Source: a virus. From it: a DNA stretch of 64,000 bases. A model generated the notes under the pieces. That model did no database searches. It was not told the DNA's origin and worked only from the letters and a program-made list of their open reading frames with translations. Shown piece by piece: positions 1 through 64,000 of this stretch (the stretch's first letter is position 1; each line of letters opens with the position of its first letter). The DNA is taken from positions 40,018 through 104,017 of the IMG/VR virus record IMGVR_UViG_3300034101_003783; one strand, 5' to 3'. The position numbers were made by a program, and so were the translations under genes.

Positions 1-3000
1 TGTGTTATATTATATTGAAAGTTAGGACCAACAATATTTCCTTGGAAGTCATTAAAAATATTATTATTATTAAAATTACTAGCAATTTGATTTCCTACTA
101 TGTGGTCGCCAATTTGATTATCGAAAATATTTGATCCCCATATATTACCAGACACAAAAGGTTGTCCACAAAAATTACCTATTGTATTGTGTTGGAAATC
201 ATTACCTATATTATTACCATAAAAAGAATCATTTGTATGATTAGATGAAAAGTTTGTTCCTACTTCATTAATCCAAGAAAAATACCCAATTCTGTTATCT
301 GTTGCAAAATCAGCAAAAGTATTTAAATTAAAAAAGTACCCAATTTCATTATCAGCAAAATAAGAACCTAAAGTATTTTCATAAAATATATCAGCAATAC
401 GATTAAAATTAAAACCATCTGTGATAGTATTTCTACTACATCCATAACCTATAACATTATTAAAATATCCTAAATCTGATGTATTAACTGTTACATTATA
501 TGTAAATGACTCACCTATCACATTTTCCGCAAAATTATTTCTTATTATGTTACCACCATCACCGTTATCTACCAAATCAAAACCAAAATAATTACCAATA
601 GTGTTTCCTGAAAATTTATCTAAGATAATATTTGATATTCCAGTTGTTTTATAACTACCAAAATTATTTCTAATAAAGTTATTTTGGAAATATGTACCTA
701 TTTGATTATTAATAAAAGTATTACCTATTAAATTATTTTGGGTGAAACCGCTAGCCAATGGCTCAATTGTGTATCCTGTTATAACTGCGGATGACCCACT
801 CAAATTATCTATTGTGTCGCCAACAGTTAAATCACCTATAATCAAATTTATTATCATTTCATCAACCCCATTATCACTAACTACTTCAGCACTTCCACCA
901 AAACCATCCTCAATTGTTTCACCAATATTAAATGTATTTATATCTGTTATGGTGATAGTCGCATCATTACCTCCTGTCGTTATTGTAATAATGTCACCAA
1001 CAGAATAGTATGTTCCGGCATTACTTATTGTTACACTAATTATAACACCAAAACCATCTGTTGTAATATCAACAGTAAGACCTACTCCTGTTCCTCCGTA
1101 TGTTGTTGGTACTCCTGTGGAATTTGAGTAACCTGATCCACCATTATTTAAGTTTATTGTTGTTGGAATTCCTTTTAATGTCGAATACCCTACTGTTGTT
1201 ACAACCCCTATTAAGTTTGCTCCTGTATCAGTTAAACCATCATTTCCAAAATAATTACCAATATGGTTATTTTGGAAAAATCCACCAATTATTTGTTTTT
1301 CGTTTGTACACCCAAAATAATCCCCAATATCATTTCCTTGAAAATTTGGCCCTACTGTGTTATTAACAAAATAATTTTTTATATTATTAAAAATAAAATT
1401 GTCATCTATAACATTTTTGTTAAAACCATTACCTATATTGTTATTATATGTATTATTTGATATTTCATTGTCTTGAAAAAAATCTCCTATTGTGTTACCT
1501 AAAGGTATAACCGAATCAGTCCCAAAGTTATTTCCAATAGTATTAGATTTAAAATTATTACCTATTCTATTATATGAAAAATCAGAACCATTATCACCTT
1601 TTTGTGCATATATTGAATTCCAGGTTGTACCTGAAGGACTTAATAGTGAATTAAAACTACCCTCAACGGCTGAATTATAAATACCACCCCCAATATTAGA
1701 TCTTGTTATTTCTAAAAATCCAGGTATAATAACATCTATTTCAGAACCAAAATCTGTTTTAGTAAATAATAATTTGTTACCTATAGGTGTTCCTACAGAA
1801 TCATATTCTTGTCTTTCGTATTGGAATCCTCCATTATTTATTGACCATTGTTTAAAAATAATTGAAAAGTATCTGTCTGGTATGGTATTAACTTTCATTA
1901 TTAGTTCTTTACCAACTATTAAATCATCTATCGAACCATCTAATGAATCATTAAAGGTTACATAATTTCTATTTGATATAGTATTAAAATCACTAAAACC
2001 AAAAAAATAATTATTAATAGGAGAGTTTCCAAAAAACCCATCATTAATGACGTTACTACTAAAATTATAACTAAATAAATTTTTAGTGGCGTTATTTCCA
2101 ATACTGTTGGAGACAAATCCATCACCTATCGTATTACTAGAAAACTTATTTTTTATTACATTTTCTTTAAACGAATCATCAATTATATTTGCAAAAAATC
2201 CCTGACCAATGTCATTCCCTTCAAAGACACCATAAATTATATTTTTTGTAAAATCATCATAGATATTATTATTATTAAAATTTGAAAATAGTCTAATGTT
2301 ATCAAAATTATCTTTTATTGTGTTAGATGAAAATACAAAATTATTTTTGTTAAAGGCATCCCCTATAATATTGTTAGTAAAATAATTACCTATTTGATTA
2401 TCTGAAAATTGGTTATATATGATATTATTAATAAAATTATTACCTATTTGATTATCTGAAAACGAGGTTGAGTTTTCACCTAAAAATCTATTCGATTCAA
2501 ATACATCACCAATAATATTATTGGAAAGATTACAATTTATTATATTATTATTAAAATAATAACCAAAAACACACTCATCGATATCATTTGTTGAGACGTT
2601 TTCAAAACAATAATCCCCCCAAACGTTATTTTCATTGTCGGTACCAAAAGTATTATTGTAACTATTGTTACCTATTTTATTATTATTGTATTCACCCTCT
2701 AAAAATAAATTATTTGATAGTAAAAAAATACCTGACCCAATATTTTGATAATTATTAGCATAATCACCAACGTAATTATTAATGGCATAACTATTAAGGA
2801 TTGCATCACCAAAAGTAGTTTTTTCGTAAAAATCATTAGTTTTAACATTTGTTTGTTTATAACTAAAATAACCATTAGTACCATTTGTTTCTTCTATACC
2901 TAAATAAAAAGATAAATTGTTACCTGTTGTTATGGTGTCACCAGTTATTGTCATAGAGGTATCATTACTTATATTAACAACCTCAAAAAAACTAGGATTT

Positions 3001-3653
3001 ATTCCATCAACATATATTACATCACCTAAACTTAAATCTGTAAATTTTGTATTTGTACCTGTAACAACACCACCTAATGCAATGTCAATTAAACCATTTA
3101 ATGGTAAATCAAATCTATAGGTATATAATTTGTATCTCTTAAATAATATGTTTTTATGGTCATAGTCTGTTCTATTATTAAACTCATCAATTCTTTCTGT
3201 AATTCTCCCAAAAGCAACACCGTTTGTTACTTCAGTTGTAGAAAAAGTCCAATCATATCTTATTCTGTCAAAGGGGTGTGATGATTGATAAGCAACTTCA
3301 CTTATTGTATTAATGCTTGTTGCTAAAACCATAATAGGTTCTACCGGTCCTTGTTTGTAATTTCCTGTTGTTATTGGGTTATTGTTTACATCAAAATTAG
3401 GTTGATCATAACAAGTTCTAAAATTTACAATGTTATAGAAGGCACCAGGTATTAAACTATTATTTGTAATTAAATTTACAAATGATGCGTATGTAATAGG
3501 GGTCGCACTTAAAACCCAACTTTGGAAATCTATTATTGGTGTGTGTTTTGTGGTTCCTGTTTGTACATCATAATTAACTATTGGCATAATGTCTGCCGAT
3601 GTGTACCCTGTATTTCCTACATATGGTAATTGTGATATTCTTTTATTTGCCAT
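1..3653 (-). CDS. Giant repeat tail fibre, 3' end outside window
   Basis: The frame is open from the ATG at 3653 down to base 3 with no stop, so at least 1217 residues are encoded and the C-terminus lies beyond the left edge. The N-terminus (MANKRISQLPYVGNTGYT) matches the fibre at 8632-9609 and probably anchors both to the same virion site. Most of the rest is an Asn/Ile/Phe-rich repeat of about nine residues, roughly N-x-I-G-(D/N)-x-F-x-x, which I infer folds as an elongated beta-solenoid. Two non-repeat insertions interrupt it: around 1590-1990, and around 745-1230, where Gly-rich segments such as GGSGY and FNIGETI resemble modules common in T4-like fibres. Function (host adhesion) is inferred from composition and context. 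A late-promoter-like heptamer lies 12 bases upstream. Confidence 0.85.
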   Translation of the reverse strand, partial: MANKRISQLPYVGNTGYTSADIMPIVNYDVQTGTTKHTPIIDFQSWVLSATPITYASFVNLITNNSLIPGAFYNIVNFRTCYDQPNFDVNNNPITTGNYKQGPVEPIMVLATSINTISEVAYQSSHPFDRIRYDWTFSTTEVTNGVAFGRITERIDEFNNRTDYDHKNILFKRYKLYTYRFDLPLNGLIDIALGGVVTGTNTKFTDLSLGDVIYVDGINPSFFEVVNISNDTSMTITGDTITTGNNLSFYLGIEETNGTNGYFSYKQTNVKTNDFYEKTTFGDAILNSYAINNYVGDYANNYQNIGSGIFLLSNNLFLEGEYNNNKIGNNSYNNTFGTDNENNVWGDYCFENVSTNDIDECVFGYYFNNNIINCNLSNNIIGDVFESNRFLGENSTSFSDNQIGNNFINNIIYNQFSDNQIGNYFTNNIIGDAFNKNNFVFSSNTIKDNFDNIRLFSNFNNNNIYDDFTKNIIYGVFEGNDIGQGFFANIIDDSFKENVIKNKFSSNTIGDGFVSNSIGNNATKNLFSYNFSSNVINDGFFGNSPINNYFFGFSDFNTISNRNYVTFNDSLDGSIDDLIVGKELIMKVNTIPDRYFSIIFKQWSINNGGFQYERQEYDSVGTPIGNKLLFTKTDFGSEIDVIIPGFLEITRSNIGGGIYNSAVEGSFNSLLSPSGTTWNSIYAQKGDNGSDFSYNRIGNNFKSNTIGNNFGTDSVIPLGNTIGDFFQDNEISNNTYNNNIGNGFNKNVIDDNFIFNNIKNYFVNNTVGPNFQGNDIGDYFGCTNEKQIIGGFFQNNHIGNYFGNDGLTDTGANLIGVVTTVGYSTLKGIPTTINLNNGGSGYSNSTGVPTTYGGTGVGLTVDITTDGFGVIISVTISNAGTYYSVGDIITITTGGNDATITITDINTFNIGETIEDGFGGSAEVVSDNGVDEMIINLIIGDLTVGDTIDNLSGSSAVITGYTIEPLASGFTQNNLIGNTFINNQIGTYFQNNFIRNNFGSYKTTGISNIILDKFSGNTIGNYFGFDLVDNGDGGNIIRNNFAENVIGESFTYNVTVNTSDLGYFNNVIGYGCSRNTITDGFNFNRIADIFYENTLGSYFADNEIGYFFNLNTFADFATDNRIGYFSWINEVGTNFSSNHTNDSFYGNNIGNDFQHNTIGNFCGQPFVSGNIWGSNIFDNQIGDHIVGNQIASNFNNNNIFNDFQGNIVGPNFQYNIT

Positions 3654-3664
3654 TTTTTTATTTT

Positions 3665-3671
3665 ATAAATA
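3665..3671 (-). promoter_or_regulatory. Late-promoter-like TATTTAT, 12 bases before 3653
   Basis: AATATTTATAAAATAAAAAA on the coding strand, immediately before the giant fibre ATG; it touches the stop region of 3672-4139. Confidence 0.55.
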
Positions 3672-4139
3672 TTAGATTATTAATAATGTTGTCGTTGTTG
3701 TAACAGGTAATGGTGGTTTAGGCCCTACACAACAAGGAAATTCAGAAACGTAACAACTATCGTATGGTAAGTCATCCGCAATAAAACTTTCTTGTATATT
3801 TATATATAATTTATCTCTTATTGGTAATATTAAAACCCCATCACTATTTCTTAAAAGGAATTGACCTTCATACCTACCAACCTTTCTTGTGTCTTTATTT
3901 GTAAATTGATAATAAATATAATATTCAGGATCTGAGTTTGGGTCTATCATTGTTTTAGAAACAAAACCGGCAGGTCTTGTTATTATTTTAGGTATACCAG
4001 TTTCAATGTCTACCATAGAAAAAAATATTGCAGAATTTTCTATCAATTCCATCATTCTATTATAATCACTACGACCATCTTTTACAACCTGCATTTTAAG
4101 TAAGGGTAGTGTGGCGTTTTTTTTAATAAAAAATTCCAT
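3672..4139 (-). CDS. Hypothetical protein with poly-Thr C-terminus
   Basis: A 155-residue protein I do not recognise. It starts MEFFIKKNATLPLLKMQ and has no signal peptide or membrane segment. The last residues, KPPLPVTTTTTLLII, form a Pro/Thr tail. A run of five or six threonines followed by hydrophobic residues also ends the proteins at 10300-12486 and 50925-51095. It sits between the giant fibre and the glycosyltransferases, with a TATTTAT heptamer 15 bases upstream, so a virion or tail-assembly role is likely but unproven. Confidence 0.75.
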   Translation of the reverse strand: MEFFIKKNATLPLLKMQVVKDGRSDYNRMMELIENSAIFFSMVDIETGIPKIITRPAGFVSKTMIDPNSDPEYYIYYQFTNKDTRKVGRYEGQFLLRNSDGVLILPIRDKLYINIQESFIADDLPYDSCYVSEFPCCVGPKPPLPVTTTTTLLII

Positions 4140-4154
4140 TAATCTTTTTTATTA

Positions 4155-4161
4155 ATAAATA
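4155..4161 (-). promoter_or_regulatory. Late-promoter-like TATTTAT, 15 bases before 4139
   Basis: TTATATTTATTAATAAAAAA on the coding strand, in the short gap after the HtrL-like gene. Confidence 0.55.
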
Positions 4162-4167
4162 TAACAA

Positions 4168-5838
4168 CTAACATTCTTTTCTTAATTGGCCATCATAAAA
4201 ATCAAATCTATTATGTTCAGTTGGGGTTAGGAGTAAAACGGAAGGATTAATATTACCTTTTATTGTTTCTTGATAACAATGGCTCATTAATGTTTGTTCA
4301 TAGGGGTTTTGGAATCTTGTTTTTAAATAACATTTATAGTTTCCTTCTTTTGTCATTAGAATTGGCCAATTTGAAAGATATATTTCCCCGCTAGCATATG
4401 GTACTCCTTTGTGTGACTTTATGTGTTTAAACTCTAAATTAGGAGAGTTTGGGTCTAAACCTTGTTTTGGTAATGTTTTATTATTAACCCAATGTATTTC
4501 TCTGAAACTTTGTGGTACATTATACCATGACCATTGTTTATCATGACTACCAAAAAATTCCGTAAAATTTAATTTCAAAAAATCAAAATTTTCTTTTTTA
4601 ATAATTTCTTGTGTTATATTAAATAAATTTTTTACATAACGATTAAATCCATTTTTACATAAACTAGATTCTTTATTATAGAAAGCCATATCATCCTCAA
4701 AAAAATAATAAGTAGATAAATCATTTTGTTCATTAAAATGTTCCGCAATAAATTGTCTACCACCAGTAATACCAATATTATTTTTTTTGATGTGGCTAAA
4801 TCCGTACATATCACAAATCCTTAAGTATTCTTCTGTTGTTGTTAAATCTGTGGAATTATTTAATAAAAATTTTTTAGTTTTTTTTATAAACGAAGGATCA
4901 TAATCCATCATAGACTCAACCAAAACCTCAAACTGTTTTGGGGAATTAAATGTAATAACGTATAAACCAACACCATTATTATCTATAGTTTGATCTATTT
5001 TTTGTCTTTTATTTTCAAATAAAACAATGTTATTTTTTATGTCCTCAAAAAATTTATATAGTAGTCCGTTTGAATCAATTTTTACATGATCAATTAAATT
5101 AGAATATTTGTATGTTAGAATTGTAAATAAACTTTCTTCAGTTCCCATGTAACCTGATGACAAAGTATCGTACATTAATTGATAATACAAACCATTTAAT
5201 TGTGATATAGTTTCTCTTGTTCCACCAAAAAATCCACCCCTTGCCACCATATTTGGTTTTTTACCAATGTATTCAGACATAGGTCCTATTGAAAACCCAT
5301 GTATCTCTGTGTTTGTTTCGTATGGAAAACAAATAAATGTAAATTTATTAAAAGTATTGTTTATTTTTTCTAAAACTTTGTCATGGGTGAAATACCCAAC
5401 ATTCACCGTGTTTGTAATTCCCGCATCAACCCAATATAATTTTTCTGAATTAAATGGGTCAAGTAACATGGCATCATGTAGTAAAAACATTTTAGACATA
5501 ACAAGTGGGTTATACATATCTAACTTACCTTGTGTTGAATCTTTTAACCAACCTACTTGGTTATACCATTCTGGATTATTTCTTATATTTTGTATTTTAT
5601 TATAAAAGTCATTATTTTTAAACCAACTTAAATCTCTTAATATAAATCTTGTTTTGTTTTGATCTCTACCTTGAGATATAACAAATTTTTGAAGTTCAGG
5701 GTCCCCAAAAATTATCATGTTACAATCAATTTTTAATGTTTCTTTAAATCTTTCTAAATAGAAATCGAAATTTCTTGACCAACCTTCGGTCATATTACCT
5801 CTACCTATATCCCACAAACCTGTAACTAATGTTATCAT
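4168..5838 (-). CDS. Two-domain glycosyltransferase-like protein (HtrL/YibB type N-half)
   Basis: A 556-residue protein with two sugar-transferase-like halves. The first half begins ITLVTGLWDIGRG and contains KLYWVDAGI, both typical of the HtrL/YibB (WlaTC-like) family found in polysaccharide loci. The second half, from about residue 290, starts GLYVITFNSPKQF and carries YYFFEDDM, an acidic metal-binding-type motif of GT-A folds, resembling GT25-like enzymes. It is the last of three consecutive minus-strand glycosyltransferase genes, 8 bases after 5847-6527. Donor and acceptor are unknown; virion or host-surface glycans are both possible. Confidence 0.75.
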   Translation of the reverse strand: MITLVTGLWDIGRGNMTEGWSRNFDFYLERFKETLKIDCNMIIFGDPELQKFVISQGRDQNKTRFILRDLSWFKNNDFYNKIQNIRNNPEWYNQVGWLKDSTQGKLDMYNPLVMSKMFLLHDAMLLDPFNSEKLYWVDAGITNTVNVGYFTHDKVLEKINNTFNKFTFICFPYETNTEIHGFSIGPMSEYIGKKPNMVARGGFFGGTRETISQLNGLYYQLMYDTLSSGYMGTEESLFTILTYKYSNLIDHVKIDSNGLLYKFFEDIKNNIVLFENKRQKIDQTIDNNGVGLYVITFNSPKQFEVLVESMMDYDPSFIKKTKKFLLNNSTDLTTTEEYLRICDMYGFSHIKKNNIGITGGRQFIAEHFNEQNDLSTYYFFEDDMAFYNKESSLCKNGFNRYVKNLFNITQEIIKKENFDFLKLNFTEFFGSHDKQWSWYNVPQSFREIHWVNNKTLPKQGLDPNSPNLEFKHIKSHKGVPYASGEIYLSNWPILMTKEGNYKCYLKTRFQNPYEQTLMSHCYQETIKGNINPSVLLLTPTEHNRFDFYDGQLRKEC

Positions 5839-5846
5839 TTTGTTTT

Positions 5847-6527
5847 TTATTCTTTATTAAGTTTATCATATATAAAATTATGGTAGTTACCCTGTATCCA
5901 AACATCGTAATTAACAGGACCATTAGGTTGTAAAGTTGATACAAACCCAACGGCATGATTTATCATTAAAGGTATTGTAGTTAGAACTTTAAACCCCTTT
6001 GAAGATAATAAACATAGATGGTCATCTATTGCAATATAATCTTTTTTGTAATTAATATTATCAATTAAATGTTCATAAGCTCTTTTTTTTATTAGATAGG
6101 CCCATGAACCAGTACTTTTAGTTACCGAATATAGATTGTCCGTCACATATTTTAAATCTTCCTTTGGGTTACACCCAAGCAATACAACATCCCACTCAAC
6201 AGATTTTAAATCTAAAACAACTTTTTTTAATACTTCCGTAAATTCTTTTTTTTCTTTTGGGTAATAACAAATATCCTCAATATTAAAATCATCTTCCCCC
6301 ACAAAAATTATTTCTAAATTTTCTTTTTTTGCAATCTTAAATAATTCTAAATGACTTTTAGTACAAGAATAAACTTTTAAATCATCTGTTTGGGCAGGAA
6401 ACCTAAATAAGTTTTTTATCTCATATTTAGAAATCAAACTATTAACATGGATTAACCTATCTACACTACTATCAAGATTTATAAAAAAACCCTTGTTGGC
6501 TAAAACCTCATTTAAAATACTAAACAT
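5847..6527 (-). CDS. GT25-family glycosyltransferase
   Basis: A 226-residue protein with the hallmarks of the GT25 (LPS-type) family in order: FINLDSSVDR near the N-terminus, CTKSHLELF, the acidic motif FVGEDDF where the metal and sugar nucleotide bind, WDVVLLG, and GSWAYLIKKRAYE. The length is close to bacterial GT25 enzymes. It lies 3 bases downstream of the GT60-like gene and 8 bases upstream of the HtrL-like gene, so the three are probably co-transcribed. The acceptor is not evident from sequence. Confidence 0.83.
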   Translation of the reverse strand: MFSILNEVLANKGFFINLDSSVDRLIHVNSLISKYEIKNLFRFPAQTDDLKVYSCTKSHLELFKIAKKENLEIIFVGEDDFNIEDICYYPKEKKEFTEVLKKVVLDLKSVEWDVVLLGCNPKEDLKYVTDNLYSVTKSTGSWAYLIKKRAYEHLIDNINYKKDYIAIDDHLCLLSSKGFKVLTTIPLMINHAVGFVSTLQPNGPVNYDVWIQGNYHNFIYDKLNKE

Positions 6528-6530
6528 TTT

Positions 6531-7778
6531 TTATAAATTACCCGTTATTCTATTACACCACCCTTTTGATTTAGAGTAAGGCCAAACAACCCAATACTTT
6601 GGTTTTTCTGTTGTATTAAATTCTCTCCATACTTTACAGTATCCATCAGGATCCTTTTTCATTCTAAGGATTTCATTAGTGTCCGCATCTTGTCTGTGAA
6701 GAGTCTCATCCTTACTATTATGAAATGCAACAACCCAAAACTCATAATCATTTTCTGGAACATCGTTAAACGAAACATCAATACAATGTTTAAAGATCAT
6801 TGAAAAACTATTAATCCATTCTTCCTCGTTCTTATATTCATATGGGTTTGGTGGATATTTCTTATCTATTGTATATTGTTGTACTGCTCTTTTAGAGAAT
6901 AAAATACCCGAATATTTTTCATAGTCTTTAATCGTTCTTTCAGACCCCATACCATAAATCCCAATATCCTCATTTAAAGTTTCACCGTCAACACCTAAAA
7001 GTTTTCTATTTTTAGAATGTGACGAATCATTTTTCTTATACCATTCTTTATCATCATCCCATTGTTTTGTTCTACCTTTTCTTGTGTATTCATGCCAAAT
7101 TACAACTTTGTGTGGGTGAAATAAATCATACCCATGGGTATAAGACCTTACCGCAATTGATATTTCTTCTCCATGAAAATAATATTCAGGGTCATGTTGT
7201 ACTTCTTTTGTAAATTCACCTAATGTAAAACAAAAATGAGCCGAGTAGAATCTTGCAGGAATAGGACCCGTTAAGTCTTTCCAATTAGGAATCACTTCGG
7301 GTAAAAAGAAAACACAACCTTCAGGTGTAAATCTATCAAACGCCATTCTCCATGGTTCAGTTACTCTACCTTGTGGGTCGTTATCAGGATCAAAAGACGA
7401 AACATATCCGGTTAATAAAGGTTTTTTATAACCCTTATTCTGTAAATCTGTAATCATACTAATAAGAGTAGAATCCCAACCCTTCTCAAACCTCATATGA
7501 GAATCTATTTGTAATGTGTACTCCTCATTGTCGTATTGTTGTTGTGTAAGATTTCTTGCCCAACAAACTCCTTTTGATTCTACGTACGGAATATTTAAAA
7601 TTTTAAATCTCTTATCATTATCAAACTCAGAAAGATCATCAAATTTATCTTCTTCATTAAATTGTCTTGCAATTGAAAAAACTAAGTTCTCAGGGTTTTT
7701 TGCTTTATCTAAACAATCTTTGATTGTTGGTACTAATTGTGGATCTCTGTAAGACGCAATCTGTATAAAAATTTTCAT
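6531..7778 (-). CDS. GT60-like polypeptide GlcNAc-transferase
   Basis: A 415-residue protein matching the GlcNAc (GT60) family, whose characterised members add alpha-GlcNAc to hydroxyproline or threonine in proteins. Motifs seen are IFIQIASYRDPQL at the start, KGVCWARNLTQQQY, LQIDSHMRF (the DSH metal-binding motif), FYSAHFCF, YYFHGEEI and IWHEYTRKGR. The gene sits directly beside Thr/Pro-rich proteins (7827-8297, 9635-10303, 10300-12486), which makes protein O-glycosylation of virion components an attractive inference. The acceptor is unproven and a glycolipid acceptor cannot be excluded. Confidence 0.85.
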   Translation of the reverse strand: MKIFIQIASYRDPQLVPTIKDCLDKAKNPENLVFSIARQFNEEDKFDDLSEFDNDKRFKILNIPYVESKGVCWARNLTQQQYDNEEYTLQIDSHMRFEKGWDSTLISMITDLQNKGYKKPLLTGYVSSFDPDNDPQGRVTEPWRMAFDRFTPEGCVFFLPEVIPNWKDLTGPIPARFYSAHFCFTLGEFTKEVQHDPEYYFHGEEISIAVRSYTHGYDLFHPHKVVIWHEYTRKGRTKQWDDDKEWYKKNDSSHSKNRKLLGVDGETLNEDIGIYGMGSERTIKDYEKYSGILFSKRAVQQYTIDKKYPPNPYEYKNEEEWINSFSMIFKHCIDVSFNDVPENDYEFWVVAFHNSKDETLHRQDADTNEILRMKKDPDGYCKVWREFNTTEKPKYWVVWPYSKSKGWCNRITGNL

Positions 7779-7817
7779 TTACTTTTTTTGTAAAAAATAA
7801 TAAACAAATAAAATAAA

Positions 7818-7824
7818 ATAAATA
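7818..7824 (-). promoter_or_regulatory. Possible late-promoter TATTTAT, 39 bases before 7778
   Basis: The heptamer lies in an A/T stretch upstream of the GT60-like gene; the flanks are low complexity, so this assignment is weak. Confidence 0.3.
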
Positions 7825-7826
7825 AT

Positions 7827-8297
7827 TTAAAGACAAAGATTAGAAACACAAGGAGGTCCTGTTACAATATTAACGTTAACTAAATTTGTAACGTTTGAAG
7901 CACAAAAATATGTTGGCAATATGTGACCTATTGGTACTAATGTATTAATATTACCAAAACAATCTACAAAATCTAACGTTCCACCTTCTATCGTTAATGC
8001 GATTGCCTCTATACAGTTACATTCCGTAGGTAAAGGGCTTGGGGTTGGTGTGGGTGTTGGTGTAGGGCTTGGTGTAATACATGTATATAACTCAAACCTA
8101 TCACAACCTTCCCCATCTATTATTTTAACTAACAAAGATCCTGACGTATTTAATGGTGACGGAACAGTAAAAGTGTAAGACGGTGGACAAGAAGTAAGTC
8201 CCGTTATATAAACACATATTGTATTTGTTATGTCACAAACATAAACATCATAAGGAGATGTACCAGTAATAACGTTTATGGTTATTTCATTTGACAT
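7827..8297 (-). CDS. Small virion-like protein with Thr/Pro linker
   Basis: A 156-residue protein with two small Cys-containing segments joined by the linker [19 protein letters not shown] at about residues 79-97. The N-terminal part (DVYVCDITNTICVYITG) and C-terminal part look like beta-rich modules, but I recognise no family. Its ATG directly abuts the stop of 8298-8627, so the two are translationally adjacent. Thr/Pro linkers recur in two neighbours, which together with the fibre genes suggests a tail or capsid-surface protein. Confidence 0.7.
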   Translation of the reverse strand: MSNEITINVITGTSPYDVYVCDITNTICVYITGLTSCPPSYTFTVPSPLNTSGSLLVKIIDGEGCDRFELYTCITPSPTPTPTPTPSPLPTECNCIEAIALTIEGGTLDFVDCFGNINTLVPIGHILPTYFCASNVTNLVNVNIVTGPPCVSNLCL

Positions 8298-8627
8298 TTA
8301 ATTATTATTGATTATTTGATTGTAAACTAATAAAATCCCCTCACCATAAGAAGGATACTGATTCATTTCATTTTTAGTTTTTATAATTTCCACAGATTTT
8401 ATTTCTCCGTCTAATAAATAAAATTTAACCGTTTCCCAATCACTAATATCTTCAGGATTTTTCACATAAGTTAAATCATTTATCATACAAATAAAAAAAT
8501 CATTTAATAACGTAATTAAATTATTTTGATCATCTAAAAAAAATGTTTCGTTCGGGACTGAGTAAGTGTTGATATTTTTATCAACATTATACAACTCCAT
8601 AAAAAAGTATTTTTGATTGTTTGCCAT
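8298..8627 (-). CDS. Hypothetical protein in tail-fibre cluster
   Basis: A 109-residue acidic protein beginning MANNQKYFFMELYNVDKN. No signal peptide, membrane helix or known motif is visible. It is sandwiched between the 325-residue fibre (4 bases away) and the Thr/Pro-linker protein (0 bases), so it probably belongs to the same transcript. By analogy a fibre chaperone or assembly factor is possible, but nothing in the sequence shows this. Confidence 0.65.
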   Translation of the reverse strand: MANNQKYFFMELYNVDKNINTYSVPNETFFLDDQNNLITLLNDFFICMINDLTYVKNPEDISDWETVKFYLLDGEIKSVEIIKTKNEMNQYPSYGEGILLVYNQIINNN

Positions 8628-8631
8628 AATT

Positions 8632-9609
8632 TTAATTTTTTATTATTATTATATATAATTCTCCTTGTCTTGAGTTGCCCGAAACCCCAGATACCGCCGC
8701 CCCTTGAGCCGCAGTACTTGTATTAACGTACCTAGCCCTAATATCAATTGTATGACTTCCTGCACTTAAATTTAATATAGAACTTAATGACCATGTTGTA
8801 TTAGTAAAGGCCACATTTATAGTGTTTGGGTTCATTGTGTTTATGTGATTAAATCCACCATCTGTTTGTAAAGATCCATCAACAAAAATACCAATGTAAG
8901 ATGTAAATGTATAATTAGACCCATTGGTGTTACCTATACCTCCTATTGAAGACACATAAACAGAACAATTACTAGGGACGGTAAAGGTTTGGGATAATCC
9001 TGGAACAACAAAATATGCTGTAGTTGCATTTGATAAAGGAAGAGATGCGTTACCATATAGTTTATATGTTGTCTGACCTAACCCAGCAACTAATTTACCT
9101 GATGAATCAAAAGATGCTGCTTGATTTGGTGTTCCTGTTGTATTACCTACATTTACTGTAGAAGAACTAAAAGTTGTTGCAATTAGTCCTTGTGCGGACG
9201 TATTACCGGTTATATTTAAATTTCCATTAACGGTTAAACCTGTTACAGTATTAATTGTTTGAGTTAAATCGGGTTGACCATTATTTTGTTTTATTGTGAA
9301 AACATTATCACTATATGTAAAACCTGTAACATATGTGTCAGGATCAATTGGTAAATTTTGATATGTTGTTGCCGATATGATATTTGTATTTATACCGTTT
9401 GTAAAAGAAGTAGATCCGGTAACTGTTCCTCCGCTTAATGGTAAAAAATAGTTATAAGAATCTATTATGACATAATCTTTAACATCATCTATCTTTGTGT
9501 TACTTGTGGTTCCTGTCGGATTTAAATAGTTAACAAAAACTAATAAATCAATTGGTGTATAGCCGGTATTTCCGATATAAGGAAACTGTGATATTTTAAC
9601 ATCAGACAT
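8632..9609 (-). CDS. Tail fibre or receptor-binding protein with shared N-terminal anchor
   Basis: A 325-residue protein. Residues 1-20 (MSDVKISQFPYIGNTGYT) match the start of the giant fibre at 1-3653, indicating a common virion attachment module. The middle is rich in Gly, Thr and Asn, typical of trimeric fibre shafts, and includes TFSSSTVNVGNTTGTPNQAA. The C-terminal 130 residues (SNCSVYVSSIGGIG ... LSAGSHTIDIRARY ... GELYIIIIKN) look like a compact beta-sandwich head, probably the receptor-binding or trimerisation domain. A TATTTAT heptamer lies 17 bases upstream. The receptor is unknown. Confidence 0.8.
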   Translation of the reverse strand: MSDVKISQFPYIGNTGYTPIDLLVFVNYLNPTGTTSNTKIDDVKDYVIIDSYNYFLPLSGGTVTGSTSFTNGINTNIISATTYQNLPIDPDTYVTGFTYSDNVFTIKQNNGQPDLTQTINTVTGLTVNGNLNITGNTSAQGLIATTFSSSTVNVGNTTGTPNQAASFDSSGKLVAGLGQTTYKLYGNASLPLSNATTAYFVVPGLSQTFTVPSNCSVYVSSIGGIGNTNGSNYTFTSYIGIFVDGSLQTDGGFNHINTMNPNTINVAFTNTTWSLSSILNLSAGSHTIDIRARYVNTSTAAQGAAVSGVSGNSRQGELYIIIIKN

Positions 9610-9625
9610 TTTTTATTTTTTTATT

Positions 9626-9632
9626 ATAAATA
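9626..9632 (-). promoter_or_regulatory. Late-promoter-like TATTTAT, 16 bases before 9609
   Basis: ACTATTTATAATAAAAAAAT on the coding strand, ahead of the second fibre gene. Confidence 0.55.
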
Positions 9633-9634
9633 GT

Positions 9635-10303
9635 TTATTCTGCAATTATGTACTGACTTATTTCTGATAGAATTTTATTCCCATCTTCACTAACAATATA
9701 AAATACGAATGCCGTTACTGTTGGTGTTGGTGTACTAGTAACTGTTGGTGTTGGGGTATTAGTTCCTGTCGGAGTAGGTTTTGGTGTATTAGTTCCTGTC
9801 GGAGTAGGTGTTGGTGTACATCCACAAGGGTTTGTACAAGTTTGAGTTGGTTTAGGTGGTTTAACTGTTGGTGTTGGTGTTGGGTTATTACAACCACAAG
9901 GGTTTGTACAAGTCTCACTTGGTGTTGGTGTTATTGTTGGAGTAACGCTTATTGTTGGAGTAACTGTAGGTGTTGGTGTTGGTACTTTACATGGATCCAA
10001 AGTTGTTGTAGGAGTATTAGTTGGTGTTGGGGTTGGTGTTTGAGTTCTTGTTGGAGTATTAGTTGGTGTTGGGGTTGGTGTAGATCTAGGGACATTAATT
10101 ATGTTCACACATTTACTACCATTTACTAAAATTGTATATGTTCCGTAAATTTCTCTTGGTGGGTTTAATTCGTTAGGAAAAAATACAAAAGGTAATATAA
10201 CTTGACCTAAATTTATTGTTATTAAATCATTATCCGGTTTAAAAAGTACTGTTACACTTTCTCCACTAAAATTTATACTTTCTATTGTAATACTTAAACT
10301 CAT
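9635..10303 (-). CDS. Mucin-like Thr/Pro-rich virion protein
   Basis: A 222-residue protein. A short beta-type N-domain (residues 1-70, ending [15 protein letters not shown]) is followed by about 125 residues of [11 protein letters not shown]-type repeats, interrupted by two copies of the cysteine motif CTNPCGC, and then a 25-residue C-terminal segment ([16 protein letters not shown]). It has the look of an extended, possibly O-glycosylated stalk. Its stop-proximal neighbour is the fibre at 8632-9609. Its ATG overlaps the stop of the 728-residue protein by 4 bases, which suggests coupled translation. No enzyme signature is visible. Confidence 0.75.
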
Positions 10304-12486
10304 ATAATAACTGTAGTTGTTGTAGTAATATTATCATTAATTTGATATGTTAAATCATTTGTTGGACAAAATTTAGTATCACAAACAGGGCAGTCAGGAT
10401 CAAACAAATCAAATTTATCTTTTAAAATAATAAAATTATGTTTTATTTCATCAGAAGATAAAGGATCAATATACATTCTAAATTGAGATATACCACCTTC
10501 AAAAGTACCCCCAAAATTTTGTTCTAATAAAATATTTGTGTTTAACCCAGATAAACTAGTTCCACTTAAAATATTATTTGGTAGACATTCAGGATCTTGT
10601 ATGTAATTTGATGTTAATGCGGAACAAGAAGAAAATGTTAGGTTCTCATGTAATCCTTGTGTACCACCTCCCCAAGAAATATTAAATGGTACACCTATTT
10701 GTTTTTCTTTATCGGTAAATAAACCTCTAGGTATTACCTCTTCAAAGTCCTCAATGGTATATATCTTTTTCCCATTAACATAAATTTTTAATCTACCCAA
10801 CCTGTATTTTTTTTCGTCTAACCATATATCATTTAAATTAACTAACTCAATTAATTCTCCATCTTTATCTAAATGAGTTAGTGGAGGTTTTATAAGATCA
10901 ACAGAATTATTAGATAAAGAATCTAAATATTCAAATTTAGTTATATCCCCTAATCCACCATAAAATTTTAAATCACAGAAATCAAACCATGAATATCTTT
11001 CCCATACAACATTAACTAAAAACCAATGTTCTTCATCTAAGAAGGCTGGATTGACAACCTCACAATATGGGTATATTGGGGGTGAGCAATACTCATCAAT
11101 AGTATACCCTGTTACATATGTTTGTCCTGTTGTGCAAGTTCCTGTTGTTTCACATCCACCAGTAAACCTTAAAACTTTAACCCCAATTTGTGGATTTTTT
11201 GGATTTCCACATAATTTAAAAGATATATTATTAGACATAACATCAAACAATGGGTCTGTCTCACAGGTGTATTCCACAGACGTAAAACCTGTATATTCAC
11301 AACTTGTACATTCATCACATTTATAACATTTTGTACAACTTGGGGTACATATAGGTGTTTGCACATTACAATTAGGTGTTGGGCTTGGGGTTGGTGTTGG
11401 GGTTGGAGTTGGTATTACCACAGTCTTACAATTATGTATCTGACATTCCCACCCACAAGACTCACAAGGAGATTCGTTACAACCACAACCACAAGTTACT
11501 GAAACCTCAAGGTTACCATTACATAACCTACAACCATAATTTACATGTGGATCATGTTGATTATTTTTAGATCTAGGAGGGTAAACATATATACACCTAC
11601 TATTAGTTACAGTCTTATCACAACAAGCACATGTTGACGGACAACCACTTAGAGATTCTGTAACTCTAGTATATCCTGTCAGACAATTTGGGTGTCCGTC
11701 AGCATGGTGGTAAAATTTATTTTCCGCTCTTGTACCAAAATAAAAAAAGGTGTTTTTATTTTTTGGGTACAATAAATTTAATGTGGTTTCATTTGGTAAT
11801 GGGGAGTATTCATCAACAAGTCTTGGTTTTAATAACATCTCAACGGACCAACCTTTAGATGTTCTTTCTGGTAAAACTTCATAATCAAAACCAAATAACT
11901 TATAAAAACCTTGATAAAATCCACCATATAGTTCATGGTATTTACCTATAATAGGATCATTTTTACTTACAATTTCGTATAAAGTATTTTTAGATATTCC
12001 TGAAAATCTATTATTATTTTCTGTATATCCCGTTACTTGGAATAACTTAAATCTTCTATCAAAATGTAATCTATCAAATTTTAAAAAATCATCATATAAA
12101 CCTTTTGTATAATTTAAAGTCTCTCCGGTCATTTTTTCTACCAACCCATTGTCTACCCCCGTTAATCCAACATCACATAGTGTTGTTGAGGAAAAACAAG
12201 TTAAATCTTCATTATTTGGGTTGTAATAATTTTGTGAAACAAAAACATTGTTTGGATTAAAATTTTTATATGTTAATGTTAATCCTGTTTGTGAGGTTAA
12301 AGGGTTGTTAATATCAATATTAATTGGTAATTTATTACCATAAGTTTCTGCGATTAAGTATGGTGAAAATACAACTTCTTCTTTATAGTTTCTTTCATCA
12401 GAAGCTAAAGACATATCCATAGATTCAGAAACAAGATTAATTTTGTATTTCTGATACACATATTGATTAATATTTTGTTCCGCCAT
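10300..12486 (-). CDS. Large Cys-rich virion-like protein
   Basis: A 728-residue protein. Residues around 215-225 ([14 protein letters not shown]) and the segment near 475-560 ([31 protein letters not shown]) resemble a concanavalin/laminin-G-like jelly roll split by an insertion. The insertion, about residues 275-415, is densely Cys-rich ([44 protein letters not shown]) with the linker [13 protein letters not shown]. The C-terminus ends [11 protein letters not shown] infer a tail or surface structural protein; disulfide or metal-binding roles for the cysteines are guesses. It is first in the minus-strand block, with a promoter-like heptamer 12 bases upstream. Confidence 0.75.
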
Positions 12487-12498
12487 TCTTTTTATTTA

Positions 12499-12505
12499 AT
12501 AAATA
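12499..12505 (-). promoter_or_regulatory. Late-promoter-like TATTTAT, 12 bases before 12486
   Basis: GTGTATTTATTAAATAAAAA on the minus strand, ahead of the Cys-rich protein gene. It is one half of a divergent pair. Confidence 0.55.
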
Positions 12506-12518
12506 CACCAAATCAAAG

Positions 12519-12525
12519 TATTTAT
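12519..12525 (+). promoter_or_regulatory. Late-promoter-like TATTTAT, 14 bases before 12540
   Basis: AGTATTTATATAAAAAACTA on the plus strand, ahead of the LETM1-like gene. It is the other half of the divergent pair, 13 bases from its partner. Confidence 0.55.
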
Positions 12526-12539
12526 ATAAAAAACTATTT

Positions 12540-13532
12540 ATGTCACATTTAAATAATTTGTTAAAAGAAGACAAACCAAAAAACACTGGATCAATTATTA
12601 GTGCCTTAAAAAAATATAAAGATTCTGCGGTTAGTGAACTTAAAGAAACAAGACTACTTGTAAAAATTTTAATAACCACTACTAAACAATATTTGAAAAA
12701 TAAAGATTTTGAATTAAGTGACGAAGAAAAAAAATTTATAAAAGACCAATCTTCAGATATATTAAAATTAATACCCATTATTGTTTTTCAATTAATACCT
12801 GGATCAACTATCGCAACTCCATTTATTTTAAAATTAAGTAAAAAATTAGGAATAACATTAAATAGTAAAGTTCCTGAAAAATATAAAGAAAATAAAGAAG
12901 TTAAAAGTGATGGTGAAATAGAAGAATTAGTCAATGCGGATGGATCCCCAATAGGATCTAATATACCAATGTTAAAACTAAGTCATCACCCAAGAAAAAC
13001 TATGGACCAAACCGCGAGGATGTCTAGAGTTAGTCAGTTTCCTTTTATAAGAGTTTATTATGGAGAATCTAAAGAAGATAAACTAGTATTAGATGAAGAA
13101 GATATGTCTGGTGCTTTTGGTGATGAAGAGACAAAAAATGATAGAACATACGCTGAATGTATGAGAACCATGAAAAAACTTGGGGTTAAGGAATTTTTAG
13201 AAAGAGACGAAAGATGTAAAACTTTTGGATTTGATAAAAATTTAGACAAACAATTAACATTCCAAAAAAGAAAGGGTAAGTGTAAAAAATGTTTTACTAG
13301 AAAAAGATTATCGGAATTGGAGCAAGAAAAAATAGATGTTTTAATTGATGAGATTGTTTTAAATAAAAAATCAAATTCCGAAGATATTGTAAAAAAAGAA
13401 AAAGAAGATTTAGGGAATGAAAAACCAATTCTAAAAATAATTCAAAGAAATTTACAATCTATAAAAAAAATTGCAGATAAAGAAAACATAGGAATAAATA
13501 AATTAGTGCAAATTTTAAAAAAAGGTGAATAA
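12540..13532 (+). CDS. LETM1-like domain protein
   Basis: A 330-residue protein. Residues 34-115 match the core of the LETM1-like domain: an ELKET(R/K)LL helix, YLKNKDFELSDEEKKFIKDQ, then the hydrophobic stretch LIPIIVFQLIPGSTIATPFI and LKLSKKLG. In mitochondrial LETM1 this region lies at the inner membrane and ribosome; in phage its role is unknown. The second half is hydrophilic, with SHHPRKTMDQTARMSRVSQF and a KGKCKKCFTRKR Cys/Arg segment, and is lysine-rich at the end. It is the first gene of the plus-strand block, divergent from 10300-12486, with a TATTTAT heptamer 14 bases upstream. It overlaps the next gene by 8 bases. Confidence 0.75.
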   Translation: MSHLNNLLKEDKPKNTGSIISALKKYKDSAVSELKETRLLVKILITTTKQYLKNKDFELSDEEKKFIKDQSSDILKLIPIIVFQLIPGSTIATPFILKLSKKLGITLNSKVPEKYKENKEVKSDGEIEELVNADGSPIGSNIPMLKLSHHPRKTMDQTARMSRVSQFPFIRVYYGESKEDKLVLDEEDMSGAFGDEETKNDRTYAECMRTMKKLGVKEFLERDERCKTFGFDKNLDKQLTFQKRKGKCKKCFTRKRLSELEQEKIDVLIDEIVLNKKSNSEDIVKKEKEDLGNEKPILKIIQRNLQSIKKIADKENIGINKLVQILKKGE

Positions 13533-13986
13533 GGATTTATATGATAAAATAATTTATATACCAAAAGAAATGTTGGACCATTTAACGGTATGTTTTGAAC
13601 GTGTTCCTAATTCTGATTCTTCTGTCGAGGGTCACAAAAGAAACGAAGAATTAAGAAATTCAAAATACGCAACCTTTCAACAGTTAGAAAGAATAGATAA
13701 TTGGTTTAGATATTATAACGGAAATAAGGAAGACGCTCCTTATATTTTAAATGGTGGAGACACTATGAGAAATTGGGTGACTAACACAATAAAAGGTTTA
13801 AGAGATAATGATGGTTTTACAAAAAAAATACATAACGATTATATGCCTGAAGAACCTATAGATAAAAATTTTTTAAAAGATTTGGGTCCATTGGCCAGTC
13901 AATTTGATCCAGAGGATAATACAGATAATATAAAAATAAAAGAAAACCTTAACAGGATAAATGATTTAATTAAAAAAATAATTTAA
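13525..13986 (+). CDS. Hypothetical protein, GTG start
   Basis: A 153-residue protein of unknown function. The longest start is the GTG at 13525, overlapping the LETM1-like gene by 8 bases; an in-frame ATG 16 codons later is an alternative. Visible features are an acidic composition, the segment QLERIDNWFRYYNGNKEDAPYI (only its pattern is noted here) and a helical C-terminus. The tight spacing to both neighbours supports membership of the same operon. I recognise no domain. Confidence 0.65.
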   Translation: MNKDLYDKIIYIPKEMLDHLTVCFERVPNSDSSVEGHKRNEELRNSKYATFQQLERIDNWFRYYNGNKEDAPYILNGGDTMRNWVTNTIKGLRDNDGFTKKIHNDYMPEEPIDKNFLKDLGPLASQFDPEDNTDNIKIKENLNRINDLIKKII

Positions 13987-13987
13987 T

Positions 13988-14272
13988 ATGCCAACTTTAG
14001 AACCACTTGATTTTAGTCAACCTAACAATTTGTTGTCTAAATATGCAGATCAAGAAAGAAAAAAATTAATACCTAAAAATGACTATAAAACAACAAACGA
14101 ATATTCAGCAACAAATAAAGATGCGTTAAGTGATGGAGACGAAAAAGGTAGAGGTACTGGAACTTTTTTAGATGTAACTAACGGAGGAACAAAAACAGAT
14201 ATTTTAGAAAGACAATCCGAAATAGTTATAAATAAATACAAACCAACTAACCCATATACTAAACCAACCTAG
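13988..14272 (+). CDS. Small hydrophilic hypothetical protein
   Basis: A 94-residue protein starting MPTLEPLDFSQPNNLLSKYA one base after the previous stop. It is highly hydrophilic and likely extended or disordered (many Lys, Asn, Thr). The C-terminus is Pro/Thr-rich (KPTNPYTKPT). The stop codon TAG overlaps the GTG start of the following WYL-domain gene, an arrangement that favours translational coupling. Function unknown; virion-internal or assembly roles are possible from context only. Confidence 0.6.
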   Translation: MPTLEPLDFSQPNNLLSKYADQERKKLIPKNDYKTTNEYSATNKDALSDGDEKGRGTGTFLDVTNGGTKTDILERQSEIVINKYKPTNPYTKPT

Positions 14273-14655
14273 TGAAACTTTACAATTCTTTTAAAGATAT
14301 TATTGTTGAGGTAGCATCAATATCCTCAATTGTAGACGCAATTAAAAAAAAACGTCGAGTAATTGTGTATTATGATGGTGATGAACCAGGAGGTAAAGGT
14401 TTGAGAATAATTGAACCTGTTTGTTTTGGATACAGTAAAAAAGGAAATCCAGTATTAAGAGCTTGGGATATGGAGGGAGCCTCACATAGGGGATATAAGG
14501 GTAAAAAACCATTACCTAGTTGGCGGTTATTTAGGGTTGATAAAATTATTGCTTTAAAACCAACAATGGAAAAATTTAACGAACCAAGACCAGATTATAA
14601 TCCTAATGGTGATAAAAGCATGTCAAGAGTTATAATTAATGCGATTTTTGATTAA
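14272..14655 (+). CDS. WYL-domain protein, possibly head-targeted
   Basis: A 127-residue protein with a single WYL-type domain: AIKKKRRVIVYYDG, LRIIEPVCFGYSKKGNPVLRAW and SWRLFRVDKIIALKP correspond to the conserved beta-strands and the RxFRxDRI motif of WYL proteins, which bind nucleic acid or nucleotides in regulators. There is no helix-turn-helix domain. The first residues, MKLYNSFKDIIVE followed by VA, resemble the T4 capsid-targeting peptide with a prohead-protease site, so it may be packaged in the head. It starts with GTG inside the previous stop. Confidence 0.7.
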   Translation: MKLYNSFKDIIVEVASISSIVDAIKKKRRVIVYYDGDEPGGKGLRIIEPVCFGYSKKGNPVLRAWDMEGASHRGYKGKKPLPSWRLFRVDKIIALKPTMEKFNEPRPDYNPNGDKSMSRVIINAIFD

Positions 14656-14674
14656 AAAATAAAATTTAATAAAT

Positions 14675-15277
14675 ATGAATACAGAACAGGAGTTATTACA
14701 AAAACTACAAATATCAAAAAAAATAATGGAGAGACATAATGATATGGGTAGAAGTTCAGTTAAAGAAAGTATAAATAGAAATGTGGGTGTTGAGGATTTT
14801 GAACCTATTAATGGTAAATATAACATCCCCCAAGATTATTTATCAGAACAAGCCGTAAAACAACAACAAGTACAGTATGAAAATACTGAAGATAAAATTT
14901 TAAATTCTAGATTACCTGATGAAATAAAAAGATTGATGATTGAGCATCCAATACAACAACCTACAAATAATTTAAATTCTTCTGTTTTATCTGATGAATT
15001 GGTTAATAAGGCAACTAGATTAATGAATGTTGATTCTAAAGGTGACTACATTGGTGAAAATAAACAACAAAGACAAATTATACAAAATAAAACAAATCAA
15101 ATTAATGTTGGGGTTGAGGATATAAGAAATATTGTTAGAGAAACTGTTGAGTCTGTTTTAAAAGAAAATGGTCTACTAACAGAATCTGAAAGTAAAACTA
15201 ATGATATTTTTAAATTTAGGGTTGGTCAACACATTTTTGAGGGTAAATTAACAAAAGTAAAAAAAATTACAAAATAA
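14675..15277 (+). CDS. Hypothetical protein, last gene before terminator
   Basis: A 200-residue hydrophilic protein. It has an N-terminal coiled-coil-prone segment (TEQELLQKLQISKKIMER), Gln/Asn-rich middle parts, and near the end DIRNIVRETVESVLKENG, an amphipathic helix that recalls similar helices in several other proteins of this window. It closes with FKFRVGQHIFEGKL, a small beta segment. It is followed by a clear intrinsic terminator at 15297-15330. I do not recognise a family; a minor virion protein is plausible. Confidence 0.65.
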   Translation: MNTEQELLQKLQISKKIMERHNDMGRSSVKESINRNVGVEDFEPINGKYNIPQDYLSEQAVKQQQVQYENTEDKILNSRLPDEIKRLMIEHPIQQPTNNLNSSVLSDELVNKATRLMNVDSKGDYIGENKQQRQIIQNKTNQINVGVEDIRNIVRETVESVLKENGLLTESESKTNDIFKFRVGQHIFEGKLTKVKKITK

Positions 15278-15296
15278 TTTATTAACTATTAAATTT

Positions 15297-15330
15297 AAAC
15301 CCTCAATAAATTATTGGGGGTTTTTGTTTT
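15297..15330 (+). terminator. Intrinsic terminator
   Basis: The arms AAACCCTCAATAA and TTATTGGGGGTTT can pair, with one G-T pair, and are followed by a T-rich run. It lies 20 bases after the stop at 15277 and separates the LETM1/WYL block from the glycosyltransferase island. Confidence 0.85.
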
Positions 15331-15371
15331 TTTAGGTTGATATTCTTATATTAATACAATATATTTTTACT

Positions 15372-16589
15372 ATGGAAAAAATTAATGTATTAGTATTACC
15401 TTCAGATAAATCTGGTGTTGGTAAGTATAGGTCCGTAGATCCTCATGTTAAACTACAAAACATGTATCCAGATGAGTTTCATGTTGATATAGATTATCAA
15501 CCAAACGTAAATGATATAAACTACTTTAAGAAATATCAAATTATCCATTTTCATAGAAGTATTGGTCAAGATTATGAAAAATCAGTAGAACTTATTAATA
15601 AGCTAAAAAGTGAAGGTATTATTGTTATTGGTGATATTGATGATTATTGGTTACCAACAAAAGAGCATCCTATACATCAATTAATCGTACAAAATAAAAT
15701 GCACGAAAAAATTGTATCTAATTTAAAGGCGGCATCTTATGTAACAACTACAACTGAAATTTTTGCAAATGAAATTAGAAAATTTAATAAAAATGTTATA
15801 GTGTTACCAAACGCAATAGACCCGCAAGATCCTCAATATAATGAACCAACATTACCTTCAGAAAAAATTAGAGTTGGTTGGTTGGGAGGTTCGTCTCACT
15901 TACATGATTTAAAATTATTAGAGGGTATGGTTAGTAAGTTATCTAATCTACAAGAAAAATTACAATTTTATGTTTGTGGGTTTGACACTAGAGGTGTTGT
16001 TACGGAAATAAATAAACAAACAGGTGAAAAAAAACAAAGACCTATTAAACCTGAAGAAACTGTTTGGGTTAAATACGAACAAATTTTTACTAACAACTAC
16101 CAGATAGTATCACCAAAATACAAAGAATTTTTAGATAAATTTAATGATGAAGAATATTTTGGTAGCACAGAAAAAGAAAATTACATTAGGGTTTGGACAA
16201 GACCGGTTACGTCTTACGCAAAGAACTACTCGAAGTTTGATATATCTTTATCCCCAATTAAAAACCATATTTTTAATAGAATGAAATCACAATTAAAAGT
16301 AATTGAGGCTGGTTTTTATAAAAAAGCGATAATTGCATCTAATGTAGGTCCGTATACTATTGATTTAAAACACGCACTTAAAAACGGTCAATTTACTGAT
16401 GGAAACGCTCTTTTAGTTAATGAAAATAATAACCACAGTGATTGGAGTAAAAATATAAAAAAATTGGTCGAGAACCCTAATATGATTACAGACCTTGGGG
16501 AAAGATTATATGAATCAGTAAAAGATAAATATGATTTAAATAACGTCACAAAAGAAAGATCTTCATTTTACAAATCACTAATTAAATAA
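15372..16589 (+). CDS. GT-B fold glycosyltransferase (GT4-like)
   Basis: A 405-residue protein with a GT-B layout. The N-domain carries KYQIIHFHRSIG and VIGDIDDYWLP, a linker ends at NVIVLPNAIDP, and the C-domain begins IRVGWLGGSSHLHDL. It contains a typical donor-side segment (IKNHIFNRMKSQLKVIEAGFY) with the E of the GT4 EX7E region, then AIIASNVGPY. This layout matches GT4 enzymes that use UDP- or GDP-sugars. It is the first gene of the island after a terminator. Acceptor unknown. Confidence 0.82.
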   Translation: MEKINVLVLPSDKSGVGKYRSVDPHVKLQNMYPDEFHVDIDYQPNVNDINYFKKYQIIHFHRSIGQDYEKSVELINKLKSEGIIVIGDIDDYWLPTKEHPIHQLIVQNKMHEKIVSNLKAASYVTTTTEIFANEIRKFNKNVIVLPNAIDPQDPQYNEPTLPSEKIRVGWLGGSSHLHDLKLLEGMVSKLSNLQEKLQFYVCGFDTRGVVTEINKQTGEKKQRPIKPEETVWVKYEQIFTNNYQIVSPKYKEFLDKFNDEEYFGSTEKENYIRVWTRPVTSYAKNYSKFDISLSPIKNHIFNRMKSQLKVIEAGFYKKAIIASNVGPYTIDLKHALKNGQFTDGNALLVNENNNHSDWSKNIKKLVENPNMITDLGERLYESVKDKYDLNNVTKERSSFYKSLIK

Positions 16590-16594
16590 AAAAA

Positions 16595-17326
16595 ATGATT
16601 AATATACCAATTACAAAAATTTTATTCTTGGATATTGAAACTGTTGGTGGATGTCCTGATTATGAATCTTGTCAAAAGTTTAGTCCTGAAATTGCAGACC
16701 AATATGTAAAATATTATGATTGGTTTAAAAAAAGATTTCCTGAAGATCATATTGAGGTACCAAAAACAAAAATAGAATCGGATAAAAGAATGAATGAGGT
16801 CTTTAAAAAAAGAGCGGCTCTTGTACCAGAATTTGCAAAAATTGTTTGTGTTTCAGTGGCCTTTGTTTTAGAAAATGGTGAAACTAAAAAACAATCTTTT
16901 TACGGTGATGACGAGAAAAAATTATTAAAGGAAGTTAGGACTCTTCTTGACCGTTGTGAAAAACTTGGGTTTTTTCTTTGTGGTCACAATCTAAAAAATT
17001 TTGATATTCCAATGTTAGCAAAAAGAATGATCATAAATGGAATTCGTCCCTCAAAAATTCTTCCATCTTATGATACAAAACCTTGGGAAATAAAGGCAAT
17101 TGACACAAAAGAAATTTGGCAATATGGAGCGTATACGTCAATAGGATCTTTAGATTTATTATGTTCTTGTTTAAATATCCCAACCCCAAAAGATGGTGAA
17201 GTTACAGGATCTTCTGTTCACAAATCATACTGGGAAGACCAAAAAATAAAAGAAATTGCGGAATATTGTGAGAAGGATGTTGAAGTTTTAATTGACGCAA
17301 TAATGAAATTAAAAAGTTTAGAATAA
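16595..17326 (+). CDS. DnaQ-like 3'-5' exonuclease (PolB-exo related)
   Basis: A 243-residue protein with exonuclease motifs in order: ILFLDIETVGG (Exo I, D13 and E15), GHNLKNFDIPML (Exo II, about residues 132-143) and YCEKDVEVLIDAI (Exo III region). The architecture matches the stand-alone exonucleases related to the PolB proofreading domain, common in Bacteroidetes and their phages. A role in DNA repair or proofreading is likely. Its last base overlaps the dUTPase ATG (ATAATG), so the two are likely translated together. Confidence 0.85.
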   Translation: MINIPITKILFLDIETVGGCPDYESCQKFSPEIADQYVKYYDWFKKRFPEDHIEVPKTKIESDKRMNEVFKKRAALVPEFAKIVCVSVAFVLENGETKKQSFYGDDEKKLLKEVRTLLDRCEKLGFFLCGHNLKNFDIPMLAKRMIINGIRPSKILPSYDTKPWEIKAIDTKEIWQYGAYTSIGSLDLLCSCLNIPTPKDGEVTGSSVHKSYWEDQKIKEIAEYCEKDVEVLIDAIMKLKSLE

Positions 17327-17931
17327 TGAATAAAAATGATTTAAATAAAATTTTATCTCAAACAAAAGATCTTGAGAAATTATTTGAGGGTACTGAATTA
17401 AACGATGATGTTGAGTTAGATGCTCTTATGAATGAGTATGGTATAGATTTAAATGAATTAGAAAAAGTTTTTACTGATGATATACCAAAAGTTAAAATGA
17501 ATATTAAACTTATCCATAAAGATGCTATATTACCTAAATTTGCTTATGAAACGGACTCCGGTGTTGATTTATATTCCGTTGATGAACACATAATACCACC
17601 TATGGGAAGGTCATTAATTTCAACAGGAATTGTAATTGATGTTCCTGAAAACCATGAAATTCAGATTAGATCAAAAAGTGGATTGGCATTAAACCAAGGT
17701 TTATTTGTTTTAAATTCACCTGGAACTGTAGATCAAGGGTATACGGGCGAAATAAAAGTAATACTATTTAACACAAACAATGAAGAGTTTAAAATTACAA
17801 AAGGAATGAAAGTCGCTCAAGCGGTTTTGTGTCCTGTTGTTTGTGGTAAATGGGTAGATATTGTAAAAGTTTCTGAAGTAGAAAATAAAGATAGGTCTAA
17901 CAATGGGTTTGGAAGTACAGGATTAATTTAA
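17326..17931 (+). CDS. dut: dUTPase with N-terminal extension
   Basis: A 201-residue protein. The trimeric dUTPase core starts near residue 57 and has all five motifs: SGVDLY (78-83), RSKSGLA (115-121), NSPGTVDQGYTGEI (130-143), KGMKVAQAVL (169-178) and the C-terminal RSNNGFGSTG (190-199). It converts dUTP to dUMP, limiting uracil in phage DNA and supplying dTTP synthesis. The 56-residue acidic helical extension is unusual compared with the usual 140-150 residues and may be an interaction module. It overlaps the exonuclease by one base. Confidence 0.95.
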   Translation: MNKNDLNKILSQTKDLEKLFEGTELNDDVELDALMNEYGIDLNELEKVFTDDIPKVKMNIKLIHKDAILPKFAYETDSGVDLYSVDEHIIPPMGRSLISTGIVIDVPENHEIQIRSKSGLALNQGLFVLNSPGTVDQGYTGEIKVILFNTNNEEFKITKGMKVAQAVLCPVVCGKWVDIVKVSEVENKDRSNNGFGSTGLI

Positions 17932-17937
17932 ATTTAA

Positions 17938-18633
17938 ATGGTCACAGTTTATACAGTAACTTATAACGAAGAGTTAATTATTGAGTTTTTTATAAATCAC
18001 TATAGAGAAAATTTTCCAAACTGTAAAATTGTAATATTTGATAACTATTCAACAGACAAAACTGTAGAAATCGCAAAATCATTTGGTTGTTGTGTAATAT
18101 TTTTTGATACTAATAATAAGTTTTCAGATAAAAAACATATTGAAATAAAAAATAGTTGCTGGAAAGATTCTGAAACTGAATGGGTTGTTGTGTGTGATTG
18201 TGATGAACTAATCCAAATTAATGAAGAACAATTAAAAAAAGAACAAAAAAACGGACATACAATCTTCAAATTTAACGGATATAATTTAATGAATCATAAT
18301 GATGGTAACTTAGAAGATATTTCCTATGGGTGGCCTGATGAAGGGTACGACAAAATTTTATTATTTAATAAAACAAAAATTAAAGAAATAAACTACAATT
18401 ATGGTTGTCACGAATCAAATCCGGTTGGGATTTTAAACTATTGTAAAAATTATAACATGTTTCACTATAATTTTTTGGGTAAAAATTATACAATTAATAG
18501 ATATAAAAATTTTTCAGAAAGACTATCTGAAGAAAATATAGAACTAAGGTTAGGTTATCACTATTTTAGTGATGAACAAGAAATTAATAAATTATACGAT
18601 AATAATAAAGGATTTTTAATTAAGTTAAAATGA
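17938..18633 (+). CDS. GT2-like glycosyltransferase
   Basis: A 231-residue protein with a GT-A nucleotide-binding start (VTVYTVTYNEELIIEFF), IVIFDNYSTDKTVEIA, and VVVCDCDELIQIN where a DxD-type acidic motif binds metal and sugar nucleotide. A later YGCHESNPVG segment is conserved in related GT2/GT92-type enzymes. It begins 6 bases after dut and overlaps the next glycosyltransferase by 4 bases (ATGA), showing tight operon organisation. The acceptor and sugar are unknown. Confidence 0.8.
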   Translation: MVTVYTVTYNEELIIEFFINHYRENFPNCKIVIFDNYSTDKTVEIAKSFGCCVIFFDTNNKFSDKKHIEIKNSCWKDSETEWVVVCDCDELIQINEEQLKKEQKNGHTIFKFNGYNLMNHNDGNLEDISYGWPDEGYDKILLFNKTKIKEINYNYGCHESNPVGILNYCKNYNMFHYNFLGKNYTINRYKNFSERLSEENIELRLGYHYFSDEQEINKLYDNNKGFLIKLK

Positions 18634-20141
18634 TAACAATAATATATTCAACACATAAAGATTTAGAATATAATTCTAAATTTAAACAACATCTATTACA
18701 AACATCTGGAGTTGATGGGATTCAAATATTAGAATATGTCAATTATAACAAATTTTCATTATCTCAGGTATATAATATCGGAATTACTGAATCAATACAT
18801 GATATAATTGTTTGTTGTCATAATGATATTAAATTAGAAAAAAATTGGGGTAAAAAATTATTAAAAGATTATGAAGATAATTTAGATTACGGAATAATAG
18901 GTAAAGCAGGATCTTGTTATTTCCCAAAATCTGGAATCTATTGGGAAAAACTATCTCAAACAATGGTGGGTCAAGTGTATCATTTTCCCCCTAAACAGAA
19001 AAAATTTTTAAGTAGATATTCTCCAAAATTACCATTTCTAATACCTGTAGTTACTATTGATGGTCTTTTTATTTCTTTTAACAAAAATAAAATAAAACAT
19101 AAATTTGATGAAACTTTTGGTAAATTTCATTTTTATGATCATGGATTTTGTATACCAAACTATATAGATGGAGTTAAGATTGGAGTTACTTCTTCTTTTG
19201 AAATTACTCATGAGTCTATTGGACAACCAAATAAAGAATTTTGGGAATCAAAAGATTTATTTTTAAAAAAATGGGGAGATAAATTACCAATTGATCTTAA
19301 ACCAAAATTTATATTTGCACCAAAAATAAAAAGACAAGAATTTAAAAAATTTGGTAAAGTTGCAATTATCATACCAACAAAAAATAAATCCGAAATGTTA
19401 ATTGAATGTTTAGAGTCCTATTTATTAAATTGTGATAATAATGTTTTTGATATTTTTATTGCCGATACAGGTTCATCAGAAGAGGAAAAAAATAAAATAA
19501 AATATTTTATAAAAAATTATAATAATATAAATTTAATTGAGTTTGATTACTATAATTTTGGTAAAATAAACAATGAGGTCGTAAGAAATGAAATTGGGGA
19601 CTCATACGAATTTTTATTATTTTCAAATAACGATATTAAAATAATGAACGATGTTATAAGCGGCATGTTACAAATCTTTAAAGAAAATCCAAGAACAGGG
19701 ACTGTTGGATGTAGGTTACACTTTGAAGACAATACTATACAACACGACGGCATTTTAATTGCAAAACATAAAAATGATAACAAACTACATTTAGGTCATA
19801 TAAATATGAAAAATTACTATAACTATTTTAACGAAACAAAAGAAGTTATTGGGAATACCGCAGGTCTAATGATGGTAAGAAAAAATGTCTTTGAAAAAGT
19901 TGGGTATTTTAATGAAAACTATGTTTCATGTTTTGAAGATGTTGAATTAAATATAAAATTAATATCTATGGGATTAAAAAATTTTATTAGTAGTAAATCT
20001 GTTGCTTACCATTATGAATCACAAACAAGAAAAGAAGATTTAGATTATGAAAAAAAATTAGTTAACGATTATAACACTACTTTATTACCGGTACTTAAAG
20101 AAAATATAGAAAAAATAAAAGATAAAATAATTATAGTTTAA
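18630..20141 (+). CDS. Tandem two-domain GT2 glycosyltransferase
   Basis: A 503-residue protein with two GT-A-like domains. Domain 1 (about 1-230) has ITIIYSTHKDLEYN, IIVCCHNDIKLEKNWG and FYDHGFCI. Domain 2 (from about 240) starts VAIIIPTKNKSEMLIECL, has FLLFSNNDIKIM as the acidic motif, GNTAGLMMVRKNVFEKVGYF and SCFEDVELNIKL, the ED motif of rhamnosyl-type GT2 enzymes. Two domains in one chain often make alternating sugar linkages. It overlaps the previous gene by 4 bases and is 2 bases before the DegT-like gene. Confidence 0.83.
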   Translation: MITIIYSTHKDLEYNSKFKQHLLQTSGVDGIQILEYVNYNKFSLSQVYNIGITESIHDIIVCCHNDIKLEKNWGKKLLKDYEDNLDYGIIGKAGSCYFPKSGIYWEKLSQTMVGQVYHFPPKQKKFLSRYSPKLPFLIPVVTIDGLFISFNKNKIKHKFDETFGKFHFYDHGFCIPNYIDGVKIGVTSSFEITHESIGQPNKEFWESKDLFLKKWGDKLPIDLKPKFIFAPKIKRQEFKKFGKVAIIIPTKNKSEMLIECLESYLLNCDNNVFDIFIADTGSSEEEKNKIKYFIKNYNNINLIEFDYYNFGKINNEVVRNEIGDSYEFLLFSNNDIKIMNDVISGMLQIFKENPRTGTVGCRLHFEDNTIQHDGILIAKHKNDNKLHLGHINMKNYYNYFNETKEVIGNTAGLMMVRKNVFEKVGYFNENYVSCFEDVELNIKLISMGLKNFISSKSVAYHYESQTRKEDLDYEKKLVNDYNTTLLPVLKENIEKIKDKIIIV

Positions 20142-20143
20142 AT

Positions 20144-20794
20144 ATGGCAAATGGAATATATAAAATAACAGAAGAGTTTGAGCAGGCACTTTCTAATTAC
20201 ACTTGTGCCCCTTATGTTATAACAGTTGATAATCAATCTAATGCATTATTTTTGTCGTTATATTATGAAAAAAATATAAAAAAATCTATAGATGTAGACA
20301 CAATTACAATACCATCAAGAACGTACCCATCTGTTCCTTGTGAAATAATTCATGCAGGATTAAATGTTAATTTTAAATCGGTTGAGGGTAAAACTTTAAA
20401 AGGGTCTTACAATTTAGAGGGTAGTAATGTTTGGGATTCGGCATTAAGCTTTACTTATAATATGTATAAACCAAATACACACATGTGTGTTTCATTTACT
20501 GGCCCCTATAAGCATTTTAAATTATCAAAAGGAGGAGCAATTTTAACTGACGATCATGATGCATATCTTTGGTTTAAAAGAGCCAGATATAGTGGAAGGA
20601 GAGAATGTTCATACCATGATGATAATTTTGATATGTTAGGTTGGAACTTTTATATGATGCCTGAGTTAGCATCAAGAGGTTTGTTATTAATGAATCAATT
20701 TTATAAAGGAGAAACCCCAAAACATAATGAAGATATAGAAATGCCATATCCAGACCTATCTAAATTTGAAATTTATACGAAAAAAAATATATGA
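20144..20794 (+). CDS. Short DegT/DnrJ/EryC1-like aminotransferase
   Basis: A 216-residue protein resembling the large domain of sugar aminotransferases of the DegT/DnrJ/EryC1 family. It has FEQALSNYTCAPYVITVDNQ (cofactor-phosphate region), TITIPSRTYPSVPCEIIHAG, WDSALSF (position of the PLP-binding Asp) and SFTGPYKHFKLSKGGAILTD, containing candidate Lys residues for the PLP Schiff base. Family members are usually 360-400 residues, so the C-terminal domain is missing and activity is uncertain. It sits in the sugar island and overlaps the next gene by 4 bases. Confidence 0.68.
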   Translation: MANGIYKITEEFEQALSNYTCAPYVITVDNQSNALFLSLYYEKNIKKSIDVDTITIPSRTYPSVPCEIIHAGLNVNFKSVEGKTLKGSYNLEGSNVWDSALSFTYNMYKPNTHMCVSFTGPYKHFKLSKGGAILTDDHDAYLWFKRARYSGRRECSYHDDNFDMLGWNFYMMPELASRGLLLMNQFYKGETPKHNEDIEMPYPDLSKFEIYTKKNI

Positions 20795-21549
20795 AGACGT
20801 GTATATCAACTAGATTTGATAGATATAATATATTTTTTGATTTGTGGTTAAAAAACTATTTGAATTATAATTTAGATATTATAATTTTTTTAGACGGAGA
20901 AGTTACTGAGATAGTAAATAAAGTTAATGAATTAAAAAATTTAGGTATTAAAATTTCAGTGATAGAGTTAAAAAATAAAGAAAATATCTATAAAATAGAT
21001 AATATAAAATTTTTTAACGGTATATTTAACATTTTATATAATGATTATAAATATGAAAAAATTATTTATATTGATCCTGACGAGTTAATATTAGTTGATG
21101 ATATTAACATTATTTTAAATAACCAAGATGATTTTTTGATTTCAAAAGGATTTGAAATAATTCAATATAAAAATGAAGAGTTTTATGATTTAAATAAAAA
21201 TTTTTTAGGTCAAAGAAATTTTGGTAAATGGACTCATGAATATGATAAAGTTTGCGTTTTTAAAAAAAATATTTTTCCCAAAAGTCAAGGTAGACATGGT
21301 TATAACATATCACATGGACCATCTATAATAGAAAAAAAATACATTTATTTAATTAATTTAAGAGAAATTTGTTTTTTAACTTTATTAGAAAACAGCGAAA
21401 TAAATTTAAAAAAATATGCAACAAATCATAAACATCATTCTTTAAGTTCATTTAAAGAAATAAATGATAGGATGGAAAAGTGGTATTACCCAAATTCAAT
21501 AGAAATCCCAACAGATATAAAAAAAATTATTATAAAACATAGTATATGA
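20791..21549 (+). CDS. Probable GT-A glycosyltransferase
   Basis: A 252-residue protein with a GT-A-like core: it starts MKTCISTRFDRYNIFFDLWL, then LDIIIFLDGE, and has IIYIDPDELILVDD as the likely metal-binding acidic motif. A His-containing C-terminal half (GRHGYNISHGPS) follows. Similarity is weaker than for the neighbours, and family membership is inferred from the fold pattern. It overlaps both the upstream DegT-like gene and the downstream WbqC-like gene by 4 bases, so it belongs to the same transcript. Confidence 0.65.
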   Translation: MKTCISTRFDRYNIFFDLWLKNYLNYNLDIIIFLDGEVTEIVNKVNELKNLGIKISVIELKNKENIYKIDNIKFFNGIFNILYNDYKYEKIIYIDPDELILVDDINIILNNQDDFLISKGFEIIQYKNEEFYDLNKNFLGQRNFGKWTHEYDKVCVFKKNIFPKSQGRHGYNISHGPSIIEKKYIYLINLREICFLTLLENSEINLKKYATNHKHHSLSSFKEINDRMEKWYYPNSIEIPTDIKKIIIKHSI

Positions 21550-22250
21550 AAAAAATAGCAATAATGCAACCTTATTTTATGCCATACATTGGGTATTTTC
21601 AGTTGATAAATTCTGTTGATGAGTTTATAATATATGACAATATCCAATATACAAAAAAGGGTTGGATTAATAGAAATAGAATTTTATCAAATGGTTCAGA
21701 TAAGATAATAACTTTACCATTAAAAAATGGGTCAACTTACTCAAATGTAGTTGAGAGGTTTGTATCAGATACTTGGGATGTAGATAAACAAAAACTTATT
21801 ACCCTAATAAATAATAGTTACAAAAAAGCTGATCATTTTTCAGAAGTTTTTGATTTAATTTATAATTGTATAAATTTTAAAGAAAATAATCTTTTTAATT
21901 TCATATATAATAGTATATCTAACATAAATGATTATTTAGATATTAAAACCCCAATAATATTGTCATCTTCATTAGATATAGACCATAATTTAAAATCCCA
22001 AGAAAAGGTCTTAGCGATTTGTAAAAATAGAAAAACAGAAGTTTATATAAATTCAATAGGAGGAATAAATTTATATGATAAAGAAACGTTTAAAAAAAAT
22101 AAAATAGACTTATTATTTATTAAGACAAATCCGATAGATTACAAACAATTTGATAATAAATTTATACCTTGGTTGTCTATAATTGACGTACTTATGTTCA
22201 ATTCAAAAGAAAAAATAAAAAATTTATTAGACGAATATACATTAACTTAA
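21546..22250 (+). CDS. WbqC-family protein
   Basis: A 234-residue protein with the diagnostic start IAIMQPYFMPYIGYFQLI, then VDEFIIYDNIQYTKKGWINR and ITLPLKNGS, covering the conserved N-terminal region of the WbqC family. Members occur in O-antigen and other glycan loci and near aminotransferases; the biochemical role is not firmly established, and an amino-sugar N-acyl transfer or condensation step has been suggested. Its position two genes after the DegT-like gene fits that setting. Confidence 0.88.
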   Translation: MKKIAIMQPYFMPYIGYFQLINSVDEFIIYDNIQYTKKGWINRNRILSNGSDKIITLPLKNGSTYSNVVERFVSDTWDVDKQKLITLINNSYKKADHFSEVFDLIYNCINFKENNLFNFIYNSISNINDYLDIKTPIILSSSLDIDHNLKSQEKVLAICKNRKTEVYINSIGGINLYDKETFKKNKIDLLFIKTNPIDYKQFDNKFIPWLSIIDVLMFNSKEKIKNLLDEYTLT

Positions 22251-22261
22251 AAATAAAAAAA

Positions 22262-22813
22262 ATGGAACATTTTTATCAAAAAATTCATGGGTGGTTTACA
22301 TACCCTAATTTATACTTACATGCGATTGAATCTTCACCTGATAATGGTCATTTTGTTGAGGTTGGGTCATGGAAAGGAAGAAGCGCGGCTTTTATGGGAG
22401 TCGAGATTATAAAATCAGGAAAAAAAATTAAATTAGATTGTATAGATCCTTTTTTAAGTGTTGGTGATGAAATGCCTCAGTATAAAATAACACACGAAGA
22501 ACTAAAGAATGATTTTATTAATAACATGAAACCTTTAGAAAATTATTACAAATTATATACAACAGGTTCTCCAGAGATAACTAAAATTTACGAAGACAAA
22601 TCTTTAGACTTTGTCTTTATTGATGGAAGTCATAAATATGATGATGTTGTAAACGACATTAAGGCTTGGTTACCTAAAATTAAACATGGAGGTATTTTAG
22701 CGGGTCATGACTATATTGATTTTGATGATGTGAAAAGAGCCGTTCATGATGTTTTAGGTGAGAAAGATTATTCTGATCCTTGGGGTAATAGGTGTTGGAT
22801 ATTAAATTGTTAG
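22262..22813 (+). CDS. Class I SAM methyltransferase
   Basis: A 183-residue protein with the Methyltransf_24-type arrangement: HFVEVGSWKGRSAAFM (SAM-binding motif I), IKLDCIDPF (acidic end of beta-2), LDFVFIDGSHKYDDV and GGILAGHDYIDFDDV. These enzymes often methylate sugars or other small acceptors in glycan loci. The gene lies 11 bases after the WbqC-like gene and 5 bases before the propeller protein. Acceptor not evident. Confidence 0.85.
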   Translation: MEHFYQKIHGWFTYPNLYLHAIESSPDNGHFVEVGSWKGRSAAFMGVEIIKSGKKIKLDCIDPFLSVGDEMPQYKITHEELKNDFINNMKPLENYYKLYTTGSPEITKIYEDKSLDFVFIDGSHKYDDVVNDIKAWLPKIKHGGILAGHDYIDFDDVKRAVHDVLGEKDYSDPWGNRCWILNC

Positions 22814-22818
22814 TAAAT

Positions 22819-23781
22819 ATGAAATGGAAAAAATTAGGACATATTTTTGATCCCACAACTTGGGATGATGGTATTGATAGGCCTTGGATGAAAAGTCATT
22901 CACAATGTACTCATTCATTAATATTAGACAATATTGTTAGAATTTATTTTTCTTGTAGACCTGAAAATGATGTAAATGGGTTTGCTAAATCTTATACAAC
23001 ATTTTTAGATTTGGATAAAAACGATTTGACAAAAATCGTAAGAGTTTCGGATAAACCAATACTACCTTTGGGTGATTTAGGTACTTTTGATGAATTTGCG
23101 GTTTATCCTTCTTGTAATATAAAACATAAAAACAAAATTTTATTTTACTATGCTGGCTGGTCAAGGTGTCAATCTGTACCTTTTAACACCTCTATAGGAT
23201 TAGCAATAAGTGAAGATAATGGAGAAACGTTTAAACGAATAGGAAAAGGACCAATACTTTCTGCGAGTGTTAATGAACCTTTTGTTTTAAGCGGACCAAA
23301 AGTTAGGATATTCAACGACAAGTGGTACATGTTTTATTTATCAGGAACAAAATGGATTGATTATAATGGTAAACCAGAAATAATATATAAAAATAAATTG
23401 GCCTTTTCAGATGACGGTATTAATTGGGTTAAATATAATAAAAATATTATTCCTGATGTTTTAGATGAGAATGAATGTCAAGCAGGACCCGATGTATTTT
23501 TCAAAGACGGTTTATATCACATGTACTTTGTTTATAGGGAAGGTTTAGATTTTAGAACAAAAGAAGGTAGAGGTTATAAAATAGGTTACGCAACATCATT
23601 AGATTTATTAAACTGGGATCGTAAAGATAATGAGTCAGGAATTACATATTCAGAACATGGTTGGGATAGTAAAATGCATCATTACCCTCATGTCTTTAAT
23701 ATTGGGAAAGAGTATTATATGACATATAATGGAAATGATTTTGGTAGGTATGGATTTGGGATTGCTAAATTAGAAAAATGA
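22819..23781 (+). CDS. GH43/GH32-like five-bladed beta-propeller protein
   Basis: I start it at the ATG at 22819 (MKWKKLGHIFDPT), just after the methyltransferase stop; a longer frame from 22792 would overlap that gene. The roughly 320-residue chain shows repeated propeller blades of the GH43/GH32/GH68 type: IFDPTTWDDG, IRIYFSCRPEND, IGLAISEDNGETF, GPKVRIFNDKWYMFYLSG, AGPDVFFKDGLYHMYFVYRE, GYATSLDLLNWDR. Similar proteins occur in glycan loci and may bind or cleave terminal sugars. I cannot assign the catalytic acids with confidence. Confidence 0.75.
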   Translation: MKWKKLGHIFDPTTWDDGIDRPWMKSHSQCTHSLILDNIVRIYFSCRPENDVNGFAKSYTTFLDLDKNDLTKIVRVSDKPILPLGDLGTFDEFAVYPSCNIKHKNKILFYYAGWSRCQSVPFNTSIGLAISEDNGETFKRIGKGPILSASVNEPFVLSGPKVRIFNDKWYMFYLSGTKWIDYNGKPEIIYKNKLAFSDDGINWVKYNKNIIPDVLDENECQAGPDVFFKDGLYHMYFVYREGLDFRTKEGRGYKIGYATSLDLLNWDRKDNESGITYSEHGWDSKMHHYPHVFNIGKEYYMTYNGNDFGRYGFGIAKLEK

Positions 23782-24944
23782 ATATAGAATATAAAATAAA
23801 TAACTCAACTATAGAGGACATAGTTTATCACCTAACTAATTGTTCTAAACTTTTTGTTCCCGAACTTAACACTTATGTTAATATTTTAGAATATTCTAAT
23901 AAAATTTTTAATAAAAGTGTGAGGTTTGAAGCATATAATGACGGAAATCTAATTGGGTTATTGGCATTATATATTAATGAAGAATCTAAATCAACTTTTA
24001 TAACAAATCTTAGTGTTGATATTAATCACCAAAAAAAAGGAGTATCAAAAAAATTATTAAATAACTGTAAAGATTTTAATTTTTATAAAAACTATGATTT
24101 TATTTTATTGGAAGTATTTAAAAAAAATATTAATGCTATTAACTTTTATAAAAAAAATAATTTTAAAATATTAAAAAATATAGAGGATAAATTAATTATG
24201 AAATTAGCAACAAGAAATTATGATCAAGAATTTTTAGACACTAAAGATCACAAATACGCATATAATTTTGATTTTGACGTAATGCACCACTACATGGTTA
24301 AATCTTTTGAGCCTTTTATTAAAAAAGATAATGTGTTAGAATTAGGTAGTTTTAAAGGAGATTTTACAGAAAAAATAATACCTTTATTTAAAACCATAAC
24401 TTGTATTGAAGGTTCCGAATCTGCCGTTAAAATAGCAAAGGAAAAATTTAATGAAAGTGTGGAAATAATACATTCCACATTTGAAGATCTTTGTCTAGAA
24501 AGAAGTTTTGACAATGTAATTCTTACTCATGTATTAGAACATATTGATGACCCAATAGGACTATTAAAAAAAATTAATAACAATTGGTTAACAGATGATG
24601 GATTTTTATTTGTGGTTTGCCCAAATGCAAATGCACCATCAAGACAGATTGCCGTAAAAATGGGTCTAATAACACACAATAGCGCAATAACAGATTCTGA
24701 AGAAAAACACGGACATAGAATAACATATACTTTAGACACATTAGAAAGAGATATTGTTAATTCTGGGTTAGAGGTCGTATATAGAAGCGGTATTTTTTTT
24801 AAATCTTTATCGAACTTTCAATGGGATAAGATTTTAAATACAGATATAATCACAAAAGAATATCTTGACGGTTGTTATAAATTAGGTCAACAATATCCTG
24901 ACTTATGTTCTAGTATATTTTTTGTTTGTAAAAAAGGTAAATAA
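23778..24944 (+). CDS. GNAT acetyltransferase-methyltransferase fusion
   Basis: A 388-residue protein with two enzymatic domains. Residues 1-150 form a GNAT fold: LIGLLALYINEES, FITNLSVDINHQKKGVSKKL (the acetyl-CoA Q/R-x-x-G-x-G/A-like loop) and NAINFYKKNNFKIL. Residues 165-388 form a class I methyltransferase: NVLELGSFKGDFTEKI (motif I), ITCIEGSE, FDNVILTHVLEHIDDP and GFLFVVCPNANAPSRQ. Such a fusion would N- or O-acetylate and methylate a sugar, or act on a nucleotide-sugar. It overlaps the previous gene by 4 bases. Confidence 0.82.
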   Translation: MNIEYKINNSTIEDIVYHLTNCSKLFVPELNTYVNILEYSNKIFNKSVRFEAYNDGNLIGLLALYINEESKSTFITNLSVDINHQKKGVSKKLLNNCKDFNFYKNYDFILLEVFKKNINAINFYKKNNFKILKNIEDKLIMKLATRNYDQEFLDTKDHKYAYNFDFDVMHHYMVKSFEPFIKKDNVLELGSFKGDFTEKIIPLFKTITCIEGSESAVKIAKEKFNESVEIIHSTFEDLCLERSFDNVILTHVLEHIDDPIGLLKKINNNWLTDDGFLFVVCPNANAPSRQIAVKMGLITHNSAITDSEEKHGHRITYTLDTLERDIVNSGLEVVYRSGIFFKSLSNFQWDKILNTDIITKEYLDGCYKLGQQYPDLCSSIFFVCKKGK

Positions 24945-24947
24945 ATT

Positions 24948-25652
24948 ATGAAGATTGGAATTATAATTTGTACATACAAAAGAAAAGATGGTAAAACGTT
25001 TGAGTATTTAACAAATACGTTAAATTCAGTTTTAGATCAAAAATATAAAAATTATAAAATATATTTAATAGGGGATAGATATGAGGATAGGGATGAGTTT
25101 GAGTTATATAGAAATTTATTATCATCAATTGATTCTCATTGTGAAAATTTAGGATTTGCAAATGAAAGAGATGTTTATGGGGAAAACAAAATTGCTTTGT
25201 GGTCTTACGCAGGGACTTTTGCAACAAATTACGCAATGGACCTATGTCAAAAAGATAATATTGATTATGTTTGTTTTTTAAATCATGATGATTTTTGGTA
25301 TTCAGAGCATCTAGAAGAAATAAATAATTTAATAACAACAGATAAAACTGATTTTATATGTACCAAATCTACAAACAGAGGAGGTACGTTACCAAACATA
25401 AATTCAGAAAACAAATACGTAGAATTTAATCCGGTCCCTTGCGGTTTAATACATTCTTCAGTTTGCATGAATATAAAAACAATACCTTTAAGATATATTG
25501 ACATTTTTAAAGAAACAGGTCAAATAGGTTTACCTGGTGATGCGGAATTTTGGTCTCGTGTTTCTGAACATATAACAAAAAATAATTTAAAAAGTAAATT
25601 AATAAATGTGTTGACTTGTAGACACGATGAAGAAGGTTATGAATTAAGATAA
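24948..25652 (+). CDS. GT2 glycosyltransferase
   Basis: A 234-residue GT-A enzyme. It begins IGIIICTYKRKDG, continues with TLNSVLDQKYKNYKIYLIGD and YVCFLNHDDFWYSEHLEEI (acidic metal-binding motif), and has a GLPGDAEFWSRV segment in the acceptor half. The length matches the GT2 catalytic domain without membrane segments, so it is cytoplasmic. It starts 3 bases after the GNAT-methyltransferase stop and ends 4 bases before the BKACE-like gene. Confidence 0.83.
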   Translation: MKIGIIICTYKRKDGKTFEYLTNTLNSVLDQKYKNYKIYLIGDRYEDRDEFELYRNLLSSIDSHCENLGFANERDVYGENKIALWSYAGTFATNYAMDLCQKDNIDYVCFLNHDDFWYSEHLEEINNLITTDKTDFICTKSTNRGGTLPNINSENKYVEFNPVPCGLIHSSVCMNIKTIPLRYIDIFKETGQIGLPGDAEFWSRVSEHITKNNLKSKLINVLTCRHDEEGYELR

Positions 25653-25656
25653 TATT

Positions 25657-26484
25657 ATGAAAAAAATTATAAATTTTACACCAACAGGAACACAAACAAA
25701 TAGAGAAAATTCATTAGCGCCCCTAACACCAAATGAAATTATCGAAGAAGTTCATGAGGCATATGAGTTTGGTATTACCATGACCCATATTCATGCAAGA
25801 GACCCTAAAGATTTTTCAAACACATATAAGAAAGAAATATATAAGCCTATAATAGATGGCATAAGAAAACATTGCCCCAATTTAGTGATTTGCGTTTCTT
25901 TAACGGGAAGATTGTTTCCTGAGTTTGATAAAAGATCTGAAGTGTTAGAATTGTATCCTGATATGGGATCATTAACAATGTCATCATTAAATTTCCCAAA
26001 ATCATCATCTATTAATGAACCAAAAATTATTTTAGATCTAATAGAAAAAATGAAATTGTATGGTGTAATTCCTGAAATAGAATGTTTTGATTCAGGTATG
26101 ATTAACTATACTAAGTATTTAATGGATAAAAAAATTTTAGATGAACCTAATTATATGAATATTATTTTAGGTAATATTTATAACGCACAAACAGACATAT
26201 CAACAATATCCTCAATAATTAGTAATTTACCAAAAGATACAAAAGTTTGTTTAGGTGGGATTGGTAAAGATCAATTAAAATCAAATATTATGGGTTTAAT
26301 GTATGCTAACGGAGTAAGAATTGGTCTTGAAGATAATTTATATTATTATGAAAAAAATTTAACAAAAAATATAGATCTATTAAAAAGAATTCACAGAATT
26401 ATAGTAGAACTAAATTATGAAGTTTTATCGCCTTTAGAATTTAAAGAATTAGGTTTTGGTAATAAAATTTTAAATAAAAAATAG
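25657..26484 (+). CDS. BKACE-like beta-keto acid cleavage enzyme
   Basis: A 275-residue protein matching the BKACE family (3-keto-5-aminohexanoate cleavage enzyme type). It has INFTPTGTQTNRENS, LTPNEIIEEVHEAYEFGIT, THIHARDP (zinc-binding H44 and H46), a TIM-barrel-like series of strands, CLGGIGKDQ and ANGVRIGLEDNLYY near the end. Characterised members condense or cleave beta-keto acids with acetyl-CoA. Here it is embedded among sugar genes, beside NeuD-like, so it may make or remove an acyl group of an unusual sugar; that is inference. It is unusual cargo for a phage. Confidence 0.82.
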   Translation: MKKIINFTPTGTQTNRENSLAPLTPNEIIEEVHEAYEFGITMTHIHARDPKDFSNTYKKEIYKPIIDGIRKHCPNLVICVSLTGRLFPEFDKRSEVLELYPDMGSLTMSSLNFPKSSSINEPKIILDLIEKMKLYGVIPEIECFDSGMINYTKYLMDKKILDEPNYMNIILGNIYNAQTDISTISSIISNLPKDTKVCLGGIGKDQLKSNIMGLMYANGVRIGLEDNLYYYEKNLTKNIDLLKRIHRIIVELNYEVLSPLEFKELGFGNKILNKK

Positions 26485-26487
26485 TAT

Positions 26488-27114
26488 TTGGAGGAGATAA
26501 CAATATTAGGGTTTACAGAGTCACATTTTTATATGATTTTGGATATTATAGATGGGTTAAGAATTAACCCAAATATTTTTATTTATGATAACCAAAATAG
26601 ACATGTTGAAAACAAAAAATTTGTTCGTAAAAATATTTTAAAGATAGAATCTTTAAAAAATAAAAAAAATTATGTTTTATGTTTTGCAAAACCTTTTGGA
26701 AAGAAAAAATTTATTGAGGAATTAAATTTAAATAGCAGCTTATTTATAAATTTAATTCATAACTCATCTGTTATCTCAAATTACTGTGACTTAGGTGTAG
26801 GGGTAAGAATAGAGCCATTATGTGTTATTTCTAATAACACAATAATAGAAGACTACGTTCATATTAATCGGGGGTCTTATATTGGTCACCATTGTAAAAT
26901 AGGTAAATACTCAACTATAAATCCTGGAGTTAATTTAAGTGGTGGTGTAATTATTGGTGAAAACACGGAAATAGGAATTGGTACGAATATTATTAATAAT
27001 ATTAAGATTGGTAAAAATGTTTTGATTGGAGCTGGTTCGGTTGTAACTAAAGATATTCCTGATAATGTTATTGCGTTTGGTAATCCATGTAAAATAATAA
27101 AAGAAAATTTATAA
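26488..27114 (+). CDS. NeuD-like hexapeptide-repeat acyltransferase
   Basis: A 208-residue protein. The N-terminal 80 residues form a PglD/NeuD-type nucleotide-sugar-binding domain (ITILGFTESHFYMILDIIDG), followed by left-handed beta-helix hexapeptide repeats (IEPLCVISNNTIIEDYVHIN, YIGHHCKIGKYSTINPGVN, IGENTEIGIGT, IKIGKNVLIGAGSVVTKDI) and the closing FGNPCKII. It should acylate a sugar, as in bacillosamine or sialic acid loci. The start appears to be TTG at 26488, since no closer ATG keeps the N-domain. Confidence 0.85.
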   Translation: MEEITILGFTESHFYMILDIIDGLRINPNIFIYDNQNRHVENKKFVRKNILKIESLKNKKNYVLCFAKPFGKKKFIEELNLNSSLFINLIHNSSVISNYCDLGVGVRIEPLCVISNNTIIEDYVHINRGSYIGHHCKIGKYSTINPGVNLSGGVIIGENTEIGIGTNIINNIKIGKNVLIGAGSVVTKDIPDNVIAFGNPCKIIKENL

Positions 27115-27687
27115 ATGTTACACATTATAACACCTCTATATAGACCAAATAACCTAAAATTAATATGGGAATCTATTCCAAAACATACAGATATTACGTG
27201 GCATATCTCAAAGTCAAATAAAACAGAAAAATTAAATTTTAATTTTTTAAATGAAGATAATAGAATAAAAATATACGAAGTTGATTGTGATGATAATGAA
27301 GCATTCAAAAAAAGAAGATCAGTATTAGAAAATATTAAAGATGGTTATTTTTGTTTTTTAGATGACGATACAATTTTTAACATAAATATGTATAAAAAAT
27401 ATGTTTTATGTGAAAAACAAAATTTTCACGGTATTGTTATAGGTCGACAAATAAGAAAAAATGGTACTTTAAGATTAAAACCATCTTACCCAAAATCTGG
27501 ATTTATTGATGTTGGTAATGTTTTGGCACATAGTGGGTGTTTAGAAAAATGTGAGTGGCCCGAAACATATACAAAAGGAGTAAATCATAGAGATTTTCTT
27601 TTTTGGAATTCTGTTTATATTTACTATGAAAAAAAATGTGTCCTATGGGATTACGTAATAAGTTACTACAATAAACTAAGAACATAA
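27115..27687 (+). CDS. Small GT2-like glycosyltransferase
   Basis: A 190-residue protein starting directly after the NeuD-like stop (0 bases). It has a GT-A start (LHIITPLYRPNNLKLIWESI), the acidic motif YFCFLDDDTIFN and NHRDFLFWNSVYIYYEKKC. It is shorter than usual, lacking a large acceptor subdomain, so its activity is less sure. It closes the first run of sugar genes; phoH follows 5 bases later. Confidence 0.72.
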   Translation: MLHIITPLYRPNNLKLIWESIPKHTDITWHISKSNKTEKLNFNFLNEDNRIKIYEVDCDDNEAFKKRRSVLENIKDGYFCFLDDDTIFNINMYKKYVLCEKQNFHGIVIGRQIRKNGTLRLKPSYPKSGFIDVGNVLAHSGCLEKCEWPETYTKGVNHRDFLFWNSVYIYYEKKCVLWDYVISYYNKLRT

Positions 27688-27692
27688 AAAAA

Positions 27693-28427
27693 ATGACAAG
27701 AAAAAAACCTATACATCAGAAAGAAGAATCATCAGTACCAATAGCATCAAAAAAAGACTTTATAAATACAGTAATAAAGAAAAAACAAAAAAATAAATTT
27801 TTATCTGAACACCAAGAAGATTATTACAACATTTTAAAAACAAATCAAATCACAATTGCATCAGGACCAGCCGGAGTCGGTAAATCTTATATTGCAATGA
27901 AAGCTGCGGTTGATTTACTTATAGACCCGGATAATTCATATGAAAAGATCATTATTGTAAGACCGGCGGTTGAGGCCGAAGAAAAACTTGGTTCACTTCC
28001 CGGTAACCTTGAGGAAAAGTTAGATCCATATATTTTTCCATCTTATTACCTTTTAAATAAAATTATTGGGAAGGAATCCAGAGAAAAATTAAAAGAAGCT
28101 GAAATTATTGAGGTGTTTGCTTTGGCCTATATGAGGGGAATGAACATTGACAACTCAATATTAATTTTTGATGAAGCTCAAAACTCAACACCAAATCAAA
28201 TGAAATTATTATTAACAAGAATCGGTTTTAATAGTAAATTTTTTATTTCTGGTGATTTAGAACAGACTGACCGGTACAAAGATAAAAAACAATCCGGTCT
28301 TTATGACGCTCTACAAAGATTTAAAGGTATTCCAGACATTGGTGTTTATGATTTTAGAAACGCTAAAAATGTTCGTAATCCATTAATCAGTAAAATTTTA
28401 GCAGAATATGAAGAGAATAGGGATTGA
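27693..28427 (+). CDS. phoH: PhoH-like P-loop ATPase
   Basis: A 244-residue PhoH-family protein: IASGPAGVGKSYIAMKAA (Walker A, residues 58-65), IIIVRPAVEAEEKLGSLPG (PhoH signature), EVFALAYMRGMNID, SILIFDEAQN (Walker B) and KFFISGDLEQTD (sensor). PhoH ATPases are widespread in T4-like phages and are linked to RNA metabolism or stress, but the exact role in infection is unknown. The 3' end overlaps the next gene by 20 bases. Confidence 0.93.
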   Translation: MTRKKPIHQKEESSVPIASKKDFINTVIKKKQKNKFLSEHQEDYYNILKTNQITIASGPAGVGKSYIAMKAAVDLLIDPDNSYEKIIIVRPAVEAEEKLGSLPGNLEEKLDPYIFPSYYLLNKIIGKESREKLKEAEIIEVFALAYMRGMNIDNSILIFDEAQNSTPNQMKLLLTRIGFNSKFFISGDLEQTDRYKDKKQSGLYDALQRFKGIPDIGVYDFRNAKNVRNPLISKILAEYEENRD

Positions 28428-29091
28428 GGTTAACGGTGTTCTTAGAGATACTTTAGGTAAATTTAAGCAAATTTATGAAAAACATTTAATTGATTCTGAT
28501 CAAAATAACGAATTAGAATCATATGAGTTGGATTTTAAATTAGATGAGGATGAGTATTTAGATATTTCTAAAAAAGAATCTACAGAACCATTTAAATACG
28601 AAATTATTAGTGATGTAAATTCTTTAGACTTATTGAATCATTTTAAATTTAAATCTAAAGATGAATTATATTCATTTATGTATGAAGAATATACTATGGA
28701 AATTTTTGGCCATTCTCCTTCATCAGAAATTAACACTTTTAATATACTAAATGAAATATATTATAATTTAAGAGATGAATATGATATATTAATTGTGTCC
28801 GATGAGATAGGTAAATCAAAACCATCTTCACTATTTTTTCTCTCTAAATTTGGGTGTTTAATCGAAAAAGTATTTTTTTATAGTGAACTAACAAAAAATA
28901 AAATGTTTGATGAAGTAGATATTTTACTTACTTCAAATCCTAACTTATTATTAAATAGTTATCAGGATAAAATTTTAATAAAATATGAAACTGATTATAA
29001 TAAACAAATACCTGTCAAATACACAATAAAATCTTTATCTGAATTTGAAGGTATAATTAAAAAAATAAATTACGATGTTCAAAATTTTTAA
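28408..29091 (+). CDS. HAD-like fold protein with degenerate active site
   Basis: A 227-residue acidic protein. The start MKRIGIEVNGVLRDTLGKF lines up with HAD motif I (hhhhDxDGTL), but the two catalytic Asp positions are Glu and Asn. A later DILIVSDEIGKSKPSSLFFL matches HAD motif II/III topology, with a Lys kept. I read it as a HAD-fold pseudoenzyme or a very divergent phosphatase. It overlaps phoH by 20 bases and the next gene by 17. Confidence 0.6.
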   Translation: MKRIGIEVNGVLRDTLGKFKQIYEKHLIDSDQNNELESYELDFKLDEDEYLDISKKESTEPFKYEIISDVNSLDLLNHFKFKSKDELYSFMYEEYTMEIFGHSPSSEINTFNILNEIYYNLRDEYDILIVSDEIGKSKPSSLFFLSKFGCLIEKVFFYSELTKNKMFDEVDILLTSNPNLLLNSYQDKILIKYETDYNKQIPVKYTIKSLSEFEGIIKKINYDVQNF

Positions 29092-29329
29092 TGAAAACTA
29101 TTACATTGATCTTGATGTATTAGATGACTATGTTAATATAACAAGTTTAAGTGGGGAACCTCAAATACATTTGGTTAAGTATGAAACAATAAAATCTATG
29201 TTAGAGACTGTTTTAACCGAAAGTAACGAAATTGATGATAATTTGGGTTTAAAAAATAGTGAATTGTCAATACCTTTTAAAGTTGCATTTAATACTCTAC
29301 TAATAAAAAAAATAATAAACAAATTATAA
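29075..29329 (+). CDS. Small hypothetical protein
   Basis: An 84-residue acidic protein (MFKIFNENYYIDLDVLDDYV) overlapping the HAD-like gene by 17 bases and followed after 4 bases by a GT-B gene. No known motif is visible. The start with ATG at 29075 is the only one that keeps a plausible length. Function unknown. Confidence 0.6.
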   Translation: MFKIFNENYYIDLDVLDDYVNITSLSGEPQIHLVKYETIKSMLETVLTESNEIDDNLGLKNSELSIPFKVAFNTLLIKKIINKL

Positions 29330-29333
29330 AACT

Positions 29334-30392
29334 ATGAATACTGAACAGATATCAAAATTAGAAAAGTCTATTCAAAACATGAAAGACAAAAAATCAAGAA
29401 TATATTTTCTTGTACAAGACACTAAAGGAAACGCTAAGGCATCAATTAGATACATTTATCATATAGCGTTAGAACTTAAAAAAGAAGGTTTTAATCCTAT
29501 TATATTGCATGAAAAACCAGATTATTACGGTGTTGCAAATTGGCTTGGGGATGAATATATGAACGAATTACCACACAAAGCAATAGAAGGTACAAATTTA
29601 GATGTTTCTCCTGAAGATTTTATTATTATACCAGAAATATATGGGTTTGTGATGGACCAAATAACAAATTTACCTTGTGGTAAAATTGTTCTGTGCCAAG
29701 CATATGATCATATTTTTGAAACTTTACAACCAGGTCAAACATGGCCCCTTTTAGGTTTCTTTAAATGTTTAACAACATCTGAAAATCAAAAAGAATATAT
29801 TAAAAATGTTGTTAGAAATATTTCTATAGATGTTATTGAACCTAAGATTTCTAATGTTTTTGAAAAACAACAGGCCCCACCTAAAACCATTGTTTCAATC
29901 CATACAAGAGAACATAGAGATACTACAAATTTAATAAAAACATTTTACGCAAAATTTCCTCAATATAGATGGATTACCTTTAGAGATTTAAGGGGATTAT
30001 CTGAAACTGAATTTTCAGATGCAATGAAAGAAAGTTTTGTTTCAGTTTGGATTGATGAGGTTAGTGGATGGGGTACTTTTCCTTTAGAGTCAATAAAAAT
30101 GGGAATCCCTGTAATAGGTTTAGTACCTAATTTAGTCCCTAATTGGATGAATGAAGATAATGGGGTTTGGATTAATAATAAAAATATGTTTCCAGATGTT
30201 ATTGCCGACTTTATTCAAAATTGGCTAGAGGATAATATTAATCCTGAATTATATGATAACATGGAAAAAACATCTGAAAATTTATCTACTGACGAAAAAT
30301 TTAACACAGATGTAATTGAGTTTTTTAATCAAATAATATCAACAAGATTAGAGAATTTTGAATCACAATTAAATAAATTAGAAACAATATAA
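29334..30392 (+). CDS. GT-B-like glycosyltransferase
   Basis: A 352-residue protein resembling GT-B enzymes. The N-domain has SRIYFLVQDTKGNAKASIRY and ALELKKEGFNPIILHEK. The C-domain begins at about residue 185 with KTIVSIHTREHRDTTNLIKT and contains VSVWIDEVSGWGTFPLESIK, where E is the likely donor-binding Glu of the EX7E-type motif, then MGIPVIGLVPN. A C-terminal coiled-coil tail follows. Its partner GT2 gene starts 3 bases downstream. Confidence 0.72.
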   Translation: MNTEQISKLEKSIQNMKDKKSRIYFLVQDTKGNAKASIRYIYHIALELKKEGFNPIILHEKPDYYGVANWLGDEYMNELPHKAIEGTNLDVSPEDFIIIPEIYGFVMDQITNLPCGKIVLCQAYDHIFETLQPGQTWPLLGFFKCLTTSENQKEYIKNVVRNISIDVIEPKISNVFEKQQAPPKTIVSIHTREHRDTTNLIKTFYAKFPQYRWITFRDLRGLSETEFSDAMKESFVSVWIDEVSGWGTFPLESIKMGIPVIGLVPNLVPNWMNEDNGVWINNKNMFPDVIADFIQNWLEDNINPELYDNMEKTSENLSTDEKFNTDVIEFFNQIISTRLENFESQLNKLETI

Positions 30393-30395
30393 AAT

Positions 30396-31202
30396 ATGGA
30401 AAATAAAAATACAATATCTGTGGTTTTACCTATAAAATCTGGTAAAGTTAGAAATTTTGAGGATTACTTTAACAAATGTATCACCTCTGTCAAAAATCAA
30501 AAAGAATACATAAATGAATTAATAATAGTTTATTGTGACGAAACTTCTTTGGTTGATCATATTAATTCTTATGATTTTGATGGTTTAAATGTTGTTAAAT
30601 TACTTTGGGAAAAAGATCCTAATTTTGCAGATCAAATTAATTTTGGTGTTTCGTCTTCAAATTCTGAATGGGTCTCATTTTTAGAATTTGACGATGAGTA
30701 CTCAAACATATGGTTTAAAAATGCAAAAAAATATATGGATATTTATAAAAATGTTGGTGTATTTTTACCAATAGTTGTCGATGTTAACGAACAAGGGGTT
30801 TTTGTTGGGTTTACAAATGAAGCAACTTTTGCGGCAAATATATCACAAGAGCTAGGACTTTTAACTAATGAAACATTACTTAATTATCAAAATTTTCAAT
30901 TTTCAGGAATTTTAGTTAAAAAAGAAGAGTTTATTAATAATGGTAGTTTAAAAAACAACATAAAACTAACTTTTGGATATGAGTTCTTTTTAAGATTAAC
31001 TCAGAATTCTGTTAAAATTATGAGTATCCCTAAAATTGGTTATAAACATGTCAACCTTAGAGAGGGTTCTATATTTTGGAATTATAAAAATGGGGATGAA
31101 AGACTAAGTGAGGATGAAGTTAAGTTTTGGATAGATTCTGCTAAAAAAGAATTTTTCTATATTAAACAAAGAGAAATAAAATATGAACCCCAAGAGGTTT
31201 AA
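30396..31202 (+). CDS. GT2-like glycosyltransferase
   Basis: A 268-residue GT-A protein: ISVVLPIKSGKVRNFEDYF at the start, NELIIVYCDETSLVDHI, and WVSFLEFDDEYSNIWF as the acidic motif with a DD pair. The rest contains acceptor-side beta segments (FSGILVKKEEFINNG, IPKIGYKHVNLREGS). Its stop TAA shares a base with the ATG of the sigma-factor gene. It is the last sugar gene of the island. Confidence 0.75.
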   Translation: MENKNTISVVLPIKSGKVRNFEDYFNKCITSVKNQKEYINELIIVYCDETSLVDHINSYDFDGLNVVKLLWEKDPNFADQINFGVSSSNSEWVSFLEFDDEYSNIWFKNAKKYMDIYKNVGVFLPIVVDVNEQGVFVGFTNEATFAANISQELGLLTNETLLNYQNFQFSGILVKKEEFINNGSLKNNIKLTFGYEFFLRLTQNSVKIMSIPKIGYKHVNLREGSIFWNYKNGDERLSEDEVKFWIDSAKKEFFYIKQREIKYEPQEV

Positions 31203-31951
31203 TGAATTTAGAAACTAATTTAAACGAAGAAACGAATGAAAAGAAAAAGAAGGGAAGAAAACCTAAGTTAAATAATTATTTTGATGAGCCAGAAGAAAAT
31301 GCGGTTAGGATGTATCTAACCGCAACCACAATGGATGAAAAGAATAAAATTTATAATGATTATTTAAGATTTCCCTTAGACAAAATGATATCGTCAATAA
31401 TAAGACGATATAAATTATATAGAAAAGATATGAACTTTGAGGAAATTCATATTGATACTCATTCATTTTTGATGACTAAAATTGATAAGTTTAAGCCATC
31501 AAAAGAAAAAAAAGCATATTCTTATTTTGGAACTATATGTAAAAACTATCTTATGGGTCAGATTTTAAAAGATCAAAAAGATATGAATCGTAAAGTTTCT
31601 TATGAGGACATTTCGGCGGATTTACATAACGCCCCTGATATGATTTATCACATTGATAATGATGATGTATCTACAGAAGAAATAATAAATAAATTTATTA
31701 TTAAATTAGGTGATTCTATGGATGAAAAAAATATTAATGAACAAGAAGTTAAGTTAGGTCAGGCTCTTATGGAAATTTTTAAAAATTATAATAATATATT
31801 TGTTGACGATACAAACAATAACAAATTTAACAAAAACGTTGTTTTGTTTGAAATAAGGGAAATGACTAATTTATCAACTAAAGAAATACGTAATTCCCTT
31901 AAAAGATATAAAAAAATATATCAAGAAATTATAAATGATCTTTTAAAATAA
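31202..31951 (+). CDS. Late sigma factor (T4 gp55-like)
   Basis: A 249-residue protein with a basic N-terminus (EKKKKGRKPK). Residues 51-125 match sigma region 2: YLRFPLDKMISSIIRRY, HIDTHSFLMTKIDKFKPSKE and AYSYFGTICKNYLMGQI, the same layout as phage T4 gp55 and its relatives. The C-terminal part (EIREMTNLSTKEIRNSLKRY) could be a small helix-turn-helix. It is likely to direct host RNA polymerase to phage late promoters; the TATTTAT motif found before structural genes in this window is a candidate target. It overlaps the previous gene by one base. Confidence 0.82.
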   Translation: MNLETNLNEETNEKKKKGRKPKLNNYFDEPEENAVRMYLTATTMDEKNKIYNDYLRFPLDKMISSIIRRYKLYRKDMNFEEIHIDTHSFLMTKIDKFKPSKEKKAYSYFGTICKNYLMGQILKDQKDMNRKVSYEDISADLHNAPDMIYHIDNDDVSTEEIINKFIIKLGDSMDEKNINEQEVKLGQALMEIFKNYNNIFVDDTNNNKFNKNVVLFEIREMTNLSTKEIRNSLKRYKKIYQEIINDLLK

Positions 31952-31960
31952 AAACAAAAA

Positions 31961-31967
31961 TATTTAT
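31961..31967 (+). promoter_or_regulatory. Late-promoter-like TATTTAT, 4 bases before 31972
   Basis: The heptamer is embedded in AATATTTATTTATATG and opens the baseplate gene block. The spacing to the ATG is short, so it may instead be part of a leaderless start. Confidence 0.4.
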
Positions 31968-31971
31968 TTAT

Positions 31972-32340
31972 ATGCCAAGACCACCAAAAAAAGAAATTAA
32001 TTTAAGTAAAGATTCTCTCTTATCTTTAATGCAAGAAATATATAATGAAATAGTTGAACAAAGAAATACCGCAATAAGAATACAAAATAAAATGTTAACT
32101 ATGATGAAAGAACCTGAAGATATGACTCTTATAGGTCCTGTTATTGAAAAACAACAAAAAATAATTAACGATTGTGTGGAAAAAAAATTATCTCTATCAA
32201 AATTACAAGCCCAAATATGGCAAAAGTCACAAGAAAAACAAGACAATTTTACATTGTCTGATATAGATATGGACGAAGATATTTTACAATCTTTAATAGA
32301 TAAAGATACTGATGATAAAAATTATAAACTTAAAAAATAA
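31972..32340 (+). CDS. Coiled-coil hypothetical protein
   Basis: A 122-residue helical protein, basic then acidic, rich in Glu, Lys and Gln (LMQEIYNEIVEQRNTAIRIQ). A small tail-assembly protein or chaperone is possible from its position just ahead of the large structural protein, whose start overlaps its stop by one base. I recognise no family. Confidence 0.65.
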   Translation: MPRPPKKEINLSKDSLLSLMQEIYNEIVEQRNTAIRIQNKMLTMMKEPEDMTLIGPVIEKQQKIINDCVEKKLSLSKLQAQIWQKSQEKQDNFTLSDIDMDEDILQSLIDKDTDDKNYKLKK

Positions 32341-34241
32341 TGCCGTCACAAGATTTAGATTTTAGTTATAGTGAAGTTAAAAGTAAAATTAACGCAGCTA
32401 AAACCTACAATCAAGTTAAAGAAGATATCTCCAAACTATCAAAAAAAAAAGGAGACAACGAAGAAGTTAATTCAAAAAATAATAGAAGATCAAAATCTGA
32501 AGCCAAAAAAGAAAAAAAAAGATCTCAAAAAAAACAAAAAACACAATTAGACCAATTAGTTGATATTGCTAGTTTGGCCAATAGAAAAGGATCTAATACT
32601 ATTGAATATTTAAAAAAAGTTTTTGTTAGATCTTTGGCCAATTGTAAACCTAAATTAATTGAGATTTTATTAAAAGAATCTATTAATACTATTGGTTGTA
32701 GTCAAGATCAAGAATATACCCCAGGTCAACCATTATATATTCCCGTTAGATCTATAGATTTATTATCTTTACTAAAAAAAAATCCATCTGAAGATAAAAA
32801 TAAAATACTATATGAAAAAAATTCGATAAGTGTAGGTGCAGTTCCTTTCGCAATGAATAAGGAATTATATAATAGAATACAGTCTTTAGGTACATCATTT
32901 TTTGCTCAATATGGCCAATATTATAAAGGTGGATCAGGTCAAGATCTTTTTGATATTGAATATGTTTTACAGGATGGGTCTGGTAATCCTGGTCAGTTTT
33001 TTAAAGTAACTTTACAGGCAAGATCATCAGGTATAAACAAAATATCAGAATCTTTAAAAGATTATTACTCCTCCATAGATGTTTTAGATTTTAATAATGT
33101 AATATCAATGCTTTTTGAAATACTTACAGGATTTTTATCAATACAATTTGGGTCTGGTAACCTAAAAATAGGAGACTTTTCTAAGTTTCAAATTATTCTA
33201 CAAAGAATTTTAGGTTTATGTTTTGACTCAACAAAAGAAATTGATGTTGCCGGAACATCAAAGACATCAGAGTTAGATGAGGTTGATGAATCTTTTTTTG
33301 AATTTACAAGTGTTGATTTGTTTGAAATTGAGGAAAGAATAAACAATATATATCAAAGTGTTATTGTTTTTGAGGATTGTGATAATATCAATATACCAGT
33401 TGATCCTGTTTTAATAACAGACGCTATTAATAATTTAATATTTGTATCAGGACAAACGATTGATAATGCAATAAATAACGCATCATCTGCGGTTGTTAAT
33501 CCATCAAACGACAATGGTTTTGGATTACAAATTAGTTTTGATTTAAGTCTATTAAAAAATATCCCTAAGGCTATATTATTTGCATTATTTTCACCAAAAG
33601 TATTATTACCAATAATGGTTATGTTAAAATCTTTGGGGTCATCTATAGGTGATTTAGTAAAGTCTCTAATGGACTTCGCTAAAAAGTTTTTTAGATTAGT
33701 GAGTCAAATCATGTCACAAATAGGGGCAATTTTTGTTCAAGAACTCTTTAAACTTATCAAACAAGACATACAAAATTTAATCCAAGCGATTATTTTAGAT
33801 GTAACAAAAGAAACCGCACAAACAAGACTTAGGATTATTTTAAGATTAATAGAGATTATATTAACTGTTGCTAGATTAATAAAAGATTGGCGTGAGTGTA
33901 AAGGTGTTGTTGATGAAATTTTACAATTATTAAAAATTGCGATAAGTGGATTTGGTGATACTGTACCTAAACCATTATTGGTTGCAACTAAATTACTTAG
34001 TGGATATTCTGCGTCAAGAGCATTTGTAAATTCTATTGAGGAGTATCAAAAAATAGGTTTACCTACGGGACCTATGCCAGATGGTAGTCCTAATTTGGGA
34101 TTGGCTTCCTTATTTTCACAACTAAAGGCAAACAAAAAAGAAGAAGATGAAAATAGTAAAGTTGAGGGTATAACTGGATTTGGAACTTGGCTTCCTGGTG
34201 GTATAGTTTTACCTATGAACTTAAATGGAAAAAAAATATAA
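32340..34241 (+). CDS. Large structural protein, probably baseplate or tail
   Basis: A 633-residue protein. Residues 30-75 are strongly basic (SEAKKEKKRSQKKQKTQ). The middle includes YTPGQPLYIPVRSID and QYGQYYKGGSGQDLFDIEY, and residues 395-560 form long amphipathic or hydrophobic helices (AILFALFSPKVLLPIMVMLK, LRIILRLIEIILTVARLIKD) that could interact with membrane. The C-terminus is GFGTWLPGGIVLPMN. Its placement directly before the OB-fold hub protein suggests a baseplate component or a DNA-ejection protein. I do not recognise a family. Confidence 0.65.
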   Translation: MPSQDLDFSYSEVKSKINAAKTYNQVKEDISKLSKKKGDNEEVNSKNNRRSKSEAKKEKKRSQKKQKTQLDQLVDIASLANRKGSNTIEYLKKVFVRSLANCKPKLIEILLKESINTIGCSQDQEYTPGQPLYIPVRSIDLLSLLKKNPSEDKNKILYEKNSISVGAVPFAMNKELYNRIQSLGTSFFAQYGQYYKGGSGQDLFDIEYVLQDGSGNPGQFFKVTLQARSSGINKISESLKDYYSSIDVLDFNNVISMLFEILTGFLSIQFGSGNLKIGDFSKFQIILQRILGLCFDSTKEIDVAGTSKTSELDEVDESFFEFTSVDLFEIEERINNIYQSVIVFEDCDNINIPVDPVLITDAINNLIFVSGQTIDNAINNASSAVVNPSNDNGFGLQISFDLSLLKNIPKAILFALFSPKVLLPIMVMLKSLGSSIGDLVKSLMDFAKKFFRLVSQIMSQIGAIFVQELFKLIKQDIQNLIQAIILDVTKETAQTRLRIILRLIEIILTVARLIKDWRECKGVVDEILQLLKIAISGFGDTVPKPLLVATKLLSGYSASRAFVNSIEEYQKIGLPTGPMPDGSPNLGLASLFSQLKANKKEEDENSKVEGITGFGTWLPGGIVLPMNLNGKKI

Positions 34242-34242
34242 T

Positions 34243-34452
34243 ATGGATATTAAAGAGGTTGAAAAAATTGCTGAGATAGTAAAAGACTATAAAAACAAAT
34301 CAAATAAAGACTTAATTAAAAGTCTTGATTTTTTAAATAGTGAGTTTAATCAAACAAAAGAAAAACTAATAATGTTATCAAAATATTTAGATAAAGTGGA
34401 AAACACTTATAATATAATTTTAAAAGAACACAATAGTAGAAATGGCGGGTAA
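34243..34452 (+). CDS. Small coiled-coil protein
   Basis: About 69 residues from the ATG at 34243 (MDIKEVEKIAEIVKDY), one base after the previous stop; an alternative ATG at 34225 would add six residues inside the upstream gene. It is a single predicted coiled coil (LNSEFNQTKEKLIMLSKYLD) ending NSRNGG. It overlaps the following baseplate gene by 11 bases. Probably a small tail-assembly or chaperone protein. Confidence 0.6.
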   Translation: MDIKEVEKIAEIVKDYKNKSNKDLIKSLDFLNSEFNQTKEKLIMLSKYLDKVENTYNIILKEHNSRNGG

Positions 34453-35971
34453 TGAAAATCAAATAATATTTCCTGGCGTTGTTATAGATAATAAAGACCC
34501 AATGGTTTTAGGTAGACTTAGAGTTAGACCTGAAGTAAAAGACTATGAAGGAGTTATAAGCACAATACAAAATTGGAATGAAGAGGTTGATCCATGGACA
34601 CAAAGAGACCCATTCGTTTTTTTACCATTACTCCCTTTTTATATCAATCAAATTCCTGAAAAAAATGAACTTGTAAATATAATTTATCAAGATAAAACTT
34701 TTGATAACTTAAATCAATATTATATTCAAGGACCATTTTCTTCGCCCCAATCAACAAATTATGAATTTTTTGAGTCTGCAAAAAAATTTACTGCTGCCGG
34801 TTCTAAAATAAAACAATCTTTGTCATTAAAAAATCAAAAAGGTGAATATAGAAATGTTAAAAGTTTTGGCGTATTTCCCGAACCAGGGGATAATTCTATT
34901 TTAGGTAGAGGTACTGCGGATATTATAGTAAAAAAAGAAGAGGTTTTATTAAGAGCGGGTAAAACAAATAGTGTTTTTGATGTTAACAAATTCCCAATTG
35001 AAAATGACAATAGGGCCTTTTTACACTTAACTAACTATAATACAAAATCAGAAAACGGTGAAGAAAGGGAAGAACAAACTATTTTTGTTGAGAGTAAACC
35101 AATTAGAAAGGTAATAGATTGGGATATTATTAATCCTGATAATACAATGGATGCCTTTACAGGGACAATTTATCTCTATAACGTACCGTATAATCTTTCG
35201 CCAGCAACAAATGTGTCTTTAGAATCTAAAGACTTTAGCGTTGTTAGTAATGTATCACAAATAGTTGGTGCCCCTGAATATTATATACAATTTATAGGTA
35301 AGACATTGAATGAGACTTATACTCTAATTAATGAATTTATAAAAGGAGTAAATGATGGTGTAATTAATATAAGTGGTTATACAATACATAATGTTTATGA
35401 TCAATTTCCATTTTATTTTAGACCAACTTTAAATACTTATGACAAATTAATTAATCTTACAGGTGCGACTCCTGTTGAGATTGATAATGTTTCAAAAATA
35501 AGTAATAAAGTTAAATTAAATGCAAATGACACACAAACTGGATATAATTTAGTTTGGGATTATAATAAAACAACAAAACCAATAAAAATTAATACTAGTA
35601 CATATATTCCTATATTATATTCCACATCACCAATAACATATTCTACTATGGGGGCTGAAAAGGTTTTTATACTTTCACATGGTACTGAAATTCCATCTAA
35701 AGGTAAAATTGATTTAACGTCAACTTTATATGGTATAAAAGAAGATAAATATACAAAAGAAATAATACCAAAAACAGACCCAATGGTAAGAGGAGATGAG
35801 TTAATGAAACTAATTAATCTTATTGTTAAATTTTTAATCTCTCACGTTCATCCGTTTCATGGGTTGTCTCCAGTCCCTGTTGGGAGAGACGGGACAAGGA
35901 CTTCAGAAATACTAGAACAATTATTAAATGCTCCAAATACAATATTAAATCAAAATATTAGAATTAATTGA
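34442..35971 (+). CDS. Baseplate spike/hub protein with gp5-like OB fold
   Basis: A 509-residue protein. Residues 7-110 form the OB-fold of T4 gp5/VgrG-type hubs: IIFPGVVIDNKDPMVLGRLR, VDPWTQRDPFVFLPLLPFYI and PEKNELVNIIYQDK. The body is beta-rich. The C-terminal part has an HxHxxH motif (LISHVHPFHGLSPVP) that could bind a metal or cap the spike. No lysozyme domain is visible between the OB fold and the helix, unlike T4 gp5. It would form the membrane-puncturing device at the centre of the baseplate. Confidence 0.8.
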   Translation: MAGNENQIIFPGVVIDNKDPMVLGRLRVRPEVKDYEGVISTIQNWNEEVDPWTQRDPFVFLPLLPFYINQIPEKNELVNIIYQDKTFDNLNQYYIQGPFSSPQSTNYEFFESAKKFTAAGSKIKQSLSLKNQKGEYRNVKSFGVFPEPGDNSILGRGTADIIVKKEEVLLRAGKTNSVFDVNKFPIENDNRAFLHLTNYNTKSENGEEREEQTIFVESKPIRKVIDWDIINPDNTMDAFTGTIYLYNVPYNLSPATNVSLESKDFSVVSNVSQIVGAPEYYIQFIGKTLNETYTLINEFIKGVNDGVINISGYTIHNVYDQFPFYFRPTLNTYDKLINLTGATPVEIDNVSKISNKVKLNANDTQTGYNLVWDYNKTTKPIKINTSTYIPILYSTSPITYSTMGAEKVFILSHGTEIPSKGKIDLTSTLYGIKEDKYTKEIIPKTDPMVRGDELMKLINLIVKFLISHVHPFHGLSPVPVGRDGTRTSEILEQLLNAPNTILNQNIRIN

Positions 35972-35978
35972 TATTTAT
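35972..35978 (+). promoter_or_regulatory. Late-promoter-like TATTTAT, 13 bases before 35992
   Basis: The context GATATTTATTATAAAAAAG fits the shared consensus. It lies just past the stop of the baseplate spike gene. Confidence 0.55.
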
Positions 35979-35991
35979 TATAAAAAAGTAA

Positions 35992-37449
35992 ATGTCAATT
36001 AATAATTCATATTTTAGTAGGAACAATACCTTAATTTCAAATAGTTTAACAAATACAGGTAGAAACCCTGTAGTTGAGCTATTTTATGGTAATGATACTT
36101 TATTAAACCCAAAAGGATTTAGTAGATTTATTTTTGATCTTGATTTAACTCTTTTAAAAGAAAAATATAATAACGGTTTTATAAATCCTTTATGTGTAAA
36201 TGTTAAACATACTTTACGCATGACAAATACGTGTTTTTTTAATAAAGATTTTTTAAATGAAAAAACATCTCAAGGAAGGTTAAGAGCCACTTCTTTTGAT
36301 TTAATATTATTTAGAATTCCATATGTTGATTTAGATCCTAATAAACCACAAAAATGGGATGAAGGTGTTGGTTATGACTATGCCGACATTATGTCCTCAG
36401 TACCAAACGATAAAAATTTTTCAGATAGACCATCTAATTGGTATCAAACAACAACAATAGATTTTTGGGAAGAGCCTGGAATTTATAATAATTTAAATAC
36501 AGGATTAACCCCTTATTCTGCTTTAACCATAATTGATCAACAACATTTTGAATTTGGGGATGAGGATATTGAATTTGATATGACCGAAGAGATCAACTCA
36601 TTATTGAAAGGGGATTTAATTAATCCTGTTGGTTGGGGGGTTGCGTTTTTACCTCAAGTTGAAAATTTATCGGGGACTACAGGGATGTATTCTGTAGGTT
36701 TCTTTTCAAGACACACTCAGACTTTTTATGAACCATTTTTAGAAACATCTTATAATGATCTAATAGAAGATGATAGAAATAATTTTACACTAGGTAAAAC
36801 TAACAAATTGTATTTATACATTTATCAAGACGGAGATTTCCAAAACTTAGACGAATTACCAAAAGTAACAATTTCAGATTCTTCTGGAGATCCCATACAA
36901 GGGTTAATTAATATTCAGTCATGTCAAAAAACAAAAGGAGTTTATGAAGTTATAATACCACCATTAATTGGATATAAAACTCCTTGTATATTTAATGACA
37001 CATGGTCAAATATTAAATTAAATGGTTTTAATTTACCAGATGTGTATAATGATTTTACAATATACCCAATACAAAAATCTATACAAATAGGAACATCAAC
37101 AAACTCACCATCTGTTTATGGGTTTGATTATTATGGTATTAAACAAGATGAAATGATATTAAACACTGATGTTAGAAAAGTTGGGGTTATTGTAAAACAG
37201 GCTTACACAACAAATAAACAACTACCTAATGTTGATGTTTATTATCGTATTTATGTAAGGGAAGGAACGACAGAAGTTCAAGTTCAAGATTGGACAAAAA
37301 TAAATAGAACACCAAACGAGTATTATTTCATATTCGATACAAGAGATAAAATACCAAATGAATATTTTATCGATATAAAAGTAATTTCATCTGGTGAGAT
37401 AAATTCTTATAAGAAACAGATTAAGTTTCAAATAGTTAATAAAAAATAA
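35992..37449 (+). CDS. Virion protein with DNRLRE-like beta module
   Basis: A 485-residue protein. Residues 35-270 follow the pattern of DNRLRE domains of cell-surface proteins: KGFSRFIFDLDLTLLKE, SNWYQTTTIDFWEEPGIYN, EFDMTEEINSLLKGD, GWGVAFLPQVEN and VGFFSRHTQTFYEPFLETSY. The C-terminal half contains beta-rich adhesion-like segments (GVIVKQAYTTNKQLP). It probably decorates the tail or baseplate and may bind host polysaccharide. A promoter-like TATTTAT lies 13 bases upstream. Confidence 0.65.
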   Translation: MSINNSYFSRNNTLISNSLTNTGRNPVVELFYGNDTLLNPKGFSRFIFDLDLTLLKEKYNNGFINPLCVNVKHTLRMTNTCFFNKDFLNEKTSQGRLRATSFDLILFRIPYVDLDPNKPQKWDEGVGYDYADIMSSVPNDKNFSDRPSNWYQTTTIDFWEEPGIYNNLNTGLTPYSALTIIDQQHFEFGDEDIEFDMTEEINSLLKGDLINPVGWGVAFLPQVENLSGTTGMYSVGFFSRHTQTFYEPFLETSYNDLIEDDRNNFTLGKTNKLYLYIYQDGDFQNLDELPKVTISDSSGDPIQGLINIQSCQKTKGVYEVIIPPLIGYKTPCIFNDTWSNIKLNGFNLPDVYNDFTIYPIQKSIQIGTSTNSPSVYGFDYYGIKQDEMILNTDVRKVGVIVKQAYTTNKQLPNVDVYYRIYVREGTTEVQVQDWTKINRTPNEYYFIFDTRDKIPNEYFIDIKVISSGEINSYKKQIKFQIVNKK

Positions 37450-37461
37450 AAATAATATAAA

Positions 37462-38073
37462 ATGGCAAATTATCTTATAAGAAGTTGTGATAATGTAACA
37501 GAATATGTTGTAGATCCAGGAATAAATGTTATTGCAATTGGGGAATTATATTTCTTTACGTTTACAGGTGAAACACTCCCAATTTGTGGTACTGTAATAT
37601 CTGAAGACTCAGGAAGTATAAACGAAGGATTAAATAGTGTAACACCGTACAATAATTGTTTAGAATGTCTACAAGATAATAATTTTTCTTTTCTTGTGAC
37701 AGGATGTACAATACCTACTGATGGTCCTGTTGTTGCAACTGACTTTACAGTATTTCCTTTAGGCCTTTATTATAGTTTATGTCCTCCTCCTGAATTTGAG
37801 TTTAACGAATGTCTGTGTTTTTACGTGTATGATATAGTATATGATGCGGATCCATTCTCATTTGAGAATTATGGACCTTTCACTTCTTGTTTATGTGAAT
37901 CACCGAGAAGTGCAAACACAGAAGTTGATATGTGTTTAGAAATATGTACTCCTGAAGGTAATACCGTTGTAAGCGTAAATCCACCTCATCCAGAATGGAC
38001 AGACGGCTATGGTACCCAAGTAACACAATTAAATATGATTACTTTAGGTGGTCAAAACGGATTAAATAATTAA
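37462..38073 (+). CDS. Cys-containing virion-like protein with duplicated C-terminus
   Basis: A 203-residue protein (MANYLIRSCDNVTEYVVDPG). It has an N-domain homologous to the next protein (PICGTVISE is common to both), an extra Cys-containing middle (NECLCFYVYDIVYDADP) and a 57-residue C-terminus (PRSANTEVDMCLEIC to GGQNGLNN) identical to that of the next gene. It belongs to a small family of surface modules. Function unknown. Confidence 0.65.
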   Translation: MANYLIRSCDNVTEYVVDPGINVIAIGELYFFTFTGETLPICGTVISEDSGSINEGLNSVTPYNNCLECLQDNNFSFLVTGCTIPTDGPVVATDFTVFPLGLYYSLCPPPEFEFNECLCFYVYDIVYDADPFSFENYGPFTSCLCESPRSANTEVDMCLEICTPEGNTVVSVNPPHPEWTDGYGTQVTQLNMITLGGQNGLNN

Positions 38074-38079
38074 TGTTAA

Positions 38080-38086
38080 TATTTAT
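38080..38086 (+). promoter_or_regulatory. Late-promoter-like TATTTAT, 14 bases before 38101
   Basis: Occurs in AATATTTATAATAAAAAAGG, one of the best matches to the shared consensus. It lies just past the first copy of the 174-bp repeat. Confidence 0.55.
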
Positions 38087-38100
38087 AATAAAAAAGGAAA

Positions 38101-38478
38101 ATGGTAAAATATATTGTAGAAGGTTGTTCAGATGGTTTAGAGTATATAGTATCGGCATCCACAGTGCTATCACCCCTTCAGGTTATTGATTTTAACTTTG
38201 GAGAAGATACACCAATTTGTGGTACAGTTATATCTGAAACTGATCTTGAGCCCATACCGTTATACACTTATTTAAATTCTTATACTGGTTGTTTATCTTG
38301 TGAACCACCGAGAAGTGCAAACACAGAAGTTGATATGTGTTTAGAAATATGTACTCCTGAAGGTAATACCGTTGTAAGCGTAAATCCACCTCATCCAGAA
38401 TGGACAGACGGCTATGGTACCCAAGTAACACAATTAAATATGATTACTTTAGGTGGTCAAAACGGATTAAATAATTAA
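38101..38478 (+). CDS. Paralogue of 37462 protein with identical C-terminus
   Basis: A 125-residue protein (MVKYIVEGCSDGLEYIVS) that is a shorter paralogue of the preceding gene: the N-domain is similar (DTPICGTVISE) and the last 57 residues are identical at DNA level. It has its own TATTTAT motif 14 bases upstream. It is probably a small virion surface or adhesin component; copies with shared tails may be interchangeable. Confidence 0.65.
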   Translation: MVKYIVEGCSDGLEYIVSASTVLSPLQVIDFNFGEDTPICGTVISETDLEPIPLYTYLNSYTGCLSCEPPRSANTEVDMCLEICTPEGNTVVSVNPPHPEWTDGYGTQVTQLNMITLGGQNGLNN

Positions 38479-38480
38479 TT

Positions 38481-38957
38481 ATGAATAGAATCACTTCAAG
38501 AGAAATAAATTCATTAGTAAGAAAGATTGTTAATGAATCACAAAGAGAAAACAAAAGATATATGTTTTTCTCAAATTTACAACAGATGAGAAGACAATGT
38601 GATCTTCTTTTAGATTTAGATGAATCTATGGTTGAGGGCATTTTAGAGAATGGTCATGATTGGGCTCAAGATCATATCGCCGAAGCAAAAAACAATATGG
38701 ATCAGGTATTTGATTTTATTATGAATGAATCAAAAAAAGAGGGTATGGAAATGTCTATGTCTGTTGATGATAAAGATATGATGATGGAGGGTAGAAAAAA
38801 ATCAGGAACAAAACTATGTGCAAGGGGAAAGGCGGCGGCAAAGGCTAAATATGACGTTTACCCAAGCGCATATGCCAATGGTTATGCGGTACAAGTTTGT
38901 AAAGGTAAACAACCTGGTTTAGACGGTAAAAAACGTTGTTCTGGAGTTTATTGTTAA
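38481..38957 (+). CDS. Basic internal-head-like protein
   Basis: A 158-residue protein. The N-terminus (REINSLVRKIVNESQ) has an amphipathic helix ending in IVNE-S, a plausible prohead-protease site. The C-terminal 55 residues are Cys/Lys/Tyr-rich (TKLCARGKAAAKAKYDVYPS, YANGYAVQVCKGKQPG, RCSGVYC), a motif seen in many phage proteins and likely nucleic-acid binding. I infer a DNA-associated capsid-internal protein. It sits 2 bases after the paralogue pair. Confidence 0.65.
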   Translation: MNRITSREINSLVRKIVNESQRENKRYMFFSNLQQMRRQCDLLLDLDESMVEGILENGHDWAQDHIAEAKNNMDQVFDFIMNESKKEGMEMSMSVDDKDMMMEGRKKSGTKLCARGKAAAKAKYDVYPSAYANGYAVQVCKGKQPGLDGKKRCSGVYC

Positions 38958-38966
38958 AATATTATA

Positions 38967-39002
38967 TTTGTTTGTTTTTATTTTTTATTTTACATATCTT
39001 TG
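38967..39002 (+). promoter_or_regulatory. Bacteroidetes-type promoter before 39019
   Basis: TTTG at 38971-38974, a 20-base AT-rich spacer, then TATCTTTG at 38995-39002 match the Bacteroidetes housekeeping consensus (-33 TTTG, -7 TAnnTTTG). The ATG of the next gene is 16 bases further on. Confidence 0.8.
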
Positions 39003-39018
39003 TAAAAAAAAGTAAATA

Positions 39019-39465
39019 ATGAAAAAAAGAATTATAAGATTTTTCCGTAGACTTAAATTAAAATTTTATTTGTGGGGTAGAAAAAAAAATAATGAAATTA
39101 TACCAACCCATGAAGATACTCCAGTGTCTTACGAAAAAACATGTTTTCAAATATGTTTAAAAGTAATTAAACATCCCGACACTAAATTTATGATTGCTCC
39201 AATGTCTAATAAACGTTACATTGAAAATAAAAAAATGGATGTTTTTATTACTATGTACGACAAAAGAGTCGATTTAACAAATCATGTTTATCACTATAAT
39301 GTTTATTTAACTAATAGGGATTGGGAAAGGATCACTTATATTTTTGATAATGAAACGGAAAAAAGACGTTTAAATTACGAAAACAATATCAATTCTCAAA
39401 TTAAAAATTCATTACATAATGTTTTAGAAAGAATTTCTAATCTCGAAAATAATTCTATTGACTAA
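39019..39465 (+). CDS. Hypothetical protein under host-type promoter
   Basis: A 148-residue basic protein (MKKRIIRFFRRLKLKFYLWG), with Arg/Lys and aromatic residues in the first 22 positions that could touch membrane or nucleic acid, and a coiled-coil-prone C-terminus. It has the strongest housekeeping-type promoter in the area, suggesting early expression. The 3' end overlaps the convergent basic protein gene by 42 bases. Function unknown. Confidence 0.65.
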   Translation: MKKRIIRFFRRLKLKFYLWGRKKNNEIIPTHEDTPVSYEKTCFQICLKVIKHPDTKFMIAPMSNKRYIENKKMDVFITMYDKRVDLTNHVYHYNVYLTNRDWERITYIFDNETEKRRLNYENNINSQIKNSLHNVLERISNLENNSID

Positions 39466-40344
39466 ATTATCAATAGATTCTTTTTTAGGTTTGTAAGATG
39501 TCATTATAGGTTTTTGTCCTTTACCTGTTTGAGTATCTCTTTTTTCCGCTCTTCTTTTTTGTTGACATGCGGATCTTTTTTGTGAGTCTGACATTTTACC
39601 TGCAACACCAGCCGCTCTACATTTAGGATATGAGCCTTTATTTGTGTCAGGCCTACCACAAGGAGGGTGTTTACCATTTACCTTTCTACATATATCAACC
39701 CAAGGTCCTTTGGGTTGTGATGATCCTTTTGGTTTTTTCTTTTTACCAAACCAAACCGCCAAATCCTCACTTATTGTATGTGTATCATATGTTTCTACAT
39801 TATAAGACCCATCAGGATTTTTTTCATGAACACCCACAATTTTTTTTATATTATTCTTCATTGTTTTTTGTTTCTTTTTGTGATTAAATTCTGTATCAAC
39901 AAATTCAGTAAAAGGAGCCAGTTTACTGTCTTTCCATTTCATTAGGCCAAGTTCTAGTGGACCGTTATATAAACCTGCGGTAATTGTTGTATCCGCTTCT
40001 TTAATTGGTACAATTTTTTTATTTCTACCCGGTGTTGGGTTAATTAAATTACCATCATCATCACTAAACGTCGATAACGGGTTATTCCTCAAATAGTTGG
40101 TAGACTTTTTTGCTTTGGATTCTAATTTTTTAATTTGTTTTTTAGGGGTTCCCATATTATTATCGTAACTATCGTACTCTAAAAACGGACTATCATATTT
40201 TGAAACTTCAATAGTAAATGGGGTTAATTTATCTTTTTCAAACCTACGTATACCTTGTTGTAAGGGACCAATATAACTACCTCTACTTCCACTAGTTGAG
40301 GTTACTTCATTTATTATTTTATTTACTATGTTTTTAATATTCAT
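39424..40344 (-). CDS. Basic DNA-binding-like internal protein
   Basis: About 306 residues from the ATG at 40344 (MNIKNIVNKIINEVTSTSGS). A longer frame to 40461 crosses the promoter-like site and lacks other support. The start has a helix ending in IINE-V, resembling a head-targeting peptide. Other parts are GSYIGPLQQG repeated later as LYNGPLELG, a Cys/Arg-rich region (WVDICRKVNGKHPPCGRP, YPKCRAAGVAGKM, KRSACQQKRRAEKRDTQ) and DNLVNRIIFEIRNSF at the end. It is probably packaged with DNA or nucleic-acid binding. Confidence 0.65.
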   Translation of the reverse strand: MNIKNIVNKIINEVTSTSGSRGSYIGPLQQGIRRFEKDKLTPFTIEVSKYDSPFLEYDSYDNNMGTPKKQIKKLESKAKKSTNYLRNNPLSTFSDDDGNLINPTPGRNKKIVPIKEADTTITAGLYNGPLELGLMKWKDSKLAPFTEFVDTEFNHKKKQKTMKNNIKKIVGVHEKNPDGSYNVETYDTHTISEDLAVWFGKKKKPKGSSQPKGPWVDICRKVNGKHPPCGRPDTNKGSYPKCRAAGVAGKMSDSQKRSACQQKRRAEKRDTQTGKGQKPIMTSYKPKKESIDNLVNRIIFEIRNSF

Positions 40345-40350
40345 TATTAT

Positions 40351-40357
40351 ATAAATA
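40351..40357 (-). promoter_or_regulatory. Late-promoter-like TATTTAT, 6 bases before 40344
   Basis: Reads TTATATTTATATAATA on the coding strand. Spacing to the ATG is short (6 bases). It overlaps the intergenic region shared with the divergent gene at 40373. Confidence 0.4.
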
Positions 40358-40372
40358 TAACATACAAGTATT

Positions 40373-40597
40373 ATGGAACAACAAAATGAATTATTTGGAA
40401 ATCTTTTTGGTAGTATTAATATACTTTCAGAAGAACATTTAGAAGTGATCTTAACCACCATGGATAGAGAACATGCAATATACTATTTAGTTGAGTCAGT
40501 AAAGGCAGCACACAACAGAGGATCTTTCTCTATTGGTGAAAGTGAAGTAATATCAAAATCAATTAGAATTTTATCTAGACAAGATTCAGTAGAGTAA
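40373..40597 (+). CDS. Small hypothetical protein
   Basis: A 74-residue acidic helical protein (MEQQNELFGNLFGSINIL). It is divergent from 39424-40344 and convergent with the secreted-protein gene, which ends 7 bases away. No domain recognised. It could be a small regulator, but nothing shows this. Confidence 0.55.
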   Translation: MEQQNELFGNLFGSINILSEEHLEVILTTMDREHAIYYLVESVKAAHNRGSFSIGESEVISKSIRILSRQDSVE

Positions 40598-40603
40598 TAG
40601 TTA

Positions 40604-42697
40604 TTATCTAATAATTTTTTTCATAGTCCCGTCTTCATATACCTCAAATATAAATCCTTTTGTATCTGAATTAACTTCTTGCCCTATAAGGTTGATGTAT
40701 TTAACAACTTTTTTAAATGATTTTGTATTATCTAAACCAATAGGTCCGTACATCTTATATTGACCATCATAGTCAACCTGTTTTAATCTATAGTAATGTA
40801 TTACCAAATCATCAAAAGAATCTAAATAACTATAATTAATAACAACCGTACTATTACCTGAAGCCAATTTATTACCAACAACCTTCCATATCTCACCATC
40901 AATACTTCTCTCTATATCAAAGTAATCTGAGTTGTGTTCTGATGCGGTTGACCACTTAAGCGAGTTAAACGAAGGATATGGTGAACCCTCAAAGTATAAT
41001 AACTCAACAGGAAGTCCTGTTGGTGGTGTTATTGTTAGTTTATAATCCTCAGCTTCACCGTAAAGTTGTGTACCACACGATAGTGGTGCAGGATCGCTAG
41101 CTTCAACTGATACTATTCTCATTCGAGTTTCTCCTAAAGTTGCTCCGCTTGGTACAGTTATATTTAAAGGGGATAGTGATGTAATCCCATTAGTAGTGTT
41201 TAATGCACTACCCAAAGAATACTCTTCTCCTACTTCAAATACGTAATTTTGGTTCCAATCTATCCAAACTTTTGTATTTACTGTCCAATTACCATCTGTG
41301 TTTACTTTAACATTTAATTGATAAATCCCACCCTGTTCTACGTTAGTTGATTGTGTGGTAAAATCACTATATGCAGGATTACCAATACTTGTATTTGATA
41401 TTGTACCAAACGTTACGGAAGTAATACCTGTAGGGTCATTATTGGTTATGTTATATGTACAATATGATAATGTTATTTGAATAGGTGTTGATATCCCACT
41501 ATTTCCTGAACAAGTAACGGTAGATCTAAACCAAGTAGGTGATGTAATTGGTGGTGACGTTTGTGTTGCCGACGAGGTACCAAAAGTTGTCCATGTTGAA
41601 TTATCTGGACTACTCTCCCACACATAAGTTACTCCTGTACCAGTTGTAGTGTTTTGTAGTGAGAGATTTACGGTTCCGTTTGGTGGTGATGTTAATGAAG
41701 AAGAAAGTGTGTTTCCTGGGTTTGGTGTTCCTGAACAAACGGGAATAACGGGCGGTGTCCAAGTATAAGTTAATCCTGAAGTTGGTTTTACAGTATTTGA
41801 AAGTGTTACAGTTGAACTGTTTAATGTTCCTGCGGTGGTTGATGACCAATTTGTTGTGGTTGTTCTATTATTAAAATCCGTATTTAACGATCCTCTTAAC
41901 CCAATTTGAAACGTTGTTGCAGTTGTACTTGTTGGTCCTTGTATATTATATACGATATTAATTGTGTTAGTAGTTTCATTTAATCTTATCTGAAAATTAT
42001 ATAATTCACCAAACGCACCTGAAGTTGTATATCTTTGCCATCCTGTCCATTGAACCACTAATGTCCTATTAGGTGATGTACCTATTGTTTGAAATCTAAT
42101 ACCAAATCCTGACCTTGAAAATCTTAAATGTCTATTACTCCCTGTTCCTGTAGCATTTGATGAAATTGTTATAGTCGTTGCGGTTTTAGAAATAACGGTT
42201 GGGATTACAGCGGTTGGGATGCCGTTTCCTTGTACCTTATCACCAACTGATATTAAGTTAATATCACCACCTGTAATCGTAATAATAGGTGACCCGCTAG
42301 TTACTGTCATAATTAACGAACCACGACCAATTAAATCGGTTCCCATTGCGGATATTACATTATTTGACGTACCTGTTGATAGTGGTAAATAACTGTTAGT
42401 TGGTAAACCCCCTAATGTTATAAAACCATTGGTGTTTACCGCAAATTGGGTATATGTTGTGCCATTATAAATAAAGTTAAAACCAATTGATTCTAAGGCG
42501 GATGAACTTACATCGTCAAAAAAACCGGTAGTTCCGTTAAAACTACTATTTGTCCAATTTGTAAAGTTATCGTAGTTACTACCCCCAACTATTGGTGTAT
42601 AAGTTCCGGTTGATGTTCCAAACGTATAAGAACTTACTTGTGACCTAACAAAAAAACTTGTTAGTATAAGAAAAAAAATAAGTAGAGAATTTTTCAT
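40604..42697 (-). CDS. Secreted GEVED protein with T9SS C-terminal domain
   Basis: A 697-residue protein with an N-terminal signal peptide (MKNSLLIFFLILTSFFVRSQ). The first mature region, SSYTFGTSTGTYTPIVGG, is a common opening in Bacteroidetes surface proteins. A beta-rich region with CSGTPNPGN and TWFRSTVTCSGNSG follows. The GEVED domain (residues about 460-555) has WIDWNQNYVFEVGEEY and LYGEAEDYKLTI. The last 125 residues form the Type A T9SS sorting domain (DYFDIERSIDGEIWKVVG, KKVVKYINLIGQEV, FEVYEDGTMKKIIR). It is expected to cross the inner membrane by Sec and the outer membrane by T9SS. It sits downstream of the capsid terminator with its own late-promoter-like site. This is bacterial-type cargo. 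Confidence 0.85.
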   Translation of the reverse strand: MKNSLLIFFLILTSFFVRSQVSSYTFGTSTGTYTPIVGGSNYDNFTNWTNSSFNGTTGFFDDVSSSALESIGFNFIYNGTTYTQFAVNTNGFITLGGLPTNSYLPLSTGTSNNVISAMGTDLIGRGSLIMTVTSGSPIITITGGDINLISVGDKVQGNGIPTAVIPTVISKTATTITISSNATGTGSNRHLRFSRSGFGIRFQTIGTSPNRTLVVQWTGWQRYTTSGAFGELYNFQIRLNETTNTINIVYNIQGPTSTTATTFQIGLRGSLNTDFNNRTTTTNWSSTTAGTLNSSTVTLSNTVKPTSGLTYTWTPPVIPVCSGTPNPGNTLSSSLTSPPNGTVNLSLQNTTTGTGVTYVWESSPDNSTWTTFGTSSATQTSPPITSPTWFRSTVTCSGNSGISTPIQITLSYCTYNITNNDPTGITSVTFGTISNTSIGNPAYSDFTTQSTNVEQGGIYQLNVKVNTDGNWTVNTKVWIDWNQNYVFEVGEEYSLGSALNTTNGITSLSPLNITVPSGATLGETRMRIVSVEASDPAPLSCGTQLYGEAEDYKLTITPPTGLPVELLYFEGSPYPSFNSLKWSTASEHNSDYFDIERSIDGEIWKVVGNKLASGNSTVVINYSYLDSFDDLVIHYYRLKQVDYDGQYKMYGPIGLDNTKSFKKVVKYINLIGQEVNSDTKGFIFEVYEDGTMKKIIR

Positions 42698-42713
42698 AGG
42701 TGATCATTTTTTA

Positions 42714-42720
42714 ATAAATA
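42714..42720 (-). promoter_or_regulatory. Late-promoter-like TATTTAT, 16 bases before 42697
   Basis: Occurs as AGTATTTATTAAAAAATG on the coding strand. It lies between the capsid terminator and the secreted-protein gene. Confidence 0.55.
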
Positions 42721-42790
42721 CTTATGAAATAATTTATTATCAACGTTTAAATTAAAAGTTTGAGCATAATGGTGATATGAATTATCATAT

Positions 42791-42823
42791 AACAAAAAAA
42801 GGAGATAATTTCTTATCTCCTTT
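42791..42823 (-). terminator. Strong intrinsic terminator after capsid gene
   Basis: Perfect 11-bp inverted repeat AAAGGAGATAA/TTATCTCCTTT with a 4-base loop, followed on the minus strand by seven T. It lies 21 bases past the capsid stop and insulates the secreted-protein gene. Confidence 0.9.
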
Positions 42824-42843
42824 CTCTTATTCAGTTTAATTGA

Positions 42844-44751
42844 TTATCTCAATTCTCTTAAGTCGAATGTTCTAACTCCATCAACTGTGATTCTTGCGTA
42901 GAATCTGTTATTAACCATTTTCTTAGCGTATCTTGTCATAATACCTTTGATTGGTGTGAAGTTGAATGGGTTGTACATTGTAGGTGTTAATTGTAGAGGT
43001 ACGTACGGTGCGTAGATGTAACCTGTGTCTAACAATGATGTTCCTTTGTGTCCGATCAAAATTTGATTTGGTGGGAAGTAAGGATCACGGTAAACTTGGT
43101 AACGTCCTGACAAAGTACCAACTCTTTCAATACCCATGTTATACTGATCTTGTTCAGGAGATGCGTTAGATACGTGGAAGTACTCTAAGTCATCAAAGAT
43201 AGCAGATACTTCAGAAGAAACAACGATCCAGTTAGCTCCACCTCTTAAAGTTGATTTGTGAATTTGAGCAGACAATTGGTTAATTGCTGTAATCAAAGTC
43301 TGATTCCAATCTTTTTGAGTGTAAGAAGTTGTTAACTGTAGTCTTCTCCATCCGTTATAATCCCATCTTAGGTTCCAAGCCGCTCCTTTTCTAAGGTCTC
43401 TCAAGATTTCTCTATCGATTTCAGCCGCCACTTGTTCAGACAATAAAGCCGTTAATTCAGCTTCAGCGTCGATATTGTGGAATGCCGCAACGTCTTGTGC
43501 TAATTCAGGTGACCATTGTGCTCTTAGTTTTCTTTCTGTAACAGATACAGTAACTGACTCAAGGTCAAAAGAAACTTCACCAATTTGATCTTCGAATTCT
43601 AAGTTTTTATATCTTCTATATACCGCTTGGAATGGTGCAGTTGCCAAAGATTGACTACTATTATCACCAATGTCTTCTATTGTAGTACCTGTATAACCAT
43701 CTAAAGTAGTTGCTCCACAATCAGCACATGCTGGACAAGAAAGATCTACTTCTAAGAAGATACAACCATCTTGTGAACAAATATCATTGTAAGAACCTCC
43801 ATTACCTGTTGAAGACCAAATAGTTGGTGTTGTAGTTGAGGTAGGTTGTACAATTCCTTTTCCATAAATTTGAGTAACAACTCTAAACAATAATGGAGCG
43901 GATAAAGTAGATAGAGGAGTAATAGGATCCAAATTAGGACATTGATTTCCTGCTGATAATTGATCTAAGTTAGCAACTATTTTAAGATCTGAAAGGAAAG
44001 TTTCAGTATCAATTTCATTACCATCAGGACCAATTAATTTTCCAACACCTGCATTATTAAATCCACAAAGTTTGATAATCATTTTTCTTGTATTTTGTCC
44101 ATTAAACTCATCATCTGCCGGTACTAAATCAGAACCAGACCATACCATAGCAATGGCAGGTTGAGTAACTGCAGTCCATTGTCCTTTTGAATAATCGAAT
44201 AACCCTGGAGGATCTAAAGACGCCTCAGAACCTTCGTAAAATAAATCATAAAGATTTTTTGTGTAAGGTGCGTTACCATTACCATTAGGGAATGTAACAG
44301 TACCTGGATAACCTTGACCAACATTATTTGTATCATCAGCAAGTGCTTGAGGAGAACCAATTGGTGAGTAATGTACTCCACCGTCTGGTGCTGAAGGTGT
44401 TGCGTCAGGATTATATCCTTGGATACGAGGTACGAAGTAGAACAATTTACCAATAGGTAAGTTCATTGCTTGTACAGAAACGATATCGTTCGCTAACAAT
44501 TTAGAGAAAACTCTTCTTACGATAGGGAAAACAACTGTTTCGAATGCTCCGTTAGAAGTTTCAGAAGTTGCTTCGTTAATTAAGAAAGAAGCTTGGTTTT
44601 CATATAACTGTGCTACGTTTTCTTTTAGGTGGCCTCTAAGACCTTCAAGGAACCCTAATCTGTCCCATTTGTTAATTGTATCTTCTTTGATAACTTTAAG
44701 GTGCTTAAGACCAATGTTACCAACAAGACCTGATTCTAATAATGCTCCCAT
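42844..44751 (-). CDS. Major capsid protein (T4 gp23-like)
   Basis: A 635-residue protein with T4-type capsid features: FETVVFPIVRRVFSKLLAND in the N-arm, VQAMNLPIGKLFYFVPR, LEFDQIGEVSFDLESVTVS, LRAQWSPELAQDVAAFH and, near the C-terminus, TGYIYAPYVPLQLTPTMYNP followed by GIMTRYAKKMVNNRFYARI. A likely prohead-protease site is LINE-A after residue 60, matching the gp21 rule (I/L)xE|A. A middle insertion (about residues 125-370) with a CPACADCG cysteine cluster is larger than in T4. It is followed by a strong terminator and preceded by a promoter motif 44 bases upstream. Confidence 0.95.
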   Translation of the reverse strand: MGALLESGLVGNIGLKHLKVIKEDTINKWDRLGFLEGLRGHLKENVAQLYENQASFLINEATSETSNGAFETVVFPIVRRVFSKLLANDIVSVQAMNLPIGKLFYFVPRIQGYNPDATPSAPDGGVHYSPIGSPQALADDTNNVGQGYPGTVTFPNGNGNAPYTKNLYDLFYEGSEASLDPPGLFDYSKGQWTAVTQPAIAMVWSGSDLVPADDEFNGQNTRKMIIKLCGFNNAGVGKLIGPDGNEIDTETFLSDLKIVANLDQLSAGNQCPNLDPITPLSTLSAPLLFRVVTQIYGKGIVQPTSTTTPTIWSSTGNGGSYNDICSQDGCIFLEVDLSCPACADCGATTLDGYTGTTIEDIGDNSSQSLATAPFQAVYRRYKNLEFEDQIGEVSFDLESVTVSVTERKLRAQWSPELAQDVAAFHNIDAEAELTALLSEQVAAEIDREILRDLRKGAAWNLRWDYNGWRRLQLTTSYTQKDWNQTLITAINQLSAQIHKSTLRGGANWIVVSSEVSAIFDDLEYFHVSNASPEQDQYNMGIERVGTLSGRYQVYRDPYFPPNQILIGHKGTSLLDTGYIYAPYVPLQLTPTMYNPFNFTPIKGIMTRYAKKMVNNRFYARITVDGVRTFDLRELR

Positions 44752-44795
44752 TTTTATTTGTTTTTTTTTAGCTTTATTTTTTATTTATGTATATT

Positions 44796-44802
44796 ATAAA
44801 TA
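44796..44802 (-). promoter_or_regulatory. Late-promoter-like TATTTAT, 44 bases before 44751
   Basis: On the minus strand CGTATATTTATAATATAC precedes a T/A-rich leader to the major capsid gene. It is the longest spacing of the set. Confidence 0.55.
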
Positions 44803-44821
44803 TACGTTTATTTTAAAAAGT

Positions 44822-46474
44822 TTATTTTAATTTACCCATTAAGTCTTTCATTCTTAAAAATTGAGGGTTTTCGTATGTTTTAGATTCAATTAAATTAACC
44901 GCTGACCCTGTAGAGGGTGCTTTCATAACAGTTCTGTTAATAGATTCATTTATACTTTTATCAGACAATGTATTATTTGATAGTTCATTTTTAAGTATTT
45001 GATAAAGACTTTTGGATTCTTTTAAAGATTCAACGTTATCGAATCTTCTCAAAATATTAATTTTTTCTTGTTTTGTTGTTGAGTGTTCGGTAAACAATCT
45101 TGTTGCGTATGCCAAATTAGAATTAAAAACAGCTACTTCATTTAATTTTGTTCTAAACAAATCTAAAGCTTTTCTATATTCATCGTTCTTTTCTCTTAGA
45201 ATCTCAACTTCTTCTTTTAAATGTCTTGGTGCTGCAACTGGTTTATTTAAACCTTTTCTACCAAATCTTCTCCCAGCCCCTAAAGTTCTTGAAGCTTCTT
45301 TAGTTTCAGATTTTTTACCTCCTTTTATTTTGTTTATAATTTTCATAACAATTTCTGAATTAGGATCTTCATTATCGAAATCAAATTTAGCTTTACCTGA
45401 TTTTCCATAACGTTTAGAACCTTCTTTCATTTTTGTATTAAATCCACCTTCTTGGTTTGGTTTTTTACTATATTTGAATTTAGACGCACTACCTGTTTTT
45501 TGTTTAGATTCATTAACTTTGAATTTATCTGTTTCGTCACTCATACTTGACCAAGAGTCTTCACCAAGTTCATCTTCATAACTCATATCTTCATAAGTCA
45601 TCATGTCTTCACCAAGTTCATCTTCATAACTCATATCTTCATAAGTCATCATGTCTTCACCAAGTTCATCATCGTACAATCCGTCCATGCCTTCATAAGT
45701 CATCATGTCTTCACCAAGTTCATCATCGTACAATCCGTCCATGCCTTCATAAGTCATCATGTCTTCACCAAGTTCATCTTCATAACTCATATCTTCATAA
45801 GTCATCATGTCTTCACCAAGTTCATCTTCATAACTCATATCTTCATAAGTCATCATGTCTTCACCTAAACCAATGTCACCACCCATAGAGTCATCTCCGA
45901 CCTCAAGTTCATATAAAGTTTCTTCACTATCAAACTCATTTAAATAATCTTCTTCAGATTCATTAAGTTTTATAATGTATTCTGTGTCATTTTCCATATC
46001 CTTTAAGTCATAGTAATCTCCAATTTTCTCAATTGAAACTTTATCGTTTTTACCCATTTTTGAAAAGACGATAGCAACATCTTCGTCACTTGCTCCTCTC
46101 ATGTCAATGGTTTCTTCGTCGTCAGCCCCTACCATACCAACATCCGCCATTTCGTCGTCTTCTACGTCATCCATTTCGTCGTCTTCTACGTCATCCATTT
46201 CGTCGTCTTCTACGTCATCCATTTCGTCGTCTTCTACGTCAAAAGTTTCTTCATCATCAACCTCAACGTCTTCTTCTCCCTCAGGCGATGCAATAACCGC
46301 CTCTTCTTCATCATCAACCTCAACCTCATCTTGTTCTTTCAGAGATTCTTTTACTAAAGAATTGATTTCTTGCCTCATTGTCGATGCAAGTATTCCTTTT
46401 GCATTTTCTTTAAGAGCGTCCTCCAAATTTTTCATTTGAATAACTGCCTCTTCTACTACTGTTTTTCTACTCAT
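44822..46474 (-). CDS. Prohead scaffold-like acidic repeat protein (gp22 position)
   Basis: A 550-residue acidic protein. The N-terminal 60 residues are helical and contain RQEINSLVKESLKEQ, a site resembling a prohead-protease or targeting motif. The middle has tandem repeats of DDEMDDVE (four copies) and GEDMMTYE-based units of 16 or 18 residues (six copies). The C-terminal half is basic and helical (KEEVEILREKNDEYRKALDL). It lies between the protease and the capsid gene, the place of T4 gp22. I infer the core scaffold, degraded by the protease during maturation. No close relative is visible. Confidence 0.7.
   Translation of the reverse strand: MSRKTVVEEAVIQMKNLEDALKENAKGILASTMRQEINSLVKESLKEQDEVEVDDEEEAVIASPEGEEDVEVDDEETFDVEDDEMDDVEDDEMDDVEDDEMDDVEDDEMADVGMVGADDEETIDMRGASDEDVAIVFSKMGKNDKVSIEKIGDYYDLKDMENDTEYIIKLNESEEDYLNEFDSEETLYELEVGDDSMGGDIGLGEDMMTYEDMSYEDELGEDMMTYEDMSYEDELGEDMMTYEGMDGLYDDELGEDMMTYEGMDGLYDDELGEDMMTYEDMSYEDELGEDMMTYEDMSYEDELGEDSWSSMSDETDKFKVNESKQKTGSASKFKYSKKPNQEGGFNTKMKEGSKRYGKSGKAKFDFDNEDPNSEIVMKIINKIKGGKKSETKEASRTLGAGRRFGRKGLNKPVAAPRHLKEEVEILREKNDEYRKALDLFRTKLNEVAVFNSNLAYATRLFTEHSTTKQEKINILRRFDNVESLKESKSLYQILKNELSNNTLSDKSINESINRTVMKAPSTGSAVNLIESKTYENPQFLRMKDLMGKLK
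45558..45868. repeat. Tandem repeat in scaffold gene
   Basis: Six near-identical copies of the unit encoding GEDMMTYE plus 8 or 10 further residues (16 or 18 codons, 48 or 54 bp). Repeats are in frame and highly conserved at DNA level, so copy number may vary. Confidence 0.85.
46148..46243. repeat. 24-bp tandem repeat encoding acidic octapeptide
   Basis: Four direct copies of a 24-bp unit starting at 46148, 46172, 46196 and 46220, encoding DDEMDDVE-type octapeptides in the scaffold N-half. Confidence 0.85.
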
Positions 46475-46493
46475 TTATAGTTTGTTTTATCAA

Positions 46494-46500
46494 ATAAATA
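46494..46500 (-). promoter_or_regulatory. Late-promoter-like TATTTAT, 19 bases before 46474
   Basis: Coding-strand context TTATATTTATTTGATAAAA. Precedes the scaffold gene and follows the terminator at 46543-46580. Confidence 0.5.
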
Positions 46501-46542
46501 TAATGACTTTAGAAAAAAATCATTTTTTTTAATAATGAGAAT

Positions 46543-46580
46543 AAAAAAAGGGGAAAAGTTTAAAACTAATCCCCTTTTGA
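46543..46580 (-). terminator. Intrinsic terminator after 46601 gene
   Basis: AAAAGGGGA and TCCCCTTTT pair across a 15- to 16-base loop, with a following T run on the minus strand. It ends the protease/DUF4494 transcript. Confidence 0.8.
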
Positions 46581-46600
46581 AAATTTTAAAAACCTAAAAG

Positions 46601-46816
46601 TTATTCTATCACCTCATCTATTTTACTTTCGGTAATTGAAGTAATCCTCCAATCCATGGTGTAATTTTCATAAACTTTAGTTACTTTAGCTTCTACATCA
46701 GTTGGTGTATAACCCAATACTAACTTTTCTTCTTTTACTTTTTTAACTTTACCTGATTCTGAATCTAATAAATCAGATGTAATTTTTGCGACAAAATATT
46801 TTTCTCCTTGTTCCAT
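46601..46816 (-). CDS. DUF4494-like small phage protein
   Basis: A 71-residue protein matching the pattern of the DUF4494 family common in Bacteroidetes phages: KYFVAKITSDLLDSESGKVK, VKEEKLVLGYTPTDVEAKV and WRITSITESKIDEVIE. It lies 8 bases after the protease gene and is followed by a terminator. Function unknown; its place between the protease and the scaffold suggests it belongs to the head-assembly transcript. Confidence 0.7.
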   Translation of the reverse strand: MEQGEKYFVAKITSDLLDSESGKVKKVKEEKLVLGYTPTDVEAKVTKVYENYTMDWRITSITESKIDEVIE

Positions 46817-46824
46817 AATTTTAT

Positions 46825-47538
46825 TTATTTCAAATAATCGGACAATCTTTTCATTAAGTCAAGAGATTTATTTCCAGTTTCTCCAATATTTCTTTCTACT
46901 GCCATTTTTTTATCTTCTTCTAAATTTTCATCAAATTTTATTCTATCATTTTTATCTAAAAATAGATAAGCCCCTGGAGTTGATGGTGATGATACTAAAT
47001 CAAAACAAATAAGTTCAAAATCATCCTGTACTTCGTTTTGTTCCCCAACCTTTTTTAATGAACCAACTCCCCTAGAAGATATACCTAAAGTAACACCTTG
47101 TCTTAAGTAGTTAGCTGCCATATCCCCTTTTGTTGATACAATCCCTCTTTCGTGAAATCCAGGACTTGTAAGTAATTTTAATTTTCCTAAAAGTACAGGA
47201 CCGTCCCACCATACCTCAGTTATTATATGAGACACTCTATCAAGATCTATAAGTGAAGATTCAGGGTGATTAAGTTCTGACAGAGAAGTTCCTTTCTCAA
47301 TCAATTTTTTATAATTTTCGGCCTCTCTTTTTAATACTTTTTCTGGATATATTCTACCATTTCTATTTGGTGTATTATATTTTTGTAAAACAGCGTAAAA
47401 TTCAAATGGTTTTGAGTGGTCTAAAAATGTTTTAGATTCCATTATGTAGTGATTACTTTCTGTTTTTGGGTTGATATACCCAGCGTCGTATTCAATAAGG
47501 ATTCCTTTACCGGTTTCGTTTGGTCCTAAAATTTTCAT
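46825..47538 (-). CDS. Prohead protease (T4 gp21-like)
   Basis: A 237-residue protein of the gp21 (Peptidase U9/S80-type) family: YAVLQKYNTPNRNGRIYP, SELNHPESS (candidate catalytic His91), VTLGISSRGVGSL (candidate Ser154 or Ser155) and DLVSSPSTPGAY. It cleaves head proteins at (I/L)xE sites, as predicted for the capsid protein (LINE-A). Its position upstream of scaffold and capsid matches T4. A TATTTAT motif precedes its ATG by 14 bases. Confidence 0.9.
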   Translation of the reverse strand: MKILGPNETGKGILIEYDAGYINPKTESNHYIMESKTFLDHSKPFEFYAVLQKYNTPNRNGRIYPEKVLKREAENYKKLIEKGTSLSELNHPESSLIDLDRVSHIITEVWWDGPVLLGKLKLLTSPGFHERGIVSTKGDMAANYLRQGVTLGISSRGVGSLKKVGEQNEVQDDFELICFDLVSSPSTPGAYLFLDKNDRIKFDENLEEDKKMAVERNIGETGNKSLDLMKRLSDYLK

Positions 47539-47552
47539 GTTTAAATTTTATT

Positions 47553-47559
47553 ATAAATA
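47553..47559 (-). promoter_or_regulatory. Late-promoter-like TATTTAT, 14 bases before 47538
   Basis: AATATTTATAATAAAA on the coding strand, ahead of the protease gene; it overlaps the stop region of 47560-48027. Confidence 0.55.
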
Positions 47560-48027
47560 TTAAACTTTTTCGGTTTTTACCTTTATTTGTTTAGAATTTC
47601 CATTTTTAGTTAAATAACATTTAAAATATTCATTTTTATTTAGAACATCATCATATATGTTTTTAATTAAAGATTTTAGTGATTTTTTTAATTTTGGCGA
47701 CTTAAAGTCAATTTCTTCTACCAAATAAAAATTTATTTCTAAATTCATAAATGATTTCTTTTTTAGTTGTAATCCGCTTGTCCTTAAATCAAGATCAACA
47801 ATAAATTTTTCATCTAACAAATTCCTATCTACATTATGGTAAATAGTGTGTTTTATTGATCTATTCATGTTTAAAACAACCCTCGTCCAATTTTCCGAGT
47901 CTTTTTTTGGTTCTACCCAAGTTTGTAAGTTTAAATAAAGTGATTTAAATTCTTTTGAGTCTACAGTCCCATATGTAATTTTTGATGTTCTGAATCCATT
48001 GATTTTTGTCGTTTTTCCTTTTTTCAT
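47560..48027 (-). CDS. Hypothetical basic protein of head module
   Basis: A 155-residue lysine-rich protein (MKKGKTTKINGFRTSKITYG) with beta-type segments (FIVDLDLRTSGLQLKKKSFM). No known domain. In T4, gp67 and gp68 lie near here, but this is larger and not clearly related. It is followed by the protease gene after 21 bases containing a promoter-like motif. Confidence 0.65.
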   Translation of the reverse strand: MKKGKTTKINGFRTSKITYGTVDSKEFKSLYLNLQTWVEPKKDSENWTRVVLNMNRSIKHTIYHNVDRNLLDEKFIVDLDLRTSGLQLKKKSFMNLEINFYLVEEIDFKSPKLKKSLKSLIKNIYDDVLNKNEYFKCYLTKNGNSKQIKVKTEKV

Positions 48028-48116
48028 ATTTTTTTTTCATGTCGAAATAGTTTATTTTAAATAAATTTACTTAATTTTGGAGTATATATCAATATAAATA
48101 AATTTATAATCAACAT

Positions 48117-48302
48117 ATGTTAATAGTCAAAGTAAAGAAAGGTGATATTGAGAGATCTTTAAAAGAGTTAAAAAGTAAGGTAATTAAAACAAGACAAAAT
48201 AGTTTATTAAATGATCTAAAAGAATATAAAAAAAAATCTGTCATTAAAAGACAGATTTTAAATAAAGCAAAATATCGACAAAAAAACTTTAATAATCTTT
48301 AA
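48117..48302 (+). CDS. rpsU: Ribosomal protein bS21
   Basis: A 61-residue bS21 homologue: MLIVKVKKGDIERSLKELKS, VIKTRQNSLLNDLKEYKKKS and KRQILNKAKYRQKNF follow the family over its full length. It would replace or compete with host bS21 on the 30S subunit near the anti-Shine-Dalgarno region, which in Bacteroidetes is occluded with the help of bS21. The gene lies alone on the plus strand inside the head cluster, convergent with 48299-49021 (4-base overlap). A TAATTTTG at 48072-48079 could be a -7 element, but no good -33 box is seen. Confidence 0.92.
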   Translation: MLIVKVKKGDIERSLKELKSKVIKTRQNSLLNDLKEYKKKSVIKRQILNKAKYRQKNFNNL

Positions 48303-49021
48303 AGACTTTCATTTAAATTTTTTAGTTTAACATATGAAATTTTATTAAAAGTTTCATTTTTAACTTTTTCTATTGTCTCTAATATTGTTTTCTTTACTTC
48401 GTTATCGGACTCAGAAATTAAGATACTATCAAGTCTTTTTAATGTATTTTCTTTAATAAAGTCAAATTTAACGATAAGTTTATTTTCATCCTCTTTTATA
48501 ATTGTCATTAATTCTTTTTTTTCAGATTCGCTAATATTTGATAAAAATTCATTTACCGTTTTATTTGCAACATCCACCATATCTTGTAAAGGAACATTAA
48601 TTATTTTTCCTTTTTCCGATATAACCTCCACAGACTTTAAAGACTCAACAATTTTTTTTCTACTTTGTAATTTATTTTCTAACATAACAACACTATTAGA
48701 AAATAAATTATCAATCTCCTCATAGTTATTTTTAGTTTTTATGTTATTAATCCACATTTTAATTTCTTCTAAATTTTTTTTAGAAATTTTATTAAAAGTG
48801 TTTTCATAAATAATAATTGACTCATTAATAAAATCATTTGCAACGGATTCTGATAACCCTTTCTTTGAAGAAAGTTCGTCATACAAAAAATAAAGTTTAC
48901 TTATATTTTTATTTTTTTTTACTAATTCGTTAAATATAAAAATATTATCTTTAAATGTATTTTTATTGTATGATTCAATTAAACACTTTTCTATTTTAGA
49001 TTTTAAAATTCCAAACTTCAT
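48299..49021 (-). CDS. Helical head-module protein
   Basis: A 240-residue all-helical, Lys/Glu/Asn-rich protein (MKFGILKSKIEKCLIESYNK) with coiled-coil-prone regions (TVNEFLSNISESEKKELMTI) and a C-terminus NLNESL. It lies between portal and protease, the slot of small core proteins gp67/gp68 in T4, so a prohead-core or head-assembly role is inferred. No domain recognised. A promoter motif lies 13 bases upstream of its start. Confidence 0.65.
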   Translation of the reverse strand: MKFGILKSKIEKCLIESYNKNTFKDNIFIFNELVKKNKNISKLYFLYDELSSKKGLSESVANDFINESIIIYENTFNKISKKNLEEIKMWINNIKTKNNYEEIDNLFSNSVVMLENKLQSRKKIVESLKSVEVISEKGKIINVPLQDMVDVANKTVNEFLSNISESEKKELMTIIKEDENKLIVKFDFIKENTLKRLDSILISESDNEVKKTILETIEKVKNETFNKISYVKLKNLNESL

Positions 49022-49034
49022 AATTTTTTTTATT

Positions 49035-49041
49035 ATAAATA
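49035..49041 (-). promoter_or_regulatory. Late-promoter-like TATTTAT, 13 bases before 49021
   Basis: AATATTTATAATAAAAAAAA on the coding strand, one of the best consensus matches. It abuts the stop of the portal gene. Confidence 0.55.
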
Positions 49042-50859
49042 TTAGCTATTTAGTAATTTATCTAACTCGTTTTCTATATCCCCTAAAGAATTTGAGGCTT
49101 TTGATAAATCTATATACTCATCTTCTGTTATATCGTCACTTTCTAAAAGTAAATTTAAATTATCTTTTTTAAAGTTTTCAGGGATTGGGGGTCCTCCGCC
49201 TTCAGCTCCTCCCCCTCCTGGCGGTGGTGGTGGTGCCCCTCCTGGCGGTGGTGGTGCTCCTGCTCCTCCTTCGGCTGGTGCCGCTCCCGCGGTTTGGGTG
49301 CTACCTGTTTGTACTTTATACAATTTGTCCACAGTATCAAAGAAACCTGTGTGTGTTATGATGGTTGGGGTATTTGCTAATTCAGCGGCCACCGCTCTTT
49401 CTAATCTTATTTGTTGTAATTCCATTTTAATTTCTTCATCTGAGAATCCAAAAATATGTTTCTTAGCCCAAGTTGCCGATGTTGGTTGTAATGAGTTAGG
49501 TATTTCTGTAACCATATCTTTATATAACAAAACTTTTTCTTTCCAAACCTCAACCATTAATAAATCAGCTTGTTTAGATGGGTTGGTTAAACCTAATGTA
49601 AAGTTTTGTAATTCATCTTCAAATCCTAAAAGGAATAAATGTATAATTGCAATTTTATTTAATTCAGCAATAACACTTTTTTGTATTTTGTGTATTGTTC
49701 TTGCAAATCTAATATCAAGTAATGAAAGATTTTTTCCATCACCAACAGGTTCCTCAAAACCTAAATAAGCTTTAGGTATTCTTAATGCGGTTAAAAGTTT
49801 CTTTTGTATATATTCAATATCGGCAATTTCCGATAAGTTAGCGGCCCCTGCCAATGTTTCAATTGGCATTGTTTGTGTTGCATCTCTTACAGGTATAAAG
49901 TAATCTTGGTCAACTGCCATCTGATTAAATCTTAAATCTACGTTACCAGTTTTAGAATCAACAATTTGATCTCTTTTAAATTTGTTTGCAACTCTTTGTA
50001 CGTAAGCTTCAACATCCTTATCATCCATGTTACCAACATAAACCTTAAACACACGTCTTTCAGGTGCTCTTGATGTTCTATATATTAACATCGCGTCTTC
50101 AGCAAGCACCAACTGTTTCCATATACGTCTGGCCTTTTCTAACATAGAAGTACCATAAGGTAATTTTCTATCATCTCCTAGTAATCTAAAATGAGCTATC
50201 TCCCAAGTGTTGAATTCCATGTCTTTGTTTTTCCATACAAACCTTAGATTTTTTTCTTTCATAGATGGAGTTGTATTTGTAGATCTTGTCTCCATACCAC
50301 GCTCTAATCTTTCGATTTCAATATTTGGTAATTGCATACAACTTACAACTCCTTTTTCAGGATCAAGTTTTAGATATACAAAATTATCACCATACTTACA
50401 CATGTTTCTTACCCACATTTGTAAGTTTGTGTTTATATCTAAATTATTATTAAATAAATCAACTAAAATACTTTTTATTCTTTTTGATTCAGAATAAACT
50501 TGTAAAATATAACCATCATGATTTGATGTTGTAGATTCTTCTGCATATATATCTAAAGCTGTAGATATTTCAGGAGTATATTCCATTGATTCATAATCAT
50601 AAAAAGCCGATATTCTATTTGGTTCATAATAAACCGCCTGACTATATAAATTATTCTCAATTTTTTTCCAATTGTCATTTAAAAATAAAGTTTGTTGTAT
50701 CTCTAATTTTTCTTTTTCAAATTGGGACTTATCTGTTGTTTTTAAAATTTCTTTTTTATCAAATTTATAAACAGGATCATCCATCCCCAATAAAGAATTG
50801 GGTCCAAATGTTTTGGATAACCTTTGCCAAACCGTTAAATCTTTTTTATTTTCTTCCAT
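49042..50859 (-). CDS. Portal protein (T4 gp20-like)
   Basis: A 605-residue portal: YTPEISTALDIYAEES, MWVRNMCKYGDNFVYLKLDP, GTSMLEKARRIWKQLVLAED, IYRTSRAPERRVFKVYVGNM (signature of gp20 portals), ADIEYIQKKLLTALRIPKAY and LSLLDIRFARTIHKIQ. The C-terminal region includes a Gly/Pro/Ala-rich stretch (GGAGAPPPPGGAPPPPPGG) and an acidic tail. It forms the dodecameric DNA channel at the head vertex and nucleates assembly. It follows the terminase gene with a 56-residue small gene between. Confidence 0.93.
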   Translation of the reverse strand: MEENKKDLTVWQRLSKTFGPNSLLGMDDPVYKFDKKEILKTTDKSQFEKEKLEIQQTLFLNDNWKKIENNLYSQAVYYEPNRISAFYDYESMEYTPEISTALDIYAEESTTSNHDGYILQVYSESKRIKSILVDLFNNNLDINTNLQMWVRNMCKYGDNFVYLKLDPEKGVVSCMQLPNIEIERLERGMETRSTNTTPSMKEKNLRFVWKNKDMEFNTWEIAHFRLLGDDRKLPYGTSMLEKARRIWKQLVLAEDAMLIYRTSRAPERRVFKVYVGNMDDKDVEAYVQRVANKFKRDQIVDSKTGNVDLRFNQMAVDQDYFIPVRDATQTMPIETLAGAANLSEIADIEYIQKKLLTALRIPKAYLGFEEPVGDGKNLSLLDIRFARTIHKIQKSVIAELNKIAIIHLFLLGFEDELQNFTLGLTNPSKQADLLMVEVWKEKVLLYKDMVTEIPNSLQPTSATWAKKHIFGFSDEEIKMELQQIRLERAVAAELANTPTIITHTGFFDTVDKLYKVQTGSTQTAGAAPAEGGAGAPPPPGGAPPPPPGGGGAEGGGPPIPENFKKDNLNLLLESDDITEDEYIDLSKASNSLGDIENELDKLLNS

Positions 50860-50924
50860 ATGTAAAATTTAACTTATATTTTTTTAATATAAAGTTTATT
50901 GTGATATATTATAATTATATTACA

Positions 50925-51095
50925 TTAGACTAATTTTGTTGTTGTTGTGGTTGTTATGAAATCAATGGTGTTATACTGACTTTTTTTTCTAAAAGTAGGC
51001 TCTATTATTTTAACCGAATATATTCCTTCACCATTAACAATCAAGTTTGATCCCCCAATTATTTTTCCACTTTTTTTTCTCCTTATACTACCCAT
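50925..51095 (-). CDS. Small basic protein with poly-Thr C-terminus
   Basis: A 56-residue protein found between terminase and portal: MGSIRRKKSGKIIGGSNLIV at the start, an ordered middle, and a C-terminus of six threonines followed by KLV. The ATG is 14 bases past the terminase stop and 4 bases after a TATTTAT motif. The Thr run matches the ends of the proteins at 3672-4139 and 10300-12486. It could be a head-tail or neck component; function unknown. Confidence 0.55.
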   Translation of the reverse strand: MGSIRRKKSGKIIGGSNLIVNGEGIYSVKIIEPTFRKKSQYNTIDFITTTTTTKLV

Positions 51096-51099
51096 AGCT

Positions 51100-51106
51100 A
51101 TAAATA
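51100..51106 (-). promoter_or_regulatory. Late-promoter-like TATTTAT, 4 bases before 51095
   Basis: AATATTTATAGCTATG on the coding strand, directly ahead of the small poly-Thr gene. Confidence 0.4.
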
Positions 51107-51109
51107 TTA

Positions 51110-52879
51110 TTACTTACCAAATAACCAATTATATTTTATATAATCATCTTTAGTTGCCGAATTAATCTCCTTACCTAAATAATCTCTTTTAATATTTAAA
51201 TTAGGTAACACAGGATTAAAATGTACTTCTTTAGCAACAGAATCATTTGACGCCACAGTCCATGATTCTAACATGACTTTTGCCTGTTGTACTACTTTTT
51301 CTAATTTTGTAAATGAAAATTCCCCAACATATATTGCCATTGATATTCCCATTATTAAATCATCATGTTGTCCTTTTTGATGGTCAGGTCTTCCGTTAAT
51401 ATAAACAAATGTATTCATTTCATTATATAACCTAACACTTCTTATTTTAAACTTATGTCTTACCGCCTCCTCAAATGCGGCAATAATTTGTACTCTTTTA
51501 TTATTAAAGTTTAAACCAGGAATTTTATCCGCCATTTTTGTTGTGTTAGACCAAATACTTGTAGTATCGACTCCATCAACATACAAGTTTTTATAACCTA
51601 ATTCTTGTAATTTCCTTACTGTAGTTATACCCATACCGCCAGTTATGTCAACAACAACAAAAGCCGAATACATTATTGCCCATTTGTATGCAATTTCCGC
51701 CAAAGCGTCTGGAGGTATTTTTCCTACGTATTCAAAAACCTGTTCTCTATCGTCAAAATCAATTATTTGTATCGAACTAAAATCTTCGCTGTCACCTCTT
51801 GAAACATCAATGCCCATTATATACCTGTGACCTTGTATAGGATCTTTCCATACCCATAATGAGTTACCCATTAATTTTCCACTAGGATCACACAATGTAT
51901 TATTTTTTATTTCTTCTAATTGTTTGTTATCAAAAACATTATCACCCGAACCTAAAAATTCACAATTTAACTCTTGGTTAATTTTTCTTTTGTCGTACTT
52001 TAATTTTTTTACCATTTTTTCATACCATGTTGAGCATGGTTTGTAACCATCTTTAAAGTAATTTGAAATTTCTTCATAATTTCTTTCGTATGGATCAAGA
52101 TGTGCAAATGATATATGTTTAGATTCATCTTGTTCATCTTTATTTAAAAGGTAATGTACTAAATCGTCAGTAGGCACCAAAAATAAATCTTTTGCATATC
52201 TTGGGTCTCTCCACCAATACATTTCAGATATTTTAAAATTATTGATCCCTTTAACCGCCTGATTATATACATCATAATATATTGGATCATATCCATTTGG
52301 TGTTGATACAACTATAACTTTACCACCTGTAGAAAGTGATGCCATACAAGCCGCCCAAAAATCACTATCAGCCTCAATAAATGCCGCCTCATCAAATACA
52401 AGTATTGTCGGCGTAAAACCACGAAGTGCATCTTTTGATGTTGCAACCGCCTTTACCTCACTACCGTTTGTTAACTTGTAATGTTTTTGTGAGTTCTTAT
52501 CCACAGAAAATCCAGCACCAACCCATGAAGGCCACTGATCAACAAAAGTTCTTATTTTGTTTGCCATCTCCATTGAGGTATCAAGTTTATTGGCAATTAT
52601 AAGAATTTTTTCAGGTTGATTTTTTTTAGCAAAGACTAGTCTTTTTGAAACCCATGCGGCGGTAACTGTTGATACTCCGGCCTGTCTATATTTTAAAGCA
52701 ATATTTTCTTCATAATCCTCATAATCTTTTAACAATGAAACCTGATCTGGAAATAATTGTAAAGGGACATATTTAGAAACTGTATTATCATATGTTTGTA
52801 GATATGTCTTTAAAGCGTATTCAGTATCTTTCATACACCTAACATACTCCAACATGATTTGTTCTTTTGTTAAACTCAT
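51110..52879 (-). CDS. Terminase large subunit (T4 gp17-like)
   Basis: A 589-residue motor protein: Walker A-like ALKYRQAGVSTVTAAW (about 61-76), ILVFDEAAFI (Walker B, 159-168), VIVVSTPNGYDPIYYDV (coupling motif), and the nuclease half with IMGIDVSRGDSEDFSSIQII, FVVVDITGGMG and HDDLIMGISMA (RNase H-like metal ligands). It packages DNA into the prohead. A TATTTAT site lies 13 bases upstream. Confidence 0.95.
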   Translation of the reverse strand: MSLTKEQIMLEYVRCMKDTEYALKTYLQTYDNTVSKYVPLQLFPDQVSLLKDYEDYEENIALKYRQAGVSTVTAAWVSKRLVFAKKNQPEKILIIANKLDTSMEMANKIRTFVDQWPSWVGAGFSVDKNSQKHYKLTNGSEVKAVATSKDALRGFTPTILVFDEAAFIEADSDFWAACMASLSTGGKVIVVSTPNGYDPIYYDVYNQAVKGINNFKISEMYWWRDPRYAKDLFLVPTDDLVHYLLNKDEQDESKHISFAHLDPYERNYEEISNYFKDGYKPCSTWYEKMVKKLKYDKRKINQELNCEFLGSGDNVFDNKQLEEIKNNTLCDPSGKLMGNSLWVWKDPIQGHRYIMGIDVSRGDSEDFSSIQIIDFDDREQVFEYVGKIPPDALAEIAYKWAIMYSAFVVVDITGGMGITTVRKLQELGYKNLYVDGVDTTSIWSNTTKMADKIPGLNFNNKRVQIIAAFEEAVRHKFKIRSVRLYNEMNTFVYINGRPDHQKGQHDDLIMGISMAIYVGEFSFTKLEKVVQQAKVMLESWTVASNDSVAKEVHFNPVLPNLNIKRDYLGKEINSATKDDYIKYNWLFGK

Positions 52880-52892
52880 AAAGTATTTTATT

Positions 52893-52899
52893 ATAAATA
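52893..52899 (-). promoter_or_regulatory. Late-promoter-like TATTTAT, 13 bases before 52879
   Basis: ATGTATTTATAATAAAATAC on the coding strand, ahead of the terminase gene. Confidence 0.55.
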
Positions 52900-52917
52900 C
52901 ATTCTCAATTTTTATTT

Positions 52918-52946
52918 ATAAAAAAACCCACCTTTTAGGTGGGTTA
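52918..52946 (-). terminator. Intrinsic terminator after 52954 gene
   Basis: AACCCACC and GGTGGGTT pair perfectly around a TTTTA loop; on the minus strand a run of seven T follows. It lies 8 bases after the stop at 52954. Confidence 0.9.
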
Positions 52947-52953
52947 ATTAAAT

Positions 52954-54312
52954 TTAATAAGTGTAATTGTCGTCTTCATAATCATATTCGTCATCATCAT
53001 CACTTCTAAGTCTATCATATTCTTTTTTTGCTTTTTGATACAACTCTCTAAATTCTTTTACCGCCTTTAAATTGTCTTCTTTTTTATTTGAAACTACATT
53101 AGCGATTATTTGTTTTAAAAATCTTTCAGCCGGAACCTCATACAGGGCTTTCTCAAAGAACGGCATATAAACACGACCAGAAGGGTCTAAAACTAATTCA
53201 TCAGGTAACATTGTTCTTATTTTTCTTGCTAATTCAGCACCAACTCTAAAATTCATTGGTTCATTCTCCATAGTATCTGTCTGTGAAATAACTTGTCTTG
53301 CCATTTCAGGATCCATATTCCTCCACTGTTCTCTTGTTGTAACCATACTAAACGCCTTATCAACTTCATGTAAAAGTATTGGAAAAATTAACCCGTTAGC
53401 AAACCAAGTATCTTTTTCTTCCGATTCACCATCATTATTATCATCTTCATCGTCATCATCTGGTTCAGGGGCCTTGGCCTTACCTGCGGAACCCGCAGCA
53501 TTACCACCCAACATCTCAATTAACTGTTGATTTGTAAAATACATCAAATCGTTTGCCCCCATTATTTTATTATATAGTGGATATAGTGATGGGTCAATTG
53601 CATCTAATCTATTTTTATATGCTTGATAGCCATATTGACCTCTTTTTGCCTTACCCATAACATAAGCATTGATAATGTTTCTTTTTTCAATCTCAAGTTG
53701 TTTTTGCTCTTCAGGTGTTAACTCATCAATATCAAATGAAAAATTTGCCGGTATTGGTAATTTTTTATTTTCTTTTGCTTTAATTTGAAAAATAGACGGG
53801 TCTATTGATTGTTCACCTAAAAACGTTAACAAATTAAAAAATTCAAATTCAAATATTGTTCCTCCATCACGAGATTTTCTTTTTTTAATATACCCTTCTC
53901 TTAATGCTTGTTCCATTGTCATATCATGAGGCATCCACCCTTCTTCTTTTGCGCCAATCTCAACGGCAAGATCTCTAAGTTTTTCTCTATGTCTTGGTTC
54001 TGTCATCATGGCTTGTCTAACTGCCATCATTTGTTCCATTTGAATTGCAGACATAACTGAAGGGTCTGTTATATTTCTTTCAGTGCCAAAATACCTTTTA
54101 ACATAATCCACAATTTCTTTAAATCTATCACCAGCCAACCTCTCAACGTCAGATACCCCACCAGCAAAACCTCTGTTTTTTGCGTATATATTTTCAGGAT
54201 CTTCTATTTTCTGTTGAACTCTTGGGTCCATTCTTTCTGGGTAATCGCCATAATCAACAGGAGCCTCTTTTACAATTCTTCTTATTAGTCTTTCAAGTTC
54301 TCTATGTCCCAT
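52954..54312 (-). CDS. Structural protein with acidic linker
   Basis: A 452-residue protein. It starts MGHRELERLIRRIVKEAPVD, a basic helix with a possible protease site (IVKE-A), then a helical body (MEQMMAVRQAMMTEPRHREK), a disordered acidic linker (EPDDDDEDDNNDGESEEKD, about residues 283-301) and a helical C-domain ending EYDYEDDNYTY. Position upstream of the terminase suggests a head or neck protein. I do not recognise a family. Confidence 0.65.
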   Translation of the reverse strand: MGHRELERLIRRIVKEAPVDYGDYPERMDPRVQQKIEDPENIYAKNRGFAGGVSDVERLAGDRFKEIVDYVKRYFGTERNITDPSVMSAIQMEQMMAVRQAMMTEPRHREKLRDLAVEIGAKEEGWMPHDMTMEQALREGYIKKRKSRDGGTIFEFEFFNLLTFLGEQSIDPSIFQIKAKENKKLPIPANFSFDIDELTPEEQKQLEIEKRNIINAYVMGKAKRGQYGYQAYKNRLDAIDPSLYPLYNKIMGANDLMYFTNQQLIEMLGGNAAGSAGKAKAPEPDDDDEDDNNDGESEEKDTWFANGLIFPILLHEVDKAFSMVTTREQWRNMDPEMARQVISQTDTMENEPMNFRVGAELARKIRTMLPDELVLDPSGRVYMPFFEKALYEVPAERFLKQIIANVVSNKKEDNLKAVKEFRELYQKAKKEYDRLRSDDDDEYDYEDDNYTY

Positions 54313-54314
54313 TA

Positions 54315-55481
54315 TTAAAAATTTAATACGTTCATTATAGCGTCAATGAAATTACTTTGTTGTTTTTCCATTTTAGCCTTTGGTTGTTCCTCAACACCAG
54401 GATTAGGATCTTTAAAAGGGTTTCCTTTTCTTCTTGTTGGTGTTTTAGTTTTTTCTCTTTCTTTAGTTCTTTCTTTTTCTTTTGTCCCAGCTTTTGGGTG
54501 TTCTTCAACACCAGGATTAGGATCTCTAAATGGATTATCTTTAGTTCTATCCTTTTCTTTAGTTCTATCCTTTTCTTTAGTTCTATCTTTTTCTTTTGTA
54601 TTTGCTTTTGGGTGTTCTTCAACACCAGGATTAGGATCTCTAAATGGATTATCTTTAGTTCTATCCTTTTCTTTAGTTCTATCCTTTTCTTTAGTTCTAT
54701 CTTTTTCTTTTGTGTCTTCACCTAAAGAAAAAATACTTGATATAGGTCTTTTCATTTTTTTCATTTCTATTCCTGATTCGTCTGAAAACATAGACATCTT
54801 TTTTGGATTTCTCAAAATCATAGAATTAAATTTATTAGATTTTTCAGATATAGTTTTTAACATATTACCTTTAGTAAAAGTTGGGTTGATGTGTTCATCC
54901 AACATATCAAGAATTTTGTCTTCTAAAAATCTTTCTAAATTTTCATTTGTTTTTCTTTTAACTGTTTTTTCAGGATGTTTTTTTTCTGGCATATTTTTGT
55001 ATTGTTTTTTGGATGTACTATCAGAAAATTCTTTAGCCATCTTACACCATTTTTCTTTTGTTTTACCTTTACTGTTATCACATTTTGACCAAAACAAAGC
55101 TTGTTGGGATTTAGATTCAAATTTTTCTTTTATATCAGATTCAAACATTCCCATTCCATCTTCAGTTGCATCAGGATCGTTTACTACGTTTAAAGTGTCA
55201 TCTTCAGACATTTCACCTTCTAACGTAACATCAACACTACCATCAGTATTTAATTTAAATGCTCTTCCTCCAGGAAGTGATTCTCCTTTTGATTTAGCAT
55301 CCGAGACTTCAGCAGCACTAAACTTTTTTATTTTAGTCACTATATCTTGGGCTTCTTTTGCTTCTTTCTTCTTTGAAAATTTTTCAGACAATACTTTTAT
55401 CTGACTATCATTTAAATTACTAATAGTATTAAACGACAACCCATTTTCAAGTAAAGTTAAAATATGATTTTTAGTTCTCAT
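54315..55481 (-). CDS. Repeat-rich lysine/arginine structural protein
   Basis: A 388-residue protein with a helical N-part (RTKNHILTLLENGLSFN), a Cys-containing FWSKCDNSKGKTKEKWCKMA segment and a C-terminal region of three DPNPGVEE-centred repeats separated by multiple TKEKDR units. Composition suggests an extended, charged, possibly DNA-associated or internal-head protein. It ends 2 bases before the 452-residue gene and overlaps the next upstream gene by 11 bases. Function unknown. Confidence 0.65.
   Translation of the reverse strand: MRTKNHILTLLENGLSFNTISNLNDSQIKVLSEKFSKKKEAKEAQDIVTKIKKFSAAEVSDAKSKGESLPGGRAFKLNTDGSVDVTLEGEMSEDDTLNVVNDPDATEDGMGMFESDIKEKFESKSQQALFWSKCDNSKGKTKEKWCKMAKEFSDSTSKKQYKNMPEKKHPEKTVKRKTNENLERFLEDKILDMLDEHINPTFTKGNMLKTISEKSNKFNSMILRNPKKMSMFSDESGIEMKKMKRPISSIFSLGEDTKEKDRTKEKDRTKEKDRTKDNPFRDPNPGVEEHPKANTKEKDRTKEKDRTKEKDRTKDNPFRDPNPGVEEHPKAGTKEKERTKEREKTKTPTRRKGNPFKDPNPGVEEQPKAKMEKQQSNFIDAIMNVLNF
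54491..54718. repeat. 114-bp tandem repeat in structural gene
   Basis: Two near-identical 114-bp units (38 codons), at 54491 and 54605, encode TKEKDR stretches followed by NPFRDPNPGVEEHPKA. A third, diverged partial copy lies at about 54379-54480. Confidence 0.85.
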
Positions 55482-55878
55482 ACACTACTTTTTTATCAAA
55501 TTCAAGAACGATATCACGTTCATATAGTTTATCTTTTACTTCTTGTTCCGTTTCTCCAAACTTGAAGACCAACCTTTTAGTTATTGAAAAATCGATTTCA
55601 TTTGTTTCTTTTTCCCACCCTAAAGATATAACTCCATCCATTGAGTCCATCATTGAAAAAACATCTGAATTTTGAATCAATTCTAAAGATATTTCTCCAT
55701 TTATTAATGACCCAACTTTTTTAACATACTCAAAATCAGGGGGTGATGGATAACCATTTGATGGTTTTGATTCCCAATTTTCCCCCCAAACATCTAATGC
55801 GTCTGAAAATATGAATTCATAAATGTTGTCACCTTTATAATTAGGTCCCATTCCATTTATGTATATTAGATACATCAT
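55471..55878 (-). CDS. Conserved-looking phage hypothetical protein
   Basis: A 135-residue acidic protein starting MMYLIYINGMGPNYKGDN with aromatic-rich segments (SDALDVWGENWESKPSNG) and FSITKRLVFKFGETEQEV. It overlaps both flanking genes (11 and 4 bases), showing tight translational coupling. I have a weak impression that similar proteins occur in other T4-like Bacteroidetes phages, but I cannot name a family. Confidence 0.65.
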   Translation of the reverse strand: MMYLIYINGMGPNYKGDNIYEFIFSDALDVWGENWESKPSNGYPSPPDFEYVKKVGSLINGEISLELIQNSDVFSMMDSMDGVISLGWEKETNEIDFSITKRLVFKFGETEQEVKDKLYERDIVLEFDKKVVYEN

Positions 55879-57227
55879 AGAACTCTTTTTCCGCTGGTTG
55901 AAATTTTATGTTCCTTTAACCCAACTTTAAATAATAAGTTCTTTTTATTTGTAGACCCAATTAGAGTTGCTCTTGGATTTTTTTCTAAAAACTTTAATGC
56001 CGCTCTTTCTTGAGAAATGGTTGATGATAATCTTTTAATTTCCATTTCATTAACCATAAAATTTTCTTTTAAAATATTTTGATTTAATCTTTTTTTATTA
56101 TTTAAAGATTTTTTTTCATCTTCTGTGATTGAGAAATATTTACCGATAATTTTGTCAACTTTAGATTCTGAAAACATATTATCAACTCTAGTACCTAAAG
56201 GACCAACTTGCATTCTATTTCTATTTCTATAACCATATTCAGTCATTTCACCATCTTCAGTTGGTGGTTGAGGGGTTTCTATTTCTGGAGATTCTTCATC
56301 TTCCATACCTTCTTCATCTCCCATTCCTGTATCTCCTTCTTCCTCATCTTCTTCTTCACCTTCTAAACGATCTATTATTTCTTCTACATCTTCATCGTCT
56401 AATACAGAAATGTCTAATGAAGATATTATTGAATTTAATATATATTTAACGTCGTCAGAATCCATCTCTTCGTTATTAAGATATTTTCTAATTTTTTGTG
56501 AAAGTTTTCCTGTTAATTTTTGTATTAACTTAAAAGAAACTCCCCCTTTTTCTTTTCCTTCTTCATCTCCCATTGGTTCTTCATCTCCCATTGGTTCTTC
56601 ATCCCCCATTCCTGTGTCTCCTTCTTCATCTCCCATAGGTGATCCACCTGTTTCAGGTGCTCCACCAGCCATAGGATCAGGTGCTCCACCAGCCATAGGA
56701 TCAGGCGCTCCACCAGCCATAGGATCAGGTGCTCCACCAGCCATAGGATCAGGCGCTCCACCAGCCATAGGATCAGGTGATGAGGATGGGGCAGGTGCCG
56801 GTTCAGGTAATGTTGGTGCCTCTTCAGGGGCAACATCCGCCTTTGGTTTGGCAACCTTTAATTTAAATTTTTTCTGTTCTGTAAATAAATTAGTCCCTTT
56901 ATCATTATCATATAAAGTATTAAATTCTTTGGCCATTAAATTTAATTTTTTTAATGCTTCAGAATATGATCTAAAATATCTCCTATTTTTCATAGGTTCT
57001 ATATAATCAGAATAAGATTCTGTTATATTTCTTTTTATAATATAACCTTGTCTTTCTTTTACAATTTCATACGAATTACCATCCGCCAGAGGTAGTCTAT
57101 ATTCTGTTGATTTTAATTCTATTTCTTTATTAGGTAATGAATGATTGTAATTAGCAATCTCCATAATTCTACGAATTTTATCCATACCACCTAATTTTTC
57201 ACTTCCAATAGGTTTAAGTCCTCCCAT
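55875..57227 (-). CDS. Repeat-containing structural protein
   Basis: A 450-residue protein. The first 120 residues are globular (GGLKPIGSEKLGGMDKIRRI, LADGNSYEIVKERQGYII). The middle has five copies of DPMAGGAP and later EEPMGD acidic repeats, and the remainder is helical (NSIISSLDISVLDDEDVEEI, TISQERAALKFLEKNPRATL). The acidic and Gly/Pro-rich parts look like flexible linkers of a scaffold or internal protein. It is the first gene of the minus-strand group to the left, with a promoter motif 32 bases upstream. Function unknown. Confidence 0.65.
   Translation of the reverse strand: MGGLKPIGSEKLGGMDKIRRIMEIANYNHSLPNKEIELKSTEYRLPLADGNSYEIVKERQGYIIKRNITESYSDYIEPMKNRRYFRSYSEALKKLNLMAKEFNTLYDNDKGTNLFTEQKKFKLKVAKPKADVAPEEAPTLPEPAPAPSSSPDPMAGGAPDPMAGGAPDPMAGGAPDPMAGGAPDPMAGGAPETGGSPMGDEEGDTGMGDEEPMGDEEPMGDEEGKEKGGVSFKLIQKLTGKLSQKIRKYLNNEEMDSDDVKYILNSIISSLDISVLDDEDVEEIIDRLEGEEEDEEEGDTGMGDEEGMEDEESPEIETPQPPTEDGEMTEYGYRNRNRMQVGPLGTRVDNMFSESKVDKIIGKYFSITEDEKKSLNNKKRLNQNILKENFMVNEMEIKRLSSTISQERAALKFLEKNPRATLIGSTNKKNLLFKVGLKEHKISTSGKRVL
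56656..56775. repeat. Five 24-bp repeats encoding DPMAGGAP
   Basis: Five in-frame direct repeats of 24 bp, differing only at a wobble position (GGTGCT versus GGCGCT). Copies start at 56656, 56680, 56704, 56728 and 56752. Confidence 0.9.
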
Positions 57228-57259
57228 AGTATATTTTTTTGATTAAATTATTTTATTAA

Positions 57260-57266
57260 ATAAATA
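57260..57266 (-). promoter_or_regulatory. Late-promoter-like TATTTAT, 32 bases before 57227
   Basis: GATATATTTATTTAATAAAA on the coding strand, in the 74-base gap between two minus-strand genes. Confidence 0.5.
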
Positions 57267-57301
57267 TATCATTATTTGCTATTATTTTATTTTTGATTTA
57301 A

Positions 57302-58039
57302 TTATTGATTCATTGATAATTTTTTATCAACAACTTCTGTTGGTATATCGTATAGTTTACCAATATATCCATTTCTTCTTAATAGTTTAAATACCAAATT
57401 TTCTATTGATAATTCCCCACCTTTTTCTAATCCACAATTTCTAAATTTTTTTAATTTTTGTTTGTATTTTTTAACTAATGATTTAATTGTATCCGGAGTT
57501 TCATCTTTAATATTATCCACAACCCCATCAATAACCTTCATCCATTGTTCTGCCTTTTCTCTAACTAAATCTAAATCAACGTTTTTTGTACTTATTTTTT
57601 TAGGTTCATTAACCCACATATCATAATATATAGAATATATACCGCTACTAAATGTTGTCTCAACCTCATCTTGGACAAAGCATTCAACGTCATAACCAAA
57701 AATTTTAATATCATGTCTATCGTTAAAAATTACTTTTTTAAGATCAAAAAACTCAACATAAAGTTCTTTAGTGTTATCAGAAAATTGTCCGTAATTAACA
57801 ACTATGTGCAAATCAATATCTGAATATTTTGACCAGTTGTAATTAACCAAAGATCCTATCATAATGATATCAGTTATCAAAACGTCGACTCCTAAAAAGT
57901 CAATAAAAAGATTTGCAATTTCTAAAAGGTTTTCTCTAACTTTTGGGTTCATGGAATACTCTCCATTTTTTTCTTCCCATATTTTTGGGTTTAGCTCATC
58001 TTGAGCATCAAAACTTTTAATTATATCTTGAGTATTCAT
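57302..58039 (-). CDS. Nucleotidyltransferase (Pol beta fold)
   Basis: A 245-residue protein with the signature of the Pol beta superfamily: IIMIGSLVNYNWSKYSDIDL, giving GSxxx...DxD, plus HIVVNYGQ and a third acidic position in DIKIFGYDVECFVQDE. The rest is helical with lysine-rich segments (LVKKYKQKLKKFRNC). It could transfer a nucleotide to RNA, protein or a small molecule; the target is unknown. Related NTases occur in other T4-like phages. A TATTTAT motif lies 4 bases upstream of the ATG. Confidence 0.8.
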   Translation of the reverse strand: MNTQDIIKSFDAQDELNPKIWEEKNGEYSMNPKVRENLLEIANLFIDFLGVDVLITDIIMIGSLVNYNWSKYSDIDLHIVVNYGQFSDNTKELYVEFFDLKKVIFNDRHDIKIFGYDVECFVQDEVETTFSSGIYSIYYDMWVNEPKKISTKNVDLDLVREKAEQWMKVIDGVVDNIKDETPDTIKSLVKKYKQKLKKFRNCGLEKGGELSIENLVFKLLRRNGYIGKLYDIPTEVVDKKLSMNQ

Positions 58040-58043
58040 AACA

Positions 58044-58050
58044 ATAAATA
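58044..58050 (-). promoter_or_regulatory. Late-promoter-like TATTTAT, 4 bases before 58039
   Basis: GAGTATTTATTGTTATG on the coding strand. The spacing is very short and the flank lacks the A-run, so it is weaker. Confidence 0.35.
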
Positions 58051-58058
58051 CTCATTAA

Positions 58059-58301
58059 TTATAGTTTTTTGTATTTGTAAATTTTAGATATGTTTTTATT
58101 AAAGTACGTCCCTTGCGAAGGAGACATTCTAAACTCAGTATATTTTACATGTGGGACATCTTCATATTCATATCTAAGACCATTTTTAAATTCTGCAATC
58201 ATTTTTCTTGTTTCAGTATCATATTCTGTTCTTACAATATTTGATGATTGTATTTCATTTAAAATTTTTGTTCCCTTTATTTCTTCTCTTGTTACCGACA
58301 T
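58059..58301 (-). CDS. KTSC-domain protein
   Basis: An 80-residue protein matching the KTSC domain: IQSSNIVRTEYDTETRKMIA, EFKNGLRYEYEDVPHVKYTE and SQGTYFNKNISKIYKYKKL. Stand-alone KTSC proteins are frequent in phages; their molecular role is not well established. It lies between the NTase and the UVR-repeat protein genes, 4 bases after the latter. Confidence 0.85.
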   Translation of the reverse strand: MSVTREEIKGTKILNEIQSSNIVRTEYDTETRKMIAEFKNGLRYEYEDVPHVKYTEFRMSPSQGTYFNKNISKIYKYKKL

Positions 58302-58305
58302 AATT

Positions 58306-58683
58306 TTATTTTAACAATTTTATTTGGTCTCTGTATTCTATAGCCTTTTCAAAATCTTGGTTTTTAACACATTCTGCTAATTTAAGGTTTAATTCATAAA
58401 TTTTTTCCGTATTTTTTTCTAAATTTTTAATTTTATCTCTTAACTCAACAGCTTCCTCGAAATTTTGATCCTCAACAGCAAACTCTAATTTATTTTTTAA
58501 AAATTCAATTTCCTCTGAAGTATTGTTATTCTTAGAATAATTTTTTGTAAGGTAGGTTATTGAATAGGAACCATCAGGAGATTTAAAAACTTTTTTTTCC
58601 CAACTATTATCGTTAAGATTAATTCCACTTTTAAATGAAAACATATCATTAAAAAGTTTATCAAATTCATTCCAATTAAACAT
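58306..58683 (-). CDS. UVR-repeat protein, possible Clp adaptor
   Basis: A 125-residue protein with a short N-domain followed by two UVR motifs: LKNKLEFAVEDQNFEEAVEL and LKLAECVKNQDFEKAIEYRD, at about residues 63-90 and 97-125. UVR motifs occur in UvrB/UvrC, ClpC and the ClpC-linked McsA. The gene is divergent from the ClpC-like gene, 161 bases away, so an adaptor or regulator of that unfoldase is an attractive inference. It has no zinc-finger cysteines of McsA. Confidence 0.75.
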   Translation of the reverse strand: MFNWNEFDKLFNDMFSFKSGINLNDNSWEKKVFKSPDGSYSITYLTKNYSKNNNTSEEIEFLKNKLEFAVEDQNFEEAVELRDKIKNLEKNTEKIYELNLKLAECVKNQDFEKAIEYRDQIKLLK

Positions 58684-58844
58684 AATATTTTATTTTTTTA
58701 AGGTTTATTTTTTTTGTGTTTTATTAAAATCATACCATAATAGAAAATATGACAATTTGTCAGTTAATATAAATAAATACCGACAAAAAGACAAGTATTG
58801 ACTACTACTTTTCTTATAATTAAATTTAAATAAAACTTTTAAAT

Positions 58845-60890
58845 ATGTTAGACTTTGTAGATGATAATGAAAAAAACAAAAAGAAAGGAGAAACAGGAAC
58901 TCCAGTTTTAGATAACTTTAGTAAAGATTTAATTAAACAAGCCGAATTAGGAAAATTAGATCCTGTTATTGGCAGAGAAAAAGAAATCTTTAGAATAGCC
59001 CAAGTTTTATCAAGAAGAAAAAAAAATAATCCTATTATTATAGGGGAACCTGGTGCAGGAAAAACCGCAATTGTTGAGGGTTTGGCCATGATGATATATA
59101 GTGGCGATTGTCCTAAAAATTTAGCAGATAAAAGAATTGTTTCTTTGGATATAAATTCTATAGTGGCAGGAACAAAATATAGGGGTCAATTTGAAGAAAG
59201 GATGAAAGTAATAATTGAAGAATTACAAAACACTCCTAATATTATTTTATTCATCGATGAAATACACACAATGGTTGGTGCTGGTAATAGTTCAGGTTCT
59301 TTAGATGCCTCTAATATCTTTAAACCCGCATTATCAAGAGGTGAAATACAATGTATTGGAGCCACAACACTTGATGAATATAGAAAGCATTTTGAAAAGG
59401 ACGGAGCATTAGAAAGAAGATTTCAAAAAATAATTGTAGATCCGTCAACAAAAGAAGAAACATTCCAAATTCTACAACAAAGTAAAAGTAAATATGAGGA
59501 TCATCATAAAGTAAATTATACAGATGAATCACTTTGGTTATGTGTTGAATTGGCGGATAGGTATATTACAGATCGTGAATTTCCTGATAAGGCGTTTGAC
59601 ATCTTAGATGAGGTTGGGTCTAGAATGCAAATAGATATTAAATTGCCCGAAGAGATTGAATTATTAAAAATAGAGGCACAAGAAATTAAAAAAGAAAAAG
59701 TTAATGTAATAAAAAAACAAAACTATGAACAGGCGGCGGAACTTAGAGATAGGGAGAGAAGTGTTTTAATGAAATTAGAAGAAGAAAGAAAAAAATTTGA
59801 GGATAATCTAAAAAACAGTAAAAGGGGAATACCCGAAGATCTAATTTATGAAGTAGTCTCAAATATGACTAAAATTCCTGTTAGTAAAATAAACATAGAT
59901 GAAAAAAATTCTTTAGTTAATCTTGAGTCAGTTCTTAATAAAAATGTAATTGGTCAAGAAGACGCTGTTGGTAAGATATCAAAATCTATAAGGAGAAATA
60001 GGGTTGGAATTAAGGACCCAAATAGACCTATCGGATCATTCATATTTTTGGGATCAACCGGTGTTGGTAAGACTTTTTTAGCAAAAAAATTAGCAAAAGA
60101 AATATTTGGTAGTGAGGATAGTTTGATTCGTGTTGATATGTCCGAATATCAAGAGAAACACACAATCTCAAGACTTATTGGTTCTCCTCCAGGATATGTA
60201 GGACATGAGGAAGGTGGTCAATTAACAGAACAAGTTAAGAATAAACCATACTCTGTTATTCTATTTGATGAGATAGAGAAAGCAAATAAAGATATATTTT
60301 CAACACTATTACAAATGCTTGATGATGGTCACTTAACTGATGGATTAGGTAGAAAGATAAATTTCAAAAACTGTTTAATAATTATGACATCAAATATTGG
60401 TGTTAGAAAAATACAGGACTTTGGAAGTGGTGTTGGATTTAAAACAAATAATAATAGTGATGAGGTCCAGGAAGAATATAAAAGAGACATCCTTAAAAAA
60501 GAATTAAGTAAGTTTTTTGCTCCTGAATTTTTAAATAGGATAGATGATGTTATAATTTTTAATTCCCTAAAAAAAGATCATATCGATAAGATTGTTAAAC
60601 TTGAAATTGACAAATTAATAGGTAGGCTACTATCTATGAAATATAAAGTTTCTTATGAAAACTCTGTTATTGATTTAATTAGTAAGGTTGGTTTTGATGA
60701 ACAATATGGTGCAAGACCAATTAAACGAGCAATCCAAAATAAAATAGAGGATCTTATTTCTGAAAAAATATTAACTAATGAAGTTTTGGAGGGTGTTGAT
60801 TATAAATTAAGTGTTTCTGATGAGGAAATAAAAATTGATGTAGATGTGGTTAATAAACCAAAAAAGGGTAGAAAGAAAAAGGAGGATTAA
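58845..60890 (+). CDS. clpC: ClpC-like AAA+ unfoldase lacking N-domain
   Basis: A 681-residue double-AAA+ protein. D1 has GEPGAGKTAIVEG (about 68-80), ILFIDEIHTMVGAGN, GATTLDEYRKHFEKDGALER; a UVR motif sits in the middle domain (KKEKVNVIKKQNYEQAAELR); D2 has FLGSTGVGKTFLAK, VILFDEIEKAN and FAPEFLNRIDD. FGSGVGFKT aligns with the ClpP-docking loop (VGF) of ClpC, so host ClpP partnership is plausible. The 140-residue double-Clp N-domain is absent; the chain begins at DNFSKDLIKQAELGKLDPVI. It should unfold proteins using ATP in the cytoplasm. It is followed immediately by a terminator. Confidence 0.9.
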   Translation: MLDFVDDNEKNKKKGETGTPVLDNFSKDLIKQAELGKLDPVIGREKEIFRIAQVLSRRKKNNPIIIGEPGAGKTAIVEGLAMMIYSGDCPKNLADKRIVSLDINSIVAGTKYRGQFEERMKVIIEELQNTPNIILFIDEIHTMVGAGNSSGSLDASNIFKPALSRGEIQCIGATTLDEYRKHFEKDGALERRFQKIIVDPSTKEETFQILQQSKSKYEDHHKVNYTDESLWLCVELADRYITDREFPDKAFDILDEVGSRMQIDIKLPEEIELLKIEAQEIKKEKVNVIKKQNYEQAAELRDRERSVLMKLEEERKKFEDNLKNSKRGIPEDLIYEVVSNMTKIPVSKINIDEKNSLVNLESVLNKNVIGQEDAVGKISKSIRRNRVGIKDPNRPIGSFIFLGSTGVGKTFLAKKLAKEIFGSEDSLIRVDMSEYQEKHTISRLIGSPPGYVGHEEGGQLTEQVKNKPYSVILFDEIEKANKDIFSTLLQMLDDGHLTDGLGRKINFKNCLIIMTSNIGVRKIQDFGSGVGFKTNNNSDEVQEEYKRDILKKELSKFFAPEFLNRIDDVIIFNSLKKDHIDKIVKLEIDKLIGRLLSMKYKVSYENSVIDLISKVGFDEQYGARPIKRAIQNKIEDLISEKILTNEVLEGVDYKLSVSDEEIKIDVDVVNKPKKGRKKKED

Positions 60891-60906
60891 AAACCCTCCT
60901 TTTTTA
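60876..60906. terminator. Bidirectional terminator between clpC and peptidase gene
   Basis: AGGAGG pairs with CCTCCT, with an A-run before and a T-run after, so it works on both strands. It overlaps the clpC stop and lies just before the stop of the convergent M20-type gene. Confidence 0.85.
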
Positions 60907-61692
60907 TTAATGTTTAGTATAACCAAGTTCCTCAATCATTAACTTACCGACTTTAATACCATTGTAAGTGTCATCTACAACAACATATTCATTTCTAGTG
61001 TGATAGTTGTAATAACCAATAGATATATTAAAACAGGATAAACCAAAATTTTGATTCAAAGGATAAATGTCGGTGTAAGGATGTTTGTGATATTTTGTAT
61101 CACCAGGAAAATGTTCTGTAATTAATTTACCACCAACATTAAAAAATTCACTATCTCTTTTAAACATTGGTCTATTCATTAAAAACTCAGATATCATATT
61201 GTTTTCCGGAGCATCAAACTGAATAGCATAACCAACATTTTTAAAAAAGTTAGGATCCGCATTAAATGACCCTTTACATCCGGTTTCCTCAGCAATAAAA
61301 AAAGCCGCCTTTAAATTAGGTAATTCTTTAAGTAGTTCCAAACAAGCATAAACACCACATTTATCGTCACCACCAATTCCTGTTGGGTTTCCTTCATCAT
61401 TATAGGCCTTTAAAGAAAGTTTAACGTTTCCTTGAGCGTCAGGTAACATTTCTTCTTTTACGTTTATAGTATCAAGACTATGTACAGTGTCTGTATGGGC
61501 AACTACACAAGGAAAATACTCTATATTTTCATCTGTTTGTTTTGTTGCGTAAATATTATATAAATCATCAACATAGTAATCTATATTGTTTTTTTCTAAC
61601 CAATCACAGATAAATTGTATTAATAAATCTTCTTGATAAGTTTTAGAAGGTACAGATAGTACCTCTTTGAGTAAATTATAGTCTCTTTCCAT
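60907..61692 (-). CDS. M20-family-type zinc peptidase
   Basis: A 261-residue metallopeptidase with the M20 order: VVAHTDTVH (H66, D68), GIGGDDKCGVYACLELL (bridging Asp at about 109), FFIAEETGCKGS (catalytic and metal Glu at 135-136), AIQFDAPEN (D160) and YYNYHTRNEYVVVD (late His). It is shorter than typical M20 enzymes (350-400), with the dimerisation domain apparently missing, as in some peptidase T-like or M42-like forms. It may degrade peptides released by Clp proteolysis, which is inference. It has a host-type promoter. Confidence 0.8.
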   Translation of the reverse strand: MERDYNLLKEVLSVPSKTYQEDLLIQFICDWLEKNNIDYYVDDLYNIYATKQTDENIEYFPCVVAHTDTVHSLDTINVKEEMLPDAQGNVKLSLKAYNDEGNPTGIGGDDKCGVYACLELLKELPNLKAAFFIAEETGCKGSFNADPNFFKNVGYAIQFDAPENNMISEFLMNRPMFKRDSEFFNVGGKLITEHFPGDTKYHKHPYTDIYPLNQNFGLSCFNISIGYYNYHTRNEYVVVDDTYNGIKVGKLMIEELGYTKH

Positions 61693-61696
61693 TTTA

Positions 61697-61729
61697 CAAA
61701 GATATGGAAATTAATTATTAATTACAAAA
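61697..61729 (-). promoter_or_regulatory. Bacteroidetes-type promoter before 61692
   Basis: On the minus strand TTTTG (61729-61725), a 20-base spacer, then TATCTTTG (61704-61697). This is the same spacing and the same -7 octamer as the promoter at 38967-39002. The ATG is only 4 bases downstream, so the transcript would be leaderless or nearly so. Confidence 0.75.
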
Positions 61730-62801
61730 TAATCCCCTTGATTTTTTTAATTTCTTCAAATAATTCAGGATGGTATAAAGATAAATTTAATTCCTCCATA
61801 TCTTTAACAGATCTATCCTCAGTTGCTTTACCAGTTTCAGGACTTCTATAATAAAAAGTTAAAATTCCCTTTTTAGTGTCTAAATCTCTAAAATAAACCT
61901 CAGCCTTTTTTTCCTTTAAATTAATCCACCTATTAAATCCACCTAGTTCATCGACTTTATTATAAAGATCGTTTATTTCCTCAAGATCAACATTTTCTGA
62001 AATCTCTTCTTCAATTTTCTCTATAATTTTTTCTAACGTACTTTTAGTGTTTCTATCAAAAGTATCTCTATCAAAATCCTCACACCAAACATTATATTCT
62101 AACTCATACCAATCACCTCTATCTGTTTTATCATATCTTAAAACTAATGTCTGTAGTAATTCTTCTAAATCGGCTTCTTTAACATCTAAATTATCATACC
62201 AGTGTAATAAAACATTAACAGTTGTTTTAAATCTTCTACCGTATTCTTGAGTTATCCCAAATTTACGAAAAGGACTTTTTGTTTCAGATTCTAAAACGTT
62301 CTTTACCGCCCTTGTTTTACATTCTTCACTTAATTCAGTGTAGTCATTTATTATATACTCTATATCATCAAATCTTTTATATAAGTAATTTGACACCTTA
62401 GATTCGCTATCTTCATCATTAATATCAAAATTTAAAGTAGGGTTAGAAATTGCCAATATTTTTTTAACAAGTTCTATATTTTCAGGACTAAATTCTCTTA
62501 TTAAATAACCTTCTCTCCAGTCCTCGTTATATCTATCATATTCATAATCATAACCATAATAATAATTCCCCATAAATTTGTTCCAAATATAAATGTCATC
62601 ATCGTCATCAATATTTAAGACCTTTAAGTATTCCTCATCATTTTCAAAAACGATATAAACTATTGTAGATCCTGGATGTTGACTGTTGTATTTTATATCA
62701 TAAATTAAATTTGGATATGACCATCTATTAAATGATATGTTTGAAGTGTCTCCCTCTGAGATTGTTTTTAAAAATTCATATGTTTCGCTATAATCAGACA
62801 T
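61722..62801 (-). CDS. Acidic hypothetical protein
   Basis: A 359-residue strongly acidic protein (SDYSETYEFLKTISEGD) with an Asp/Tyr-rich region (GNYYYGYDYEYDRYNEDW), a helical middle (IIEKIEEEISENVDLEEIND) and a beta C-terminus (KAEVYFRDLDTKKGILTFYY). No family recognised. The last bases overlap the -33 box of the peptidase promoter, and a TATTTAT motif lies 7 bases upstream of its ATG. Function unknown. Confidence 0.7.
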   Translation of the reverse strand: MSDYSETYEFLKTISEGDTSNISFNRWSYPNLIYDIKYNSQHPGSTIVYIVFENDEEYLKVLNIDDDDDIYIWNKFMGNYYYGYDYEYDRYNEDWREGYLIREFSPENIELVKKILAISNPTLNFDINDEDSESKVSNYLYKRFDDIEYIINDYTELSEECKTRAVKNVLESETKSPFRKFGITQEYGRRFKTTVNVLLHWYDNLDVKEADLEELLQTLVLRYDKTDRGDWYELEYNVWCEDFDRDTFDRNTKSTLEKIIEKIEEEISENVDLEEINDLYNKVDELGGFNRWINLKEKKAEVYFRDLDTKKGILTFYYRSPETGKATEDRSVKDMEELNLSLYHPELFEEIKKIKGIIL

Positions 62802-62808
62802 TATAAAG

Positions 62809-62815
62809 ATAAATA
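62809..62815 (-). promoter_or_regulatory. Late-promoter-like TATTTAT, 7 bases before 62801
   Basis: TATATTTATCTTTATAATG on the coding strand; the A-run after the heptamer is missing, so this is a weak match. Confidence 0.35.
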
Positions 62816-62893
62816 TATTAAAATTTGGATATAAGTTAATTTATACTTATATTTGTATTATTATATTTATTTAATATAGTTCTTTGAAATTAT

Positions 62894-63286
62894 GGGGGTG
62901 TTTTTGGATTTGACAGGTATTGGCTGAAGAATAAGGGCATGTAGGGACTGAGTTAATCTCTTTAAAAACTGACTTAGAAAACAACTGGCAATGTGCTAAA
63001 CAAAATGGAAACTCTTGGATTAGTAAGAGGTTCTGAAGTTACTGTAGCTTAAGAAGTTTACGGAAACGGGGGGTCGGCAGACATATAACCTAGCAACAGA
63101 AGTCGTAGTTTGATAGAGCACACCGGATGGCTCTCTAAATCCGATTCGGGACCATTGGTTGTTGATTTACGATGGTGAAGAACAAATCAACTATTTTGGG
63201 GTATTAAAAAATACCAACCTAAACATGTAGTTGTCTCTTAGACAAAACGAACCGGACGTGGGAGTCGGAGCCCACTAGGTCCACCA
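62894..63286 (+). ncRNA. ssrA: tmRNA (transfer-messenger RNA)
   Basis: The 393-base gene has the tmRNA 5' signature GGGGGTG...TGGATTTGACAGG and ends with GGACGTGGG...CCCACTAGGTCCACCA, an encoded CCA. Near the 3' end TTGTCT-CTT-AGACAA and GTGGG/CCCAC form clear stems. A reading frame ending GTA GCT TAA at 63044-63052 gives a tag ending ...GSEVTVA; the resume codon is uncertain (GGC at 62987 would give 21 residues). The acceptor stem I can draw has G3-U, but G4 and G5 face G, so it looks imperfect. It would rescue stalled ribosomes and tag products for Clp proteolysis. A bidirectional terminator follows. Confidence 0.9.
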
Positions 63287-63289
63287 ATT

Positions 63290-63327
63290 AAAAAACCCCA
63301 CCTTTTTAGGATGGGGTTTTATTTTTT
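63290..63327. terminator. Bidirectional terminator after tmRNA
   Basis: AAAACCCCA-CC and GG-ATGGGGTTTT form a hairpin with one bulge and with A and T runs on both sides. It can end the tmRNA and the convergent gene 63327-64000. Confidence 0.85.
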
Positions 63328-64000
63328 TAGAGGATTACTCTCATATATCTATTAATTTCTCTTATTTCTTCTAAAACATCTTCAGCCATTGGTACTGGTT
63401 GTTTTTTTGGTTGCACTTGTTTAGTTGCTATAGCACCACCTGTTTGAATTCCTTGTCCCGTTTGTTGTTGGTTTTTATAGTCACCTCTTTGTACGTCACC
63501 AACAACTTGTTCTGCACCCTCAATACTTTTATTAGTAGTTTTAAGAGTTTCTTTTGTTCCTTTTGTTATTTTTTCTACACCTTCTGCACCAGTTTTAACT
63601 TTACCCACTAAATTTTCAGCATCTTTTATTTTATCAAGTTTTTCACCACCAGTTTTAATTGATTCTATGGCCTTTTTACCTTCTTTTGCAACTAAAACAG
63701 TGTTTGCCATAATATCAAATGTTGTACAATACGCTGCACCCCATTTACAAACTATAGGTCTTGCCTGATCAACAGTAAGTTTTTCCCCATTTTCCCACAA
63801 ATAATCTTCAATTTTTGTAACAGCCTTTTTATCTAAAGTCTCAACAATTTTTTGTCCTAGTTTTGTTTCTAATTTTTGAAGTATACCTTTACCAAAACTT
63901 TTTGCTAAACTCTTACCCCAAGTTGCCATATAATTTACTGCTTTATATTTTGCTAAACTCTCAATACCTTTCTCAACCAGTTTTCCTGTTGACTTACCAA
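63327..64000 (-). CDS. Lys/Gly/Thr-rich hypothetical protein, 5' end outside window
   Basis: The frame is open to the right edge (GKSTGKLVEKGIESLAKYKA precedes the ATG at 63929), so the gene probably starts outside the window; at least 223 residues are encoded. It contains a helix-rich segment (GILQKLETKLGQKIVETLDK), a Cys pair (IVCKWGAAYCTTFD) and low-complexity repeats (KTGAEGVEKITKGTKETLKT). The C-terminus is MAEDVLEEIREINRYMRVIL, resembling the short amphipathic tails of other virion proteins here. A large internal or ejected virion protein is possible. Confidence 0.65.
   Translation of the reverse strand, partial: GKSTGKLVEKGIESLAKYKAVNYMATWGKSLAKSFGKGILQKLETKLGQKIVETLDKKAVTKIEDYLWENGEKLTVDQARPIVCKWGAAYCTTFDIMANTVLVAKEGKKAIESIKTGGEKLDKIKDAENLVGKVKTGAEGVEKITKGTKETLKTTNKSIEGAEQVVGDVQRGDYKNQQQTGQGIQTGGAIATKQVQPKKQPVPMAEDVLEEIREINRYMRVIL

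Follow-up and report, generated by a model that had tools for sequence, protein, structure and literature searches.

The window analysed here (the whole 64,000-nucleotide stretch, bases 40018–104017 of a 104-kb virus record) carries a T4-like head cluster, in which terminase, Gp20 portal, S77 protease, and Gp23 all match curated families. As shown in Table 1, the gene behind that of the major capsid protein encodes a GEVED cargo protein that is predicted to be exported. An earlier sequence-only reading of the locus had placed this gene right after the capsid terminator, and this proved correct, with Gp23 upstream and a hairpin followed by TTTT between the two genes. On the other side of the cargo gene, the open reading frame that marks the end of the slot is probably over-long; its likely true start is at 40344, with a TATATTTATATAATA stretch directly upstream, and this start matches relatives that begin with MNIKDIVNKI.

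Table 1. Features at the cargo locus (positions of the window; strand; basis of the assignment).
Feature	Coordinates	Strand	Basis
Major capsid protein Gp23, upstream neighbour	42844..44751	-	PF07068 E 2.6e-73
Terminator-like 11-bp hairpin behind the Gp23 gene	42798..42823	-	AAAGGAGATAA-GAAA-TTATCTCCTTT, then TTTT on the minus strand
Late-promoter-like motif TATTTATT, 23 nt upstream of the cargo start codon	42713..42720	-	Motif scan
GEVED cargo gene, 697 aa, predicted exported protein	40604..42697	-	ORF, ATG start; relatives in 39 viral loci
Signal peptide, residues 1-20, MKNSLLIFFLILTSFFVRSQ	42638..42697	-	Sequence; hydropathy rule
Variable payload, N-terminal part, residues 21-316	41750..42637	-	Sequence comparison; low-confidence model
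GEVED domain, residues 475-554	41036..41275	-	PF20009 E 7.9e-19
Constant LPVEL module, about residues 562-657	40727..41014	-	Alignments; AlphaFold2: all-beta, weakly fn3-like
Short C-terminal export tail (putative), residues 658-697, end GFIFEVYEDGTMKKIIR	40607..40726	-	Tail model in bacterial genomes
Segment whose place in L031 and L227 is taken by unrelated or unalignable sequence (L033: slightly different left edge); exchange junctions	41011..42668	-	blastn breakpoints
Far-side gene, slot end marker	39424..40461	-	phrog_23735; relatives downstream in many loci

The N-terminus of the cargo protein was judged by eye to be a clear signal peptide, and the protein ends in ...KYINLIGQEVNSDTKGFIFEVYEDGTMKKIIR. 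Both the signal peptide and the GEVED domain of the sequence-only reading held up: PF20009 scores 68.7 bits in the window protein, above the Pfam gathering cut-off of 24.4, and 71 of the 74 viral proteins that share the C-terminal module and have a complete N-terminus are signal-peptide-like, compared with 55 of 1060 other viral ORFs, as counted by a crude hydropathy rule rather than SignalP. Within the payload, residues 200–357 have bacterial matches at up to 49% identity. AlphaFold2 modelled the full-length protein poorly (overall pLDDT 59); the 146-aa C-terminal unit folds well (pLDDT 89), with only about three short strands in the tail part of the model. Foldseek returned no match to this unit at E ≤ 0.001, only weak fn3-like ones, and a PDB sequence search gave matches at chance level only. 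Across the window and bases 1–40000 of the record, the C-terminal unit was seen in this one gene.

The promoter-like motif of the cargo gene belongs to a wider pattern. TATTTAT[AT] lies at most 45 nt upstream of 14 of the 64 genes of the window, against 2.3 ± 1.4 in shuffles (largest 8 in 500 shuffles); the offsets are mostly −19 to −26, with −23 at the cargo gene, and the bearers include terL, the S77 prohead protease, and other head-cluster genes. Similarly, the motif is found in 47 of 62 distinct cargo-gene upstream regions, where 5.7 ± 2.3 would be expected. TATTTATA is the reverse complement of the T4 late element TATAAATA; T4's own element occurs 29 times in the whole window against 20.5 expected, which is not convincing until the count is limited to gene starts and orientation. 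A sigma-70 promoter scan found fewer sites than in shuffles. The TATTTAT[AT] sites are read as probable late promoters, since the genes that bear them keep the company of head genes. The earlier reading had given the cargo gene a late-promoter-like motif of its own; the motif stands, common to head genes, while its lateness we infer.

Relatives of the window gene occur in 39 distinct viral loci, several of them being the same or nearly the same sequence on different contigs, where the capsid gene precedes them at an equal distance. Such relatives are what the earlier reading had proposed to look for at the same locus. When the viral collection was searched with the C-terminal unit, 287 stretches matched, 80 loci of which were retained, and the unit ends 0–2 residues before the stop in all 78 distinct viral proteins. 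Gp23 lies upstream on the same strand within 8 kb in 94 of 119 rows with the C-terminal unit (72 within 1 kb), a proportion that overstates the adjacency because the set has duplicates and loci fetched through the capsid gene. For a census of the slot, 80 loci were ranked by capsid similarity, and 54 of them extend more than 2.5 kb behind the capsid gene; with gene classes assigned by simple patterns, 16 of the 54 have cargo with the C-terminal unit, 12 another signal-peptide-like gene, and 22 an endonuclease-like gene, and several are empty. The accessory slot recurs among these phages, with the window gene as one of its alleles and cargo in about a third of close relatives, and it is virtually certain that this is a genuine phage cargo slot. 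Flavobacterium phage immuto, a cultured flavobacterial phage related through its capsid protein, has no such cargo behind the capsid gene.

Other genes recur at this site. Two representative endonuclease-like genes match the homing endonuclease and endonuclease VII families, and in many relatives endonuclease VII-like or homing-endonuclease-like genes (for instance, L005:5190-5870 and L021:2957-4666) lie between the capsid and cargo genes. Slot subtilases were found in 18 viral loci; in 15 of these the gap behind the capsid gene is no more than about 250 nt, and in two more it is 1.1 kb. Examples of these signal-peptide S8 subtilases are L043:4361-5815, L095:10015-12066, L086:8478-10733, and L321-L337, and several precede a cargo gene with the short tail. 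The L095 subtilase has SprB repeats and a curated Por_Secre_tail (PF18962 E 3.1e-11), and this independently supports the slot as a predicted home of cargo for the type IX secretion system (T9SS). In addition, a 900-aa TonB-dependent-receptor-like protein lies roughly 4 kb behind Gp23 (L107:12900-15602 and L338-L344; Plug 1e-10, CarbopepD_reg_2 3e-12, phrog_5687; 7 viral loci at 84–100% identity), an outer-membrane receptor type inside a phage genome.

The cargo is an exported-type phage gene that varies between close relatives. The middles of 74 complete cargo proteins fall into 16 groups by BLAST with coverage, and 65 are linked by some partial similarity, so the domains are shuffled rather than all unrelated; the Pfam domains across alleles are GEVED, fn3, a T9SS-associated galactose-binding domain, CUB, and Ig_7. 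In L031, for instance, the last 136 residues are identical to those of the window protein, the middle is without detectable similarity, and the DNA flanks are about 87–88% identical to the window, the blastn match breaking at 42668 and 41011. L227 breaks at the same two positions, and L033 at 42701 and 41011. As these alignments show, recombination between the constant ends swaps the middle.

A tree was built from the C-terminal unit (117 rows with 56 phage proteins, few columns, and many weak forks); in it, the phage sequences cluster, with 2 label changes compared with 39 in shuffles, and bacterial short-tail proteins are nearest to them. Since the phage modules fall almost entirely together, the module has probably been long resident in phages while the payload was exchanged, and host-gene capture would be at best an old event. 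The sequence-only reading had described an unusual host gene captured into a structural operon; a one-off capture of this kind disagrees with the clustering of the phage modules, and the gene lies in an accessory slot, not at a fixed site of a structural operon. The phylogeny against host proteins that it had suggested, run here for the C-terminal unit, did find related bacterial short tails, but with the phage copies nearly all in a cluster of their own. Flavobacteriales short-tail proteins, such as those of Fluviicola sp. XM-24bin1 (L123, L138), share the 146-aa C-terminal unit at 40–46% identity to the phage copy; they are cellular genes with other payloads. A search of 60 bacterial genomes from a single family turned up no full-length counterpart, and separate domains match separate Fluviicola-type family proteins at roughly 35–49% identity. 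No tRNA genes that might serve as a host clue were found in the first 40 kb of the record. The lineage is T4-like and probably infects aquatic Bacteroidota, probably Flavobacteriales; a host within Flavobacteriales, perhaps Crocinitomicaceae, is at most a reasonable guess.

The sequence-only reading had also seen a T9SS-like sorting domain at the C-terminus. None of TIGR04183, PF18962, PF13585, and NF033708 recognises the C-terminus of the window protein, and the type B model TIGR04131 matches neither this protein nor the phage C-termini, in searches of the window protein at E ≤ 1 and of 15 phage C-termini at E ≤ 10. The phage tail has about 40 aa and no PNP (motif A), whereas a type A domain has 70–80 aa and an Ig-like fold; when the short tail was compared with standard CTDs by profile, the result was insignificant (probability 1.8%). 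As to motifs D/E (a G-x-Y strand and a lysine-rich end), a loose pattern of our own fits 76 of the 78 phage tails, with an insignificant profile score. GFP is reported to be secreted with no more of the HBP35 CTD, a type A domain, than its final 22 residues, which hold motifs D and E (PMC10202324). The cargo proteins do combine a signal peptide (71 of 74) with the C-terminal place of a sorting unit (78 of 78). As the window gene fails the curated-domain test, it should not be filed under TIGR04183, and what stands of the claimed domain is its homology to bacterial proteins.

Species genomes scanned with the C-terminal alignment yielded 80 loci. Almost all of them have Bacteroidota in their titles; one has a Competibacteraceae title, probably through a binning error. 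In these bacterial proteins, the LPVEL module lies near the C-terminus, and a PNP motif is present in the last 100 residues of 71 of 104; all 20 tails sampled match TIGR04183, and several LPVEL proteins end in the phage-type short tail instead of the PNP tail. With a model of the 40-residue tail, matches came from 35 of the 60 genomes searched in one family and from 136 of 299 in one order (Flavobacteriales), and in the loci that were read, the bacterial short-tail ORFs are of very different length with the tail at or within a few residues of the C-terminus. SprA was detected in 134 of the 136 tail-bearing genomes (the other two, G535 and G708, may be incomplete) and in 292 of the 299 genomes of the order, a weak test of co-occurrence because 98% of the order has SprA. 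A draw of 396 genomes across the phylum gave only 1 match to the tail model; this is hard to reconcile with the 136 of 299 in the order, and sampling or a first-look effect may be the cause. Because the tail is common in T9SS-bearing Flavobacteriales and the module mostly lies directly ahead of a TIGR04183 domain in bacteria, export of the cargo by the T9SS route is likely. Transport at least beyond the inner membrane is predicted with high confidence. The T9SS export claimed by the earlier reading stands to the extent that an exported-type gene with a host-type tail lies in the head cluster; the tail is a short Flavobacteriales type and not type A, B, or C, so the route is read from this context and not from a family match or a standard domain.

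Several other explanations of the locus have to be weighed. The domains look host-like, as they would if host DNA had been fused to a phage contig during assembly; such a chimera, which the earlier reading had named as grounds for discarding its claim, is ruled out by the 39 viral loci and by equal junctions repeated in many independent contigs, and the phage-specific cluster of the C-terminal modules leaves it practically no probability. A place behind Gp23, a promoter-like motif common to structural genes, and beta-rich Ig/fn3-like domains would all suit a virion component, that is, an Ig-like decoration or fibre of the Hoc type on the capsid or tail, encoded beside the capsid gene for that reason. 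T4 Hoc-like decoration protein is cytoplasmic and has no export signals, whereas signal peptides are predicted in nearly all relatives of the window protein, its C-terminal module is common to many kinds of bacterial proteins and so offers no capsid-binding part, the gene is accessory with empty slots in some relatives, and the sister slot genes are predicted secreted subtilases; a virion component is very improbable.

The cargo might also be exported without T9SS, stopping in the periplasm or being released by lysis, with a tail of other function such as outer-membrane anchoring by a different pathway. The failure of the curated CTD models and the insignificant profile likeness to standard CTDs are what this would predict, but the tail and module hold the position of a T9SS CTD in bacterial paralogues, the tail is confined to C-termini, and a standard CTD is present in the same phage slot (L095), which makes such a route unlikely. 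A T9SS cargo that brings a nutritional or adhesive gain (particle attachment, aggregation, or polymer breakdown) instead of superinfection exclusion differs from the best explanation in purpose only, and the confidences of the two overlap. Hosts themselves secrete GEVED, CUB, fn3, and galactose-binding-like domains as well as subtilases, and the cargo of Cryophage includes an endoglucanase and a glycoside hydrolase (PMC7468147); against this, a late-type motif and a presumably lytic T4-like lineage leave scant time for nutritional gain, and the fast exchange of the middle would resemble an arms race more than a housekeeping enzyme. A gain of this kind is a minority possibility to be taken seriously.

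The reading of the cargo as a T9SS-exported surface or secreted protein, its receptor role excepted, is on the whole probable. Expression in the infected cell would start from the gene's own promoter-like motif, probably at a late stage; the signal peptide would direct the protein through Sec across the inner membrane, and the short tail would then likely engage the host type IX secretion system and carry it across the outer membrane to the surface or the medium. There, the adhesin-like middle, which is GEVED here, fn3, galactose-binding-like, CUB, or Ig elsewhere, and is accompanied by subtilases in sister genes, may alter the surface or surroundings of the infected cell. The homing endonucleases in the slot may drive the payload traffic. 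As to purpose, the best guess is a weak one: the protein might conceal, occupy, or destroy the receptors of phages, leaving rival or sister phages unable to adsorb; subtilases would fit receptor destruction and adhesin-like alleles masking. It has been reported that gld and spr mutants of F. columnare resist phage V156 (PMC9233685), so in at least one flavobacterium the entry of a phage is influenced by surface material that depends on T9SS; this need of a flavobacterial phage for T9SS/gliding genes is behind the guess that the cargo protects the infected cell or the released progeny from adsorption. A role at receptors or in superinfection is nevertheless rather doubtful. The fullest version, a dedicated surface-display slot in which a constant signal peptide and short tail form a cassette and swapped adhesins or enzymes, exported via T9SS, exclude rival phages, the tail being an undescribed T9SS sorting signal common to Flavobacteriales, can be put forward only tentatively.

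Among open-licence papers, the only prior phage T9SS cargo found was that of Cryophage, a Bacteroidetes phage with a T9SS-type cargo that is highly variable among otherwise near-identical phages, for which superinfection exclusion or inter-strain competition was proposed (Bellas et al. 2020; PMC7468147). A phage-encoded variable T9SS-type cargo is common to both systems. In Cryophage, a 76-kb phage to which integrated elements are related, the type A sorting domains belong to an endoglucanase, a GH39, and a PA14 protein; in the present case, by contrast, the phages are T4-like, the slot behind Gp23 is fixed, the payloads are adhesin-like with subtilases beside them, the short tail is unmodelled, and the middle is exchanged between constant ends. 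A recognised sorting domain of the Cryophage type is absent from the window gene and occurs in the L095 slot sister genes (PF18962). Compared with T9SS type A domains (TIGR04183, PF18962), the phage tail shares the extreme C-terminus, behind the LPVEL module in bacterial proteins, and its glycine-led strand and basic end look similar to motifs D/E, whereas length, PNP, HMM match, and profile–profile score set it apart. Signal-peptide proteins with the LPVEL module were also seen in records of 462–642 kb, LR745206, LR756502, LR756504, and LR756500 (L346-L349); in L346, the displayed ORF stops just ahead of the LPVEL match. The huge-phage proteins of LR756500, LR756502, and LR756504 resemble the window protein in signal peptide, LPVEL module, and C-terminal tail, but belong to much larger genomes, and L348 and L349 have a longer, standard-looking tail.

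The use of T9SS by a phage is not new; new are the T4-like lineage, the capsid-adjacent slot, the design of constant ends with a variable middle, and the short tail. This putative export tail is missed by current annotation models in many bacterial and viral proteins. T4-like phages are usually pictured as building virions and lysing the cell. Many T4-like relatives of the present phage carry changeable proteins with a predicted address at the host exterior, which suggests that infected cells wear or release proteins chosen by the virus. If true, the slot would offer a tractable way to ask whether phages remodel the surfaces of infected Bacteroidota and how phages compete there.

Follow-up and report, generated by a model that had tools for sequence, protein, structure and literature searches.

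Phage-encoded tmRNAs have long been known without a clear purpose; at the locus described here, one is linked across dozens of genomes with genes for an unfoldase and a peptidase and with an exchangeable chaperone partner. The window analyzed is a 64-kb stretch of a 104-kb viral record. Its 5-kb segment at 58306-63286 holds together a ClpC-like double AAA+ unfoldase, a two-UVR protein, an M20-type peptidase and a tmRNA, each of the four being where a first-pass annotation of the DNA had placed it.

The linkage expected of a functional module is present in relatives. At 83 loci of IMG/VR relatives, the tmRNA is on the same strand as clpC and 1.9-5.6 kb downstream of it. No clpC locus long enough to show a linked tmRNA was without one among these relatives, and the remaining clpC loci with no visible tmRNA stop too early to include its site. 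When the UVR protein was used as the query, clpC was divergent and adjacent in 24/24 loci covering the flank. A search by tag pattern returned 74 tmRNA loci, with clpC within reach at 50 and less than 2.6 kb of sequence toward the clpC side at the other 24. Since the cluster is conserved in about 80 relatives, chance co-location is excluded, and the conclusion that its genes belong together is supported. The virus lineage carrying it is large and probably has Bacteroidota bacteria as hosts. Regardless, gene order in phage structural regions is generally stable, and linkage alone is therefore weak proof of joint function. The neighborhood genes ktsc, ntp, o135 and o450 show synteny equal to that of the cluster. 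Two constant neighbors conserved in relatives are genes for a KTSC-domain protein (58059..58301, minus strand; PF13619, E 3.9e-16) and a nucleotidyltransferase-like protein (57302..58039, minus strand; PF01909 at its cut-off, PHROG 36119 at E 2.2e-39). Head genes adjoin the cluster.

The unfoldase (681 aa; 58845..60890, plus strand), recognized by Pfam, PHROG 4871 and phmmer, is best classed as an N-domain-less protein of the ClpC lineage, not as a canonical ClpC. Its match to PHROG 4871 begins at position 161 of 764, indicating that the N-terminal part is absent, and residues 14-666 align by phmmer to residues 155-805 of S. aureus ClpC with 724 bits. As had been described, no Clp_N domain was detected in the protein, nor was one found in the whole 104-kb record; the N-domain is naturally missing in 89/89 of the ClpC relatives seen. 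Both AAA+ modules keep their Walker A/B motifs and pore loops. The ClpP-docking loop VGF reported earlier is indeed present at residues 530-532 (60432..60440, plus strand), and VGF, IGF, MGF or LGF occupies this position in 83 of the 89 relatives. With its pore, Walker and docking motifs retained, the protein appears to be competent. The UVR motif that had been credited to this ClpC exists but is simply the tip normally found on ClpC M-domains, and PF02151 matches 26/35 phage ClpCs. The tip reads NYEQAAELRD (59721..59750, plus strand), with Y294 aligned to F436 of S. aureus ClpC, and the motif [YF]..A..[LI]RD was seen in all 89 relatives (85 by pattern and 4 by eye).

In a tree of phage ClpCs, loss of the N-domain coincides exactly with the lineage having a linked tmRNA; N-loss and tmRNA linkage are a single evolutionary event. 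A separate group of N-less ClpCs lacks a tmRNA next to clpC, and its records contain hardly any. N-less S. aureus ClpC forms M-domain ring dimers, and rods with ClpP, and carries out no proteolysis, and the same protein with its F436 contacts broken degrades GFP-SsrA well (PMC12583610).

The UVR-partner gene (58306..58683, minus strand) encodes 125 residues with two UVR motifs (Pfam UVR, E 2.9e-19) and is divergent from clpC across a gap of exactly the 161 bases given previously. Its AF2 model (pLDDT 69) consists of an N-terminal helix (4-19), a beta hairpin (28-34 and 41-47) and two UVR hairpins (helices 54-71, 75-107 and 111-124). The best PDB match of the UVR profile is the McsA UVR domain and the next is the ClpC M-domain; the model shows a weak fold match to ClpC M-domains of resting-state structures. 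We infer that this protein would contact ClpC. UVR proteins of plastids have been trapped by CLPC1 (PMC8889267).

The slot adjoining clpC is variable. Across 69 N-less loci, it holds UVR at 34, Hsp20 at 14 and DnaK at 4, and UVR and Hsp20 were never found together at one locus. Since 35 of the 69 loci are without a UVR gene, the idea that the module depends on it was rejected. The related proposal that UVR replaces the N-domain stands in part: it is consistent with the tree, but the tree offers one event only, and 17/69 N-less loci have no recognized partner beside clpC.

The UVR gene and clpC have in common a 161-bp divergent promoter region (58684..58844) with conserved blocks in 12 relatives. 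It contains an operator-like palindrome, TGACAATTTGTCA (58750..58762), which occurs nowhere else in the 64-kb window. Relatives' loci totaling 1.21 Mb contain 51 copies of the pattern TGACA-N3-TGTCA, and 50 of them are no more than 350 nt ahead of clpC. Copies of the palindrome elsewhere in the genomes are mostly within genes, giving no sign of a wider regulon. A T4-late-promoter-like sequence in the intergenic region, TATAAATA, was dropped for want of clear enrichment (29 found, 20.5 expected), and a consensus promoter scan did not rise above shuffles.

Downstream of clpC, the M20-type metallopeptidase (261 aa; 60907..61692, minus strand) scores slightly under the Pfam cut-off (23.2 versus 24.6 bits) and matches PHROG 4191 at E 1.5e-34. 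Despite the Pfam score, the assignment made earlier is upheld by the metal-ligand positions: H66, D68, D109, D110, E135, E136, D160 and H231 are invariant in 15 members and follow the HxD, D, EE, D, H pattern of metal and catalytic residues. The nearest solved structures are Xaa-His dipeptidase and peptidase T. Between this gene and the tmRNA is a gene for a 359-aa protein (61722..62801, minus strand) that is conserved in most relatives and was absent from the earlier description of the cluster. AF2 gives its product a confident model (pLDDT 89.8), for which no structure in PDB or BFVD matched at E ≤ 0.001.

The tmRNA (ssrA) gene (62894..63286, plus strand; 3' end suspect after about 63231) matches Rfam RF00023 with 45.5 bits (E 8.7e-17), just under the gathering score of 47, in agreement with the first-pass annotation. 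ARAGORN reported no tmRNA in the window, and that reading was set aside by means of Rfam with an E-value threshold and stem analysis. Records of 38 of 50 relatives score above the RF00023 cut-off. The 7-bp acceptor stem has 7/7 pairs in 68 of the 71 tmRNAs examined, with G3.U70 conserved and with compensated stems that include GGGGGTG/CACCTCC, GGGTCCG/CGGATCC, GGGCCTA/TAGGTCC and GGGGATG/CATCTCC, among others. Because of these scores, the compensated stems and G3.U70, the tmRNA is considered genuine. A terminator-like GC hairpin with a T-run, noted by sequence reading just past the encoded CCA (63287..63326, plus strand), is visible in the RF00023 alignment and was not listed by the consensus scan.

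The window's own copy has an acceptor stem with 5/7 pairs, G3.U70 being kept, and this accounts for its low RF00023 score. The 55 nt at its 3' end match a different tmRNA class and lie 0.7 kb from the end of the record. Identity to the relative L082, whose tmRNA is intact, is 99.5% up to 63231 and stops there. The 3' end of the window tmRNA is thus probably an assembly join or a recombinant, and 63232..64000 probably represents a contig end of foreign origin, the join falling within the tmRNA.

The tag reading frame, GGC...TAA (62987..63052, plus strand; GNVLNKMETLGLVRGSEVTVA), is backed by a codon-pattern test and matches the frame given by ARAGORN in relatives L017 and L022. The phage tag has 21-22 residues against the 9 of the Bacteroidota tag (GENNYALAA), shares with Bacteroidota tags only the Gly resume codon, lacks ALAA and ends in VA or AA, which are small and hydrophobic. 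Over 44 distinct tag coding sequences, there is a third-position excess (column permutation p below 5e-5); pN/pS is 0.58 in frame versus 0.80 and 1.06 out of frame, and G1, G11 and L12 are invariant across 39 peptides. By these codon statistics, the tag is selected as a peptide. Long tags of a similar kind also occur in sister phages, there on an unlinked tmRNA and in the company of full-length ClpC, and on that ground an origin of the long tag to serve the N-less ClpC was rejected.

Among relatives' records, 12/65 carry their own ClpP, with visible Ser-His-Asp motifs and found in one part of the tree, and 5/65 carry their own SmpB; in four of these five, SmpB and the tmRNA are 0.1-0.9 kb apart. 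Since the window's own record, which is a fragment, shows neither, host ClpP and SmpB would be needed.

The genes present and their linkage, the conservation of catalytic and docking residues, the selection on the tag, the swapping of partners and the operator are direct observations, and from them we infer the protein contacts, substrate fate and timing of a phage-run module for ribosome rescue and protein disposal, a reading to which we assign a probability of about 0.5. The phage tmRNA, in which G3.U70 is conserved, would be charged with alanine and, aided by host or phage SmpB, would free ribosomes stalled on broken messages in infection and add Ala and the 21-22-residue tag to the stalled chains. 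The N-domain-less ClpC would dock on ClpP, either the host's or, in one part of the tree, the phage's own, and thread tagged chains directly into its pore. Its M-domain tips may lock rings head to head, as in the known N-less ClpC, and the UVR partner, having the same hairpin, could engage these tips to unlock the ring and/or deliver substrates. At loci without UVR, substrates would come by way of an Hsp20 or DnaK encoded at that divergent position. The M20 peptidase would trim released peptides to amino acids, and the dedicated operator in the divergent promoter would switch partner and ClpC jointly.

Phage-run quality control is favored over an attack on host proteins because the partner slot swaps UVR, Hsp20 and DnaK and because some relatives bring ClpP and SmpB. 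The first-pass annotation had the cluster reprogram host ClpP so that tagged or host proteins are degraded. A reading along these lines, in which host ClpP is turned on host or defense proteins with UVR as the substrate adaptor, we regard as rather improbable: the ClpP loop is conserved, the UVR hairpin is related to McsA and the ClpC M-domain, and phage ClpC adaptors exist (PMC6873191), but none of our findings points at host proteins or connects the cluster to host targets, the slot alternates with general chaperones, and tmRNA acts on stalled translation instead of selected proteins. It is unlikely that ClpC with UVR, Hsp20 or DnaK is mainly a virion-protein disaggregase of the assembly phase and the tmRNA an independent translation aid. 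Hsp20 and DnaK are partners in disaggregation, the cluster sits in the head-gene region and the tmRNA of sister phages is unlinked, all of which suit such a role; it is at odds with the ClpP loop retained in 83/89 relatives, the ClpP encoded by some of them and the strict tmRNA linkage within the lineage. The equal synteny of ktsc, ntp, o135 and o450 would be expected if host-derived genes persisted in a stable structural region without joint function. Yet the partner has been repeatedly exchanged for other proteostasis genes, there is one operator at one promoter, tag and active sites are under purifying selection, and SmpB is scattered beside the tmRNA, which makes mere passengers very improbable.

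It is possible, if doubtful, that host ClpXP reads the long tag poorly and phage ClpC is its main reader, giving an orthogonal degradation channel in which the phage itself controls tagging and destruction, independent of host adaptors. A tag more than twice the Bacteroidota length, without ALAA, conserved along its length and sharing only the Gly resume codon argues for this, as do the ClpP of a subset and the SmpB of some members. However, host ClpXP may read tags with VA or AA endings, as E. coli ssrA variants ending in LVA are degraded, and similar long tags accompany full-length ClpC and unlinked tmRNA. Speculatively, there could be a complete alternative tag-and-destroy pathway separate from host ssrA-ClpXP, in which a private long degron added by the tmRNA is read by the N-domain-less ClpC through an exchangeable UVR, Hsp20 or DnaK gate under one operator.

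With this linkage, the puzzle of what a tmRNA does for a phage becomes a pathway open to testing. The lineage also supplies a ClpC that lacks the N-domain by nature, whereas N-less forms have otherwise been studied as engineered mutants. A candidate natural key to its M-domain lock comes with it, and the divergent tags could serve degron work. New here are the selected long tag, the partner slot, the operator, the ClpP and SmpB of some relatives and the match of N-loss to the linked-tmRNA lineage.

Phage-encoded tmRNAs are already known from mycobacteriophages, Bacillus phage G, huge phages and Melnitz, and the available portions of these reports (PMC4131195, PMC7162821, PMC9004378) do not describe a tmRNA linked with ClpC, a peptidase and a partner gene. 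The tag of Bacillus phage G, AKLNITNNELQVA, has a VA ending too. For the moraphages of Bacteroidota, the published core list includes a Clp ATPase, along with a putative peptidase and a 'lysine-tRNA ligase' that is likely the KTSC protein, and some moraphages have DnaK, DnaJ or HSP20 (PMC12619734). The account of bS21 phages of Bacteroidota notes Clp and Hsp20 in the vicinity of bS21 (PMC9723584). The term tmRNA does not occur in either text, nor UVR in the moraphage text, and the portions available describe neither the partner slot nor the operator (PMC12619734, PMC9723584).

Like bacterial trans-translation by tmRNA-SmpB, the phage system has the alanine identity pair, an encoded CCA, a tag frame and, in some relatives, SmpB; it differs in its 21-22-residue tag without ALAA and in a tmRNA gene linked to an unfoldase. 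The UVR hairpin aligns with McsA 137-177, and both genes are beside clpC. In contrast to McsA of the McsA-McsB-ClpC system, the phage protein has two UVR motifs, a different N-terminal part and a single cysteine, hence no CXXC zinc fingers, and McsB was not found beside its gene. The phage ClpC resembles that of B. subtilis and S. aureus in its two AAA+ domains, UVR-type M-domain tip and ClpP loop. The S. aureus tip has F whereas most phage relatives have Y, and N-less S. aureus ClpC is engineered whereas the phage ClpCs lack the N-domain naturally. Phage control of ClpCP by an adaptor-like protein has been proven for Gp53 of SPO1 (PMC6873191); Gp53 acts on host ClpC, whereas the cluster phage supplies its own.

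The ClpC-like gene (58845-60890, +), the UVR protein gene (58306-58683, −), the M20 peptidase gene (60907-61692, −) and the tmRNA (62894-63286, +) are all present, and their linkage in relatives was recovered from the ClpC, UVR and tag queries alike. With ClpC as the query, 83 loci had a tmRNA, on the strand of clpC and 1.9-5.6 kb away (median 2.3 kb); as to those without one, 22 were too short in sequence and one (relative's locus L045) ends at the limit. With the UVR protein as the query, clpC was divergent and adjacent in every locus that includes the flank. The DNA pattern of the tag retrieved 74 tmRNA loci, 50 with clpC in the locus and 24 with less than 2.6 kb of sequence on the clpC side. 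The cluster reported by the first-pass annotation is correctly described and stronger than stated.

The ClpC-like protein retains both AAA+ modules, the M-domain and the VGF loop. As had been noticed, it lacks the N-domain, and no Clp_N domain was found elsewhere in the 104,017-base record. The UVR motif ascribed to it is present, but this is the normal tip of a ClpC M-domain. In a tree of 129 ClpC sequences, the window's lineage (69 rows) forms one clade with full SH-aLRT support; every member lacks the N-domain, and all members with a flank long enough to tell have a linked tmRNA. The nearest sister groups have a full-length ClpC, no tmRNA linked to clpC, and the same neighbours, namely the KTSC-domain gene (58059-58301, −), the nucleotidyltransferase-like gene (57302-58039, −) and o135, a further constant neighbour. 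Since no tmRNA adjoins clpC in a separate N-less ClpC group, which belongs to huge phages, loss of the N-domain alone does not predict a linked tmRNA. The loss and the linkage represent one event and are thus only correlated. One relative's locus, L272, carries two ClpC-like genes near each other (4119-6170 and 7884-10025).

The gene divergent from clpC was examined in 69 dereplicated loci. It encodes a UVR protein in 34, Hsp20 (PF00011) in 14 and DnaK (PF00012) in four, with no recognised partner in the other 17; the partner lies 100-200 bp from clpC in most loci. UVR and Hsp20 never occur in the same locus (chance 1.5e-5, kinship ignored), and seven changes between them were found on the ClpC tree. 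Their N-terminal arms appear similar (MF..FD.LF...F), though with a merely marginal profile match (E 0.005-0.01). Because it holds UVR, Hsp20 or DnaK, this slot looks like one for a proteostasis partner. The palindrome TGACA-N3-TGTCA (58750-58762) is a putative operator of the clpC promoter, judged from its distribution: of the 51 copies in the relatives' loci (1.21 Mb in all), 50 are found upstream of clpC at a distance of no more than 350 nt, and it is present in 40 of 48 loci with a UVR or Hsp20 partner versus 2 of 21 without. In independent tree pairs, about six agreed with this association and none disagreed (median sign-test p 0.03). Most of the copies examined elsewhere in the genomes are inside coding sequence.

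In the UVR protein, a short helix at the N terminus precedes a beta hairpin and a pair of UVR hairpins. Its profile matched the UVR domain of McsA best among solved structures, followed by ClpC M-domains; with its model against the PDB, the higher-probability matches were ClpC M-domains (resting-state and MecA-bound entries), with weak E-values. Although its UVR domain is akin to that of McsA, the protein is not McsA because it has a single cysteine. The M20 protein, similar to Xaa-His dipeptidase and peptidase T, keeps every metal-ligand position, and its gene is alongside clpC in 67 of the 69 loci, in either orientation. Between it and the tmRNA is a conserved 359-aa protein (61722-62801, −) with a confident AF2 model (pLDDT 89.8), for which no fold match was found in the PDB or BFVD.

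The tag is 21-22 residues long, with the pattern G-[NDEK]-[VT]-[LF]-x-K-[ML]-...-G-L-...-V-x-[VA]-A, whereas the Bacteroidota genomes fetched have 9-residue tags of the GENNYALAA type. Its reading frame is under selection, since its codons vary most at third positions and G1, G11 and L12 are constant across 39 peptides. In sister phages with full-length ClpC, tmRNAs distant from clpC encode long tags related to this one (GNILENATVGHFVAEDAAVVA, GDVFANATVGHFVTEGATVAA), which suggests that the long tag probably predates the linkage. The ARAGORN tag of Bacillus phage G (locus L254), AKLNITNNELQVA, likewise ends in VA rather than ALAA. In the huge-phage record G103, which contains locus L309, there are two distinct tmRNAs whose long tags differ (GNILENATVGHFVAEDAAVVA, GNEFDIDENFLDTASVEVGTGEVAFA).

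Rfam recognises the window's tmRNA, and CCA is encoded. Of the 71 tmRNAs examined, 68 have an acceptor stem with all 7 bp paired, which includes G3.U70 and comes in many compensated variants; two others form six pairs, probably because their true 3' end was not located, and the window's tmRNA has only five of seven. The window is 99.5% identical to the relative's locus L082, whose stem is intact, as far as 63231, a point within the conserved AACATGTAGT; from 63232, it reads as the GGGCCTA/TAGGTCC class. This junction, 0.77 kb before the record end, is most likely an assembly join, while a natural recombinant is possible. The sequence past 63232 has little similarity to relatives' loci, and tblastn with the last ORF hits locus L383 alone.

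The window covers positions 40018-104017 of its IMG/VR record, up to the very end, and encodes a T4-like head module on the − strand: large terminase (51110-52879), portal (49042-50859), head protease (46825-47538) and major head protein (42844-44751). Two proteins of this module (55875-57227 and 44822-46474, both −) have long tandem peptide repeats (PDPMAGGA; MTYEDMSYEDELGED), and a 697-aa GEVED-domain (PF20009) protein (40604-42697, −) adjoins the major head protein. A bS21-like small ribosomal protein gene (48117-48302, +; PF01165 at E 8e-6, narrowly below the cut-off) lies on the other strand from the head genes, as in described bS21 phages. A 503-aa protein (18630-20141, +) combines two glycosyltransferase domains. 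Among cellular ClpCs, those of Bacteroidales and Marinilabiliales come closest (56 and 54% identity), and the tag begins with Gly as in Bacteroidota; the host is therefore likely a member of Bacteroidota. Of 65 records, 12 gave a ClpP, all in one part of the tree and with Ser-His-Asp motifs visible, and five gave an SmpB, 0.1-0.9 kb from the tmRNA in four; both counts are lower bounds because records may be fragments. Neither was found in 270-300 kb records (for example G001, G024 and G050), where host copies would therefore have to serve.

The first-pass annotation had proposed that the cluster turns host ClpP against tagged or host proteins with the UVR protein as adaptor. A shared function is right, and the UVR protein is a candidate adaptor, but an attack on host proteins is unsupported. 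The parts of the module are of known kinds; no description of the linked module, swapped partners, operator or long tags was found in the literature searched. The gene set resembles that of moraphages (PMC12619734). We infer the protein contacts and the flow of substrate: with the tmRNA and the peptidase, rescue would lead to tagging, unfolding, degradation and amino-acid recovery, and an earlier report proposes amino-acid recycling for a phage tmRNA (PMC9004378). In an S. aureus ClpC engineered to lack the N-domain, rings dimerise head to head via the M-domains, and with ClpP the protein assembles into inactive rods; once the tip contact at F436 is disrupted too, it matches MecA-activated ClpC in degrading GFP-SsrA, a substrate that goes in through the pore (PMC12583610). 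Built of the same hairpin as the M-domain tip, the UVR protein is the obvious candidate for a competitor for the M-domain tip contact of the phage ClpC, itself a natural N-less counterpart of the engineered protein with its tip kept.
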